Source: Macrotis lagotis
Taxonomy: Eukaryota; Chordata; Mammalia; Peramelemorphia; Peramelidae
Length of the DNA stretch: 64,000 nt
Assembly: GCF_037893015.1 (NCBI RefSeq)
Contig: NC_133666.1
Coordinates: forward strand, 4,214,239-4,278,238
Reading direction: 5' to 3'
In this document: positions 1 to 64,000 of the stretch, piece by piece
How positions within the stretch are numbered: the stretch's first letter is position 1
How the letters are laid out: the number at the start of each line of letters is the position of its first letter
The notes under the pieces: model-generated
What the model was told of the DNA's origin: nothing
What the model saw: only the letters and a program-made list of their open reading frames with translations
The model's database searches: none
Made by a program: the position numbers and the translations under genes

Positions 1-2530
1 GTAATAATCAATAATTATTTCCAAGAAAATGAAAAGGAGACATCATACCAAAATATATGGGATAAAGCCAAGGCAGGTTTGAGGGGGAACTTCATCTCAC
101 TAAATGTTTATATGAATAAAATAGAGAAAGAGGAGATCAATTAATTGGGTATGAAACTAAAAAGGCTAGAAAAATAACCACTTAAACAAAACCCAATTGA
201 ATATCAAATTAGAAATTCTGAAAATCAAGGGAGAGGTTAATAAAACTGAAAGCAAGGAAATCAATGATATCATAAGTAAAACTAAGAGTTGGTTTTATGA
301 AAAAGCCAATAAAACAGACAAAGCTTTGCTTAATCTGATTTTAAAAAGATAGAAGATAACCAAATTACCAGTATCAAAAATGTAAAGGATGAACTAACCA
401 CCAATGAAGAGAAAATTAAAGAGATAATTCATAACTACTTTGCCTAACTGTATGCCAAGAAAATGAATAATTTGAGTGAAAGGGATGAATATTTACAAAA
501 TACAAACTGCCCAGCAGAGGAAATAAATTGCTTCTATAACCCCATTTCAGAAAACAAAATTGAAGAAACTATCAATTAAACTCCCTAAGGAAAAGTCTCC
601 AGGTCCAAATGCATTTACAAGCGAATTCTAATGTACATTTAAGGAAAAAGTAATTCCTATTCTACATAAACTATTTACAAAATAGGAGAGGAAGGAGTTC
701 TGCAAACCTCCTTTTATGACACCAAAATGGTGCTGCTACCTAAACCAGGAAGAAGCAAAACAGACCAAGAAAATTATAGACCAATTTCCTGAATGAATAT
801 TGATGCAAAAATCTTAAATAAAATTTTAGCAACGAGACTACAGCAAGTTATTACCAGTATAAAACACATAATCGGGCTGGATTCATACCAGGCAGGCACA
901 GATGGTTCATCATTAGGAAAACACTCAATATAATTAAATATGTCAACAGCAAAACCAACAGAAATCATATGATTATCTCAATAGATGCTGAAAATGCCTT
1001 TGATAAAAGACAACATCAATTTCTATTAAAAACACTAGAACGTTTAGGAATAAATGGAGTTTTCCTTAAAATAATAGATAGTATCTTTTCTAAAACCAGC
1101 AACTAATATTAAATTTAATGGGAATAAACTCAGAGCATTTCCAATGAATTCAGGGGTGAAACAATGATGCCCATTATTGCTATTAATATTTAATATAGTA
1201 TTAGAAGAGCTAGCAGTAGCAATAAGAGAAGAAAAAGAAATTGGATTCAGAATTGGCAATCAGGAAGCCAAACTTTCACTCTTTGCAGAATGACATGATG
1301 GTATACCTAGAGAACCTGAGAAAATCATCAAAAAATCTCCTTGAAACAATTAATGAATTCAACAAAGTAACAGGATATAAAATAAACCCATATAACTAAT
1401 TAGCACTTCTATATATGAACAACAAAGCCCAAGAACAAGAGATAGAAAGAGAAATTCCACTTAAAATAACTGTAGACAACATTAAATACTTGGAAATCTA
1501 CCTCCCAAGACAAATCCAGAAACTGTATGAACACACGATAAAGCACTTCTCACTCAAATACAGTCAGATCTAAATAATTGGAAAAATGCCAAATGTTCAT
1601 GGTTAGGGTGAGCTAATATAATGAAATGACAGTTCTACCCAAATTAAATTACTTGTTAAGTACCATTCCAAATGAAATTACCGAGCTAGAAAAAATAGTA
1701 ACAAAATTCATCTGGAGTAACTAAAAGGCAAGAATCAATGGAATTGATGAAAAAAAACTTGCAAAGGAAGGTGACCTAGCTCTATCATATCTAAAACTAT
1801 GCTATAAAGCAGCAGTCATCAAAACTGCCTGGTACTAGATGAGAAATAGAGTAATGGTTCAGTGGATTAGGATAGGTTCAAAAGAAACTGTAGTAAATGA
1901 CTACAACAATGTGACAAACCCACAAAGTCACTATTTGATAAAAATTGTTGGGAACATGGAAAACAGTATGGAAAAAACTAGGCATAGATTCACATCTCAC
2001 ACCGTATACCAAAATAATATCAAAATGGGTAAAGTATATAGACATAAAGAGCAATACCATAGATAAATTAATAGGCCAAGAAATAAATTTATGACCAAAC
2101 CAGAATTAGAGCACATTACAAACTGCAAAATGAATGATTTTCGACTATATTAAGTTAAAAAATTTTTTGCACTAATAAAATCAATGCTGCCAAAATTAGG
2201 AGAGCAGAAAGCTGGGAAACAATCTTTACAATCAGGATTTCTGATAAAGGTCTCATTTCTAAAATATATAGAAAATTGCATCAAATTTATAAGGTCACAA
2301 GTCATTCCCCAACTGATAAATGGTCAAAGGATACGAATAGACAGTTTTCGTATAATCATATGAAAAAATGCTCCACATCACTATTGATTAGAGAAATGCA
2401 AATTAAAACAACAATGAGGTATCATCTCACACCTAATAGATTAGCCCTGATGAGAAAAAGGGTTGGAGAGGTTGTAGAAGGATTGGGACATCGATGCATT
2501 GCTGATGGAGTAGTGAACAGACACAACTTT
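1..2530 (+). mobile_element. Decayed LINE-1 ORF2 and 3' end (left end outside window)
   Basis: Broken reading frames on the plus strand give the L1 reverse transcriptase core. The pattern NYRPIS-x-MNIDAKILNKIL is at about 770-830, an AGFIPGRQ-like segment follows near 880, and IISIDAENAFDK is at about 973-1010. The catalytic FADD region near 1280 is broken by an extra base and stop codons. The ORF2 C-terminal part and 3' end run to about 2530. Frameshifts and stops occur throughout, so the copy is dead. The 5' part lies outside the window. Assignment to L1 is secure; the subfamily is not determined. Confidence 0.9.
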
Positions 2531-2539
2531 TCTACTTCA

Positions 2540-2700
2540 GACTTTTGTCAGCTGTACAACTCTAAGTAAATCATTTAAGCCCTCTGAGTTTCAGTTTTCT
2601 CACCTATAAAATGGAAATAACAGTAACACTAACTACACAGAAATGTTATAAAGATTAAATAAGAGCATTTTGCAAACACTAAAGCTCTATAGAAATAGTG
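2540..2700 (+). repeat. MIR-like ancient SINE relic
   Basis: Contains the typical core order: a segment about loss of C-rich tract, then TTTCTCACCTATAAAATGG and an A-rich stretch around TAATAA. It abuts the L1 3' end. The interval 2700-3090 after it holds only unassigned AT-rich DNA; its 99-codon open frame has no recognisable domain. Confidence 0.6.
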
Positions 2701-3094
2701 TTAAAAGAAAATAGTTGTCAAAAATATTCTACCCATATTGTTGTAAGGATGCGAAACATAAAACACAGCAATATCCAAAGAAATAAAAATGAATGTAACA
2801 CAGAGGGTAATGGAGAAGTAGATTGTAGATGTGAACTGGCTATCACAAAAGAATCAATGAAGAACTTAGAATGTCAGGAGAAAACCTCCAGTATTTTCAA
2901 TGCGAAGCCTACTGGAAATGGACATGGAATTGCAAGTTGGGAAGGGATGAATGGGCTATTATCTGCATTGTTAGAAGGAACTTCTAACTCAACATGATCA
3001 CAGAACCATCTTATTAATAATAATAAAAAATACTATTTAAGCTCCCATTTCTACAGGACTTTAAAGTTCACAAAGTACTGTTGATATTTGTCCT

Positions 3095-3386
3095 TCATTC
3101 TCAAAGAGGACCACAACATGAAGAAGACAAAGCCAGGACAAGTACCTGAATTGGATTTGAGTGAGGGTAGTGCTGTTCGAGGTCACCAACTTTAGTTTCT
3201 CCTCCAGATACATCTGGGTCCAGTGGCCAGATCTGAGTCAGCATGACTGGAGATGGCTCTGAATGTGAGGTTAAATTGACTTGTTCAAGGTCAAACAGCC
3301 TAGTAAGTAACTAGTGTCTGAGGTTAGACTCCCATCCTCTTGACTCTAAGACCAGTGCTTAATCCACTGCACCACCTAACTGCCCC
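3095..3386 (-). mobile_element. Marsupial tRNA-derived composite SINE, minus orientation
   Basis: The right end, CACCACCTAACTGCCCC, is the reverse complement of the marsupial SINE head. The interior carries a reversed degenerate B-box region. The left part (TTCATTCTCAAAGAGGACCA) is a non-tRNA body shared in character with the element at 42340-42535. Confidence 0.8.
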
Positions 3387-3869
3387 AAAGTTACTGTTAG
3401 ATAGAGAATGAGAACGTTTTTCTAATGATTGTACAGAGGAGGAAACTGAAAATCTATCAAAGCCTCAGGGGAAGGAATTGCAGCTGTCCTTGTTACTAGG
3501 GAAGCCATACCAGTTGTAGTCCAGGAAGCCATACTTAAAGTCTTTGGGGTTCGTGGGGATTTTCTCCATTTCCTAGGGAGTGCAAATTTTCAGAAAAATG
3601 CATCAGAAATCAAAATGAATGAAAGATAAATGCATATTTGTTATAATCAGGAAAGTGTCAAGGTTGAAAGTTACCCATGAAATGGAAAATCCTAAGTCTA
3701 CTGGCAGCTAGTGAAGTTTGATTGGCACAATATGAATTATCCCTGGGAGAGATTAAAGACAGTAGTACAACTGAGCTACCTGATTGCTGTGAGCTATAAA
3801 TAGGAAGAGAACAGGTACATCTGGCCCTAAGCATCAGAGAGAAATATTTGATGGGGTCAATGATGTATA

Positions 3870-3873
<4 letters not shown>

Positions 3874-3919
<46 letters not shown>
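3874..3919. repeat. (TG)n microsatellite
   Basis: About 23 uninterrupted GT dinucleotides. Likely polymorphic in length. The flanks 3390-3870 and 3920-4910 show no gene or clear repeat that I can support. Confidence 0.95.
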
Positions 3920-3921
<2 letters not shown>

Positions 3922-4914
3922 ATTTATTAACAGTGATCTTGGGGAGGTCCAGGAGTAAGCTGAGCCAGATAATAAGAGTCTAGTAATTGTCTTCAAGTCT
4001 TTCCCAGTGCTAAAGGGACCACACTATTAGCTGCTGTGGTTGAGCTGCTTGTCCTTGCAAAGCTGTTGGGTTTTCTCCCTGATCCTGATTCCATTGAGGA
4101 GCTCAAAAAAGAAATTGAATATTGCTCTCCTCACTAGAGCAGTACACCTTGGTTGGGGTGGAGGGAGAATGGTGAGCTAGTAGACATTCTATGCATCCAA
4201 CATTATTTATTAGAATATATACTCCATGGTATCTTGGTTCCAAACTGGTTTACTTTCTATAGAGGATAATAATAAAGTAGCAAGTTTTGGCTTTATTCAG
4301 TCACTTTTTAATATTATGTAAGCCTTTTGATCTGAACACTAGCCAAAATTGGATAGATTCCCTCCAGTGTGGATAGCAAGGAGTCTCTCTGCCTATAGTT
4401 TTAAAGGCCCTTCTCAGAATTCTGGGAAAAACTCTCACATGGTTACCCAATATAGCCCAAGACCCCAAATGTCAGAGTGAATACCATGACACAATAGCAC
4501 AGAAAGTAAGGAAAATGAACAGTACAGTCATCAAGCAAATGCTTCCAGAGGCTGTCCCTCAGAATGTCATTCAGCTGAGTCTGCAGCTCCAATGGGAGGT
4601 CCCAACCTTGGACTCCAACTGATAGTCTCAGTTTCTACTGTCCTCCTCTAGTCTAAAATTTTCCCACTCTAATATCTTTGCCAAGGAAACCTCTGGTGTG
4701 GTCATGAAAGGCCAGGCCAGCTGAAATGACTGACCAACATAATTTGAAATCTAGAGTGTTATAGAAAAAAGTCTAATTTCTTATTTGGCTGGTCTTCTAT
4801 GCTGTAAACATCTCTTCTCATTTCTCCATGGACAGTTCCTTAGCATTTTTTTCTTCCACCAGACCTCTCTGCTAGTTGGACATAATTATGTAGTGAAATG
4901 AATACTAGATATAC

Positions 4915-5190
4915 TTCACACCACAGAACCTCCGAATCAGAAGAGATCTCAAAAGACCCGATCCAGGGGTCCCTTCTATACAATTACTAGCAAGCAATTA
5001 TCTAGCCACTTCTTAAAGATCTCCAAAGATGAGGAACTCACTATAGGTTTAGATAGTCTGTTCCACTCCTGGGCAGCTCTAATTATAAAGAAAATATTCC
5101 TTACATTAAGCTAAAGTCAGTAATATGCAAATGTATACTCACTGGTACCATTTCTATCCCCTTGGTACCTAGCAGAGCTAGTGGAGTCTC
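4915..5190. repeat. CR1/L3-like LINE 3'-end relic
   Basis: Contains the amniote CR1/L3 3'-UTR-like wording GTTCCACTCCTGGGCAGCTC followed by TTCCTTACATTAAGC, preceded by an AGAGATCTCAAA...CCCGATCCAG segment. Highly diverged and non-coding. A second fragment of the same type lies at 5480-5840. Confidence 0.55.
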
Positions 5191-5410
5191 TCTTTAACAT
5201 GAAAGATGTTTTAATAAAAATAATAGCATTTTATGATTTGCAGAGTACTTAAACATATTATTTCATTTTGTCTTCATAACAACTCTAGGAAGTAGATTAT
5301 TATTAGCCCCATTTTGCATCTGAGAAAACTGAAGCAGATGGACATGAAGTATCTTGTCTAGTATCACACAACTAATAAATACCTGAGGCAAGGCCTCTCT
5401 AGTTAGCATG
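5190..5410 (+). repeat. MIR-like relic
   Basis: Core wording ATTATTAGCCCCATTTTGCA, CTGAGAAAACTGAAGC and ATCACACAACTAATAAATACCTGAGGCA in order, as in MIR elements. Interrupts the CR1/L3-like segment. Confidence 0.7.
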
Positions 5411-5479
5411 CCACCATTCTGCTAGAAAATAGCTAGTCATTAGATGAGGCAGGGCTCCCCTATCTTTTGTCTCCTCCAG

Positions 5480-5840
5480 GCTTTAGCTATTGCCATTCCT
5501 CAACTGGATCAGATGTGGCATGACCTCCAACCTAGTCACCTTCTTCTGGTTGTGCTCCAGCCTGTCAATGCCCTTCCTGAAATGTAATGCCCTCGATGGA
5601 TCACGTTACTTTGGATGTGGTCTCCCCAGGACAGAGAGAGGACAGAAAGACAGTGACCTCCTTAATTCTATATATTACTCATCTCTTCTTCATGCAATCT
5701 AAGGGTAGCAATTGGAGGGCTTTTTGGTGGCCATGTGACATAGCAGATTTGCTCTGTAACTTCCCTAAGTCACTTAGTTGTTTGGGGGAGGTGTTTTGAC
5801 TTATGTATGTCCATACTCTTATCCCTGAATAAAATGAAAG
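5480..5840. repeat. CR1/L3-like LINE relic, second part
   Basis: Wording such as GTTGTGCTCCAGCCTGTC, CTTCCTGAAATGTAATGCCC and GGATGTGGTCTCCCCAGGAC is typical of the L3/CR1 3' region found in mammals. The short open frames here (70 codons) are chance readings of this relic. The interval 5850-6180 is unassigned AT-rich DNA. Confidence 0.5.
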
Positions 5841-6179
5841 CTTTTTACAAGTAAGACCTATTTTTGTTTTTATTTTTGAATCTTCAGAACTGAGAATAGG
5901 ATCTTGGATGTGGTAAATGCTCAATAAATGTATCATTTCATCAAGTCTTAGTGATGGTGTCAAATTAACTCTTTAAATGAGGATCTTATTAAACTATTTC
6001 AGTTCTTGTCACTATTATTGCCTCAGTACTTTGTTTCATGGTAACCCTATTCCGAAAGAAACACCTAGCAGTTCTATTTATTAAAAAATAGTTAGGGCCA
6101 AATAACTTAATAACAACTTGAGTCATCATTGGGAAAAGAAGCCATATCAATTAAAAGAAAAAAACTCAAGTCTTTTTTT

Positions 6180-6440
6180 CTTATTTCATTATTTTTATTG
6201 TTGATATTCAGTTGTATCTGACTCTTTGTGACCCCATTTGGAGTTTTTTTGGCAGAGATGGTGGAGTGATTTGGCATTTCCTTCTCCAGCTCATTTTGAA
6301 TATAAGGAACCTGAGGCAAACAGGGTTAAATGACTTGCACAGCATTGCACAGTATCTGAGTGAAGATTTGAACTCAAGAAGAGAAGTCATGTAAGTCTGG
6401 CACTCCTTCCACTGCAGCACCACCTAGCTGCTGCCTGGTA
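6180..6440 (-). mobile_element. Long marsupial MAR-type SINE, minus orientation
   Basis: Right end CACCACCTAGCTGCTGCC is the reversed head; the body has GACTCTTTGTGACCCCATTT, TTCCTTCTCCAGCTCATTTT and GAGGCAAACAGGGTTAAATG. This is the longer marsupial SINE with a MIR-like central core. Confidence 0.85.
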
Positions 6441-6994
6441 CACAGTATACCCACAATTAGCTGCCATAATTACTTACTAAGGAGATGTGTGAACCTCTTG
6501 GGCAGTGCATAGTTTCGGAAATGTTGGAATCCAATTGAATACAGCTATTCTCATTTTCTGTTCTATATCAGTTTTCACAAAACTTGTGCTCTTTATCACA
6601 ATCTTGAAAAACCTATCTTCACAAAGATATGACATGGCAAACAAGAAAGTAGAGAAGTTACTGGTATAACCAAAAGTACAAGTAAACAAAAACAGATCTG
6701 AAACATTTGACAATGTTATTGCAGAATGTTAAAACTGTGAACTATTCCAACTAGAAGTTAGCATGGTGTCCCACCAAGGGCAAGTATCACTGTGATTTTC
6801 TCAAATATCTCACTATTCCATAGAACCCCTGGGAAGTCCTTGCACTGCCTTACATTGTCTGGGAACCAAGAAGTTAGTATTACTCAGTGTTCGACTCATT
6901 TATTACTCATAATAATAATAATAATCATCTCTATAATCAAGAAAAATGATTTCCAATACTGATTGTGATATTCACTAGGTAGAACTGTATTTGA

Positions 6995-7140
6995 GTTTAG
7001 AAAACCTGGATTCAGACTCTAACTCTGGTGTTTATAACTCATGTGACCTTTGCTTTGAATTTCCTCATTTGGGAAAGGACAGATTTGGACTTGATAGTCT
7101 CTAAGGTCCCTTCCTACTTTAAATATATAATTCTATGAAC
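6995..7140 (+). repeat. MIR-like relic
   Basis: GGATTCAGACTCTAACTC, then TGTGACCTTTGC, then TTTCCTCATTTGGG and a CTAAGGTCCCTTCCTAC tail region, in MIR order. The stretch 6440-6995 shows no gene; it contains a short (AAT)n at about 6908-6925. Confidence 0.65.
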
Positions 7141-7206
7141 TATGGGACTTTAGATCATTCTCTTAAACTGAGAGTTTTAGTTTTCCCCTTCTTTAAAAGA
7201 CAGATC

Positions 7207-7372
7207 TGGGGCAGCTAGGTGGTGCAATGGATAGAGCACTGGCCCTGGAGTCAGGAGTACCTGAGTTCAAATCCGGCCTCAGACACTTAATAATTACCTA
7301 GTTGTGTGGCCTTGGCAAGTCACTTTACCCCATCGCCTTGCAAAAACCTAAAAATAATTAAATAAAAAATTA
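7207..7372 (+). mobile_element. tRNA-derived marsupial SINE, plus
   Basis: Complete copy: head GGGGCAGCTAGGTGGTGCAA, B-box GAGTTCAAATCC, middle TTAATAATTACCTAGTTGTG, tail CTTGCAAAAACCTAAAAATA ending in A-rich repeats. Internal Pol III A and B boxes are recognisable. It lies 125 bp from an inverted copy (7497-7662). Confidence 0.95.
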
Positions 7373-7496
7373 ATTCTCCTATATTTTTATTTTAAAAGTC
7401 AAGGAATGAATTATAGAAACATTAACTCTATGATGGCAAAGTTTAAAGACAAGACAACATATCAAAATTTCTGGGATGTAGCTACAGTAGTCTTTT

Positions 7497-7662
7497 GGGT
7501 ATTTTTTTGTTTTTAGGTTTTTTCAAGGCAAATGGGGTTAAAGTGGCTTGCCCAAGGCCACACAACTAGGTAATTATTAAGTGTCTGAGGCCGGATTTGA
7601 ACTCAGGTACTCCTGACTCCAGGATTGGTGCTCTATCCACTGTGCCACCTAGCCGCCCCTAC
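7497..7662 (-). mobile_element. tRNA-derived marsupial SINE, minus
   Basis: Reverse complement of the same family, from the T-rich tail (TTTTTTTGTTTTTAGG) to the reversed head CACCTAGCCGCCCC. Together with 7207-7372 it forms an inverted pair with a spacer of about 125 bp. Confidence 0.95.
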
Positions 7663-7679
7663 AGTAGTTCTCAAAAGAA

Positions 7680-9420
7680 AATCATATTCCTGAAAATATA
7701 CATTAACAAAATGGAAAAAAGCAAGGACTAATGGCCCAAACATGCAATTTTTAGCACAGAAAAAGGAATCTTGGCAATTAGAAGTAAAATAGATAAAGCG
7801 TAAAAAAAAAAACCCTACAGAACTGATCAACAAAATGAAAAACTGGTTCATGGCAAAGTCTATAAAATTTGATAATGCCTTAGCTAATTTAATAAAATGG
7901 AGGAAAATAAAATTATCAACATAAAAAATGATCAAGGAACAATCACAGTTAAAAGGGAGTAAAAGAATAATCAAAACTTACTATATGCCTTCATATGCCC
8001 CCAAAACTGAAAATTTTAAAGAACTGGAGAATTATCTACAAAAATATAAAATATACAAATTAACAGAACATGAAATTGAGATCTTAAAAAACTAGAGATA
8101 TTAGAAAACTTAAGAACTTCCCATCTCCAATTACTTGGAAATAATGAACATCATCATCATAATGAAGATAATGATAGTGGCGGCATTAATCATTAATATA
8201 TTATTATATAATATAATTATTGTAAATAATGTAATTAATATATTTTATAATAATAGTTCTTCCAAAAATGAAATTGTAAAGGAACTAAAGGAACCTGGGA
8301 TAGACAATTTTACTAGTGAATTCTATTAAATTTTTCTATGAGAATTAATAACTATGTTACACAAATTTTTATCAAACATTGAGAAAGAAAATAGTTCATT
8401 AAAATCCTTTTAGGGAATAAATGGTGTATGAATATTGAAGTAGAGGAAGGATACAGCAAAACCTGGGAATTATAGATCAAATCACTAGTGAAGAGGAAAA
8501 GGGACTGGACTTGTGATTTCATTAGTCTAGGAAACAACCAAGTGAAGAAATTCTATCTATAAATGCAGGTTGACATTTTCTCAGCAACTTGCCAAAGGTA
8601 ACACGGGTCACCTTTGAACCCAGGTCTTCTTGGCTTTCAGACCAGCTCGTTATCTACAATCTCATACTGTCTCTCAAATAATGGATATCAATTCAACCCT
8701 TTTACATAAGATTCTAACAAAAAGGCTTCACTGCCATGTCCATAAATATATTCACTAAGAATAGGTTAGATTTATACCAATAATGATTCAATTCTAGAGA
8801 AAAAATTTATAATATTAATAATATGAAAAACAAAACACCTCAAGCTACATAATCATACAAAGATTTAGAAAAATCTTTGGCAAAATATATCATTTGTTCA
8901 TGCTAAAAAGTTAAATTAAATTAAAATAAAAACATTACAAAATCTAAGCATGGAAGAGTCATTTACTAAATGATTTAAAAAGTATACATCGAAAACTTAA
9001 ATTTAACATTCTTTGAAATGGGGAAACACTAAATAATTTACCCACAAGGACATAGTTTAAGACTGGCTGCCTCCTTTTCCCCACTGCTGTTTGGCATAGA
9101 TGACAGCAATCGCAAGATGATAAAAGAAAGAATTTAAAGCATCAGTATAATCAACAAGGAGAAAAGCAAACCTACTTTCAAATGACACAATGGCTTAGTT
9201 AAAAGACTCCAGGGAATCAGCAAAGAAACCATTTGAAACAATTAGCAGTTTAATTAAAGTTCCAGTATACAAAATAAATCTACAAAAGTTATAGTATTTT
9301 TTCTAAAGCAATGACAAATCCCAGGAGGAAGTAATAGTAAGGAAAATCTCATCAAAATAAATACAAGATTTTGTTGACTATACTTCTTTGTTACGAGAGG
9401 TTCTTGACTAGGGATGGGGT
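7680..9420 (+). mobile_element. Old, heavily decayed L1 ORF2-like LINE
   Basis: Plus-strand frames give L1-like fragments: a motif around KEPGIDNFTSEFY near 8283-8327, corresponding to the PGPDGFTSEFY region of L1 ORF2, and later tracts matching the region after the RT catalytic site (AAATCCCAGGAGGAAGTAAT near 9315). Stops, small deletions and a SINE-derived patch at about 8570-8680 interrupt it. It looks older than the copy at 1-2530. The interval 9420-9820 is AT-rich and unassigned apart from the (TA)n. Confidence 0.7.
8570..8680 (-). repeat. SINE/MIR fragment inside the L1 relic
   Basis: CTTGCCAAAGGTAACACGGG then TTTGAACCCAGGTCTTCTTG is the reversed B-box region of a marsupial or MIR-type SINE. 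Both ends are eroded. Confidence 0.55.
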
Positions 9421-9650
9421 GAGTAAGTTCTATGACTACAAAAAATAAGAGAGAAGAAAATAAATAAAAGCACATCAATGAAAGCTTTGAGAAAACAGTC
9501 TTTCAGAAGAACAATAACCATGGTAATGCCTGCATACTTTAAAGCTGTATATAATTTCATATGCAATCTTTTTTATGTTCTTTGGGTATGGAAATAAAAT
9601 TGCATATTGACTATCAAATTCATAATGTTTAACTTTTATTATACATACAT

Positions 9651-9654
<4 letters not shown>

Positions 9655-9696
<42 letters not shown>
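9655..9696. repeat. (TA)n microsatellite
   Basis: About 20 consecutive TA dinucleotides, preceded by short CATA repeats. Confidence 0.95.
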
Positions 9697-9700
<4 letters not shown>

Positions 9701-9819
9701 ACTATATTGTTTTAAATTGACTGGAAAATGAATAAAATATCTAAGAGTCCAATTACCTAGGCATGATCAAAACTTATAGGACTAGAATTACGGAACATTC
9801 TTTAAGAAAATAAAGGCTG

Positions 9820-10617
9820 AATCTCTGGCTTCTCAGACTCTCCCCTACCTGCCATGTTGACTCCATTTGGCTGGCCCCCTAGTCAAAACTTTAAACTGCA
9901 GGCTAGTAACTGAGTTCTGGGTCAAAGTTCGGACTCAATTTTGACTCGCAGGAATTATATGACTTTTTCACTGACCAGAATTTTGAGGTGATGTCCAATG
10001 GACCACCTGATTTCTTCACCATCCTCTCCTCTTGCTGGGCTCCAGGGTCCAGACTTTTGGATCTGACCAGGCCCTTGAACCTGATGGACACCCTGGAAAG
10101 ATAGGATAATATTGCTCCATTGTGGCAGAGGACGGCACTGATTTGGTGGATAGCTTGGAGCTGGAAAGAGAACAGAAAGAATTGAAGATCTCTGATTATA
10201 ACAGCTCAGCCCCTTCAATAAAATCATTACACCAAAAGGTCCCAGTCCTGGTTCTTGAACCTACAGTGAGCTGCTAGGATGAGCCCTTACAGCTTCTGAA
10301 ACACCTGGAAGACTCACTTTTATTTGATGAAGCCCTTTGACTCACTAGCTCCAGAGACAGACTCTATGCAATGGATGATTCCGAACTAGTGGGTAAAGAG
10401 GACAAGCTATCTCTTGGAGACTGCCCAGAGGAGCTGAAGGCTACGCTTCCAGTCCTCCAACCTCGAGGCATCCAGGAGAACTGTGTACAAGCGCCTCAGC
10501 ATGGACAGGGAATTCCTGAGGGAGGGAGATCTGAGGCCACCCAGTCCATTCCCTATAGTGTCTCAGAAAGAACTCAGATGCTGGTACCCCACTGAAAGGA
10601 TCTATGAGGCAGACCCT
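9820..10617 (+). pseudogene. BAZ2A: BAZ2A (TIP5) processed pseudogene, 5' piece with internal deletion
   Basis: BAZ2A is the large subunit of the NoRC nucleolar remodelling complex. Translation with frameshifts follows its N-terminal region in order: an EFW-x-K patch near 9916, GLNFDSQELYDFF near 9930-9968, DQNFEVMSNGPPDFF to about 10010, VAEDGTDLVDSLELE near 10128-10172, and MDDSELVGKEDKLSLGDCP at 10371-10427. The sequence then jumps to a region well over 1,000 residues further on: EELKATLPVLQPRGIQE (about 10428-10478), YKRLSMDREFLREGDLRP, and WYPTERIYEADP at 10582-10617. Joined exons, an internal deletion, stops (for example near 10276) and shifts indicate a dead retrocopy. The last segment is where the 29-bp satellite begins. 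The matching 3' piece is at 27012. The alignment is from memory of the family and was not computed. Confidence 0.85.
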
Positions 10618-12400
10618 CTCTGAGAAGAGCAATGAGGTAGACTCCCATTCAAAGGACCTCTGAGGCAAACGCCCCACTAACAGGACTCGAGGCAGACAAC
10701 CACTGAAAAGAACTATGGGGCACATTGCCACTGAGAGGACCTATGAGGCAGACCCCCGATGAGAGGACAAATGAAGGAACCCCCACTAAAAGAACCTATG
10801 ATGTAGACCCCGCAGCGAGAGGGTCTATGAGCCAGACCCACCCATATACCTATTGAGAGGACCTATGATGCAGATGCCCCCTCTGAGAGAACCTACTGTG
10901 TAGAACCCCAACTGGGAGGACCTATGAGGCAAAGTGACAGTGAGAAAGCTGAGTCAGATTGCTCGCAGACTCCTCCTGGGAGCACCCATGAGGTAGACCC
11001 CCCCCCTAAATCCCCAGAAAATGGATCTATGAGAAAGATCTATAAGGCAGACTCCCACTGAGAAGATCTATGAGACAGACCCCCAATGAGAGCATTGATG
11101 GTGCAGACTGCTGCTGAGAGGAGCTATGATGCAGATCCTCTGTGAGAGGAATATGATGCAGATGAGGCAACGAAAGAACCTAAGGGTGCAGACCCTCTGC
11201 TAAGAGAACCTATAAGACAGACCCCTGGCTGAGAGAGCCTATAATGCAAAACCCCAGCTATGGGGAATTATGCAGAATTCTGCAAATTCGGAGGCAAAAC
11301 CTCACCAAGAAGAGTAAGGATGCAGAACACCCACTGAGAGTGTTTGAGAGAATTTGAGGCAGAACCATATTGACGACCTATGATGTAGAACAGCTGCTAA
11401 GGGGGCTAAAGAGGCGGCCTCCCGCTGACTGGAACCCGCTATGAGGATGTTTGGTGCAGACCACTGCTGAGAGAACCTATGATATAGGCCCTATCTGAGA
11501 CAGGCAGAATACCCACTAAGGCGACCTATGAGGCAGACCTTCTCTGAGGGAACTTATGATGCAAATGGCACACAGAGAGAACCTACGATACAGATGACAC
11601 ATGGAGAGAACCTATGATGCAGATGACACAGAGAGAATTGTGATGGAGATCCTCTGCTGGGAGAAGCTATGATGTAGACAGAAAACCTATGGTGCAGAAC
11701 CCTTGGTATGGTAACCCACAAGGCAGGATCCTGCTGAGTGTATCCATGAGGCAAGCTATCAGTGAGAGGACTAAGGATGAAGAACTCACACTGAGAAAAA
11801 TTTGGGGGGCAGATCTGGAATGAAAGGATGTATGATCCAGAACACATACTAAGGGGACCCATGAGGAAGACACCTGATGAGAGGATTGATGCTGAAGACC
11901 ACCACTGAGAGGACCTATGATGCAAATCCGGTCTGAGAAGAAGATACAGATGACATGCTGAGAGAACCTATGATTGATGAAGACCCACGCAGATCCTTCA
12001 CTTGGAGAAACTAAGATGTAGAACACACACAAAGTGGACCTATGAAGCAGACTCCTGCTGAATGGACCCATAACACAAACCCTTAGTGAGAGGACTAAGG
12101 ATGAAGAACCTACACTAAAATAAATATATAGGGGCAGACCTGAGTTAAAAAGGACCTGTGATACAGATGACAGGCTGAGAGAATCCATGATGCAGAGCTC
12201 CTTCTGAGAGAACCTAAGAATTAGAACTCCCCCATAGAAAAGATATAATATAGAACCCCTGCTATGGGGACCTATGAGGCAGACCACTACTGAGAGGATC
12301 GATGTTTCAGACTGCCACTGAGAGAAACTCTGAGGCAGATGCCCTAGGAGAGGACCTATGATGCTGATGACAGAACCTATGCTGTAGAACCCATGCTGAG
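10582..12400 (+). repeat. 29-bp satellite, left edge, seed-like monomers
   Basis: Tandem monomers of about 27-31 bp with the wording CCCACTGAGAGGACC followed by TATGAGGCAGAC or TATGATGCAGAT. The first unit is the BAZ2A codon string for P-T-E-R-I-Y-E-A-D-P at 10588-10617. As 29 is not a multiple of 3, the expansion is not coding. Monomers are strongly diverged from one another. Long minus-strand open frames here (such as 11667-12287) are chance readings of the periodic sequence. Confidence 0.9.
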
Positions 12401-15400
12401 AAAAAAAAATGATTTAGACTCCCTGCTAAGAGAACCTATGATGCAGAACCCCTGCAGAGGGACCCTATAAAGCAGAACCCGTGTTGAAAGAATCTATGAT
12501 TTAAGTCTCCTGTTGAGTACAAAGATTTAGACTCCCTGCTGAAAGAACCTATGATATAGACCCAGTTCTGAGAGAACCTCTTATGTAGAACCTCTATTGA
12601 GAAAGCTATGCTTTAGAACTCCATGCTGAGAGAGCAATGATTTAAAACACCTGATGTAGGGGCATTTAGGTGGTGCAGTGGAAAGAGCATCAACTTGGAG
12701 TCAGGAGGACCGGAGTTCAAATCCCTCCTCAGACATTTAATAATTACCTAGCTGTGTGATCTCAAGGAGTCACTTAACCCCATTGCCTAAAATAAATAAA
12801 TTAAAAATTAAAACAACACCTGCTGTAAGAATCGATGCTCTAGATCCCTTGCTGAGAGAACCTATGAAGCAGATCTGATGAGAGAACACTGATATTGACC
12901 CTCTGGCTGAGAAAACCTCTAAATTAGAACTCCTGTGAGAGAACAATTATTTAGACTCCCTGAGGAGGGAAACTATGATGCAGAACTCCTGTTGAGGGAA
13001 CCTATGAAGCAGAACATTTACTGAAAGAACCTATGATTTAGGCCCCCTGTTGATAGAAGCTAAGGTTGCAAACCCCCTGCTGAGAGAAACTATGATTAAG
13101 AACCCCTGCTGAGAAAACCTATGATTTAGACCACCTGTTGCTAGAACCTTTGATATAGAAGTCCTGCTAAGAAAATGAATGATGCAGAATCACTGCTGAG
13201 AGAACCTAACATTTAGACTACCTGTTGAGAGAACCTATGATACAGAGCCCTGATGAGAGAACCTAAGATGTAGAACCCTTGTTGAGAGAACAATGATTTA
13301 GAAACCCTGCTGAGAAAATTTATAATGCAGAAAGCCTGCTGAGAGAACCTATGAATGAGACCTCCTGCTAGGAGAAGCTTTGGCTTTTGACACCCTGATG
13401 GGAGAACCTCTAATTTCATACTCCAAGAGAACCTATGATGCAAAACCCAGTTGAGAGAACCTATGATGCAGAAGCCCTGCTGTGAAACCAATAACTTAGA
13501 CTCCCCACCTGAGAGAACCTCTAATTTAGACTCTGCTGAGCAAATGAATGATATATAGACTCCAGACTGAGAGAACCTCTGATATAGACCCCCCCCTGCT
13601 GAGAGAACCTAGGCTATAAACCTATTGGAGAAAGAACCTATGAATGAGGGCACCTGCTACCAGAACCTTTGATTGTGTCCCCCTGCTGAAAGAAGCTCTG
13701 ATTTAGTACTACTGCAGAGATAACTAAAGATACAGACATCCTGCTAAGAGAACCTAAGATATTGACAACCTGCTGAGAGAACAATGTCCAATACCCACCT
13801 GCTGAGAGAACCTATGACTTTCATACCCTGAGAGAACCAAAGATATAGACACCTTGCTGAGAGAACCTGATTTAGTACTCCTCCTGAAAGTACCTATGTT
13901 GCAGAAACTCTGTTGAGTAAACCTCTGATCTAGAACCCCTGCCAAGTGACCTGATTATGTAGAACCCCAGTGGGAGAACAATGACTTAAACCCCTTGCTG
14001 AGAGAGCTTATGATGTAGATGCCATGCTGAGAGAAGTTATGATGCAGAACCTTTGCTGAGAGAACCCATGATGCAGAACCCTTTCTGAGAGATCCAAAGA
14101 TGCAGAACTCCTGCTGAGAGAACCTACAAATTGGAGACCCTACTACAAAAATCTCTGATGTAGAACTCCTCCAACTGATATAGATCTCCAGCTGAGAAAG
14201 CCTATAACTGAGGCCCCCTGCTATCAGCACCTATGATTCTGAGCCCCAGCTGAGAAAGCCTCAGATTTAGGACTCCTGATAACAGAACCAAAAATACAGA
14301 CAGAACTAGATACAAAATAACTTCTGCTGAGAGAACCTATGATTTAGACACACAATGAGAGAATCTCAGATTTGGACCCCCTGCCAAGAGAACTCTTGCT
14401 AAAACCACCTGCTGAGAGGACCTAAGATATAGACCCCTGATGAGAGAACCTATAATTTAGACATCATTCTGAGAGAACGTCTGAAAAACGCCCCCTGTTG
14501 AGAGAACCAAAGATATAAACCCCCTGCTGAGAGAACCTATTAATGAGGCCCCCTTCAAGAGAACTTGTGGCTTTTGACACTCTGCTGAGAGAACTCATGA
14601 ATGAGGTCCCCTTCTGGTAGCACTAATGATTATGTCTCCCTTCTGAGAGAACCTATGATGCAGAATCCCTGCTGTGAGACTAATGACTAAGACTCCCCCT
14701 CAACTGGGACAACTCCTGAGAACCTAAGATGAAGAACCCTTGTTGAAAGAACAAAGATTTAGACACTCTGCTGAGAGAACTTATGATACAGAAACCCTGT
14801 TGAGATAATCTATGATTTCAATTCCATGCTGAGAGAACCTCTGATACCTGCTGAGAGAACAATGTCCAATACCCCACTTCTGAGAGAACCTATGATTTAG
14901 ATCCCCGGATGTGAAAACTTATGATTTAGATGCCCTGCTTCAAGAATTTCTGATTTAGAACTCCAACTAAGAGATGAATGTTTCAGAACTCCTGCTAAGA
15001 GAACCTAACAGTTAAACTACCTGTTGAGAGAACCTATGATGCAGACCCCTGATGAGTGAACCTAAGATGAAGAACCCCTGTTGAGAGAACAAAGATTTAG
15101 ACATCCTGCTGAGAGACATTATGATTCAGAATCCCTCTTGAGAGAACCTATGATTTGGATCTCATGCTGAGAGAAACTCTGACGCAGACTCCTTGCTGAG
15201 AGAACCTATTAATGAGGCCCCCTTCTAGGAACACTTATGATTATGACCACATGCAGAGAGAACATCTGATTCAGTACTCCATCTGAGAGAACCTGTGATG
15301 CAAAACCCAACTGAGAGAACCAAAGATATAGAACCCCTGCTCTGAGATAAATGACTTAGACCCCCTTCCTGAGAGAACCTCTGATGCATATCCTCTGCTG

Positions 15401-16067
15401 AGAGAATCTATGATGCAGAACTCCTACTAAGAGAACCTAAGATGCAGAACCCCTGATGAGAGAACCTATGAATTGGAGACCCTGCTACGAAAACCTCTGA
15501 AACAAAACTCCTCCTGAGAGAACCTATGATGTAGACCTTCTGCTGAAAAATCCTATGAATGAGGTCACCCACTAGAAGCACTTAGTATTCTATCCCCTGG
15601 GTGAGAGAACCTTCGATATTGACCCCCTGCTGAGAGAACCTGTGATTTAGAACCCCCTGCTGAAAGAACCTCTGATATATACTCCCTGCTGGGAGAACCT
15701 AATCTATAGACCACCAGATGAGAGAACATATGATTTAGACCCCAGGCTGAGAGAACCTCATATAGCCCTTCTGCTGAGAGAAACTAAGATATAGACTCCC
15801 TACTGAGAGAACTTATGATTTAGACCCCCAGGCTGAGAGAGACTCTGATAGAGACCCTCTGCTAAGAGAACCTAAGATATCAACCCCCTGGGGAGAAAAC
15901 CTATGAATGAGGCCCCTACTAAGAGCACCTATGATTATATCCCTATGCTGAGAGAACCTCTGATATTGACCCCCTGCTGAGAGAACCTATGATGCAGAAT
16001 ACAGTTGAGAGAACCTGTGATGCAGAGCCCGTGCTGCAAGAATCTCTGATTTAGATTCTCTGCTGAG
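12400..16067 (+). repeat. 29-bp satellite, core subtype (left half)
   Basis: The monomer shifts to the derived form CCCCTGCTGAGAGAACC plus TATGATTTAGAC (modal period 29). GAGG has become GAGA, and GGCAG is mostly replaced by TTTAG. Units are more uniform than at the edges but still vary by substitutions and 1-5 bp indels. It is interrupted by a SINE at 12659-12814 and ends at the solo LTR. Confidence 0.9.
12659..12814 (+). mobile_element. Marsupial SINE inserted in the satellite
   Basis: Head GGGGCATTTAGGTGGTGCAG, B-box GAGTTCAAATCC and A-rich tail. Flanked by a 13-bp target duplication AACACCTGATGTA (12646-12658) and AACACCTGCTGTA (12815-12827), one mismatch. The duplicated sequence is satellite, so the array predates this insertion. 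Confidence 0.92.
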
Positions 16068-17137
16068 TGTGGGGGGTCCAGCCTCCGCGGGGTCCTTGGA
16101 ACTTGACAGGAGGGATAGAGTCGGCAAAATGAGTTGAGTCAAAAAGTGGGTAAAGGCAGGAGCAGGTTGACTGTCAGCTGCTTAGATTTATTTTTATAGT
16201 CTTAGAATCATATGAAACAAGCAAACTAAAATCATTTCCTTGGTTACAAAAGTATACAATTTTCATCATTAATCACATAGTTCATATGGTTACAAGTTAG
16301 ATCATGTAGTGGTTACAAGTGTGACTATCAATCATGTAGTTAATTTTCTTGTCCCTGCTCAGACCGTGATGACCTCAACCTGCCTGTTGCCTAGTTTGCT
16401 GCTGCATAGTAAAGTTATTGATTAAACAGAACATTCCTTAGAATAATCTTTGATATAATTTGTTTAATGGAATGCTTCTATGTTTTTGTACCGCATATGT
16501 AATGTTTTCGATATGCTCCCTTGACAGCCTATAGTGAGGGTAGCTATGTTTGTCCACCTGTCTGTTGATTCCTTCAATAACTAATTTTCCTTTCAGCCCT
16601 TGTTGGTAGACGCTACGGTTTCTATGACTTTTTATTCTTTGCCAATTAACTTAGGCTGTTAAGAGTTCACATATTGGTTACCTATACTAACTATTCTCTC
16701 ACCATCTTTATCATATATTCCTGTGTATGATAAGGGGGGCAAAACTGTTAATTTCCCTGGAATTCTATCTGACCCATCTTGTATCTGGTTTCCCTATATA
16801 TATTCTGACATCTCCCTGGAACTCCCAGTGCTGTGTCTTCCAAAGATTTCATAATGTTGAAGCCTTTTGTATGTCTCAGGGAGAGGCACTCCTGTTAAAT
16901 TTGGACAGAGTTCACAATCTGTTTTATTCAAGGAATTTCTCAGAAATCCTTCCTTTATAGTCATTCCACTATTAGGATGAGTAAGTTTTGCAATCAATAA
17001 TAGACCTCTAAATATGGGTATGCATGGAATCCCTATATATATTGAAGAAGGAAATGTTGTTCCATCAGGCAGTGTGACTGCCCTGAGTCTTCTTGCTGCG
17101 ACTGTGTCAAACAGCTTAGAGACCCTGGCTCCCAACA
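16068..17137 (-). mobile_element. Solo LTR of a class II (ERVK/IAP-like) endogenous retrovirus
   Basis: A 1,070-bp unique block bounded by TG...CA (TGTTGGGAGCC...CCCCCCACA when read on the minus strand) and by the 6-bp duplication GCTGAG at 16062-16067 and 17138-17143. The minus-strand start resembles IAP-type class II LTRs, and a 6-bp duplication is usual for that class. On the minus strand TATAAAAATAAA lies about 120 bp before the 3' end, at about 16199-16188. No internal viral genes are present, so the provirus was lost by LTR recombination. GCTGAG occurs in most satellite units, so the duplication alone is weak proof; removing the block nevertheless restores a regular monomer. Open frames at 16727-17177 are not viral genes. 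Confidence 0.85.
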
Positions 17138-20100
17138 GCTGAGCAAACAAATGATTTAGATAGTAGGCTGAGAGCACCTATGATTTGGACCCCATGATGT
17201 GATAACAATGGGTTAGACTCCTTGCTGAGAAAACTTATGATTTAGATGCCCTGCTCCAAGAATCTCTGGTGCAGAACTCCTGCTAAGATAATGAATGTTT
17301 GAGAACCCCTGATGAGAGAACCTCTGATGCAGACCCCTGATTAGTGAAGGTAAGATGAAGAACTCCTGTTGAGAGAACAAAGATTTAGACACCCTGCTGA
17401 GAGAACTTATGATGCAGAAACCCCATTGAGAGAACCTATAATTTAGATCCCATGCTGAGAGAACCTCTGATACAGAACCCCTGCTGAGAGAACGTAAGTT
17501 ATAGAACCCTTGTTGAGAGTACTTCTGATTTAGTACTCCTCCTTAGAGAGCCTCGGATCTAGAACCCCTTGCTGAGAGAACCTATGTAGAACCCTGGTGA
17601 GAGAACAATGACTTAGACCCTTTGCTGAGTGAGCTTATGATTTAGTTGCCATGCTGAGAGAAGTTATGATGCAAAATCTTTGCTGAGAGAACCCATGATT
17701 TAGACCCATTATTGAGAGAATCGATGATCCCATGCTGAGAGAACCTAAGATAAAGACTCCCTGCTACGATAACCTATAATTTAGACCACCGGTTGAGAGA
17801 ATCGAAGTTGCAGAACCTCCATGAGATAAAAATGACATAAACACTTTGCTGAGAGAATCTATGTTTTAAACTCCCAGGTGAGAGAAATTATGATAAAGAC
17901 CCCTTACTGGGAGAATCTAGGATATGGACACCCTGCAGAGAGAACCTATGATTTAGACCCCATGTTGAGAGAACCTATGAATGAGGCCCTATGATAGGCA
18001 AATCTGTGGTTTTTGACATGTGATAAGAGAACCCATGAAAGAGGCCCCTGATAGAGACACTTATGATTATGCCCCCTTGATGAACCTCTGATATTGATGA
18101 CCAGATGAGAGAAACTAAATAGACCACCTGCTGACAGAACCTATGTTTTAGACGCCATGCTAAAGAACCTATGATAAAGACTCCTGCTGGGAGAATCTAA
18201 GATATAGATCTCCTTCAGGGCGAACCTATGATTTCCACCCCATGCTAAGAGAACTGAAGAATGAGGCCCACTGCAGGGGGAATCTGTGGTTTTTGACATC
18301 CTGCTGAGAGAATGCATGAATGAGGTCTCCTGCTAGTAACACCTATGATTGTATCCCCATGCTGAGAGAACCTCCAATATAGACCACCTGGTGGGAGAAC
18401 CTAAGGAATGGACCCTGTGCTGAGAGAACCTATGATTCGTAACCCATGCTGAGAGAAACTCAGAGATAAACTCCCTACTGGGAAAACCTAAGATATTAAT
18501 CTCCTGATGAGAGAACCTATGATATTGACCCCTTACTAAGAGAAGCTATGATAAAGACCCCCCCCCCCCGCTGGGAGAATCTAAGATATAGACCACCAGC
18601 AGAGAGAACCTATGATTTAGTCCCCATGCTAAGAGTACCTATGGATGAGGTCCTGTGCTAGTAGCACCTACAATTATGTTCCCATGCTGAGAAAACCTCT
18701 GATATTGAACCCCTGCTGAGAGAAACTAAGGTATGGTACCCCTGTTGAGAGAAAATATCATACATACTCCCTGCTGAGAGAACCTAAAATATAGACCTCC
18801 TGAGGAAAGAACCTGTAGTATAGACCCAATACTGAGAGAACCTATGATTTAGATCCCATGCTAAGAGAAACATTGAATGAGGGCCTCCCTGCTAGAAGAA
18901 TCTGTGATTTTGGACACCCTTCTGAGAAAAACCTATGAATTAGACCCCCTGCTAATAGCACCTATGGTTATACCCCTGTGATGAGAGAACCTAAGAAATT
19001 GATTCCATGATGAGTAAACCTGTGATTTAGACCCCATGCTGGGAGAACCTCTTATATAGACACCCTGCAGAAAGAACCAAAGATATGGACTCCCTGTTGA
19101 GATAACCTATGATTTAGACCACATGCTGAGAGAACCTCTGATATAGAACCCCTGCTAACAGTACCTCTGATATAGACCCTCTGCTGGTAGAACCTAAGAT
19201 ATAGACACCATGCTGAGAGAACCTATGATTTACACCCCATACAGAGGGAGCGTAATATATTGACCCCCTGCTGAGAGAATCTCTGATAAAGACCCTCTGG
19301 TTGGAGAATGTAAGATATAGACCCAGAACAGAGAGAACCTATGATTTAGACCCCATGCTGTGAGTACCTATGAATGAGATCCCCTGCTAGGAGAACCTGT
19401 GATTTTTGACACCCAGCTAAGAGAACCTATAAATGAGGCCCACTGCTAGAAGCACCAATGATTATGTTCCCCTTCTGAGAGAATCTCAGATATTGACACC
19501 CTGCTGAACGAATCTAAGAGATATGCCCACTACTGAGAGCCTATGATTCAGAATCTCTGCTGAGGGAACCTCTAACATAGACTCCCTGCTGGGAGAACCT
19601 GAGATATAGACCCCTGATTAGAGAACCTATGGTTTGGGCCACACGCTGAGAAAACATCTGATATAGACGTCCTTCTGACAGAACCAAGGATATATACCCC
19701 CTTGCTGAAAGAATCTCTGATTTAGTACTCCTCCTGAGAGAACCTATAATGCAGAAACTATATTGTGAGCATCTATGACCTAGAACCCCTGCTGAGAGAA
19801 CCTGAGACAGAATTTAGCTGAGAGAACCATTGATGCAGAACTCCTGTGTTAATAACCTGATTTGCAGAACTCATGCTGAGAGAACCCTTGATTTAAACCC
19901 ATTATTGAGAGAATCGATGATTTAGACTCCCTGCTGAGAGAACCTTAGTTCTGCAGAACCCCCATGAGATAACTTTGATTTAAATCCTTTATTGAGAGAA
20001 CCTATGATTTAGATTACCTGCTTAGAGAAGTTATGACAAAAATTTCCTGATGGGACTGAAAAGGGAACCCATGATTTAGACCCCATGCTAAGAGAACCTA

Positions 20101-22460
20101 GGAATGAGGCCCCAAGCTAGGAGAACCTATAATTATGTCTCAAAGCTGAGAGAACCTCTGATATTGACCCACTGTTGAGACATCCCCTGCTGAGAGAACC
20201 TCTTATATCAACCTCCTGCTGAGAAAACCTAAGCTATAGACACCCTGCTGAGATAATCTATGATTTAGAAAGCATGCAGAGAGAACCTTTGATTTAGACC
20301 CTATGCTGTTTTAGACCCCATGTTCAGAGAACATCGGATATTAACACCCTGCTGGGAAAAGCTAAGATATAGACTGCCTCATGAGACAACCTCTGATATA
20401 GGAACCCTGCTAGAAGAATGTGAGATATAGAACCCATACAGAGAGAACCTCTGATTTAGATCACATGCTTAGAGAACCTCTGATATTGACCCCCTGTTGA
20501 GAGAACCTCTGATTTACATCCCATGCTGAGAGAACCTCTTATATGGACCTCTTGATGAGAAAACTTAATATATAGACTGCCTGAAGAAATAAGCTATGAT
20601 TTGGACCCCCTGCTGAGAGAGCCTCTGACAAAGAACCCTTGTTGGAAGAACCTGAGATAGAGAACCCAAGCTGAGAAAACCTATGATTTAGACTCCATGC
20701 TGAGAGAACCTCTCATAGTGACCAACTGTTGAGAGATTCCCCTGCTGAGAGAACCTATGATTTACATCCCATACTGAGAGAACCTCTTATATCAACCTCC
20801 TGCTGAGAAAACCTAAGATATAGACTCCCTGTTGATACAATCTATGATTTAGACACCATGCTGAGAGAACCTCTGCTATAGAAACCCTGGTGGTAGAATC
20901 TAAAAAACAGACCCTCTGATGAGAGAACCTATGGTTTAGACCCCAGGCTAAAAGAAACACTGATATTGACCCCTGCAGAGAGATCCTATGATAAAGACCC
21001 ACTGCTGGGATAATCTAAGATATAGACTTCCAATAGAGAAAAACTATGATTTAGAACCCAAGCTAAGAGAACCTATGAATGAGGCTCCCTACAAGGAGAA
21101 TCATTTGTTTTTGAAAACCTGCTAAGAGAACATATGAAAGAGTCCTAATTCTAGAAGCACCTATGATAATGTCACTGTGATGAGAGGAACTCTGACAATA
21201 ACTCCCTGCTGACAGTACCTAGGGTATAGACTCCCTTTTGAGAGAACCACTGATATAGAAGTCCTGTGAGTAGAACCTAAGATATAAACCTCATGCTGAG
21301 AGAACCTATTATTTGAACCGCATGCAGAGAGAACTTCTGATATTGATGTCCTGTTGAGAGCACATATGATAAAGACCCCCTACTGGAAGAATCAAAATAT
21401 GGACACGCTGCTGACAGAAACTATGATTTAGACCCCATAGTTGGAGAACCTGTGATTGAGACCCCCTGCTTGTAGGGCTGATTATTATGTCCCTGTGTTA
21501 GGAGAACCTCTGATATTGAGCCACTGTTGAGAGAACCTATTAATTAGAACCCCTGTAGACTGAACCTCTGATATAGACTCCCCACTGGAAGAACTTAAGG
21601 TATAGACCCCTAGATGAGAGAACCTATGATTTGTACCCCACACAGAAACATTCTCCCTTCTAGAGAATCTGTGATGAAGAACCACTGCTGATAGAATCTA
21701 AGCCACAGACCCTCCAGCAGTGAGAACCTATGATTTAGACCCCATGCTAAGAGAATCCATGTAAGAGGCTGCCTGTTAGGAGAAACAGTGGTTTTTGATA
21801 CCTTGCAAAGTGAACCTACAAAAGAGGCCCTCTTCTAGAAGCATATATGATTATGTCCCCATGATGAGAGAACCTCTGATATTCATTACATGCTGAGAAG
21901 AACTAAGGTATAGATTCCCTATTGAGAGAACCTATGTTATAGACCCCATGTTGAGAGAACCTCCGTTATAGAACTCATGTTGGAAGAACCTGAGATTTAA
22001 ATCCCATAATGAGAGAACCTATGATTTAGACTGCATGATGAAATAACCTCTGGTATTGATCCCTTGTTGAGAGATCCCCTGCTGAGAGAACCTATGATTT
22101 AGACCTGATTCTGAGTGAAAGACTGCTATTGACCCCCTGCTGAAAGAACCTATGATTTAGACCCCTTGCTCAGAGAAACTCTGATGCTGAGCCCCTGTGG
22201 AGAGAACCTAAAATATAGACCCCCTACTTAGAGAACCTCAAATGCAGACCTCCTGCTGAAAGAACAGTGATTTAAACTCTACTGAGCGAGCCTATGATAT
22301 AAAACCTGTGCTGAGAGATCGTATGATGCAGTGCCCTAGTTTAGCGAACCTTTGATTTAGACTCCATGCTCAGAGAACTTCTGCTTTAGACCTCTTGCTG
22401 AGAAAGCCTATGATATAGACCCCCTCATGAGAGAACGTATGATTTAGACCCTGTGGTGAG
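17138..22460 (+). repeat. 29-bp satellite, core subtype (right half)
   Basis: Continuation of the core monomer (GCTGAGAGAACCTATGATTT), with frequent GATATTGACC, GATATAGACC and AATGAGGCCC variants. The variants recur in short runs, for example AATGAGGCCC followed by TTTTTGACA near 18000, 18270, 18880 and 19390. This suggests higher-order units of several monomers that have since diverged. A C11 run lies at about 18550. Confidence 0.88.
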
Positions 22461-23876
22461 AGCAGCAATGATGCAGACCATCCACTGAGACAATCAATGA
22501 TGCTGATCCCCCGCTAAGGGAACCTTTAAGGCAGATTCTCTCTGAGAGGAAAGATAGTTCATATAGTCTGATAGAATCTTTGATGGAGAACCCCTGTGAG
22601 AGGACCTATGATACAAATCACACACTGAGGGAACCTATGATGTAAATCTCCTGCAGAGAGTACTAATGATGAAGAACCCTCCCCCCAACTGAGAGAACTT
22701 TTGAGGCAGACCCTTGCTCAAAGGACTTATGATACAGAACACCCATTAAGGAGACTTATGAGGCAGACTCCTGCTGAGTGGACCTATGAAACAGACTCTC
22801 ACTGAGAGGATGGATGACGCAGAGGATTTGTGATGCAGACCCTGTCTGAGAGGAGCTATGATGCAGAGTGCCTGCTGAACCTATGATGCAGAACTGCCAC
22901 TGAAAGAGGATATGAGGGAGGACGCCTGCTAGGAGAACCTATGAGATAGACCCTGTTGAGAGGATTGATGGTGAAGACCACCACTGAGAGAAGTTGTGCT
23001 GCAGACACCCTCTGAGAGGACCTATGAGGAAGAATCCCTAATATGAAGACCGATGAGGCAGGCTCCAGTTGAGAGGATTGATGGTGCAGACCACCACTGA
23101 GAGGACCTATGATGATGATCCCCTGTGAGAGGACCTATGATACAGATCAGGCACTGAGAGAACCTGTGATTCAGACACCCAGCTGAGAGCAAAAGTATTA
23201 TACAGAACCCCTGCTGAGAGAACCTGTGATGCAGATCTTTTACCAAGAGAACCAGTGAGGCAGAAGTCCCACCATGAAGGCAGGCTCCAACTGAGTGGAC
23301 CTATGAGGCAAACCCTCACTGGGAGGGCAAAGGATGCAAAACATTCACTGAGAGAAGTTTTGAGGAAGATGACACTGAAAGGACCTATGATGCAGAACAC
23401 AAGAAAAGGGGACCTATGAGGCAGACTCCCACTGAGAGGACCTATGATGATGGTCCCCTTTGAGAGAACCTTTGATACAGATGATGCACTGAGGGAACCT
23501 ATGATTAAGAACGCTTACTTATAGAACTCATGCTGCAGACACCCCCCTACTGGGAGAAACAATGATTCAGAACTCCCACTAAGGGGACCTATGAGGCAGA
23601 TCCCTGCTTAGAGGATCGATGGGGCAGATACCCTAGAAGGAGAATATGATGTAGATGACACACTAAGAGAACCTATAATCTAGACCCCTTGCTGAGTGAA
23701 TCTATGAGGCAGACCCCCTATTAAGAGAACCAATGATGCAGACCTCCTGTTGAGAGAACATATGATATACAACCCTGCTATGGGGAATTGTGAAGCAGAA
23801 TTCCATTGAGTGTACCTATGAGGCAAATACTCACTGATAGGACTAAGGACACTGAACACTGACTTAGAGAACTTTT
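22460..23876 (+). repeat. 29-bp satellite, right edge, seed-like monomers
   Basis: The monomer reverts to the form seen at the left edge (CCACTGAGAGGACCTATGA followed by GGCAGAC or TGCAGA). The last 18 bp (23859-23876) form the left target duplication of the HAL1-like insertion. Confidence 0.88.
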
Positions 23877-26730
23877 TTTGTACAAGTAGATCTTTTCCCC
23901 CTTTTTTCTCTTATTTTTTTAAATTTACTTTTAAATTTTTCTTTAATTTATTTACACATTATTAAAATAGTCTTAAGAGCAAACATAATACCCCCTCCCC
24001 CACAAAAATATAAAGCTTCATGAGAAATAAAAGAAAGAGAAAAAAAATGTGTTACAGTCTATGTTCCGATACCATAGGGCTTGGAATATTCTTTATCATA
24101 AGTCTATCAGAGAAGTGACTTCCATATTTTTCTGCAGTTGCTGTTGCTGATTGATTGGAATTCCCTTCATCCATTCCTCCCCACTACCATCTATTATATT
24201 TTCTCTCTCCTTTCACTCTGTCCTTCTTCAAAAATGTGCTGTGGGGCAGCCAAGTGGCACAGCAGACAGAGCACTGGCCCTGGATCCAAGAGGTCCCAAG
24301 TCCACATCTCCCCCCAGAGACCCAGCAACCGCCTGGCCCCGTGGTCCTAGACAGGACTCACAATCCCACCACCTTACAAAAATAAAAAAGAAAATGTTAT
24401 ATCTGACTATCCTCTCCTATGATCTACCCTCTCCTATATCACCCACTTCCTCCTCCCCTCCCCCTGTCCACCTTCTCTCCTTTTTCCTTCTAGATATCTA
24501 TACCCTATTAAGTGCATATGCTGTTTCCTCTCTGAACCATTTCTGATGAGAATGAAGGCTCCCTCATTCCCCCTAGCCTCTCCCCTTCCATATCATTGCA
24601 AAAGCTACATGAAATATCTTTTATATGAAATATCTTAGCTTGTTCTACCTCTCCTTTCTCTTACTCCCAATACAATTCCCTTTCACCCACTGACTCCATT
24701 TTTACCATATATTATATCTTTAAATTCAGTTCTTTCCTGTGCCTCATCTATAAAAGCTTTTTCTACCTGCTCTATTAAATGAGAAGGTTTATATGAATAT
24801 AATCAGTATCATTTTTTCATGCAGGAATACATGCAGTTCATCATTATTAAGTCCCTCACAATTTACCCTTCTCATCCTCCCTCTCTATGCTTCACCTGAG
24901 TCCTATACTTGAAGATCAAACTTTCTGTTTAGCTCTGGTCATTTCCACAGGAACATTTGAAATTCCCCTGTTTCATTGAAAGTCCATCTTTTCCCCTGGA
25001 AGAGGATGTTCAGTTTTGCTGGGTATTTGATTCTCGGTTACATTCCAAGCTCTTTTGCCTTCTGGAATATTATATACCAAGCCCTACCAGCCCTTAATGT
25101 AGTTGCTGCTAAGTCCTGGGTAATCATGACTGCAGCTCCATGATATTTGAATTGGGTTCTTCTGGATGCTTGTAATCTTTTCTCTTTTGACTTGGGAGTT
25201 CTGAAACTGGGCTATAATATTCTTGGGGGTTGTTTTTTTGTTTTTGGTTCTCTTTCTCAGGGAGATCAGTGGATTCTCTCAATTTCTATTTTATCCTCTG
25301 CTCCTAGAATATCAGAGAAAATTTTCTGGTTGAAATTCTTTAAAAAATTAGGTCAAGGCTCTTTTCCTGATCATGACTTTCAGGTAGCCCAATAATTTTT
25401 AAATTATATTTTCTGGATTTTTTTTCCAGATCAGTTGTTTTTTCAATGAGATATTTCACATTTTCTTCTAGTTTTTTATTCTTTTGGTGTTGAATTATAG
25501 GGTCTTGATTTCTCGCAGAGTCATCAGCTTCCTTTCGTTCCATTCTACATCTGAAGGATTTGTTTTCCTCAGAGAGCTTTCTTTTCTCCTTTTCTATCTG
25601 TCCAATTCTGTTTTTGAAAGTATTCTTCTCTTCAACAACTTTTTGAACTGTTTTATCCATTTGACCTAAATTGGTTTTCAACTGGTTATTTTCTTGAGCA
25701 TTTTTCTGTATCTCCTTGACTAAGCTGCTGACTTCATTGTCATGTTATTCCTGCATCTCTCTCATTTCTTTTCTCAACTTTTCTTCTATCTCCCTTACTT
25801 GATTTTCAAAATCTTTTTTGAGAACTGACATAGTCTGAGCCCAACTTCGATATTTCTTTGTCTTTATAGTCTTTGGATACAGAAGCTTGGACTTTCTCAT
25901 CTTCAGATTGAGTATTTTGATCCTCCATGGGACCAAAGTAATTTACTATGGTCAGGTTCCTTTTTTTCTGTTTACTCATTTCCCCAGGCTGTGCCTGGTT
26001 TGTGTGTGCTTCCTGAGATTTTGAATGTTATTGGGACAACCCATCAAGGACCACAGTATGTGAGACTGACTGTTCTCCTGGTGTATTGAATGACCACTAG
26101 TGTACCCCTCTGTCCCAGGCTATGGGGGGCTCCCTGCTCTATAGGGGGCACAGACTGTGACCAGGATCTGAATGTGGTCAAAGCCCCAGAGTCCTGTCCC
26201 AGGGACAGAGGACAGATCTGAGCAGTCTCCCTCCACTCCCTTACTTTCTGTGGGCTGAGGACTCAGGGCACAGCTGCCAGCCTGCTGGGGGGCTCTGTGA
26301 ACCTGCTTCCATTTCCAGGATCTAGGCTGCACTGGAAGCTGTGGAGGGCCACACTGGCCTGGGCTTCATGTTCAATCTGGCAGAGGTCTTCCTGTTGATC
26401 TTCCAATTTGTGCTTGGTGCTTCCTGGGGTGCAGGTCAGGAAATTGCTTCTGCAGCTAGAAGCCGGAGCTCCCAGGTACCCTGGGGCTGTTTCTGGGAGG
26501 CTGAAGTTCCTTCACTCAAGTGCCCTGCTGCCCCTCCAACCCTGTGGAACAGAGCCTTCCCACAATTTCCCAGGCTACCTTGGGCTGGAGAATTGCCTCA
26601 CTGGATATTTTTGTGGGTTCTGTTCTCAAAAATTTAGTTAGAGTCATAATTTTAAGGTTTTTGAAATATTTTGGAGAGATCATCTAGGAGAGAATGTACT
26701 CCTGCCACCATCTTGGCTCTACCCCACCCC
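23877..26730 (-). mobile_element. HAL1-like (half-L1, ORF2-less) retrotransposon, full length
   Basis: A 2.85-kb element on the minus strand with an 18-bp target duplication, CTGACTTAGAGAACTTTT, at 23859-23876 and 26731-26748. The 5' end is intact, starting GGGGTGGGGTAGAGCCAAGA near 26730. A 5'UTR of about 0.75 kb is followed by an ORF1 with coiled-coil-rich parts at 25936-25745 and 25681-25340, then an RRM/C-terminal part broken by stops down to about 24960. There is then a 3'UTR of about 1.1 kb and an A-rich end. No reverse transcriptase is present between ORF1 and the 3'UTR, which is the HAL1 layout; such elements are known in marsupials and rely on L1 proteins. ORF1 is frameshifted, so this copy is dead. 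An internally deleted L1 is the alternative. Confidence 0.8.
24242..24392 (+). mobile_element. Diverged tRNA-type SINE nested in the HAL1-like element
   Basis: GGGGCAGCCAAGTGGCACAG head, AGAGCACTGGCCCTGGA, and an A-rich tail (AAAAATAAAAAAGAAAA). The middle differs from the other SINE copies (CCCCAGAGACCCAGCAACC), so this is a different subfamily. It splits the HAL1-like 3'UTR. Confidence 0.75.
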
Positions 26731-27016
26731 CTGACTTAGAGAACTTTTGATGGAGGCCCATGCTTAAAGGACCTGTGATACAGAATCCCTGCTAAGGTGA
26801 CCTAGGAGACAGACTCCCACTGAGAGGAAAGATGGTGTAGACCACTACTGAGAAGCTCTGATGCAGATACCCTCTTCTCAGAATCCATAATTCAGACAAC
26901 CCATTGAGATCTATGAGGCAGGCAAAGCCCTTCTGAGAAGACCTATGGTGCAAACTCCTGCTTAGAGGACCTATGAGACAGACCCCCACTGAGATAACCT
27001 ATGATTCAGACCCTCA
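26731..27016 (+). repeat. 29-bp satellite, terminal block abutting BAZ2A
   Basis: About ten seed-like monomers (ACTGAGAGGA, TATGAGACAGACCCCC) between the HAL1-like insertion and the BAZ2A 3' piece. The last monomer, TATGATTCAGACCCTC, runs directly into BAZ2A coding homology. The junction lies in a short stretch (GACCCT) that fits both sequences. Confidence 0.88.
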
Positions 27017-28975
27017 TGAATCCTGAGCTAGTTAGTGGCTTCAGGAGCATCATCAAAAATCCCATGGACTTCTCTACCATGAGGAAATGGCTCAATCTGG
27101 ATATGCATTCTAACTCTGAGGAGTTTGCTGTTGGTGCTCTTTTGGTTTTTGATAACTGCCAGACCTTACATGAGGATGATTCTAAGGTGGGCAAAGCTGA
27201 GTACCTCATGAGTAACTTATTTGAGAGCCTATGGGAGGAGATTTATCAGAGAAAACAGGCCAATCTGTAAGGTGAGGTGATAAGACAGGAGCAGGACAAT
27301 CTGGGCCTACACTCTCCTCCAAAACCCTGCCATTCTTGCCTCCTGAAGCTGCCTGGAGTCTACACTCAAGAATCAGATAAGTCCTGAACTTGGACTTCAC
27401 CTTTGGTCAGCTTCCTGTACCCTCATTTCCCCAATTTCCCACTTTTTCCTCTTCCTTTCCCTCTTATAATTTTTTTTCTTTTTAGTTTATATTCTAATTT
27501 AAAAAGGGAGGGTAGAAATACTTTCCTTCCTCTTCCTCATCTCTCCTGCCCCAGTACTGTGTGGCATTTAATGATAGAAGTGTATGAAACTGAGAAACAA
27601 TCTATACATGTGAGGACCTGTAGGCCAGTAAAGTGGACCTGACTCCCAAGTCTGTAAAACTTGATATGGGGCCCTGGACATGCTGCTTCCATGTCCAGTC
27701 TTTCCCCGAGTTCTTTCTTCTCCAACACTTTTTCTTCCCAGTTTCTGCCTTCCTTCCCTCATCCAGTAATATAGAACTATTATGCATGGGTTCCTCCCTT
27801 TCCTTTCTCCAAACCATTAACAAACAAAACAAAACAAGAAAGATATTTCAGAGATTTTTTTTCCTCCTTAGCCTAATCTCACCTGTACCAGTGAATGCTT
27901 CTCTTTCCTTCCTTCTTACTCTCCAGCCTTCTCTGAGGTTAGTTAGTTGGCGGGGGGTGGGGGTGGGAGTGGAGGTGGGGCAATGTCTGCTTCTAGCAGC
28001 CCTGGTTTTCTCCCCCCGCCTCCCCTCAATCCAATTCTCCCTCTTGGGAGTGCCTCAGGGACAATCATTGCTGAGTTTGGCCAGGAAGATTTTGGACACA
28101 TTCCTTCCTAACCAGAAGGTTAATTGACAGGCCTCCCCTCCTTGGGGGTGATGCTGCATGCTTTGGGTTTTTGTCCTTTTCTTCTTTCACCCCATTCCTC
28201 TTCATTATTTTGAAAAAAATTCAAGGAGCAGTTTTCACCCAATGGACATTTTCTATGCTCCTCTTACGATGTCTGTGATTCCTCCTTTCCACCTCAGAGT
28301 ATGTTTAGATTTCAAACTGCAGTTCTTTTCCAGAATCTCTGATCCTTTCATTCTTGTCTCTTACACACAGGAAGGACCTAAAGCTTTCTATGGCTTTTAG
28401 TTGTGTTACTGCTTCCTGGCCTGTCTTACTCCTTAGCTCTGGACAGGGTTACCAGGAAAAGCAGAATGGCTGAGGGCAGTCTCTGACATGTGAGCCCATT
28501 CTGTAAGAGGAAAGCTGCCATCTGCCCCAGTCAAAACCATGCTCCCCTGCCCAGCCTTGGCTCCTCCCATCAGAGATTTTGGGTACTTGCACTGGGGAGG
28601 AGGCCCTGGGCTCAATAGAGAGCCAAGTCAGATTCCTCCAAGGATCTATTGGTAGGGAGGAGCCAGTTGAGGTAGAACCATAATCCCAGATATGCTCTAC
28701 CAGCTGCATTGGATAACCACTGAGAGACTTGAAAGGAGAGTAGGATTACATTCTCCCTGCCCTTTTACTTCTCTTCTTTTCTATCTTATTTCTCAAGTTG
28801 CCTTTTCTGTCAGATAAATCTCAGAAATTATTTAAAAAATTTCTTTACTTTAAATGAGGTGAACTGAAGACTATTTGAATTGACTGTATTAAATATAAAG
28901 TATTTATATTTTATCTAAAATGTGCTGTAACATTTGTGTTAAATGTTTGGAATTCTAGATGAGGCTTCTTCCCAG
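27012..28975 (+). pseudogene. BAZ2A: BAZ2A processed pseudogene, bromodomain end and 3'UTR
   Basis: From 27017 the frame reads NPELVSGFRSIIKNP, MDFSTMRKWL, SEEFAVGALLVFDNCQT, EDDSKVGKAEYLMS and ends WEEIYQRKQANL, with the stop at 27268-27270. This is the C-terminal bromodomain of BAZ2A up to its natural end; the acetyl-lysine-binding region around FDNCQT is intact. Sequence after the stop is T/C-rich non-coding DNA consistent with the BAZ2A 3'UTR, at least to about 28975; I cannot place its poly(A) end. Everything between the seed segment at 10617 and this point (PHD finger, start of the bromodomain) is missing and replaced by satellite. The ATG at 27016 is not a real start. A G-rich tract with quadruplex potential lies at 27951-27979. 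Confidence 0.87.
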
Positions 28976-29504
28976 TCCTAAGTCACACACCTCATTCCCC
29001 CTCAAAGGGTAATGTTTTTCCTAGTATAAAAGATCCTGAATTAATTTCGAACTTATTGAGAGAGGGGAAAAATGGTCTGGAATCTTTGGTGCTCTTTGTA
29101 TTCTCTTCCTTCCACCCAAATTCCCAAGGCACTCTTGAGGGGGTAGGCTGGCTTGAAATTTGGGTGGCCTACCTATCTGGTTGGGGCTAAAGTGGTCAAC
29201 TTCCCACTTTTCCTTCTGCATTCATTCTTAACAGTTTCAAGTATTGGGGTAGGCATATTAAAAATCTGCTTCATCCCCTTTCACTATAAATCTTCCTTTC
29301 TCAGAAATACTAGTAAAAATTATTTCCCAATTTACTACATTTCTTTTGATCTTGGTTACAGTGGTTTTGTCAACGAGAAAGCTTTTTAAGTTAATGTAAT
29401 CAAAATGATCTAGTTTGTTTTTAATGATGTTTTACATCTCTTCCTTGGTCATAAACTGCTTCCCTTTCCATAGATCCCACAGGTCATTCCCTTTTTAAAA
29501 AATT
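28976..29504. other. Unassigned non-coding interval, possibly more BAZ2A 3'UTR
   Basis: No coding homology. The first part may be UTR. The part from about 29340 (GTCAACGAGAAAGCTTTTTA, then CTTGGTCATAAACTGCTTCC) reads like a marsupial interspersed repeat that I cannot name. Confidence 0.4.
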
Positions 29505-29655
29505 GATAATAATGGAGGTAGTAAATCGCACTGGATTTGTTGTTAGAAGACTCAAATTCTAATATTTGCTCTGCTGGTTATCATAGGTCACCTAGGTCAT
29601 TTTAACCTTCTTGGCCTCAGTTTCTCCATATACAAATGAGAGATTTAGATTTGAG
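29505..29655 (+). repeat. MIR-like relic
   Basis: GGATTTGTTGTTAGAAGACT, CTCTGCTGGTTATCATAGGT, then CTTGGCCTCAGTTTCTCC: the MIR order. Confidence 0.65.
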
Positions 29656-29671
29656 AACTCCTACGTTTCCT

Positions 29672-29905
29672 GAAGGCAGTTAGGTATCTCAGTGGTTTAG
29701 ATCACTGGGCCTGAAATTAGGAAGACTTGAGTTCAAATCCAGCCTCTGATTATTAATAGCTGCGTGACCTTGGGCAAACCTCTGTTTTCCTTAATGCACT
29801 AAAGAATGAAATGGCAAACCACTTCAGTATCTTTGCCAAGAAAACCCATGGACAGTATTGGCATGCTAAAAGTCCATGAGACCAACTAAATTCCTTTCCA
29901 GCTCT
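29672..29905 (+). mobile_element. MAR-type marsupial SINE, plus
   Basis: GGCAGTTAGGTATCTCAGTG head, GAGTTCAAATCCAGCCTC B-box, GTGACCTTGGGCAAACC, then the longer body AATGGCAAACCACTTCAGTA. More diverged than the short SINEs. The stretch 29905-30100 before the second array is unassigned. Confidence 0.8.
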
Positions 29906-30104
29906 AAATCTACAATCTACAGAAATACTAGTTAGTTACTTCTAATTTTTAACAATAATTTCCTGGTTAGTTTATACAATGAATTGAAAAGGCAATGTAA
30001 ATTCTAGCTCCACAGTTGTGGCACAGAGGGAGAAGGCCTTAGGGAAAACAGCCCAATATGAATTAGGTCTTTTCTAGGAAAGTCCACTATTTTCAGATTC
30101 CATC

Positions 30105-33100
30105 CCTCTAACCATCCAGATTCTATTACAATATCCTTAACCATCCAGATTCTATTACAATATCCTTAACCATCCAGATTCTATTACAATATCCTTAACC
30201 ATCCAGATTCTATTACAATATCCTTAACCATCCAGATTCTATTACAATATCCTTAACCATCCAGATTCTATTACAATATCCTTAACCACCCAGACTCTAT
30301 TACAATATCCTTAACCACCCAGACTCTATTACAATATCCTTAACCACCCAGACTCTATTACAATATCCTTAACCATCCAGATTCTATTACAATATCCTTA
30401 ACCATCCAGATTCTATTACAATATCCTTAACCATCCAGATTCTATTACAATATCCTTAACCATCCAGATTCTATTATTACAATATCCTTAACCATCCAGA
30501 TTCTATTATTACAATATCCTTAACCATCCAGATTCTATTATTACAATATCCTTAACCATCCAGATTCTATTACAATATCCTTAACCACCCAGACTCTATT
30601 ACAATATCCTTAACCATCCAGATTCTATTACAATATCCTTAACCATCCAGATTCTATTACAATATCCTTAACCATCCAGATTCTATTATTACAATATCCT
30701 TAACCATCCAGATTCTATTATTACAATATCCTTAACCATCCAGACTCTATTACAATATGCTTAACCATCCAGATTCTATTACAATACCCTTAACCATCCA
30801 GATTCTATTACAATATCCTTAACCATCCAGATTCTATTACAATATCCTTAACCATCCAGATTCTATTACAATATCCTTAACCATCCAGATTCTATTACAA
30901 TATCCTTAACCATCCAGATTCTATTATTACAATATCCTTAACCATCCAGATTCTATTATTACAATATCCTTAACCATCCAGATTCTATTATTACAATATC
31001 CTTAACCATCCAGATTCTATTACAATATCCTTAACCATCCAGATTCTATTACAATATCCTTAACCATCCAGATTCTATTACAATATCCTTAACCATCCAG
31101 ATTCTATTACAATATCCTTAACCATCCAGATTCTATTATTACAATATCCTTAACCATCCAGATTCTATTATTACAATATCCTTAACCATCCAGATTCTAT
31201 TATTACAATATCCTTAACCATCCAGATTCTATTACAATATCCTTAACCATCCAGATTCTATTACAATATCCTTAACCATCCAGATTCTATTACAATATCC
31301 TTAACCATCCAGATTCTATTACAATATCCTTAACCATCCAGATTCTATTATTACAATATCCTTAACCATCCAGATTCTATTATTACAATATCCTTAACCA
31401 TCCAGATTCTATTATTACAATATCCTTAACCATCCAGATTCTATTACAATATCCTTAACCACCCAGACTCTATTACAATATCCTTAACCATCCAGATTCT
31501 ATTACAATATCCTTAACCATCCAGATTCTATTACAATATCCTTAACCATCCAGATTCTATTATTACAATATCCTTAACCATCCAGATTCTATTACAATAT
31601 CCTTAACCACCCAGACTCTATTACAATATGCTTAACCATCCAGATTCTATTACAATACCCTTAACCATCCAGACTCTATTACAATATCCTTAACAATCCA
31701 GATTCTATTACAATATCCTTAACCATCCAGATTCTATTACAATATCCTTAACCATCCAGATTCTATTATTACAATATCCTTAACCATCCAGATTCTATTA
31801 TTACAATATCCTTAACCATCCAGATTCTATTACAATATCCTTAACCATCCAGATTCTATTATTACAATATCCTTAACCATCCAGATTCTATTACAATATC
31901 CTTAACCATCCAGATTCTATTACAATATCCTTAACCATCCAGATTCTATTATTACAATATCCTTAACCATCCAGATTCTATTACAATATCCTTAACCATC
32001 CAGATTCTATTACAATATCCTTAACCATCCAGATTCTATTACAATATCCTTAACCATCCAGATTCTATTACAATATCCTTAACCACCCAGACTCTATTAC
32101 AATATCCTTAACCATCCAGATTCTATTATTACAATATCCTTAACCATCCAGATTCTATTATTACAATATCCTTAACCATCCAGATTCTATTACAATATCC
32201 TTAACCATCCAGATTCTATTACAATATCCTTAACCATCCAGATTCTATTATTACAATATCCTTAACCATCCAGATTCTATTACAATATCCTTAACCACCC
32301 AGACTCTATTACAATATCCTTAACCATCCAGACTCTATTACAATATGCTTAACCATCCAGATTCTATTATTACAATATCCTTAACCATCCAGATTCTATT
32401 ATTACAATATCCTTAACCATCCAGATTCTATTACAATATCCTTAACCATCCAGATTCTATTATTACAATATCCTTAACCATCCAGATTCTATTACAATAT
32501 CCTTAACCATCCAGATTCTATTACAATATCCTTAACCATCCAGATTCTATTACAATATCCTTAACCATCCAGATTCTATTATTACAATATCCTTAACCAT
32601 CCAGATTCTATTATTACAATATCCTTAACCATCCAGATTCTATTATTACAATATCCTTAACCACCCAGACTCTATTACAATATCCTTAACCACCCAGACT
32701 CTATTACAATATCCTTAACCACCCAGACTCTATTACAATATCCTTAACCATCCAGATTCTATTACAATATCCTTAACCATCCAGATTCTATTATTACAAT
32801 ATCCTTAACCATCCAGATTCTATTACAATATCCTTAACCATCCAGATTCTATTATTACAATATCCTTAACCATCCAGATTCTATTACAATATCCTTAACC
32901 ACCCAGACTCTATTACAATATCCTTAACCACCCAGACTCTATTACAATATGCTTAACCATCCAGATTCTATTACAATACCCTTAACCATCCAGACTCTAT
33001 TACAATATCCTTAACCATCCAGATTCTATTATTACAATATCCTTAACCACCCAGATTCTATTACAATATCCTTAACCACCCAGACTCTATTACAATATGC

Positions 33101-36100
33101 TTAACCATCCAGATTCTATTACAATACCCTTAACCATCCAGACTCTATTACAATATCCTTAACCATCCAGACTCTATTACAATATCCTTAACCATCCAGA
33201 TTCTATTACAATATCCTTAACCATCCAGATTCTATTACAATATCCTTAACCATCCAGACTCTATTACAATATCCTTAACCACCCAGACTCTATTACAATA
33301 TCCTTAACCATCCAGATTCTATTACAATATCCTTAACCACCCAGACTCTATTACAATATCCTTAACCACCCAGACTCTATTACAATATCCTTAACCACCC
33401 AGACTCTATTACAATATCCTTAACCATCCAGATTCTATTACAATATCCTTAACCACCCAGACTCTATTACAATATCCTTAACCACCCAGACTCTATTACA
33501 ATATCCTTAACCACCCAGACTCTATTACAATATCCTTAACCACCCAGACTCTATTACAATATCCTTAACCATCCAGATTCTATTATTACAATATCTTTAA
33601 CCATCCAGATTCTATTACAATATCCTTAACCATCCAGATTCTATTATTACAATATCCTTAACCATCCAGATTCTATTATTACAATATCCTTAACCACCCA
33701 GACTCTATTACAATATCCTTAACCATCCAGATTCTATTACAATATCCTTAACCACCCAGACTCTATTACAATATCCTTAACCACCCAGACTCTATTACAA
33801 TATCCTTAACCACCCAGACTCTATTACAATATCCTTAACCACCCAGACTCTATTACAATATCCTTAACCATCCAGATTCTATTATTACAATATCCTTAAC
33901 CATCCAGATTCTATTACAATATCCTTAACCATCCAGATTCTATTATTACAATATCCTTAACCATCCAGATTCTATTACAATATCCTTAACCACCCAGACT
34001 CTATTACAATATCCTTAACCACCCAGACTCTATTACAATATGCTTAACCATCCAGATTCTATTACAATACCCTTAACCATCCAGACTCTATTACAATATC
34101 CTTAACCATCCAGATTCTATTATTACAATATCCTTAACCACCCAGATTCTATTACAATATCCTTAACCACCCAGACTCTATTACAATATGCTTAACCATC
34201 CAGATTCTATTACAATACCCTTAACCATCCAGACTCTATTACAATATCCTTAACCATCCAGACTCTATTACAATATCCTTAACCATCCAGATTCTATTAC
34301 AATATCCTTAACCATCCAGATTCTATTACAATATCCTTAACCATCCAGACTCTATTACAATATCCTTAACCACCCAGACTCTATTACAATATCCTTAACC
34401 ATCCAGATTCTATTACAATATCCTTAACCACCCAGACTCTATTACAATATCCTTAACCACCCAGACTCTATTACAATATCCTTAACCACCCAGACTCTAT
34501 TACAATATCCTTAACCATCCAGATTCTATTACAATATCCTTAACCACCCAGACTCTATTACAATATCCTTAACCACCCAGACTCTATTACAATATCCTTA
34601 ACCACCCAGACTCTATTACAATATCCTTAACCACCCAGACTCTATTACAATATCCTTAACCATCCAGATTCTATTATTACAATATCCTTAACCATCCAGA
34701 TTCTATTACAATATCCTTAACCATCCAGATTCTATTACAATATCCTTAACCATCCAGATTCTATTATTACAATATCCTTAACCACCCAGACTCTATTACA
34801 ATATCCTTAACCATCCAGATTCTATTACAATATCCTTAACCACCCAGACTCTATTACAATATCCTTAACCACCCAGACTCTATTACAATATCCTTAACCA
34901 CCCAGACTCTATTACAATATCCTTAACCACCCAGACTCTATTACAATATCCTTAACCATCCAGATTCTATTATTACAATATCCTTAACCATCCAGATTCT
35001 ATTACAATATCCTTAACCATCCAGATTCTATTATTACAATATCCTTAACCACCCAGACTCTATTACAATATCCTTAACCACCCAGACTCTATTACAATAT
35101 GCTTAACCACCCAGACTCTATTACAATATCCTTAACCACCCAGACTCTATTACAATATGCTTAACCATCCAGATTCTATTACAATACCCTTAACCATCCA
35201 GACTCTATTACAATATCCTTAACAATCCAGATTCTATTACAATATCCTTAACCATCCAGATTCTATTACAATATCCTTAACCATCCAGATTCTATTATTA
35301 CAATATCCTTAACCATCCAGATTCTATTATTACAATATCCTTAACCATCCAGATTCTATTACAATATCCTTAACCATCCAGATTCTATTATTACAATATC
35401 CTTAACCATCCAGATTCTATTACAATATCCTTAACCATCCAGATTCTATTACAATATCCTTAACCATCCAGATTCTATTATTACAATATCCTTAACCATC
35501 CAGATTCTATTACAATATCCTTAACCATCCAGATTCTATTACAATATCCTTAACCATCCAGATTCTATTACAATATCCTTAACCATCCAGACTCTATTAC
35601 AATATCCTTAACCACCCAGACTCTATTACAATATCCTTAACCATCCAGATTCTATTATTACAATATCCTTAACCATCCAGATTCTATTATTACAATATCC
35701 TTAACCATCCAGATTCTATTATTACAATATCCTTAACCATCCAGATTCTATTACAATATCCTTAACCATCCAGATTCTATTACAATATCCTTAACCATCC
35801 AGATTCTATTATTACAATATCCTTAACCATCCAGATTCTATTACAATATCCTTAACCACCCAGACTCTATTACAATATCCTTAACCATCCAGACTCTATT
35901 ACAATATGCTTAACCATCCAGATTCTATTATTACAATATCCTTAACCATCCAGATTCTATTATTACAATATCCTTAACCATCCAGATTCTATTACAATAT
36001 CCTTAACCATCCAGATTCTATTATTACAATATCCTTAACCATCCAGATTCTATTACAATATCCTTAACCATCCAGATTCTATTACAATATCCTTAACCAT

Positions 36101-39100
36101 CCAGATTCTATTACAATATCCTTAACCATCCAGATTCTATTATTACAATATCCTTAACCATCCAGATTCTATTATTACAATATCCTTAACCATCCAGATT
36201 CTATTATTACAATATCCTTAACCACCCAGACTCTATTACAATATCCTTAACCACCCAGACTCTATTACAATATCCTTAACCACCCAGACTCTATTACAAT
36301 ATCCTTAACCATCCAGATTCTATTACAATATCCTTAACCATCCAGATTCTATTATTACAATATCCTTAACCATCCAGATTCTATTACAATATCCTTAACC
36401 ATCCAGATTCTATTATTACAATATCCTTAACCATCCAGATTCTATTACAATATCCTTAACCACCCAGACTCTATTACAATATCCTTAACCACCCAGACTC
36501 TATTACAATATGCTTAACCATCCAGATTCTATTACAATACCCTTAACCATCCAGACTCTATTACAATATCCTTAACCATCCAGATTCTATTATTACAATA
36601 TCCTTAACCACCCAGATTCTATTACAATATCCTTAACCACCCAGACTCTATTACAATATGCTTAACCATCCAGATTCTATTACAATACCCTTAACCATCC
36701 AGACTCTATTACAATATCCTTAACCATCCAGACTCTATTACAATATCCTTAACCATCCAGATTCTATTACAATATCCTTAACCATCCAGATTCTATTACA
36801 ATATCCTTAACCATCCAGACTCTATTACAATATCCTTAACCACCCAGACTCTATTACAATATCCTTAACCATCCAGATTCTATTACAATATCCTTAACCA
36901 CCCAGACTCTATTACAATATCCTTAACCACCCAGACTCTATTACAATATCCTTAACCACCCAGACTCTATTACAATATCCTTAACCATCCAGATTCTATT
37001 ACAATATCCTTAACCACCCAGACTCTATTACAATATCCTTAACCACCCAGACTCTATTACAATATCCTTAACCACCCAGACTCTATTACAATATCCTTAA
37101 CCACCCAGACTCTATTACAATATCCTTAACCATCCAGATTCTATTATTACAATATCCTTAACCATCCAGATTCTATTACAATATCCTTAACCATCCAGAT
37201 TCTATTATTACAATATCCTTAACCATCCAGATTCTATTATTACAATATCCTTAACCACCCAGACTCTATTACAATATCCTTAACCATCCAGATTCTATTA
37301 CAATATCCTTAACCACCCAGACTCTATTACAATATCCTTAACCACCCAGACTCTATTACAATATCCTTAACCACCCAGACTCTATTACAATATCCTTAAC
37401 CACCCAGACTCTATTACAATATCCTTAACCATCCAGATTCTATTATTACAATATCCTTAACCATCCAGATTCTATTACAATATCCTTAACCATCCAGATT
37501 CTATTATTACAATATCCTTAACCATCCAGATTCTATTACAATATCCTTAACCACCCAGACTCTATTACAATATCCTTAACCACCCAGACTCTATTACAAT
37601 ATGCTTAACCATCCAGATTCTATTACAATACCCTTAACCATCCAGACTCTATTACAATATCCTTAACCATCCAGATTCTATTATTACAATATCCTTAACC
37701 ACCCAGATTCTATTACAATATCCTTAACCACCCAGACTCTATTACAATATGCTTAACCATCCAGATTCTATTACAATACCCTTAACCATCCAGACTCTAT
37801 TACAATATCCTTAACCATCCAGACTCTATTACAATATCCTTAACCATCCAGATTCTATTACAATATCCTTAACCATCCAGATTCTATTACAATATCCTTA
37901 ACCATCCAGACTCTATTACAATATCCTTAACCACCCAGACTCTATTACAATATCCTTAACCATCCAGATTCTATTACAATATCCTTAACCACCCAGACTC
38001 TATTACAATATCCTTAACCACCCAGACTCTATTACAATATCCTTAACCACCCAGACTCTATTACAATATCCTTAACCATCCAGATTCTATTACAATATCC
38101 TTAACCACCCAGACTCTATTACAATATCCTTAACCACCCAGACTCTATTACAATATCCTTAACCACCCAGACTCTATTACAATATCCTTAACCACCCAGA
38201 CTCTATTACAATATCCTTAACCATCCAGATTCTATTATTACAATATCCTTAACCATCCAGATTCTATTACAATATCCTTAACCATCCAGATTCTATTATT
38301 ACAATATCCTTAACCATCCAGATTCTATTATTACAATATCCTTAACCACCCAGACTCTATTACAATATCCTTAACCATCCAGATTCTATTACAATATCCT
38401 TAACCACCCAGACTCTATTACAATATCCTTAACCACCCAGACTCTATTACAATATCCTTAACCACCCAGACTCTATTACAATATCCTTAACCACCCAGAC
38501 TCTATTACAATATCCTTAACCATCCAGATTCTATTATTACAATATCCTTAACCATCCAGATTCTATTACAATATCCTTAACCATCCAGATTCTATTATTA
38601 CAATATCGTTAACCACCCAGACTCTATTACAATATCCTTAACCACCCAGACTCTATTACAATATGCTTAACCACCCAGACTCTATTACAATATCCTTAAC
38701 CACCCAGACTCTATTACAATATCCTTAACCACCCAGACTCTATTACAATATGCTTAACCACCCAGACTCTATTACAATATCCTTAACCACCCAGACTCTA
38801 TTACAATATCCTTAACCATCCAGACTCTATTACAATATCCTTAACCATCCAGATTCTATTACAATATCCTTAACCATCCAGATTCTATTACAATATCCTT
38901 AACCATCCAGACTCTATTACAATATCCTTAACCACCCAGACTCTATTACAATATCCTTAACCATCCAGATTCTATTACAATATCCTTAACCACCCAGACT
39001 CTATTACAATATCCTTAACCACCCAGACTCTATTACAATATCCTTAACCACCCAGACTCTATTACAATATCCTTAACCATCCAGATTCTATTACAATATC

Positions 39101-41886
39101 CTTAACCACCCAGACTCTATTACAATATCCTTAACCACCCAGACTCTATTACAATATCCTTAACCACCCAGACTCTATTACAATATCCTTAACCACCCAG
39201 ACTCTATTACAATATCCTTAACCATCCAGATTCTATTATTACAATATCCTTAACCATCCAGATTCTATTACAATATCCTTAACCATCCAGATTCTATTAT
39301 TACAATATCCTTAACCATCCAGATTCTATTATTACAATATCCTTAACCACCCAGACTCTATTACAATATCCTTAACCATCCAGATTCTATTACAATATCC
39401 TTAACCACCCAGACTCTATTACAATATCCTTAACCACCCAGACTCTATTACAATATCCTTAACCACCCAGACTCTATTACAATATCCTTAACCACCCAGA
39501 CTCTATTACAATATCCTTAACCATCCAGATTCTATTATTACAATATCCTTAACCATCCAGATTCTATTACAATATCCTTAACCATCCAGATTCTATTATT
39601 ACAATATCCTTAACCACCCAGACTCTATTACAATATCCTTAACCACCCAGACTCTATTACAATATGCTTAACCACCCAGACTCTATTACAATATCCTTAA
39701 CCACCCAGACTCTATTACAATATGCTTAACCACCCAGACTCTATTACAATATCCTTAACCACCCAGATTCTATTACAATATCCTTAACCATCCAGATTCT
39801 ATTATTACAATATCCTTAACCATCCAGATTCTATTACAATATCCTTAACCATCCAGATTCTATTACAATATCCTTAACCATCCAGATTCTATTATTACAA
39901 TATCCTTAACCATCCAGATTCTATTACAATATCCTTAACCATCCAGATTCTATTACAATATCCTTAACCACCCAGACTCTATTACAATATCCTTAACCAT
40001 CCAGATTCTATTACAATATCCTTAACCATCCAGATTCTATTATTACAATATCCTTAACCATCCAGATTCTATTACAATATCCTTAACCATCCAGATTCTA
40101 TTACAATATCCTTAACCATCCAGATTCTATTATTACAATATCCTTAACCATCCAGATTCTATTACAATATCCTTAACCATCCAGATTCTATTACAATATC
40201 CTTAACCACCCAGACTCTATTACAATATCCTTAACCATCCAGATTCTATTACAATATCCTTAACCATCCAGATTCTATTATTACAATATCCTTAACCATC
40301 CAGATTCTATTATTACAATATCCTTAACCATCCAGATTCTATTACAATATCCTTAACCATCCAGATTCTATTACAATATCCTTAACCATCCAGATTCTAT
40401 TATTACAATATCCTTAACCATCCAGATTCTATTACAATATCCTTAACCACCCAGACTCTATTACAATATCCTTAACCATCCAGATTCTATTACAATATCC
40501 TTAACCATCCAGATTCTATTACAATATCCTTAACCATCCAGATTCTATTACAATATCCTTAACCATCCAGATTCTATTACAATATCCTTAACCATCCAGA
40601 TTCTATTACAATATCCTTAACCATCCAGATTCTATTATTACAATATCCTTAACCATCCAGATTCTATTACAATATCCTTAACCATCCAGACTCTATTACA
40701 ATATCCTTAACCATCCAGATTCTATTACAATATCCTTAACCATCCAGATTCTATTATTACAATATCCTTAACCATCCAGATTCTATTATTACAATATCCT
40801 TAACCACCCAGACTCTATTACAATATCCTTAACCACCCAGACTCTATTACAATATCCTTAACCATCCAGACTCTATTACAATATGCTTAACCATCCAGAC
40901 TCTATTACAATATCCTTAACCATCCAGATTCTATTACAATATCCTTAACCACCCAGACTCTATTACAATATCCTTAACCACCCAGACTCTATTACAATAT
41001 CCTTAACCACCCAGACTCTATTACAATATGCTTAACCATCCAGATTCTATTACAATATCCTTAACCATCCAGATTCTATTACAATATCCTTAACCATCCA
41101 GATTCTATTACAATATCCTTAACCATCCAGATTCTATTACAATATCCTTAACCACCCAGACTCTATTACAATATCCTTAACCATCCAGATTCTATTACAA
41201 TATCCTTAACCATCCAGATTCTATTACAATATCCTTAACCATCCAGATTCTATTACAATATCCTTAACCATCCAGATTCTATTACAATATCCTTAACCAT
41301 CCAGACTCTATTACAATATCCTTAACCACCCAGACTCTATTACAATATCCTTAACCATCCAGATTCTATTACAATATCCTTAACCATCCAGATTCTATTA
41401 TTACAATATCCTTAACCATCCAGATTCTATTACAATATCCTTAACCACCCAGATTCTATTACAATATCCTTAACCATCCAGATTCTATTATTACAATATC
41501 CTTAACCATCCAGATTCTATTACAATATCCTTAACCATCCAGATTCTATTACAATATCCTTAACCACCCAGACTCTATTACAATATCCTTAACCATCCAG
41601 ACTCTATTACAATATCCTTAACCATCCAGATTCTATTACAATATCCTTAACCATCCAGACTCTATTACAATATCCTTAACCATCCAGATTCTATTACAAT
41701 ATCCTTAACCACCCAGACTCTATTACAATATCCTTAACCACCCAGACTCTATTACAATATCCTTAACCATCCAGACTCTATTACAATATCCTTAACCACC
41801 CAGACTCTATTACAATATCCTTAACCACCCAGACTCTATTACAATATGCTTAACCATCCAGATTCTATTACAATACCCTTAACCCT
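30105..41886 (+). repeat. 29/32-bp AT-rich satellite with higher-order structure
   Basis: About 400 tandem copies over 11.8 kb. The main unit is 29 bp: CCTTAACCATCCAGATTC followed by TATTACAATAT. A 32-bp form has an extra TTA (TATTATTACAATAT). Subtypes carry CACCCAGACTC, ATATGC, ATACCC or AACAATCC. Landmark variants recur at 32951 and 34042, 33099 and 34190, 36512 and 37603, 36660 and 37751, always 1,091 bp apart. A larger block repeats about 3,529-3,561 bp later (31630 and 35159; 32951 and 36512). Copies are nearly identical, so expansion is recent. The unit has 8 C and 1 G, a strong strand skew. No open frame, no spacers and no relation to the BAZ2A-derived array. Confidence 0.97.
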
Positions 41887-42339
41887 ATCAGTTTTCCCTT
41901 TCAGTATATCTCACCAATGGAGCTTTACCTTCCTGCTTCTGGATCACCTGCTGTGTGAAAGCTGTTATTGTTCCACATTCTAAGTTGCTGAGGAAATATG
42001 TTCTTAGAGTTCTAATTCATGACAGGTACATAAATAATGAACATAGAGTAGGTGATAGGAACCTAGGGACGGGCCTAAGGAGTTGTGAAGTATAGAATGT
42101 TGGGTAGGTCAGCTCCATGCTAAGACAGCTTAAAATTACTCTCATTATGTCATCTTGTGTTGGCCCCAGAAATGTGTGATGACTTGTCCAAGGTAGGACA
42201 ATATTGGCAAAGCCAGGATTCAAATTGTGGTTCTCCAACCTCATTTCCAATGTTCTTTCTCCACTCTAACTTGTGGACGGTCCAATTGGTCATTAAGGAA
42301 TTCAGCATATTTGCAAGAGGTAAATTCCTCACTTAAAAT
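41887..42339. other. Unique DNA right of the second array
   Basis: The array stops inside CAATACCCTTAACCCTATCA. No gene or clear repeat is supported here. A patch at 42120-42240 (TGGCCCCAGAAATGTGTGAT...TTGTCCAAGG) resembles MIR weakly. Confidence 0.4.
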
Positions 42340-42535
42340 ATATATTTCCCCCCTCTTGTTTATAATTCCCTTCTTTCCTCATCCTGCTGCTGGTCTTCAA
42401 TGACTCAGGAGGAGAGAGTGAGGCTGATGACTTGCTGTGGCTCTGTCTCACTTGAATACAATTCACATGCAAGTCAAGACAGCACACCATGATATCATTG
42501 CTCCTCTTTGAAATGAGGGATAAACAAGAGCAACA
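42340..42535 (+). mobile_element. Marsupial SINE-like element without tRNA head
   Basis: CTGCTGGTCTTCAATGACTC, CACATGCAAGTCAAGACAGC and TTTGAAATGAGGGATAAACA follow the body of the composite element at 3095-3386, read in the opposite direction. Confidence 0.6.
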
Positions 42536-42639
42536 TGTCTAAGTTTTCAGAAAGTATCCTTTTGAGACCTTCATTTAGAAGCAACCCTAAGTTACATGCA
42601 ACATTAATGACTTGGGCTACCTGCAGAGACGCAGGATGG

Positions 42640-42775
42640 GAACTTCAAATACATGCAAAAGCCCACTCCCTTGAGAGTCAGGAAACCCAGTTTCTCATTC
42701 TTGATCTACTGTATTATGATGGGGAAATGGGTAACCTTCTCTGGGCTCCAGCTTCTCCAGTGAAAATGAGAGGGT
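42640..42775 (+). repeat. MIR-like relic
   Basis: GAGAGTCAGGAAACCCAGTT then GGGTAACCTTCTCTGGGCTC follow MIR order. Open frames of 60-80 codons around it are not conserved-looking. Confidence 0.5.
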
Positions 42776-43585
42776 GAGAAGGAATGTGTCATGGTGGATA
42801 GAGGCCAAGCTTTTCATCAAGAAGAGAGTTTTAAGTCATGTCTCGAGTATACACTGGTTGCTCCAGTTGCATGACCATGGACAGCTTTCTAATATGTTAC
42901 TTTATGGCTTTATCGATTTGAGTTCCTGGGAGTACCCTGTGCTGAGGAAATCATACATCTAGATCCCCAAACAAAAACCAAATGTTTAAAAGAATGATGG
43001 TAGAGAAAAGACAATTTCTCTTCTAGTTTGAATGACTTATGCATCTATATATGAAGGAAATGAGTGTTCGAGATATTGTTCACATGTATGTTTTATAATT
43101 TTATGCCTAGATATTTGATTCCATATGGCCTTTTTATTTATGTATCTTTTAGGGTAGGCATGAAGTTTATTCCCCAATCCTATACAATCCTATAGGTGGA
43201 GGTCATTATAGTAATGACACCCTGAGTAGGAGATCCGGATATTTATGGAATGGCAGTGGGGGGTGGGGGTGGAGAAATAGGATATATATAACAATAGACA
43301 AAAACCTTAAACCTCCTTGCAGGCCTTTCTATGAAGTTGTACAAAATCTCATGGAGGGTAGGGTAAGAAGAAGTCTCCAATGCAATTATGTCACATTGAT
43401 TATCTATAATGATTTCTCACAGTTGACTCAATTCCAGTGTGGATTGTGTTTAATAAGTGTATTGCCTAGTTGTATTAGATAGCACAGGATAAAGATCTAC
43501 ATAGAGGGTTGGTCTGCTTGAATATTGACAAACTGCCAATCCCACAGGTTATGACTTAAATTCCTCCTTCTCTTCTGAATCTACA
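42776..43585. other. Unassigned AT-rich DNA
   Basis: I see no gene, LINE or SINE in this stretch; a G-rich run (GGGGGGTGGGGGTGG) lies at 43257-43271. Confidence 0.4.
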
Positions 43586-43965
43586 TCAGGTCCCCTACTC
43601 ATTGATATGTAACTTAATGCTCACAATCACCTTGCAATCAATATGAGGCAGATATAGGTCCATTTTTCAAATGTGAACACATTTTTAAAGTGAAGAACTA
43701 CACTTTGACCTCAAATCCTTTAATTCCTATCTAAAATGCTTCCCACTAAACTCTCCTGGAGAATTATAGTAACAATAACTTACAGTACTTTTTAAGGTTT
43801 GAAAAACTCTTTCTACACATTTCACTTGATAACAAGTTTGTGAGAAAGATGTTAACCAATTACCATTCCCATTTTACAGATGATGAAAACTGAAACTGTG
43901 AAAGGGTTAATTGACTTATCACACAGGTAATAAGTGTCTCTAAGAAAGGATTTGAAACCATATCT
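43586..43965 (+). repeat. Two adjacent MIR-like relics
   Basis: First at about 43586-43730 (CACCTTGCAATCAATATGAG). Second at about 43765-43965 (CCCATTTTACAGATGATGAA, then GACTTATCACACAGGTAATA). The following 43965-45350 is unassigned, with an eroded SINE-like patch at 45270-45330. Confidence 0.65.
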
Positions 43966-45354
43966 TCTTTACTCTGAATTCACTTCCCCTACTCTAGAGA
44001 TTATTTGGAAGCCTTTTACGTAATATATGGTTTCCTTTCAGGTTTCAAATGACTTACTACTATAGCAGAAAGACCAAATTCTGTTGTTACAAATAGATCA
44101 TCTAAAAGAATTTAATAAATCACCTCCCTACCAAGTGTTGTGGATTTCCTGAATGCCGAATATGGCTAACTCTGAAATAAGGCACTGAAATAGATCTGTT
44201 AATTGTATGTTAATGCAAAGCACGGATTTTATACTGGCTTTGGTGAAAGAACTGTTATATGCTCTTTTTCATCTTTTGCAAGTTGTCAGCCTAGCAATGG
44301 GAACCATATGAAGTTTAAGATTGCGGAAGACTGCCTGGGTTTCTTCATCCAAATCACTAGAAAGACCTTAAAAGATGAATTGGCAGCCAATAACTCATAA
44401 TTCACTTCCAATCAAGTAATTTTTATCTACAAAAGGTAAATGTATCAGAGAAGAGATAAACTTCTTTTACCTATAGAAAAGCAAAACAAAACACATAATA
44501 AAAAATTCAACTGGGCTTGTAACATGTGTGATTTTACTTTCAAGGAACAATTAATATGACCTGGGAATTAGTATGATTCCTGGGAAAGGAGTTTGATCAT
44601 TATTCTTCTCAATATCATTAAGAGAGTTGTAGTTTGGGAACTTTTAAACAAAATTCTTGTTTTTTAAAAAAACTCAATTTTGGCATTTACATTGTCAGGT
44701 ATAAAATGACTTAAAAACAGTATGATGGATGTGCTGGGAAGTTGGTAGGAGGGTGATTGTAAAAGATATTTCAAAGGCAAGCCACTATCACAATAGAATT
44801 CCCAGTGGGCTACTGAGGTACAGATAAGAACCTTAAGTGAGACCTGAGTTAGGAATATAATGAACAATGTAAAGAACACTATAGTAACTGCCTAGTTTCA
44901 ATCTTATCAGTTATTTTAAAGGATCCTAGACCATCAACTGAGTTAAAGGGACCTGTAAGGGAAGAGTTTGAAGAAAAGCTGGGAAGGAGAAGGGAACAAA
45001 TCAAACCCCAAGGGATTCAAAGACCAGTGGCAATTTTTTTCTTTTAATATAGGGAAAGAGGGGATATAGTTCAAGTTGAACAAAATCAATAGGAGTAACC
45101 TGACCATATTGAACACCGTTCCACCTTTAATATGGCTCGTAAAGGGAGAAATTAAAGAATATTTTATTTGTTAATATTTCTCCAAAGTTCCAACAATGTG
45201 ATAAAAGAATCATTTTCCATGTCATGCACATGAAGAACTGGAAGACTGAAAGACTGATATGTTTTAGGGGAGGAATTTGAACCTGCAATCTTCCACTCTC
45301 CAAATCCTAAAACTCTTTACCCATGACATAAATGAATAGAACCTTTAAGATTCC

Positions 45355-45552
45355 CTTTTTTAAGGTTTTTGCAAGGCAAATGGGGTTAAGTGGCTTGCCC
45401 AAGGCCCCACAGCTAAGTAATTATTAAGTGTGTGAGGCCAGATTTGAACTCAGGTACTCCTGACTCCAGGGTTGGCGCTCCATCCACTGCACCTCCTAGC
45501 CCCCTCCCACGCTACTTAACCTCATTTGCCTTGCAAAAAACTAAAAAAAAGA
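45355..45552 (-). mobile_element. tRNA-derived marsupial SINE, minus
   Basis: From TTTTTGCAAGGCAAATGGGG through reversed B-box GATTTGAACTC to reversed head CACCTCCTAGCCCCC, plus an extra duplicated tail segment (CATTTGCCTTGCAAAAAACT) to 45552. Confidence 0.9.
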
Positions 45553-45640
45553 TTTCCTTTCACTATAAATCAGAACTCAACAAACTGTGAGAGATTTCAT
45601 GCACTTAGGGGCATGAAATTCCTTTGAAGGGAACCTTAGC

Positions 45641-45678
45641 TGGGGGAGGGGGGTGGAGGGGGGAGAAGATGGGGGGAG
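45641..45678 (+). other. G-quadruplex-capable tract
   Basis: Four G runs of five or six (GGGGG A GGGGGG TGGA GGGGGG, then AGAAGAT and GGGGGG). Located about 90 bp beyond the poly(A) signal of the minus-strand GDI gene, on the opposite strand to its transcript. Confidence 0.6.
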
Positions 45679-45763
45679 TTAGAGAATAGAGTTCACTCCA
45701 ACTCTTGAAAGATAAAGAGGAAAAGCATTTCACAGGACAACAGATTTGGTGTTTTGGGGCAGT

Positions 45764-45769
45764 TTTATT
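45764..45769 (-). promoter_or_regulatory. Poly(A) signal AATAAA of the GDI-like gene
   Basis: AATAAA on the minus strand, about 75 nt downstream of the stop codon at 45847-45845. It predicts a short 3'UTR of roughly 100 nt. Confidence 0.65.
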
Positions 45770-45844
45770 TCTCAGATGTCCAAATTTCTCCAACATTCAA
45801 AAGTGTGTTTATAGTTTTCTCCCCAGAAGATGGTCTAGAGTGTT

Positions 45845-47146
45845 TCAGTCCAATTTCAGTTCGGATCCTGTCATCCTTTTGTAGATTTCTTTGATTTCAT
45901 TACAGGCATTCTCAAAATGGACAGTGGCATCATAACTGGTCGTTATGAAAATTTGGCTTTTGCTCCCCAAGTCATTAGGCACATAGAGGTCACTTACAAA
46001 AAAGAATTTTTTCTCAATGGGTTCCAGGAGTTCCAAAGCTAGTTGGATTTCTTTTTCAGGCTCTTTACTCTCTACAGTTGTGGTTACTATGGCAATGTAT
46101 TTGCCTTGTGCTGCCAAGTTGTGTATAGATGAAGTGATGAAGATGTAGATGTCAGATTTGCGTTTTGCCTGGGTGGAAGGGATGATGACAAGTCCTGACT
46201 TGGCCCCACTGGTGTTTCTAATGGGGTGTCCTAAAATACAGATGGCCCTGATGACCTGACCGACCCTGTGGACAAGGTCAGGTGCATAGCTTGGATCACA
46301 AATTAGCTGTTTGCAGCTTGTGATGTGACCCTCGGATCTGATGCCCACCACCCGGCCCTCCCTGATGATGATGTCATCTACCGGTTTGTTCATCAAGAAA
46401 ACACCACCTTGGCTGGATGTTAACTGGGCGAAGGCCTGTGCCAGCTCTCCGATTCCGCAGCGTGGGTAGAGATAAGGGCTTTTACCGTTCTTGGTGAGTG
46501 ATGAGATGTACAGTTGGATTTTCTTCAGTAACTCAATACAGGGGTGGTCCAGATAACAGTTAGTACGACTTAGGGCCAGGGCATGTCCTGCAAATTCTGG
46601 AACATATTGGCCTAAGTCGAAATGTTGGAAGAGATCTTTTCCAACCGTCTTCCAGGGATCCACCCCTTTGTATGTTCGGGGTTCGTGCTCCTTGAACTTG
46701 AGGGCATATGTAAAGAACTTACGGAATCGGTGTTTCTCGAAGAATCCTATTAGGTTGGAGGCCAGGGCCTCAGTCTCAGTGGAAGGAACTCTATGGATTC
46801 TTCTGCCCTTGTACAGGAAGCTGGCATCCACTACATGGAGGTCCAGGAAGCACAACGCATTCAGGTGGGTTAGAATCTTCATCAGCTGGCCACTGGCCAT
46901 AAGAAACTTGGGCAGCAGGTCTACCTTCCAGGAGTGTCCGGGGCCCATGGCGCCACAGGGTGAGCTGGACACGTTGGATGAGCGGCAGGCGATGTTCAGG
47001 GGGTTCAGCAAGGCACTTTCCCCTCCAGGCTGCCCGCTGCGGTCCAGGTGGAGCACCTTCTTTCCTAGAGAGGCCAGGAGGCTCCCCAGGATGCACTCTT
47101 TAAGTCCTGTGCCAAGAATGATGATGTCGTAGTAGTCTTTCTTCAT
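45845..47146 (-). CDS. Rab GDP-dissociation inhibitor paralogue (intact retrogene)
   Basis: GDI proteins extract prenylated, GDP-bound Rab GTPases from membranes and hold them in the cytosol. The 433-residue frame follows GDI alpha/beta (447 and 445 residues) along its length with no stop or shift. It shows ILGTGLKECILG at 10-21, GKKVLHLDR at 28-36, VDLLPKFLMASGQL at 75-88, VPSTETEALAS at 120-130, FRKFFTYALKF at 141-151, GKSPYLYP at 221-228, CKQLICDPSY at 278-287, AAQGKYIAIV at 345-354 and IYKRMTGSE at 421-429. Differences: the Tyr39 segment (PYYGG) is GQPGG; Arg240, Thr248 and Met250 of the Rab-binding platform are Gln241, Val249 and Leu251, while Glu233 is kept; and the last 13 or so residues are absent. 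The frame runs 131 codons further upstream, but a splice acceptor (CTCTCTGCAG) ends at 47151, just before CACCATGA, so the ATG at 47146 is preferred. No introns in the coding part. Alpha or beta parentage is not resolved. Confidence 0.88.
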   Translation of the reverse strand: MKKDYYDIIILGTGLKECILGSLLASLGKKVLHLDRSGQPGGESALLNPLNIACRSSNVSSSPCGAMGPGHSWKVDLLPKFLMASGQLMKILTHLNALCFLDLHVVDASFLYKGRRIHRVPSTETEALASNLIGFFEKHRFRKFFTYALKFKEHEPRTYKGVDPWKTVGKDLFQHFDLGQYVPEFAGHALALSRTNCYLDHPCIELLKKIQLYISSLTKNGKSPYLYPRCGIGELAQAFAQLTSSQGGVFLMNKPVDDIIIREGRVVGIRSEGHITSCKQLICDPSYAPDLVHRVGQVIRAICILGHPIRNTSGAKSGLVIIPSTQAKRKSDIYIFITSSIHNLAAQGKYIAIVTTTVESKEPEKEIQLALELLEPIEKKFFFVSDLYVPNDLGSKSQIFITTSYDATVHFENACNEIKEIYKRMTGSELKLD

Positions 47147-47153
47147 GGTGCTG
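47147..47153 (-). promoter_or_regulatory. Splice acceptor and start context of the GDI-like gene
   Basis: Minus-strand sequence reads a long pyrimidine tract, then CCCACTCTCTGCAG and CACCATGA. The acceptor AG is at 47152-47151 and the exon begins at 47150, four bases before the ATG. This implies at least one untranslated 5' exon. The matching donor upstream is not identified. Confidence 0.7.
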
Positions 47154-47880
47154 CAGAGAGTGGGCGGGGGAAGAGGAAGAGGAAGAACAGGAGCGAGGGA
47201 AGGATGACAGTGAGGAGAAACCGATGGTGGAGAAGGACTTCGACAAGTCAGGAGAGTAGGAGAAGGAGGAGCTGGAGGAGGTGGAAGCTGAGGAATAAGA
47301 GAAGGAGAAGACAGAGCAGGAGATCGAGGTCGGTGGTGATGTAACAGAGGAGAGGAGTCAGTGTCCAAGGAGAGTGACCATGATGAGAACGACGACGAGG
47401 ACGACGAGGATGACAAGGACGACCACGAGCATGACGAGCACAAAGATGAGAAGGACAATGATGTCGACAACGACGTTGACGAAGGCGACGAGGACATTAC
47501 GACGGTGGGGGGGGAGAGGCTGGTGGTGCTCTGGGGCACAAAGTAGTGGGATCTGGCCGGCAGGGAGAGGAGCAGCAGGAGCAGGAAGGAAGAGAGGAAG
47601 AAAAGGAGAAAAATAGTACAGGAGGGACAAAGCCTAAGGAGGAGGCGAAAAAGAGTGCAGATAAAGACGGAGATGGAGGTGAAGATAGAACGGAAGATGG
47701 AGGAAGTGAAGTTGAAGGAGGAGGTGGAAGAGAAGCTGTTAGAGCCAAAGGTAGAAGCGAAGAGGATGAAGCTAGTGGAGACGCTTCACTGTGGCGATCT
47801 TGGAGCCGAGTACTGAGAGAAACAGCTGGCATTGGTGGTGCTCGTGCCAGAAGGAGAAACCGAATGGGGAGAAAAGGGCA
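47154..47880 (-). other. Pyrimidine-rich leader/intron of the GDI-like gene
   Basis: On the plus strand it is almost entirely purine, with GAN-type triplet repeats (GACGACGAGGACGACGAGGA at 47390-47409). Several frames are open because of low complexity: a Ser/Pro-rich frame on the minus strand and Asp/Glu-rich frames on the plus strand. I read it as the intron or 5' leader between promoter and acceptor rather than as protein-coding. CpG is more frequent than elsewhere in the window. Confidence 0.55.
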
Positions 47881-47883
47881 AGT

Positions 47884-48031
47884 GGTGGCTTATAAATGTC
47901 CTCGTTGCCAAGAACACGCCTCCGTTGCTAAGGCCGTTATAATGCCCACCATTGTACAGTACTCCTGGGAGTACTTCTCCCAATGGGAGAAGAGAAAGTC
48001 CGTTACCAAGGAAGCTGAGCAGTTGCTACGG
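47884..48031 (-). promoter_or_regulatory. Candidate promoter with RFX-like half-sites, TATA-like box and palindromes
   Basis: On the minus strand ACATTTATAAGCC (about 47889-47901) is TATA-like. Four X-box-type half-sites GTTRCYANG lie on the plus strand: GTTGCCAAG at 47904, GTTGCTAAGG at 47924, GTTACCAAGG at 48002 and GTTGCTACGG at 48022. Two perfect palindromes adjoin: GTACTCCTGGGAGTAC (47959-47974) and CTTCTCCCAATGGGAGAAG (47974-47992), the second holding a CCAAT box. Use as the GDI-like promoter is inferred from position. The plus-strand frame at 47546-48070 that covers it is probably spurious. Confidence 0.45.
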
Positions 48032-48070
48032 CCTGAAACTGCTGGGGGAGGGCCCATGGGGAAAGTGTAA

Positions 48071-48690
48071 TCAATGTTTCCAATTGATTATTAGAAACTC
48101 CTCCCTGTACCACACTGCCCTTCGAGCACAGCATCTAAGTTTCTGATTCCCTTCTCAGGCTTAGCACCGAGGAGATTGCCCAGATGCTTAGCTTGCACTT
48201 AGCCAGGGAAACTGGGCACACTGGTTGATCACCTTAAGGTCAAGGACTAAAAAGAGACAAAAAGACAAACATTTGGGAACCTGAAGTTTCAAGACACTTG
48301 GCTAAACCTCGAGCCCCTTCCCCCTTAAATAAATAAAATTAGAATTCTTTATTAAAAGAGTTGAGAATCAGCTTGATTTGATGGAGAGAAGGCTGGCATG
48401 AGGACAAACTGGTACCTCCCATTGGCATATATTGGCTGCTCTCTGATTTTTGCCTTATCTTGTGGGAGATGGTTGAAGGGGCAACTTGAGGCTTGTCATT
48501 TCAACAGCTAGTTCTATGCTCCAGTCCTTCAGTGTTACTAGACAGTACTCAGGTCAAGTCACATGCACCTTGCTTCGGTACCTAGGCTTGAATTGAAGAA
48601 GACTTAAGCCAACAATCATTTTATTAAATGTCTATGTGACAGGCAGAGACATCTAGATAGTTCAGTGGAGAGAGCAGGCCAGCTAGTGGG
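48071..48690. other. Unassigned DNA between candidate promoter and third array
   Basis: No gene seen. A short eroded SINE-like patch (CATCTAGATAGTTCAGTGGA) is at about 48648-48667. Confidence 0.4.
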
Positions 48691-51600
48691 GAAAATTACA
48701 CCCCCCCCAAGCCCTGCTCTGACCCAGCTGCTGAGCAAAGTTAGATTCCTAGGCAATCATCCTTAAAACCATTATTAGGCAAAATTAAGGCCCCACAAAC
48801 CCCTCTCAAGTCTTCTATTGTACAAAGCCCTCCATAAGACCCCTACTAGGCAAATTTGGCTCCCCCAGCACATACTCTGTTCCACAAGCCGGGCAGTTTA
48901 GTGCCCCCTAAATATTCCTGAGGACTACATCCTGGCCAAAGTCACCCTCAAGTCTTCTTTAGACCCATATGCTAGGGAAAGTTAACTTTGGGCAAATTTG
49001 GGGCCCCAACCCCTGCTGGGCAAAGTCAACTCCCACCTCCTCATGTCAGCTAACCAAAGATACCCCTGCATCTCCTGGTCAGCACTCCTGCTGGGCAAAG
49101 TTATTCCCAAGCCCTCCTCAGATTCACATGCTGGGTATGTGATAGGCAAGTCACTACACCATTGTTCCTCAGGTCTTAGGAAGGACAAATTTCTCCCCAG
49201 AAGCCTTCCTCATGTTCCAGGATGGGCAAAGTTAGGGCCCCAACTCCTCCTCATGTACCCTACTAAGCAAAGTCAACCACAGACACATCTCAAGTCTCCT
49301 ACTAAGCAAAATTAGACCTGGCACGCCACTTCAGCCCCACTTCTGAGCAAAGTAACCCTAAAGAATTCCACAATTCTTCCCTGGCACACAGTTAGGCCCC
49401 ACCAACCTCTGCTCTGGTTCACTTGCTGGATAAATTTAGAGACATCCAAATCCTCCAAAAGTGTCCTATTAGGCAAATGTACAGCCCCGCTCAATACATT
49501 TTCTGGCCCCCTGCTAGGAAAATGTAATTTCCAAATTCCTGTGGCCCAAATGCTGGGCAAAGTAATCCCTAATGTCGCCTCATACTTGCAATTGGGCAAA
49601 GTTAGAATCCTCCAACATTACTCTTCATCCACCTGCTAGACAGAGTTAGCCACAGCTCTCAAAAGCTCCTCAGCCTCCCTGCTGGGCCAGGTTAACCCTC
49701 AACCTTACCTGAAAGTACCTCTGCTACAAAATATTTGCCCTGTTCTGGTCCACCTGAGGAGCAAAGTGAACCCCCAAAGATCACCTCAAGCTCCCTGTTA
49801 GAGGCCCTTAGCAGTCACAACCTATACTCATGTTCCCCCTGCTACACAGGCCTGTCAGGCCCCACCCACCCCAGCTCTGCCCCATGGCTGAGTAAAGTCA
49901 CACCCCAAACCCCTCCACCTCAAGCTCCCTGCTGGACAACCTTAGCCCTCCCAATCTATACTCAGGTCCCCCTACTACACAAGTCTATGGCCCCAAGAAC
50001 CCCAGCTCTGGCCCACATGCTGGGCAACATTATCCCTGAAACCCTTTTCTTCAAGCTCCCTGTTACAGAACTTTCACTGTCCCAACCTATACTTAGGTTC
50101 CCCATACTACACAGGACTATTTGGCCCTAACACCCCCAGCTCTGGCCCACATGCTGAACAAAGTTAGCCCCCAAAACCCTTGTCCTGAAGCTCCCTGGTA
50201 GACTACCTTAACCCTGAAAATCTATACTCAGGCTCCTCGCTGCTACACAGGCCTTTTGGGCCCAAAACCCCAGCTCTGGCCCACATGGTGAACAAAGTCA
50301 CCCCCAACCCCTTTTCTTCAAGCTCCCTGCAAAAGAACATTAACACTCCAAACCTATTCTCAGGTTCCCTCTGCTTCACAGACCTGTGAGGCATCACCAG
50401 TCCCAGTTCTGGCCCTCTTGATGAGCAAAGTTACCCCCCAAAGTCCTGTTCCTCAAGCTCCCTGCAGGACAGTATTAGCTTTCCCAATCTATACTCACAT
50501 TCCCCCTGCAAACAGAGGCCTATTTGGCCTCACCAAGCTCAGATCTCACCCAGCTGCTGAGCCAGGTTAGTCCCCAAACCCCTCCTCTTCAAATTCCCTG
50601 ACAGACAATGTGAGCCCTCCCAACCTAAACTCAGTTTCCCCCTGCTACAGAGGTCTGTTAGGCCCAAACAACCGCATCTCTGGCCCACATGCTGAGCAAA
50701 GTTACCCCCCCCCCCCGAACCCTTGCTCAACAGGGTCTCTATTAGATAACCTTATACCTCCCAAGCTGTTACAGAGGCCTATTGGACCTCACCGACCCCA
50801 GCTGGGGCCCAGCTGCTGAGTAAAGTCAACCCCCAAACCCCTCCTCCTCCAGCTCCCTGCTGGGCAACCTTAGTCCTCCCAACCTGTAGTAAGGATCTCC
50901 CTGCTACACTGGTCTACTCAGCCCTATCACTCCCAACTCTTGCCCACAAGCTGTGCAAAGTTATCCCTCAACCCCTATTCGCTGCTGAACAACCTTAGAC
51001 CTCCCAAACTATACTTAGGTTCCCCCAGCCACAAAGGCCTGTTAGACCCCACCAACCCCAGCCTTGGCCCTCCTGCTGAGCAAAGTTAACGCCCAAATGC
51101 CTCCTGCTCAAGGTAACTGCTAGACAACCTTAGCCCTCCCAACCTAGATTCACGTTTGTGCTGCTACACAACCTCTTTGGCCCTACCAAACCCAGATTCG
51201 GCCCAGCTACTGCACAGTTTGCCCACAAAGCCCATTTCCTGAAGCTTCCTGATAGAAAATATTAGCTCTCCCAACCTATACTCAGGTTCCCCCTGCTACA
51301 CAGGCCTGTTGGGCCCCACCCACCCCAACTCTGTTTCACTTGCTGAGCCAACTTAGAAATCCCCCATAATTCTCAACCCTCCTACTGGCCAAAGCTAACC
51401 TCCCCCCAACCCCTCCTCAGGCCCTGCTTTTTGGAAAAAATTAGTCCTTCCTCCAAATTTACCTCAACTACACTGTTAGGCAGTCTAGGCACCATAATCC
51501 ATGCAGCCTCTGGGCCCTTGCCAGTCAAAGTTTACCTGTCAACCTTTGCTCAGACCCCCAGTCAGCAAAATTAGACCCAATCCTCCTAAGGTTCATTTCT

Positions 51601-52350
51601 AGGCAAAATTAGTCCCCCTAACCTTTCCCACTCCTTCATTCTAGGAAAAAATTAGTGCCCAACCTCTCCTTGGGATCCCTGTTAGGTCTAGTTAGTCCCC
51701 CCCCCCCAACCTTTCTTCATGTCATACAGAAAATTATCCCCTCCCATCGCTGCTCTGACCTACCACTGGACAAAGGTAGATACTCCCCAGTCTTCCTCAT
51801 GCCCTCATTCTGGGAAACACTAGCCCCTCAAAACTTCTCAGGCATATTTCTAGGCACTGCTATCCACCTAAAGCCACACTCAGTCCTCTGCTGGCAAAAT
51901 TAGCCTCCAAATCTTCCCTTCTGAGTCCTGGCTGGGGAAACACAGCACCTAACCCCACCTCAGGTCCCACATTGGGCAAACTTAGAAACTCTCCACCTCC
52001 CAATGTTTCCTCAGGTCTACCTACTGGGAAAAATCACCATCCAGCACCTTGTCAAGCCACCTGCTGGGCCAAGATCACCAGCACCCGCCACCTTTCTTCA
52101 GGTCCCCTCTGCTATGTGATGCTTGTCCTCACCAGTCTCTGTTCTGATTCCTCTGTTGGGAAAAAAAATAGATCCTGCCACCCAGTCCTTCTCCCACCAA
52201 CCTCTCCTCAGGCCTTCCAGCTAATAGTCTCCCCGCAACCCTTCCTCAGTCCTCCTGTTGGCCAAAGTCAAAATTGGTCATCCCAATCCCTCCTTAGACC
52301 TTCTCCCCACACTGGGAAACCCCCTCCCCTTACCCAAAGATCCAGGATTT
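48690..52350 (+). repeat. C-rich tandem array, period 133-134 bp in the centre
   Basis: Built from subunits of about 44 bp that start GCTGAGCAAAGTTA, GCTAGACAACCTTAG or GCTACACAGGCCTGTT and continue with CCC-rich text. In the centre (about 49700-51340) three subunits form a regular unit: AGCTCTGGCCCACATG recurs at 50004, 50138, 50272 and, with changes, 50405. Both edges (48690-49700, 51340-52350) hold single, more diverged subunits. All frames contain stops; the 131-145-codon open frames are chance. The core lies between older edges, as in the first array. Confidence 0.9.
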
Positions 52351-52874
52351 TTGAAATATTAGCCAACACTATTACAGTTTTACTGATGACACCTATTCTT
52401 CTAACTTAAAAGGAGAATCTCTTCCCATAATGCTGAGAATAAAAAAGTTCTGACTGTAGTGGGGGTGGGATATGTTCCAGGCCTTTAGCAGCCCTGATAC
52501 TTGCAGCCCCCGAACCTAAGGTTTCATTTCCTGCCCCCCCCAATTCTCCTCAGAAGTTCTAGACCTCATTCCCACCATTCCCCTTAGGAGCTCTAGGTCT
52601 CTCCATCTATCTCATGGCTAAACCTGCCTTTATTTGGTGTCTTCCCCAATAGAGCAGAAGCCCCTAGAGGGCAGGAAGTGTCTTTCTTTCTGCATCCCCA
52701 GTGCTTACATAGTGGTTGACAGTCTGTTGTACTCATCAGCGCTTTTCCTTCCATCTATTCCTTCATCCCTCCATCAGCCTTCAGAAGTCTCATTTCTCTG
52801 GCTACTACACCCTGGCTGGTCAGCCTCCGGTCTGCAGATTGGACTCAGCAAGTCCCAGTAAGAATAAAGAATCA
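52351..52874. other. Unassigned DNA
   Basis: T/C-rich single-copy-like text with no gene homology I recognise; 52640-52800 (CTAGAGGGCAGGAAGTGTCT, CAGTGCTTACATAGTGGTTG) is worded like the 3' region of an old interspersed repeat. Confidence 0.35.
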
Positions 52875-52875
52875 T

Positions 52876-53010
52876 TTTTTAAAGTTTTTGCAAGGCAAAT
52901 GGGGTTAAGTGGCTTGCCTAAGGTCACACAGCTAGAGGACTGATTTGAGCTCTGGTACTCCTGACTCTAGGACCAGTGCTCTATCCACTGCAAAACCTAG
53001 CCGCCCCAAG
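52876..53010 (-). mobile_element. tRNA-derived marsupial SINE, minus, slightly deleted
   Basis: AAAGTTTTTGCAAGGCAAAT to reversed head AACCTAGCCGCCCC; the middle TTAATAATTA part is missing. Confidence 0.9.
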
Positions 53011-53354
53011 AATCATTTTTGAAGTGTTAACTTGGAAAGGCAAAAAGAATAAGCTTATTCTGGTTAAATGTCTAACAGTTTGTCCCACCCACCATTGGAC
53101 AGTAGGACCCCCAAAATTTGCAGTCAGTTACAACAGCCAGGACCCAAGAAGGGGACTGCAAGACTCACCTCTGCGATCCTTAGGTTGGCCAAGAAGCCTT
53201 CAGGGGAGGGAGCTGGCACCTTTGATAGTGAAAAATAAACAGATATGGGGGGGGAGGAGAGAGAGGATACCAAAGAGGAAGAAGGGACCCAGAAGGGATT
53301 ATGAGGTCAAAGGGCCACAGGATCAAAGATTTTCTGCTAAAAGTTCCCTTCTAG

Positions 53355-54310
53355 GGCTGCTCAGTCCAATGTCCTCATTGTAGAGATGAACCTGAGAATT
53401 AAAAGAGGGAAAATCTTCATTTTCCCTGGGTCACACAGATATTAAATGGCAGGGCCATGATTCAAATACAGGCTCATTGACCCCCAAGCCAGCAAGGTCT
53501 TGTCAAAGACGACATCACCTATTCCATGACCTGTGAAATAATTCCATCAATTGACACATCAGAGGAATAAGAGGAGAGGGGGAAAAAGAGGGGAGGGAGA
53601 AAGAGGAGGGGAGGAAATGTGACCTGGGGAGAGGAAGAAAAAAGAAGAGAAGGGAAAGGGGAATAAGGATAAAGGAGAACTGGGGAAGGGGAAAGGAGAA
53701 TGGGGGAAGGGGAGAGGAGAACAGGTTAAGGGGAAAGGAAGGGCAGGGCAAGGAAAACCTGAAAGAGGGGAAAGGCAGAGGAGAGGAAATGCACAGAAAG
53801 AGACCTCAGAGAACTTCTAGATCAAATCTCTCTTTTTAGACAGATGGAGAAGAAGTCCAAGAAACTTAACAACTTATCCAGGATAACACAGGTAGTAAAA
53901 ACCAAAGATGGGATTTGAACTCTTCAGAGCCCCTGCTTTTTCAAACACTGGTGACTCTCTGCTTTCTCTGATCCCCAAGAGGAAAGGAAAAGACAGAAGG
54001 AAGGAAAGGGTTAGAGGGTTAGAGCAGAAGAAAGGGGGGGGGGAGGAGAAAGTTGTTGAGGGAGGGGTAAGGAAACAGGTGGGGAGGAGAAGGCTGGACA
54101 GCCGAGGGGGAAGGAGAAGGCTGGAGGGGAATGGCAGGAGGAGACAAGAGAGGGAAGGGGAAGGCAAAGGGTGGAGTGGGGATAAGACTGAAAAGGGAGG
54201 GGAGATCATAAGATCATAAACTCAGAGCTGGAAGGGACAACAGAAATCATATCCAGGCCAACTTTTCTTTTTAAAAGGAGGTGAAATTGAAACCCAGGAA
54301 CTTTAAAGTC
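53355..54310. repeat. MIR-like relics alternating with purine-only tracts
   Basis: MIR-like relics at about 53355-53480 and 53830-53940, and a related old repeat at 54205-54310 (CTCAGAGCTGGAAGGGACAA). Purine-rich low-complexity tracts (GGGGAAAGG types) at 53560-53790 and 53985-54200. The open frames here simply read the G/A text. Confidence 0.65.
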
Positions 54311-54452
54311 ATTCCCAATGATGATGAGAATTCTGTTGGGGCCCCCCTCCTCTTTTAAATCTGTATTGTTTGTCCTATCGATCAGTATCTGATCTTTCCC
54401 CAGATGAAATACAGGTGGTGCTGCTGGGATACAGTATTCTTCCCTAGCTGTA

Positions 54453-54607
54453 TCAGTGTTCTTTAGCCCATCTCAGTGAAAGAGTCTCCTCTTTCAAATC
54501 TGTCCCTCTATCTTCCAAGAAAGAGGACTCAGTCCCTAACAAGGGTGTCACAACTGAGGTCCTAGGAAGACTGCCCTCATGACTGTCATCTATATTGTTG
54601 ATGACAG
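54453..54607 (-). pseudogene. Possible third MDC1-like exon (weak)
   Basis: Minus-strand frame SKSSVINNIDDSHEGS, then TDLKEETLS, loosely resembles the MDC1 stretch after the FHA domain (SSSVI, an acidic patch, then TD-x-EE). An AG lies just before it, but the pyrimidine tract is poor and the frame stops at about 54455. It has the correct strand and order relative to the FHA exons. It could be chance. Confidence 0.2.
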
Positions 54608-55347
54608 ATGATTTGCTCATTATTAAGGAAGACCATGATATCAGGAAGGCAACTCCATGACATACAAGTGAAGTGGATTTAAGGGATGGTATACTGTACA
54701 AAGTTACCAGCCTCACGTTGTTCTTAGGAAGGCTGGAAATAGCCCTGAGTGCAATGGGAAATCTTTGCCATTTTAAGCCAGAGTTTTCCTAGGTCACAGT
54801 TGACTAAGGCAATGCCCATTCAATGATAAATGTTAGGTAAGAGAGGGATCAGGAAAAGAGGACAAGAAGGACCACCTCCCTCCTCCTTTTAACCTCTGAA
54901 AAAATTTGATTTGAGAGGATAAGACCCTCAGGGTTTTTCAGTGATTAAGGCAGGTAGGAAAGTAAAGAAGTAAGAAGAGCCTCTTTTGCATAATCAAAAA
55001 ATATATGAGAGGGGAAGACCCTCAGATATTTTTGCCAAAATACAAAAAAATGGTTATTTATATTCATCCTGAACCAATCAGAATCCAAAAAGTGATCAAA
55101 TTTAGCCTGAAATCCATTTTTGGTCAATGAAGGAGAGCCAGTGTGATTTGGGACCTGTAAACCCCAAGAAATCTTACCAGATCTTTGGACAGAGCCCTCA
55201 ATACAGGAAAAAAAAGATGAAGAAAGTGAGAAAGGAAAGAAGGAAGAAAGAAAGATGGAAAGAAAGAAACCTGGAGAGAAGAATGGGTTTGTACACATTC
55301 CCAGGTACTTCTCCCAAGCTACCGCATTGCTGATATCTAAAATTTAC

Positions 55348-55821
55348 CTCCTTCCTCCTCTGAATCTTTAGTCAATGAAGTCCCCTGTGACTGGGGTTCC
55401 CCTATCACCGGAACACTGGGTATTTCTTCTTCTTCTTCTTCTTCTTCTTCTTCTTCTTCTTCTTCTTCTTCTTCTTCTTCTTCTCCTCCTCCTCCTTCTT
55501 CTCCTTCTCCTTCTCCTTCTTCTAAAGCCCCCTTGGGGTCATGAAGTAGGGGCGCCTCCAGATGTTGAAATTGGCAAGGCAGGTCAACAAACAGTATGAA
55601 GCTTCTGTCCTTCAACTGGTGGTTCACTTCAGATCGTAGCCGCCTGAGAAGTCTCAGAAGGTATGTACCATTGAGGCTACTGCAATCTCGAATAAAAGGT
55701 GCCCTGTTGTGGGCTGGAATCTCAATTACCTCATGTACTTTGGAGATGAATGAGAAAGGCAGAACCACAGTACAGTCTGGTCTTCGACCAACCATATTCC
55801 GTCCAGGGTACAGCAGGAAAA
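55348..55821 (-). CDS. MDC1: MDC1-like exon: most of the FHA domain plus poly-Glu tract
   Basis: MDC1 binds gamma-H2AX and organises the DNA-damage checkpoint; its N-terminal FHA domain binds phospho-threonine. The exon reads FLLYPGRNMVGRRPDC, LPFSFISKVHEVIEI, RDCSSLNGTYLLR and SFILFVDLPCQF. FHA signature residues are kept (GR in the first loop, S-x-x-H as SKVH, and SLNGT). It then runs into a Glu-rich stretch and ends DSEEEGG. Acceptor TTTTTGTTCCCAG precedes 55821 and donor GTAAAT follows 55348. The Glu tract is encoded by a TTC/TCC microsatellite (55422-55522). No later MDC1 exons, and no BRCT pair, are convincing downstream, so this may be a gene fragment rather than the working locus. Confidence 0.7.
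55422..55522. repeat. (TTC)n microsatellite inside the MDC1-like exon
   Basis: About 20 pure TTC units followed by TCC/TTC mixtures; on the minus strand it encodes more than 20 consecutive Glu interspersed with Gly. Length changes by whole codons would keep frame. Confidence 0.95.
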
Positions 55822-56099
55822 CTGGGAACAAAAATGTGATGAGTTATTGCTTTCAAAGAGAGAGATCTCCCCCATTCCTGTTCTTTACTGAATTTTCTCT
55901 TTGGCTTTCCTCTTCATGCATTTATAATTTCTCTAGGAAAAACACTGAGGAAGACCCATAGGATTTTCTATAGAAAAGATAGAGGTTTCACATTGTCTTA
56001 AGGGTGGGGACTGCTTAGGACTATCAAATCCTAAAATGAAAGGCTACCCCCTGCCCTGCACGTCCTCCTCCCTTCCTGTGGAACTCAATACCCACTTTC

Positions 56100-56181
56100 C
56101 TTGAGCAGGACCTCGGTCACTGTGGAACAGGTGCAGCTGCCCGACAGGTGGCAAATCCACCAATCCTGGGGGTTCCATGAC
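56100..56181 (-). CDS. MDC1: MDC1-like exon: start of the FHA domain
   Basis: The 82-nt exon begins after a good acceptor (CCCTTCACCCCACCCAG) and reads VMEPPGLVDLPPVGQLHLF then HSDRGPAQ. The PVGQLHLF and RGP parts match the first FHA strand of MDC1 (PVGRLHIF). Joining after CAAG restores the expected spacing to FLLYPGRN in the next exon, but the intron would then begin GAAAGT instead of GT. The nearest GT (GTGGGT, 4 bases on) shifts the frame. The ATG at codon 2 has a good start context (GTCATGG), so translation could begin here; the acidic leader of human MDC1 was not found upstream. Confidence 0.6.
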
Positions 56182-56404
56182 CTGGGTGGGGTGAAGGGAA
56201 GGGAACACACACCAACAACATCCCCAGTTGATCAGACCATTAATCATCCAGCATCAGACATGAGGTGTGAGGAGGGAGTCAGAGCAATGCAACTTTTGGA
56301 AACAAGATTAAACAGGGTCCTAGGAAAAGCCTGGAGCAAGGTTCCCTCATCGGGAGACTTACATCAAAGCAAGGGAGGAGAAGCCCTGTAGAAGGTGGGG
56401 GAAG

Positions 56405-56505
56405 GGCCCCAATGCTGGCTCTGACACTTAGACACCCAGTGACCTCGATCAAGTCACTCAACTACTCTGGGTCTGAAATTTCTTCTTCTATCAAAAATGA
56501 GGGTT
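56405..56505 (+). repeat. MIR-like relic
   Basis: GCTGGCTCTGACACTTAGAC then CAAGTCACTCAACTACTCTG, MIR order, directly before the next SINE. Confidence 0.6.
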
Positions 56506-56511
56506 CTTGGG

Positions 56512-56668
56512 TGGATGGGTGGTACAGTGGACAGAGCAAAGCCCTGGAGTCAGGAGGACCTGAGTTCAAATCCGGACTCAGACACTTAATAATTACCTAG
56601 CTGTGTGGCCTTGGGCAAGCCACTGAAACCCATTGCCTTGCAAAAGAAAAGAAAAACAAGGGGTCTGA
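56512..56668 (+). mobile_element. tRNA-derived marsupial SINE, plus
   Basis: GGTGGATGGGTGGTACAGTG head, GAGTTCAAATCCGGACTC, TTAATAATTACCTAGCTGTG, tail CTTGCAAAAGAAAAGAAAAA. Confidence 0.93.
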
Positions 56669-56850
56669 GTGAAGTTAAACATTTATCACCCATTCTCCCT
56701 CTTAAAATGGGGGGACCACCCAAAGCTGGAGAGGCTTCCATTGACCCCTCCCCTCTCTCATTGAGGGGCCAAGAGAAGGGAGGACAGGGTGGGGGTGGAC
56801 CAGAGAACTTGGCACTGCCTAACCGGACCACACCCCTCCCTGAAGATCAC

Positions 56851-57050
56851 CTCTGGGGTGAAAGACTTCAAATAAATGACAATCTCCCTTCCTTGTGCCC
56901 TCAGGCCTGTGCCCTCTCCCTAGACATCAAGCTCTGGGATGAGAGACTCCAAGTAAGTAATGGTCTACCTTCCTCTGGCCCTCAGGGCTGTGCTCTCTCC
57001 TTGGGCATGACCTCTAGAATGAGAGACTCCAAGTAAACAATGATCTCCCT
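56851..57050 (+). repeat. Short tandem repeat, period 80-81 bp, about 2.5 copies
   Basis: Units begin CTCTGGGGTGAAAGACTT (56851), CTCTGGGATGAGAGACTC (56932) and CTCTAGAATGAGAGACTC (57012). Not obviously related to the large arrays. Confidence 0.8.
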
Positions 57051-57880
57051 CTTCTATGTGACTCTTGTTTCCGTCCTCTATTTTTCTTCTTCCTCTCTTC
57101 TTCTGTTTTGAAAGTCCTCTTTCAGCTCTTCAGAGCGAGCTTTTTTGAATTAAGATCAGTTCTTTTACCCCATCGAGGCTTCACCTGTAGGCATTTTGTC
57201 CCTGTTTTCCTCTCCTGAGAGGGCATTTTTTCATACTCTATCAGAATAGTAGCTGGCAATGGTTAGTACTTTTTTTTGACTTTTGGCCCTCTTATCAATT
57301 GAGGTCTGTTCTTATGGTCTAGGCTAAATAATCCCAAGTTTGGTATGGTTTTTTTTTGGGGGGGGGAACCTGGGTCCTGATGCCTGACTTTCCATTCTGA
57401 TATTTCTGATGCTCCCAGGTTACTCCCTATGCTAGGGCAGCCCAATTCTGCAACAGTTTCCCAGGGCGAAAATCCTTGTTCTCTCAGCTGGAGATGAGAC
57501 CTTCAGTGCTCATGGAGCTGCACCAGGACCTTTTCTTTGATGTGACAAAAAAACTTTCTCTGACTTCCCAACTCTCCCATCTATGCTGGACGATATTCCC
57601 CCTTTTTACCCAAACTACAGACCTTTTCATGAAATTCCTCCAAGAGCTTAATGGCCTCATTTTCTTTTGGGGGGGACTCTTTCCTTTTAGGATCTAATTA
57701 GAGACTTCATTCAAGCTTGTTTCTGGAAAAGCTCCAGGAGGTTTCTAACTTTGTGCCACCATCTACTTTCTGCCCTGAGAGTGGCTAAGGATCTTTGTTG
57801 AGCTGAATTGCCAAACATACAAACTCTGCTACAGAGATCCCAACTCTAATGAGCTGGTCAGGGAGGCTGAATGCCAAATA
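57051..57880. other. Unassigned, probably repeat-derived DNA
   Basis: T-rich text with a G/T run at 57347-57366. It has the wording of a marsupial interspersed element, but I cannot name a family. The 73-codon plus frame at 57476-57697 has no known domain. Confidence 0.35.
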
Positions 57881-58125
57881 TAGCTTTGCCAAGATAATCT
57901 TTTAGACTATTTATAGAGAACTCACAAAAGGCAAAGGCCACAAAGATGCCAAAAGAAGATATGCAAGAATCTTGAGAGGTGTTTGAAGAAACTTGGAATT
58001 GTTTGTGAGACACAGGAGACGTGGGCACAGGACCTTTCAGTATGACATGTCCCCGTGAAAATAGATGTTGTGTTCTCTGAGAAAAACCGAGTAGGAGTAG
58101 TTCAAAAGAAGTCTGAGATGTGTAA
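57880..58125 (+). mobile_element. RTE-like LINE 3'-end relic
   Basis: Frame reads ELTKGKGHKDAKRRYARIL then RNLELFVRHRRR, matching the C-terminal end of RTE-clade polyproteins (ELxxGKRxxG...RYKDxLKxxLK). Stops and shifts show decay. Confidence 0.6.
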
Positions 58126-58384
58126 ATTGAAAGACCTCTGTATTACAATTGCTCATATTCATTATTTGTTTTTGATCTCTGCTAGAGCCTTCAAAACTCA
58201 TTTTAGTCTGATACACAAATGGACATATTTGTGTCCTGACATGCCATTTTGGTCCCACTTTGAGCTAGCAGCACCTTGGTTTCATTTTTCCAAAATACTC
58301 AGTAGATGTCTTCATCAAAACCTAGTTTATGGAATTCAAGAAAAGGGAGGGCAATCTAAGTCTGCAATATTTGGGCTTGACGGA

Positions 58385-59410
58385 AATTTCAGAACATAGA
58401 ATTCAGAATGTCAAAACTAGGAGCTCACTTAGAATAGGCATTTTCTGAGTTGTGTGTAATTTCCATAATTTGTTATGACAGCATTGGGAGGGATTGTAGT
58501 AGATAGACTGTGAGAGTTGTCTAGATCCTAAGAGGAGACATTTCCAGAGTCAGTGGGATCCTCAACTGAGAAGGTCAGGATTCGTAGGATCCATAGAGCA
58601 GAGAATGGCAGCAGGAAGAGAACAAGGGGCATTAAAACCAGGAGTGTTTTTAGAACACAGAATGTCAGAAGGTGCCTTGAAGGCAGACAAAGTCAGAACT
58701 GGGGTTTCTGGGAAGTGGTAAATAGTCAGTTCTGACAAACCAAACAATGTGGCTAGGAAGGAAGCTGCTTCGGTATGTGCTCAGTGGACCAAAGTATAGG
58801 CAAGAAGCCACTGTAACGTTTTGTAACAGTTTATTTAATCATATCAATATATTTTATATCAGACACGATAATGGTGCATTAATGAAAATGGAGGTCTTTC
58901 AATACCTAGATAATTCTGCAAAGTGCCAAGACAATGCCCCCTTTTCCTTAAAGTGATAAGGAAAAAAAAAAACTTGTAATATCCTGAAATCTCTTCCTCA
59001 CTGGGACAGGTCTTGATATTCCTCAAAATGATAATGATTGTGGAGTATTTTGGGGGAAAGAATAGATGTCAAGTTGTTGGAGGTAAAAAAGTCCTGGATT
59101 TGTAATTTGAAGCTATTATAATTATAAGGCAGAAGAGAATTATATTGAAAGCATAAAGAAATGAAAAATCGATAAAAGAATAAAAGGAACATCACATATC
59201 TGAGGAAGCTGTGTCCTGCAAAGCTCACACTTCTGGTCTCAAAAGATGGTATCTGGGGCAGTATATTGGAAGTGGCAGGGAATTTTGAAGAAGTACATTC
59301 CCAGTTATAAGAGAAGTCATCTATGCAGGCTAACAGAATGTTGGCTTAACAGAATGTTAGGATATGAATTATGAATGTAAGAATGTGGATTGGACAGAGA
59401 TGTCGGGATA
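58385..59410. repeat. Degenerate low-copy repeat with AGAAT-GTCAG/GTTAG motif
   Basis: Phrases AGAATTCAGAATGTCA (58398), AACACAGAATGTCAGAAG (58653), and AACAGAATGTTGG / AACAGAATGTTAGG (near 59330-59360) recur at irregular spacing. This suggests an old, eroded tandem family. No gene in the interval. Confidence 0.4.
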
Positions 59411-59726
59411 TCAGATCTGAGAGAACACAAATGACCCAGAATTTATGAGCTTAAAGAAAACATTGGAGGGCACCTGAACTGGAGGATACCTTAGAAGCTC
59501 TGTAGGAAATTTAGTAGACATGTTAGATCTTAGAAAGTGGGATAAACTCAGAACCTGAATGTGGTACTCAGCTGAAGAAGCGAGATTTTGGCATGCTGAA
59601 TTTGATGCCTCAAAGGAATCATGGCTAAAAGAATGAGACAAGTAGATGACCATACAAAAAGGGAAGTCAAAGAAAAGAGAGAATTTAGTACAAAAATGAT
59701 CAGAGAGTGGAGGGTACAGGGAAGAT

Positions 59727-59818
59727 AGGGGCCACAGTGGATAGAACACCAGCCCTGGAGACAGTAGGACCTGAGTTAAAATTATCCTCAGACAATTAAT
59801 AATTGCCTAACTGGGTTT
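59727..59818 (+). mobile_element. tRNA-derived SINE fragment, plus
   Basis: GGCCACAGTGGATAGAACAC, CCTGGAGACAGTAGGACCTG, TTAATAATTGCCTAACTG; tail missing. Confidence 0.8.
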
Positions 59819-60103
59819 AGATCAGTACGTTCTATGGTTTTAGTCATGTCATCTTGATTTCCCAAACTGAGCCAGTCTTAGGCTCCACAGACGTTATCCT
59901 GAAGAAATTTGCCTACATCGTAGTAATGTGACAAAACTTTGATATTGAGTTCACAGTCTTTTCCTTGTTCTTAAGAGATTTTGTTTTTAATTTCCCAATT
60001 ACTGAATCATTCAGAAAGTAGAGTGGCAAGGTCAAAAGTCCTCCAGAAGCACCAGAATCCAATTTTTCTCCTTTGCTTAAGGGATTTCTTAGCATATCTA
60101 GAC

Positions 60104-60296
60104 CAAGGCTGCCCAAAATCCAGCCACACACAGCACGCAGTGTGATTTTACGCGACGCGCTATGGGTTTGGTAAATGCTTTAGTGAGCGACAACGAGCTA
60201 CTGTAGAGCTCTCGTTAAAGTGGCAAATCAAAATATGTTGGCCATTGCTTCAATAAAGGAAGGTTGTTTACAAGTAAGGTTGGAGAGCCCTGCTGT
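60104..60296. mobile_element. Possible hAT-type MITE
   Basis: Left end CAAGGCTGCCCAAAATCC and right end (reversed) CAGGGCTCTCCAACC are imperfect inverted repeats of the hAT/Charlie style. The interior is short, non-coding and CpG-containing (ACGCGACGCGC). No clear 8-bp duplication, so uncertain. Confidence 0.4.
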
Positions 60297-60379
60297 GGTC
60301 TCACTTTCTGCTAAAGAGAAGCATCTATCCCAGTTCAAAGGCGAGAGTTATTGTAAAAAACATCTTAATGATGTGTAAA

Positions 60380-60860
60380 AGTCATCTTAGGCCTATGCCT
60401 AGAACGGCCTAACATGCTAATATTACTACAGAGAGTGCGTCTTTGATGGGTAGGACACATTGTTAGAATGCCAAGCATAGGCTTGCCAGCAACTTTTCTA
60501 TGGAGAACCCACACAAGGCAAGTGCTCACAAGAGGCTCAGAAGAAGCGATGCTGGAACACCCTGAAGGTCCCTCTGAGGAACTTTAGAATTGACTGTGCA
60601 ACATGGGAGACACTGGCGCAGACCACACAGCCTGGCATGCCCTCATCAGCGAGGGGGACTGTGCTCTAAGAACAAGGCAGAATGGACGTAGCCCAAAGGA
60701 AACGTGACGTCTGAAACTTAGAGTAAGCAGACAGGTGTTCCTGTGGACTGTTTGTGTCCAACCAGGGCAGAGAATTCTGAGCTACTGTTGCTCTGATCAG
60801 CCACAGCCTGACGCAGTGTCATTTGTTTCAAATGTACTGATGTCATTTGGAGTGTCTTCG
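60380..60860 (+). mobile_element. RTE-like LINE 3' end with 3'UTR
   Basis: A frame around GHIVRMPS (60450-60470), then WRTHTRQVLTRGSEEA, NMGDTGADHTAWH and TRQNGRSPKE, corresponds to the C-terminal end of RTE polyproteins. The following TGATCAGCCACAGCCTGACG and TCAAATGTACTGATGTCATT read as its 3'UTR. Decayed. Confidence 0.65.
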
Positions 60861-61675
60861 ATAAGTTAGGACAAGAACCAAACAAACACCTCTATGCAAC
60901 TAAGAAAACCTACCCTGCACCCCTACCCCTGAGTTCAAAAGGAATATTAGAAGATATTTCAGCATTTAAAAATCAAAGAATAATTTAGAGATTTACACTA
61001 AAGGTGACACATTTCAGTTACAAATTTAGTCTATCATTAGCTTCCACTGTAATAATTTTCTCCAATCCAGCAAAAGGTTTTCCAGTGCTTCTTAACTCTC
61101 CTTATCTTTCACTCTCAGTGTGATCAGGGTAGAATGGAACTGGAAAAGTCTCTTCTAAGACCTTGTTTCCCACTGAAAGTCTGAGCACAGGGTCAGTGGA
61201 AGTAAGTCCAGGCTTCCTGAGCTTCTGAATTTTGTCATTTATTACAATTTGGAGTGAGAACTGTTTTAATGGCTTTATATTAATAGGCTTATGCAAGTTT
61301 TTATTTGAAAACAAATGAACATGTCCTGTCATGCAGACACCTTGAAAGAGGCTACTTACGAAAGTGAGGCCCAGCTATAGTCTTCTGCACCTTTCTAAGT
61401 TCCCTAAACTTGCCTTATTGTTCTCACAACACTCTTCTTGTGAAGAGTTAGGGGAATAGTGGGTGTTGGGAATTGAGGCCAGGACTCTAATTCCTCGCTT
61501 GGCGCAGTGGTGTGTCCACAGCATCCTTAATCATGTATCTTTGACCATGGTCATGCAGGCACTGGCTGTTTGGGTTCGGTTCTGTCTATGAGGAATCATC
61601 ATTTAGACATGTGAAAGCGTAGGTGGAAATGAAACAAAACTTTATTTAAAACGTTACCAGACATAGGAAGGGCTG
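60861..61675. other. Unassigned DNA
   Basis: No gene supported; the 76-codon minus frame at 61102-61332 has no recognisable domain. Confidence 0.35.
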
Positions 61676-61697
61676 GGAGAGAGCGAGAGAGCGAGAG

Positions 61698-61731
<34 letters not shown>
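61676..61731. repeat. (GA)n microsatellite
   Basis: GAGAGCGAGA units grading into pure GA. The surrounding 61480-62480 text may be an old LTR-like element (A-rich signal ACAAAACTTTATTTAAAAC at 61633), but I could not find both ends. Confidence 0.9.
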
Positions 61732-61734
<3 letters not shown>

Positions 61735-62489
61735 AGAACAGCTAAGCACTGTTGACTGGTCCACAGTTGAGAAGTCTGTGGCCTGAGCTGGGATCCAACT
61801 CAGGTTTTTCTATCTTGCTTCTCCTAGTACAGCAAGAATTAGGTAAAGCCTAAGGAGATCAGGATACAAATTTTACATTAAACAATGAATTATTGATACA
61901 TCAGGAATCGGGAGGGGGTCTCCACCAAAGCACCGATTAAGTTTATAACTCTTTCTGTTACAGACATAATTCTCTACTTCTACTCATTTTCCATCTCCAG
62001 AGGAAGGTTTTAGTCAACTTACATCTCCACCCAAGTTCTACATTCACAGTTCTCTTCATCTTTCCCAAGTATCAGTCAGAGGGGGCTGGGGTCCTTCTTC
62101 CTCTGGCTGGTGCAAGGTCAGTGAGGAGAGAAGGAAAGTCATCCATAGCTGTCTATGAAACTCTCCCAGAGTCATTGGCTGGGAGGCGACCAGGTTCCTG
62201 GCCTTGCAGGAAGGGTCTCCTTGGCTCCTGTGGGAGATTCACTGCCTAACCTGTTGGTCCCCTAAGGTGACAGAACAGGGACAGGTGAGAGACAAGGGTC
62301 TAGGAGCATGGTCCCCCGGCCTGGATGGGTCAATCCTTCCTCCCGGTGTGAAGCCTGATATGGTCAAAACATAGGATCTAAGATTTTACATGGTCAGGCC
62401 TTGTAGTTTATCTACAGAGGATCACTGACCCCCAATTCACCCTTGATGTACAGGGAGGGGAGAAGAGCAGGATTGATCTCATGCACATA

Positions 62490-62645
62490 TTTTATTTTTA
62501 GGTATTTGCAAGGCAAACAGGGTTAAGTGGTTTGCCCAAGGCCACACAGCTAGGTAATTATTAAGTGTCTGAGCCTGGATTTGAACCCAGGTACTCCTGA
62601 CTCCAGGGCTGGTGCTTTATCCACTGCCCACCTAGCTGCCCCATT
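62490..62645 (-). mobile_element. tRNA-derived marsupial SINE, minus
   Basis: TTTTTAGGTATTTGCAAGGC through reversed B-box GGATTTGAACCC to reversed head CCCACCTAGCTGCCCC. Confidence 0.93.
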
Positions 62646-63654
62646 TTTTTAGGATCATGCACATATTGAAAACAGTCTGAGTATTTAAAAAGACCACTGA
62701 ACACCCTTGACTGGTCCTGGCCAGACTCTCAAGGCAGTACTTGATTCACATTGCCTATCTCCTCAGGAACTAGCCATGCCTGAATGCAAACAGTATAATG
62801 CTTGGGGTACAGGGAGGGGTGGCTCCCTCCTCGGGCAACCTGGACAATTTGGTTTTATTCCACAAAAAAATGGCAGGAAGTCTTCTTATTCTCCAGCTGT
62901 ATGAGATCTAATTAGACCTTAGCCTAATTGGAGTCTCACCCACCGAGAGGATACTCTGCCCATGACCTTCCGGATTGGGACTCTAGAGGCTGTACCCCAG
63001 GACTCCTCAGTGTCTGTTGATTCAGGTGTTGAAGCTGCTCCAAATCGGTGATGTTTTCTCTTAATAGTTATGCTTATGTAGGCTTTGCTCTTCTTTTTAT
63101 TATATTAGGACTCACTGGTTACTTTTGCTGTAAAACTGATTTATTTCTACCTGTTTAATAATCACGTTATTCAATATAAGTTTTAGTTTTGTTGGTGTGA
63201 ACATGTCATGTTGTACCAACAAGTCAAAACCAAAACTCAGTTATCAAACGTGCCTTCAAAGTAAATATTGATCCTTCACTTCCATGAGTTCCCAGGCATG
63301 ACTCGAAGATGTTGACGTCTGGCATCAGTGGTGCCCTTTTTGTACTCTGACCACGTGCAGGTTTGCACTAAGGTCTGCCTGAGGAAGACCCTGAGACTGT
63401 CTCTGGACACCTCTTATTGCTATCCTCGGTTCAGTCCCTGTTCCTGACATGGGGGCACTAAGCATTTACTGAAATGGGAGAGTAGGTGGCAGGAGGGTGG
63501 GATGGGGAACGTTTTACATTTATCCTTCTGCCTTCCAACTCCCCCCAAAAGAAACAGGGATCAGAAGTCCCTGAGAAATAGGAAGATGCTCAGCCATGAG
63601 GTGAGGTCAGCTCCATGCACCTGCAGAGCAGTGACAGCCAGAATGATGAGCCCA
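62646..63654. other. Unassigned DNA
   Basis: No gene or repeat family that I can support. Short plus frame at 62707-62904 lacks any known domain. Confidence 0.35.
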
Positions 63655-63727
63655 GGGGGAGCTAGGTAGTACAGGGGATAGAGCACCAGACCTGGAGTCT
63701 GGGCAAGTGGCTTTACCCTATTTTTTT
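63655..63727 (+). mobile_element. Truncated tRNA-derived SINE, plus
   Basis: GGGGGAGCTAGGTAGTACAG head, AGAGCACCAGACCTGGAGTC, then a deletion to GGGCAAGTGGCTTTACCC and a T-run. The final 63728-64000 is unassigned; an acceptor-like CTTTGTGTCTCTGCAG at 63889-63904 precedes a short open stretch. Confidence 0.75.
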
Positions 63728-64000
63728 ACAAACTGCCCCCCCAGTTGATGAAGAGTCCAGGCTGGGGGGCTTTTATAAAACCACCTGCCCATATTCTCCC
63801 TGTCCTGTGTGGATGATGGATCTCTCCTGTCTTGGGTAGAATTGTCCCAGACTGCTGTGTAAAGGGGCTTCCCTCCCTTCATGTTGTTCTTTGTGTCTCT
63901 GCAGTCTGTCATCTCTGGACTGGGCCCAGCCTCTGACAGAATGGTCAGTGGAGGAGACTACAACCGTCAGGCCACAGGACAACGGGCTCTGTGCCATGCT

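Follow-up and report, generated by a model that had tools for sequence, protein, structure and literature searches.

The window, that is, the whole 64,000-nucleotide stretch of Macrotis lagotis DNA analysed here (C9:4214239-4278238), contains a BAZ2A-derived sequence in two parts, a long tandem array that lies between them (array 1), and a second tandem array (array 2) that adjoins the 3' side of the BAZ2A sequence, 0.8 kb beyond it. All these features fall within a segment that has an inverted counterpart elsewhere on C9, here called copy 2. The coordinates are collected in Table 1.

Table 1. Features of the window, in window positions unless a contig is named.
Feature	Position	Strand	Remarks
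Segmental duplication	2530..44872	+	inverted repeat at C9:about 37466758-37514091
5' part of processed BAZ2A pseudogene	9869..10615	+	intron-less and 5' truncated, with an internal deletion near 10425
Seed (in-place BAZ2A exon sequence), which forms the first array 1 monomer	10588..10615	+	25/28 to parent C2:289050990-289051017
Array 1, 5' edge zone	10616..12228	+	BAZ2A-like monomers, 28 bp common
Array 1, centre	12229..22450	+	derived 29-bp monomers, CCTGCTGAGAGAACCTATGATATAGACC type
SINE-like repeat within array 1	12642..12800	+	in both copies
LTR-like insertion, 1.07 kb	16067..17132	+	TG...CA ends, 6-bp target duplication GCTGAG, copy 2 without it
Array 1, 3' zone	22451..23870	+	return of BAZ2A-like monomers
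Non-array insertion, about 2.9 kb	23871..26718 (boundaries approximate)	+	mostly common to both copies; SINE-rich
Last array 1 monomers before BAZ2A resumes	26719..27008	+	
3' part of BAZ2A pseudogene	27019..29281	+	bromodomain codons and 3' UTR
Array 2	30109..41884	+	29-bp unit, 397 copies, 94% matches; one unit in duplicate, C9:37471529-37471557

Positions 27010-28900 of the window match three places in the genome: themselves, C9:37479029-37480897 on the opposite strand (92%), and C2:289052965-289055061 in two pieces (87% and 77%). The place on C2 holds exons and introns and is taken as the parent BAZ2A gene. In a sequence search against solved structures, the parent PHD exon reached E 2.3e-31 to BAZ2A vs 3.4e-25 to BAZ2B, and the bromodomain piece of the window a best E of 2.8e-29 vs 6.9e-19; on these values the copy derives from BAZ2A and not from BAZ2B. 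The window aligns to the parent at 9869-10615 and 27019-29281, which bears out the proposal of the initial annotation that the array sits between two parts of one BAZ2A pseudogene. All four introns spanned by the aligned parts are absent, with GT and AG present at the joints in the parent, and the window copy is a processed BAZ2A pseudogene, truncated at the 5' end. The K2P distance of its 3' part to the parent is 0.183 (0.197 for copy 2). Neither a poly(A) tail nor a target-site duplication of the retrocopy was found on reading the ends, the 3' end of the window copy being lost at 29281; copy 2 tracks the parent for 40 bases beyond this point and then passes into unrelated DNA. An extra 6.2 kb is present in copy 2 at the 3' end of the pseudogene.

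Array 1 comprises 431 monomers in 12.2 kb (mean length 28.4) in the window and 759 monomers in 21.5 kb (mean length 28.3) in copy 2. The 431-monomer count leaves out three non-array stretches, one of which includes about 100 array-like bases (23767-23870). The count agrees with the roughly 425 copies proposed earlier; an identity to the consensus of 17/28 or better is reached by 405 of the 431. As for the 16-kb array described in the initial annotation, the interval stands and its continuity does not, as it consists of about 12.2 kb of array and three insertions. The units run head to tail and fall within the 10-100 bp range of minisatellites or locus-specific satellites. Neither unit length, 28 or 29, is divisible by three, hence neither array is a coding repeat, and a function in itself is not likely for either of them.

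The parent BAZ2A exon contains CCCACTGAGAGGGCCTATGAGGCAGACC, that is, the array monomer, exactly where the homology of the pseudogene stops; the exon reads ...TGCTGGTCCCCCACTGAGAGGGCCTATGAGGCAGACCTGGCAATG... at this site. The pseudogene tracks the exon up to GCAGACC (10615), where the array starts, and in the stretch that leads up to it (10550-10615) 55/66 bases are identical to the exon. A monomer inside the array, at 10728-10754, is 26/27 identical to the seed site of the parent, above the pseudogene copy that remains in place (25/28). The BAZ2A codons noticed earlier at the junction are thus present, and the comparison originally made, with W-S-P-K-E-K-T-Y-E-T-D-L, can be improved, as the animal's own parent gene reads W-S-P-T-E-R-A-Y-E-A-D-L, closer to the pseudogene. 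Compared with BAZ2A of the same species, the seed match improves to 26/27 instead of dropping to chance. A possible likeness of the monomer to codons of C2H2 zinc finger linkers was set aside, since the in-place exon match makes that idea needless.

The sequence is short, and a resemblance between monomer and BAZ2A codons by chance deserves consideration. When consensus monomers were scanned ungapped, in all rotations, along both strands of 70 kb around the parent gene, the best site was the seed both for the window edge consensus (23/28) and for the centre consensus (21/28). None of 200 shuffled edge consensuses reached 23, one reached 22 and four 21; the score of the centre consensus alone was matched by 5/200 shuffles, which would be compatible with chance. 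The seed stands apart from random parental 28-mers, none of 1500 (two of them partly overlapping the seed region) matching the array ends as well. In particular, the seed reached 26/28 in the 5' edge, with 12 windows of 21 or more, and 24/28 in the 3' zone, with 14; the best controls scored 19 in both of these zones. In the centre the seed itself scored only 21, against 20 for the best control. Because monomer splitting was started from the BAZ2A seed, its phase is favoured. Units called by Tandem Repeats Finder, from which the monomer at the junction was left out, are independent of that splitting: their best local parental alignment fell at the seed site in 11/32 rows for the window and 13/28 for copy 2, compared with 0/40 shuffled units. 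The other rows (21/32 and 15/28), mostly from the centre, had their best matches scattered elsewhere in the parent, with scores of 22-32 in the window and 23-31 in copy 2, in a range where shuffles reached 29; scores above 29, up to 50, were obtained by 8/11 and 8/13 of the seed-site rows. Shuffles of the consensus scan and of these units preserve base composition only. Chance resemblance is taken as refuted by the control 28-mers and the shuffled units, and with the match also lying in phase at the joint itself we assign it a negligible probability. The array centre is linked to the seed through the monomer types of the edge.

The two ends of array 1 are closer to BAZ2A than its centre. At the 7 diagnostic sites, the BAZ2A state has a frequency of 0.41 at the ends (97 monomers) vs 0.09 in the centre (308) in the window, and of 0.42 (195) vs 0.08 (515) in copy 2; the test included 405 monomers of the window and 710 of copy 2 with at least 17/28 to the consensus, while the totals of 431 and 759, counted over almost identical zones, include weaker ones. 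Along the window array the value starts at 0.52, drops to 0.03-0.14 for the whole of the centre and is back at about 0.4 once the 3' zone is reached. Diagnostic sites are those where exon and centre consensus differ and the low centre value thus arises by construction, so that the informative part is the BAZ2A state at both ends. The zones were drawn after inspecting the profile, and when the zone labels were shifted circularly, a contrast as large as the observed one occurred in 4/404 cases for the window and 8/709 for copy 2. Unit length follows the same division, with 28-bp and 29-bp units in a ratio of 36:26 at the ends vs 60:168 in the centre of the window, and of 64:57 vs 95:280 in copy 2. 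The simplest reading is that the ends of the array are oldest and that a derived 29-bp type was amplified in the interior and re-founded it, which would be expected of unequal exchange acting mostly inside an array.

A search of the genome (3.656 Gb, 607 contigs) gave 26 matches for each of two array queries, taken from the 5' edge and from the centre, all within the two paralogous loci; these counts are lower bounds, as frequent words were skipped in DNA searches. A whole-genome scan with the derived monomer pattern, allowing 2 mismatches, returned 88 matches (35 forward, 53 reverse), all in the same two loci, and none for a control pattern. Neither the two array queries nor the derived monomer scan found a third array 1 locus genome-wide. 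Instead of the many unlinked arrays of a dispersed or centromeric family there are two loci, paralogous by duplication, and, as far as the searches reach, the results support the view that array 1 is not a widespread satellite. Both loci carry the BAZ2A pseudogene, and the older, unrelated and widespread satellite that would have undone the initial annotation did not come to light. Its central claim, that the array was born from a BAZ2A coding fragment in a retrocopy, gains support from the 26/27 seed match, the 0/1500 controls and the restriction to two loci.

Two other origins can be weighed against these data. A satellite already existing elsewhere could have inserted into the pseudogene, or recombined with it, at a short chance similarity. 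Such an event would agree with the fact that the array does not lie between neighbouring bases of BAZ2A, as it replaces about 920 nt of the cDNA, in six exon pieces, between the seed and the point of resumption. We nevertheless regard it as very improbable: no third locus was found in the genome, the 26/27 match of the end monomer covers nearly the whole unit and exceeds that of the in-place copy, and the end monomers keep parental bases at diagnostic sites. As to the missing cDNA, ATGATTCAG occurs in the last monomer of both copies and also in the parent, 32 bases before the resumption point; a microhomology joint via ATGATTCAG is possible but unproven. Displaced pieces of the missing stretch (parent 64018-65964) were absent from the matches listed for the window array (E up to 1e-4) and for the copy 2 array (E up to 1e-5, >55 bits). 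Alternatively, the tandem expansion could have started in a transcribed BAZ2A allele and then been carried into the retrocopy. The sequence is compatible with this, and the parent has one unit today; however, a 28-bp duplication would be expected to shift the reading frame of the gene, and the parent exon bears no trace of an expansion, which leaves this route with a very small probability. A seed expanded within the retrocopy is thus the origin that we retain.

The history of array 1 can be divided by means of the duplicate, which lies 33 Mb away and is ~6% divergent; each side has gained and lost sequence. The K2P distances of four non-array segments are 0.059, 0.062, 0.059 and 0.057, and with non-repeat flanks beyond the pseudogene at one divergence, window positions 2530-44872 are one side of a segmental duplication. 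Copy 2 as an allele or an assembly duplicate was rejected on account of its divergence of about 6%, its inversion, its distance of 33 Mb and its own insertions. Divergence is given as distance only, absolute dating having been dropped for want of a trusted marsupial rate. Both duplicates carry the pseudogene and array 1, so the array predates the duplication, as does the SINE-like repeat at 12642-12800, which both copies have; the LTR-like insertion at 16067-17132 is younger, being absent from copy 2. Seven colinear blocks of array 1 gave K2P values of 0.063, 0.067, 0.064, 0.066, 0.079, 0.097 and 0.068, near the flanking rate, and there is thus no sign of homogenisation or exchange between the paralogous arrays since the duplication. 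The two highest values (0.079 and 0.097) are located toward the 3' zone and lie above the flanks, and some turnover may have occurred there since. The most similar internal repeats of at least 150 bp are 78.0% alike in the window array and 85.6% in that of copy 2, a pair at 85.7% in copy 2 sitting in the SINE-rich shared insertion and not in the array; amplification of that size is therefore older than the duplication. For the same reason a recent gain was rejected as the source of the longer copy 2 array: its extra blocks predate the duplication, and it is the window copy that lost blocks. Since the duplication array 1 has mutated, lost blocks and received inserted DNA, and it shows no expansion of at least 150 bp.

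Array 2 has a different history. Both of its flanks are recognisable in the duplicate, where they enclose one single unit, which is bordered by 7-bp direct repeats TAACCAT; copy 2 here reads CCTC-TAACCATCCAGATTCTATTACAATATCCT-TAACCATATCAG, that is, one perfect unit followed by a 7-base repeat of the unit start. Genome-wide, with 2 mismatches allowed, the unit gave 294 forward matches and 1 reverse match. The array in the window alone has 294 such sites, which accounts for all the forward matches, and the remaining reverse match, at C9:37471529-37471557, is the one unit of the duplicate. The 395 monomers fall into only 12 distinct types, 3 of them seen once, and the commonest type is identical to the single unit of the duplicate. 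Runs of types are repeated block by block, so growth proceeded partly in multi-unit blocks. Array 2 probably expanded after the duplication, and in the window copy only. An alternative is an array that existed before the duplication and collapsed in copy 2, since recombination between units would also leave a single unit. It is improbable: at 6% divergence, many more monomer types would be expected of an array that predates the duplication, and the unit in copy 2 is identical to the commonest type of the window. Array 2 as a relative of array 1 was rejected, since the best site of its unit in the parent region is not the seed.

We hold with high confidence the scenario in which a BAZ2A retrocopy seeded array 1, the array was arrested before the duplication, and array 2 followed later. 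A BAZ2A mRNA would have been reverse-transcribed and inserted, truncated at its 5' end, on what is now C9; the introns are lost from the copy, and the insertion machinery is presumed. The copy would at first have been free of any array. A 28-bp exon stretch in the dead copy would then have been tandemly duplicated, probably by slippage or misaligned repair, with the CC dinucleotides that border the seed in the parent sequence as the proposed site. Array 1 grew to hundreds of units, and about 920 nt of downstream BAZ2A cDNA were lost. Unequal exchange in the interior would have re-founded the middle on the derived 29-bp variant, leaving the BAZ2A-like monomers stranded at both ends, where they are found. 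Large expansion had ended by the time roughly 40 kb were duplicated in inverted orientation at a distance of 33 Mb, and array 1 has since mutated, lost blocks and taken an insertion. Array 2 would have arisen later, in the window copy only, from a single 29-bp unit between the TAACCAT repeats. Both arrays fit tandem duplication between short direct repeats followed by unequal exchange or slippage; the growth pattern is visible in the monomers, and the first duplication is presumed. A more tentative and, in our view, rather doubtful reading regards the duplicated segment as a satellite nursery, where some local factor twice expanded a single-copy stretch to hundreds of units. Replication pausing, late repair and open chromatin would be candidates for such a factor, which would have acted on units of 28-29 bp and 29 bp, 3 kb apart, at different times. 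If this were true, the birth, growth, arrest and rebirth of satellites could be read at one locus.

It is seldom known from which sequence a satellite started. For array 1 the single-copy ancestor survives twice, once in the parent gene, which is still alive, and once as the in-place first monomer, and this allows the direction of change to be inferred at each site. The duplication divides the history of the array into a before and an after, and it adds, for array 2, a paralogous site with one unit, a control that array 1 lacks. One segment thus holds an old and a young satellite, the single-copy seed of each being still readable, and makes it testable where arrays grow (in the middle or at the ends), when growth stops, whether paralogous arrays exchange and whether short flanking repeats are needed.

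The D4Z4 unit is on the kilobase scale. D4Z4/DUX4, a retrogene-containing tandem array (PMC12376486), resembles the present locus in that retrogene and array occur together, but every D4Z4 unit holds the retrogene, whereas the array 1 unit is a 28-bp scrap inside one retrocopy. In a model outlined in PMC2820488 (Haber and Louis 1998; Taylor and Breden 2000, cited therein), short direct or non-contiguous repeats give rise to minisatellites through slippage or recombination. Our arrays share with this model a unit of tens of bases that arises from one copy and, for array 2, a seed flanked by a 7-bp direct repeat; they differ in that the array 1 seed borders only CC in the parent and is a protein-coding exon in a retrocopy. 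The same paper mentions human minisatellites with an origin in LTR-like retroviral sequence or at the 5' end of Alu. There too a tandem array is nested in dispersed reverse-transcribed DNA, but the seed is a transposable element, while that of array 1 is cellular coding sequence with its parent gene still present. Likewise, section 4.1 of PMC12692304 derives satellites from transposable elements, rDNA spacers and shorter tandem repeats, which has in common with array 1 a new array formed out of pre-existing sequence; the sources in that section are repeats, and it names no protein-coding exon or pseudogene. Among the papers listed in searches of the open-licence literature on satellite and minisatellite origin and on BAZ2A pseudogenes, none reports an array that grew from a coding exon of a processed pseudogene, and with the bilby genome included none reports this locus or a BAZ2A-retrocopy satellite. 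Transposable elements, LTRs, Alu and rDNA spacers are already known as sources of arrays, and array 1 is an unusually well documented case.

Two further tandem repeats are present in the window. One, at 49784-50710 and outside the duplicated segment, has a 135-bp period (267-bp double unit) and units 72% alike; the other is a short array of 2.5 copies of an 81-bp unit at 56849-57050.
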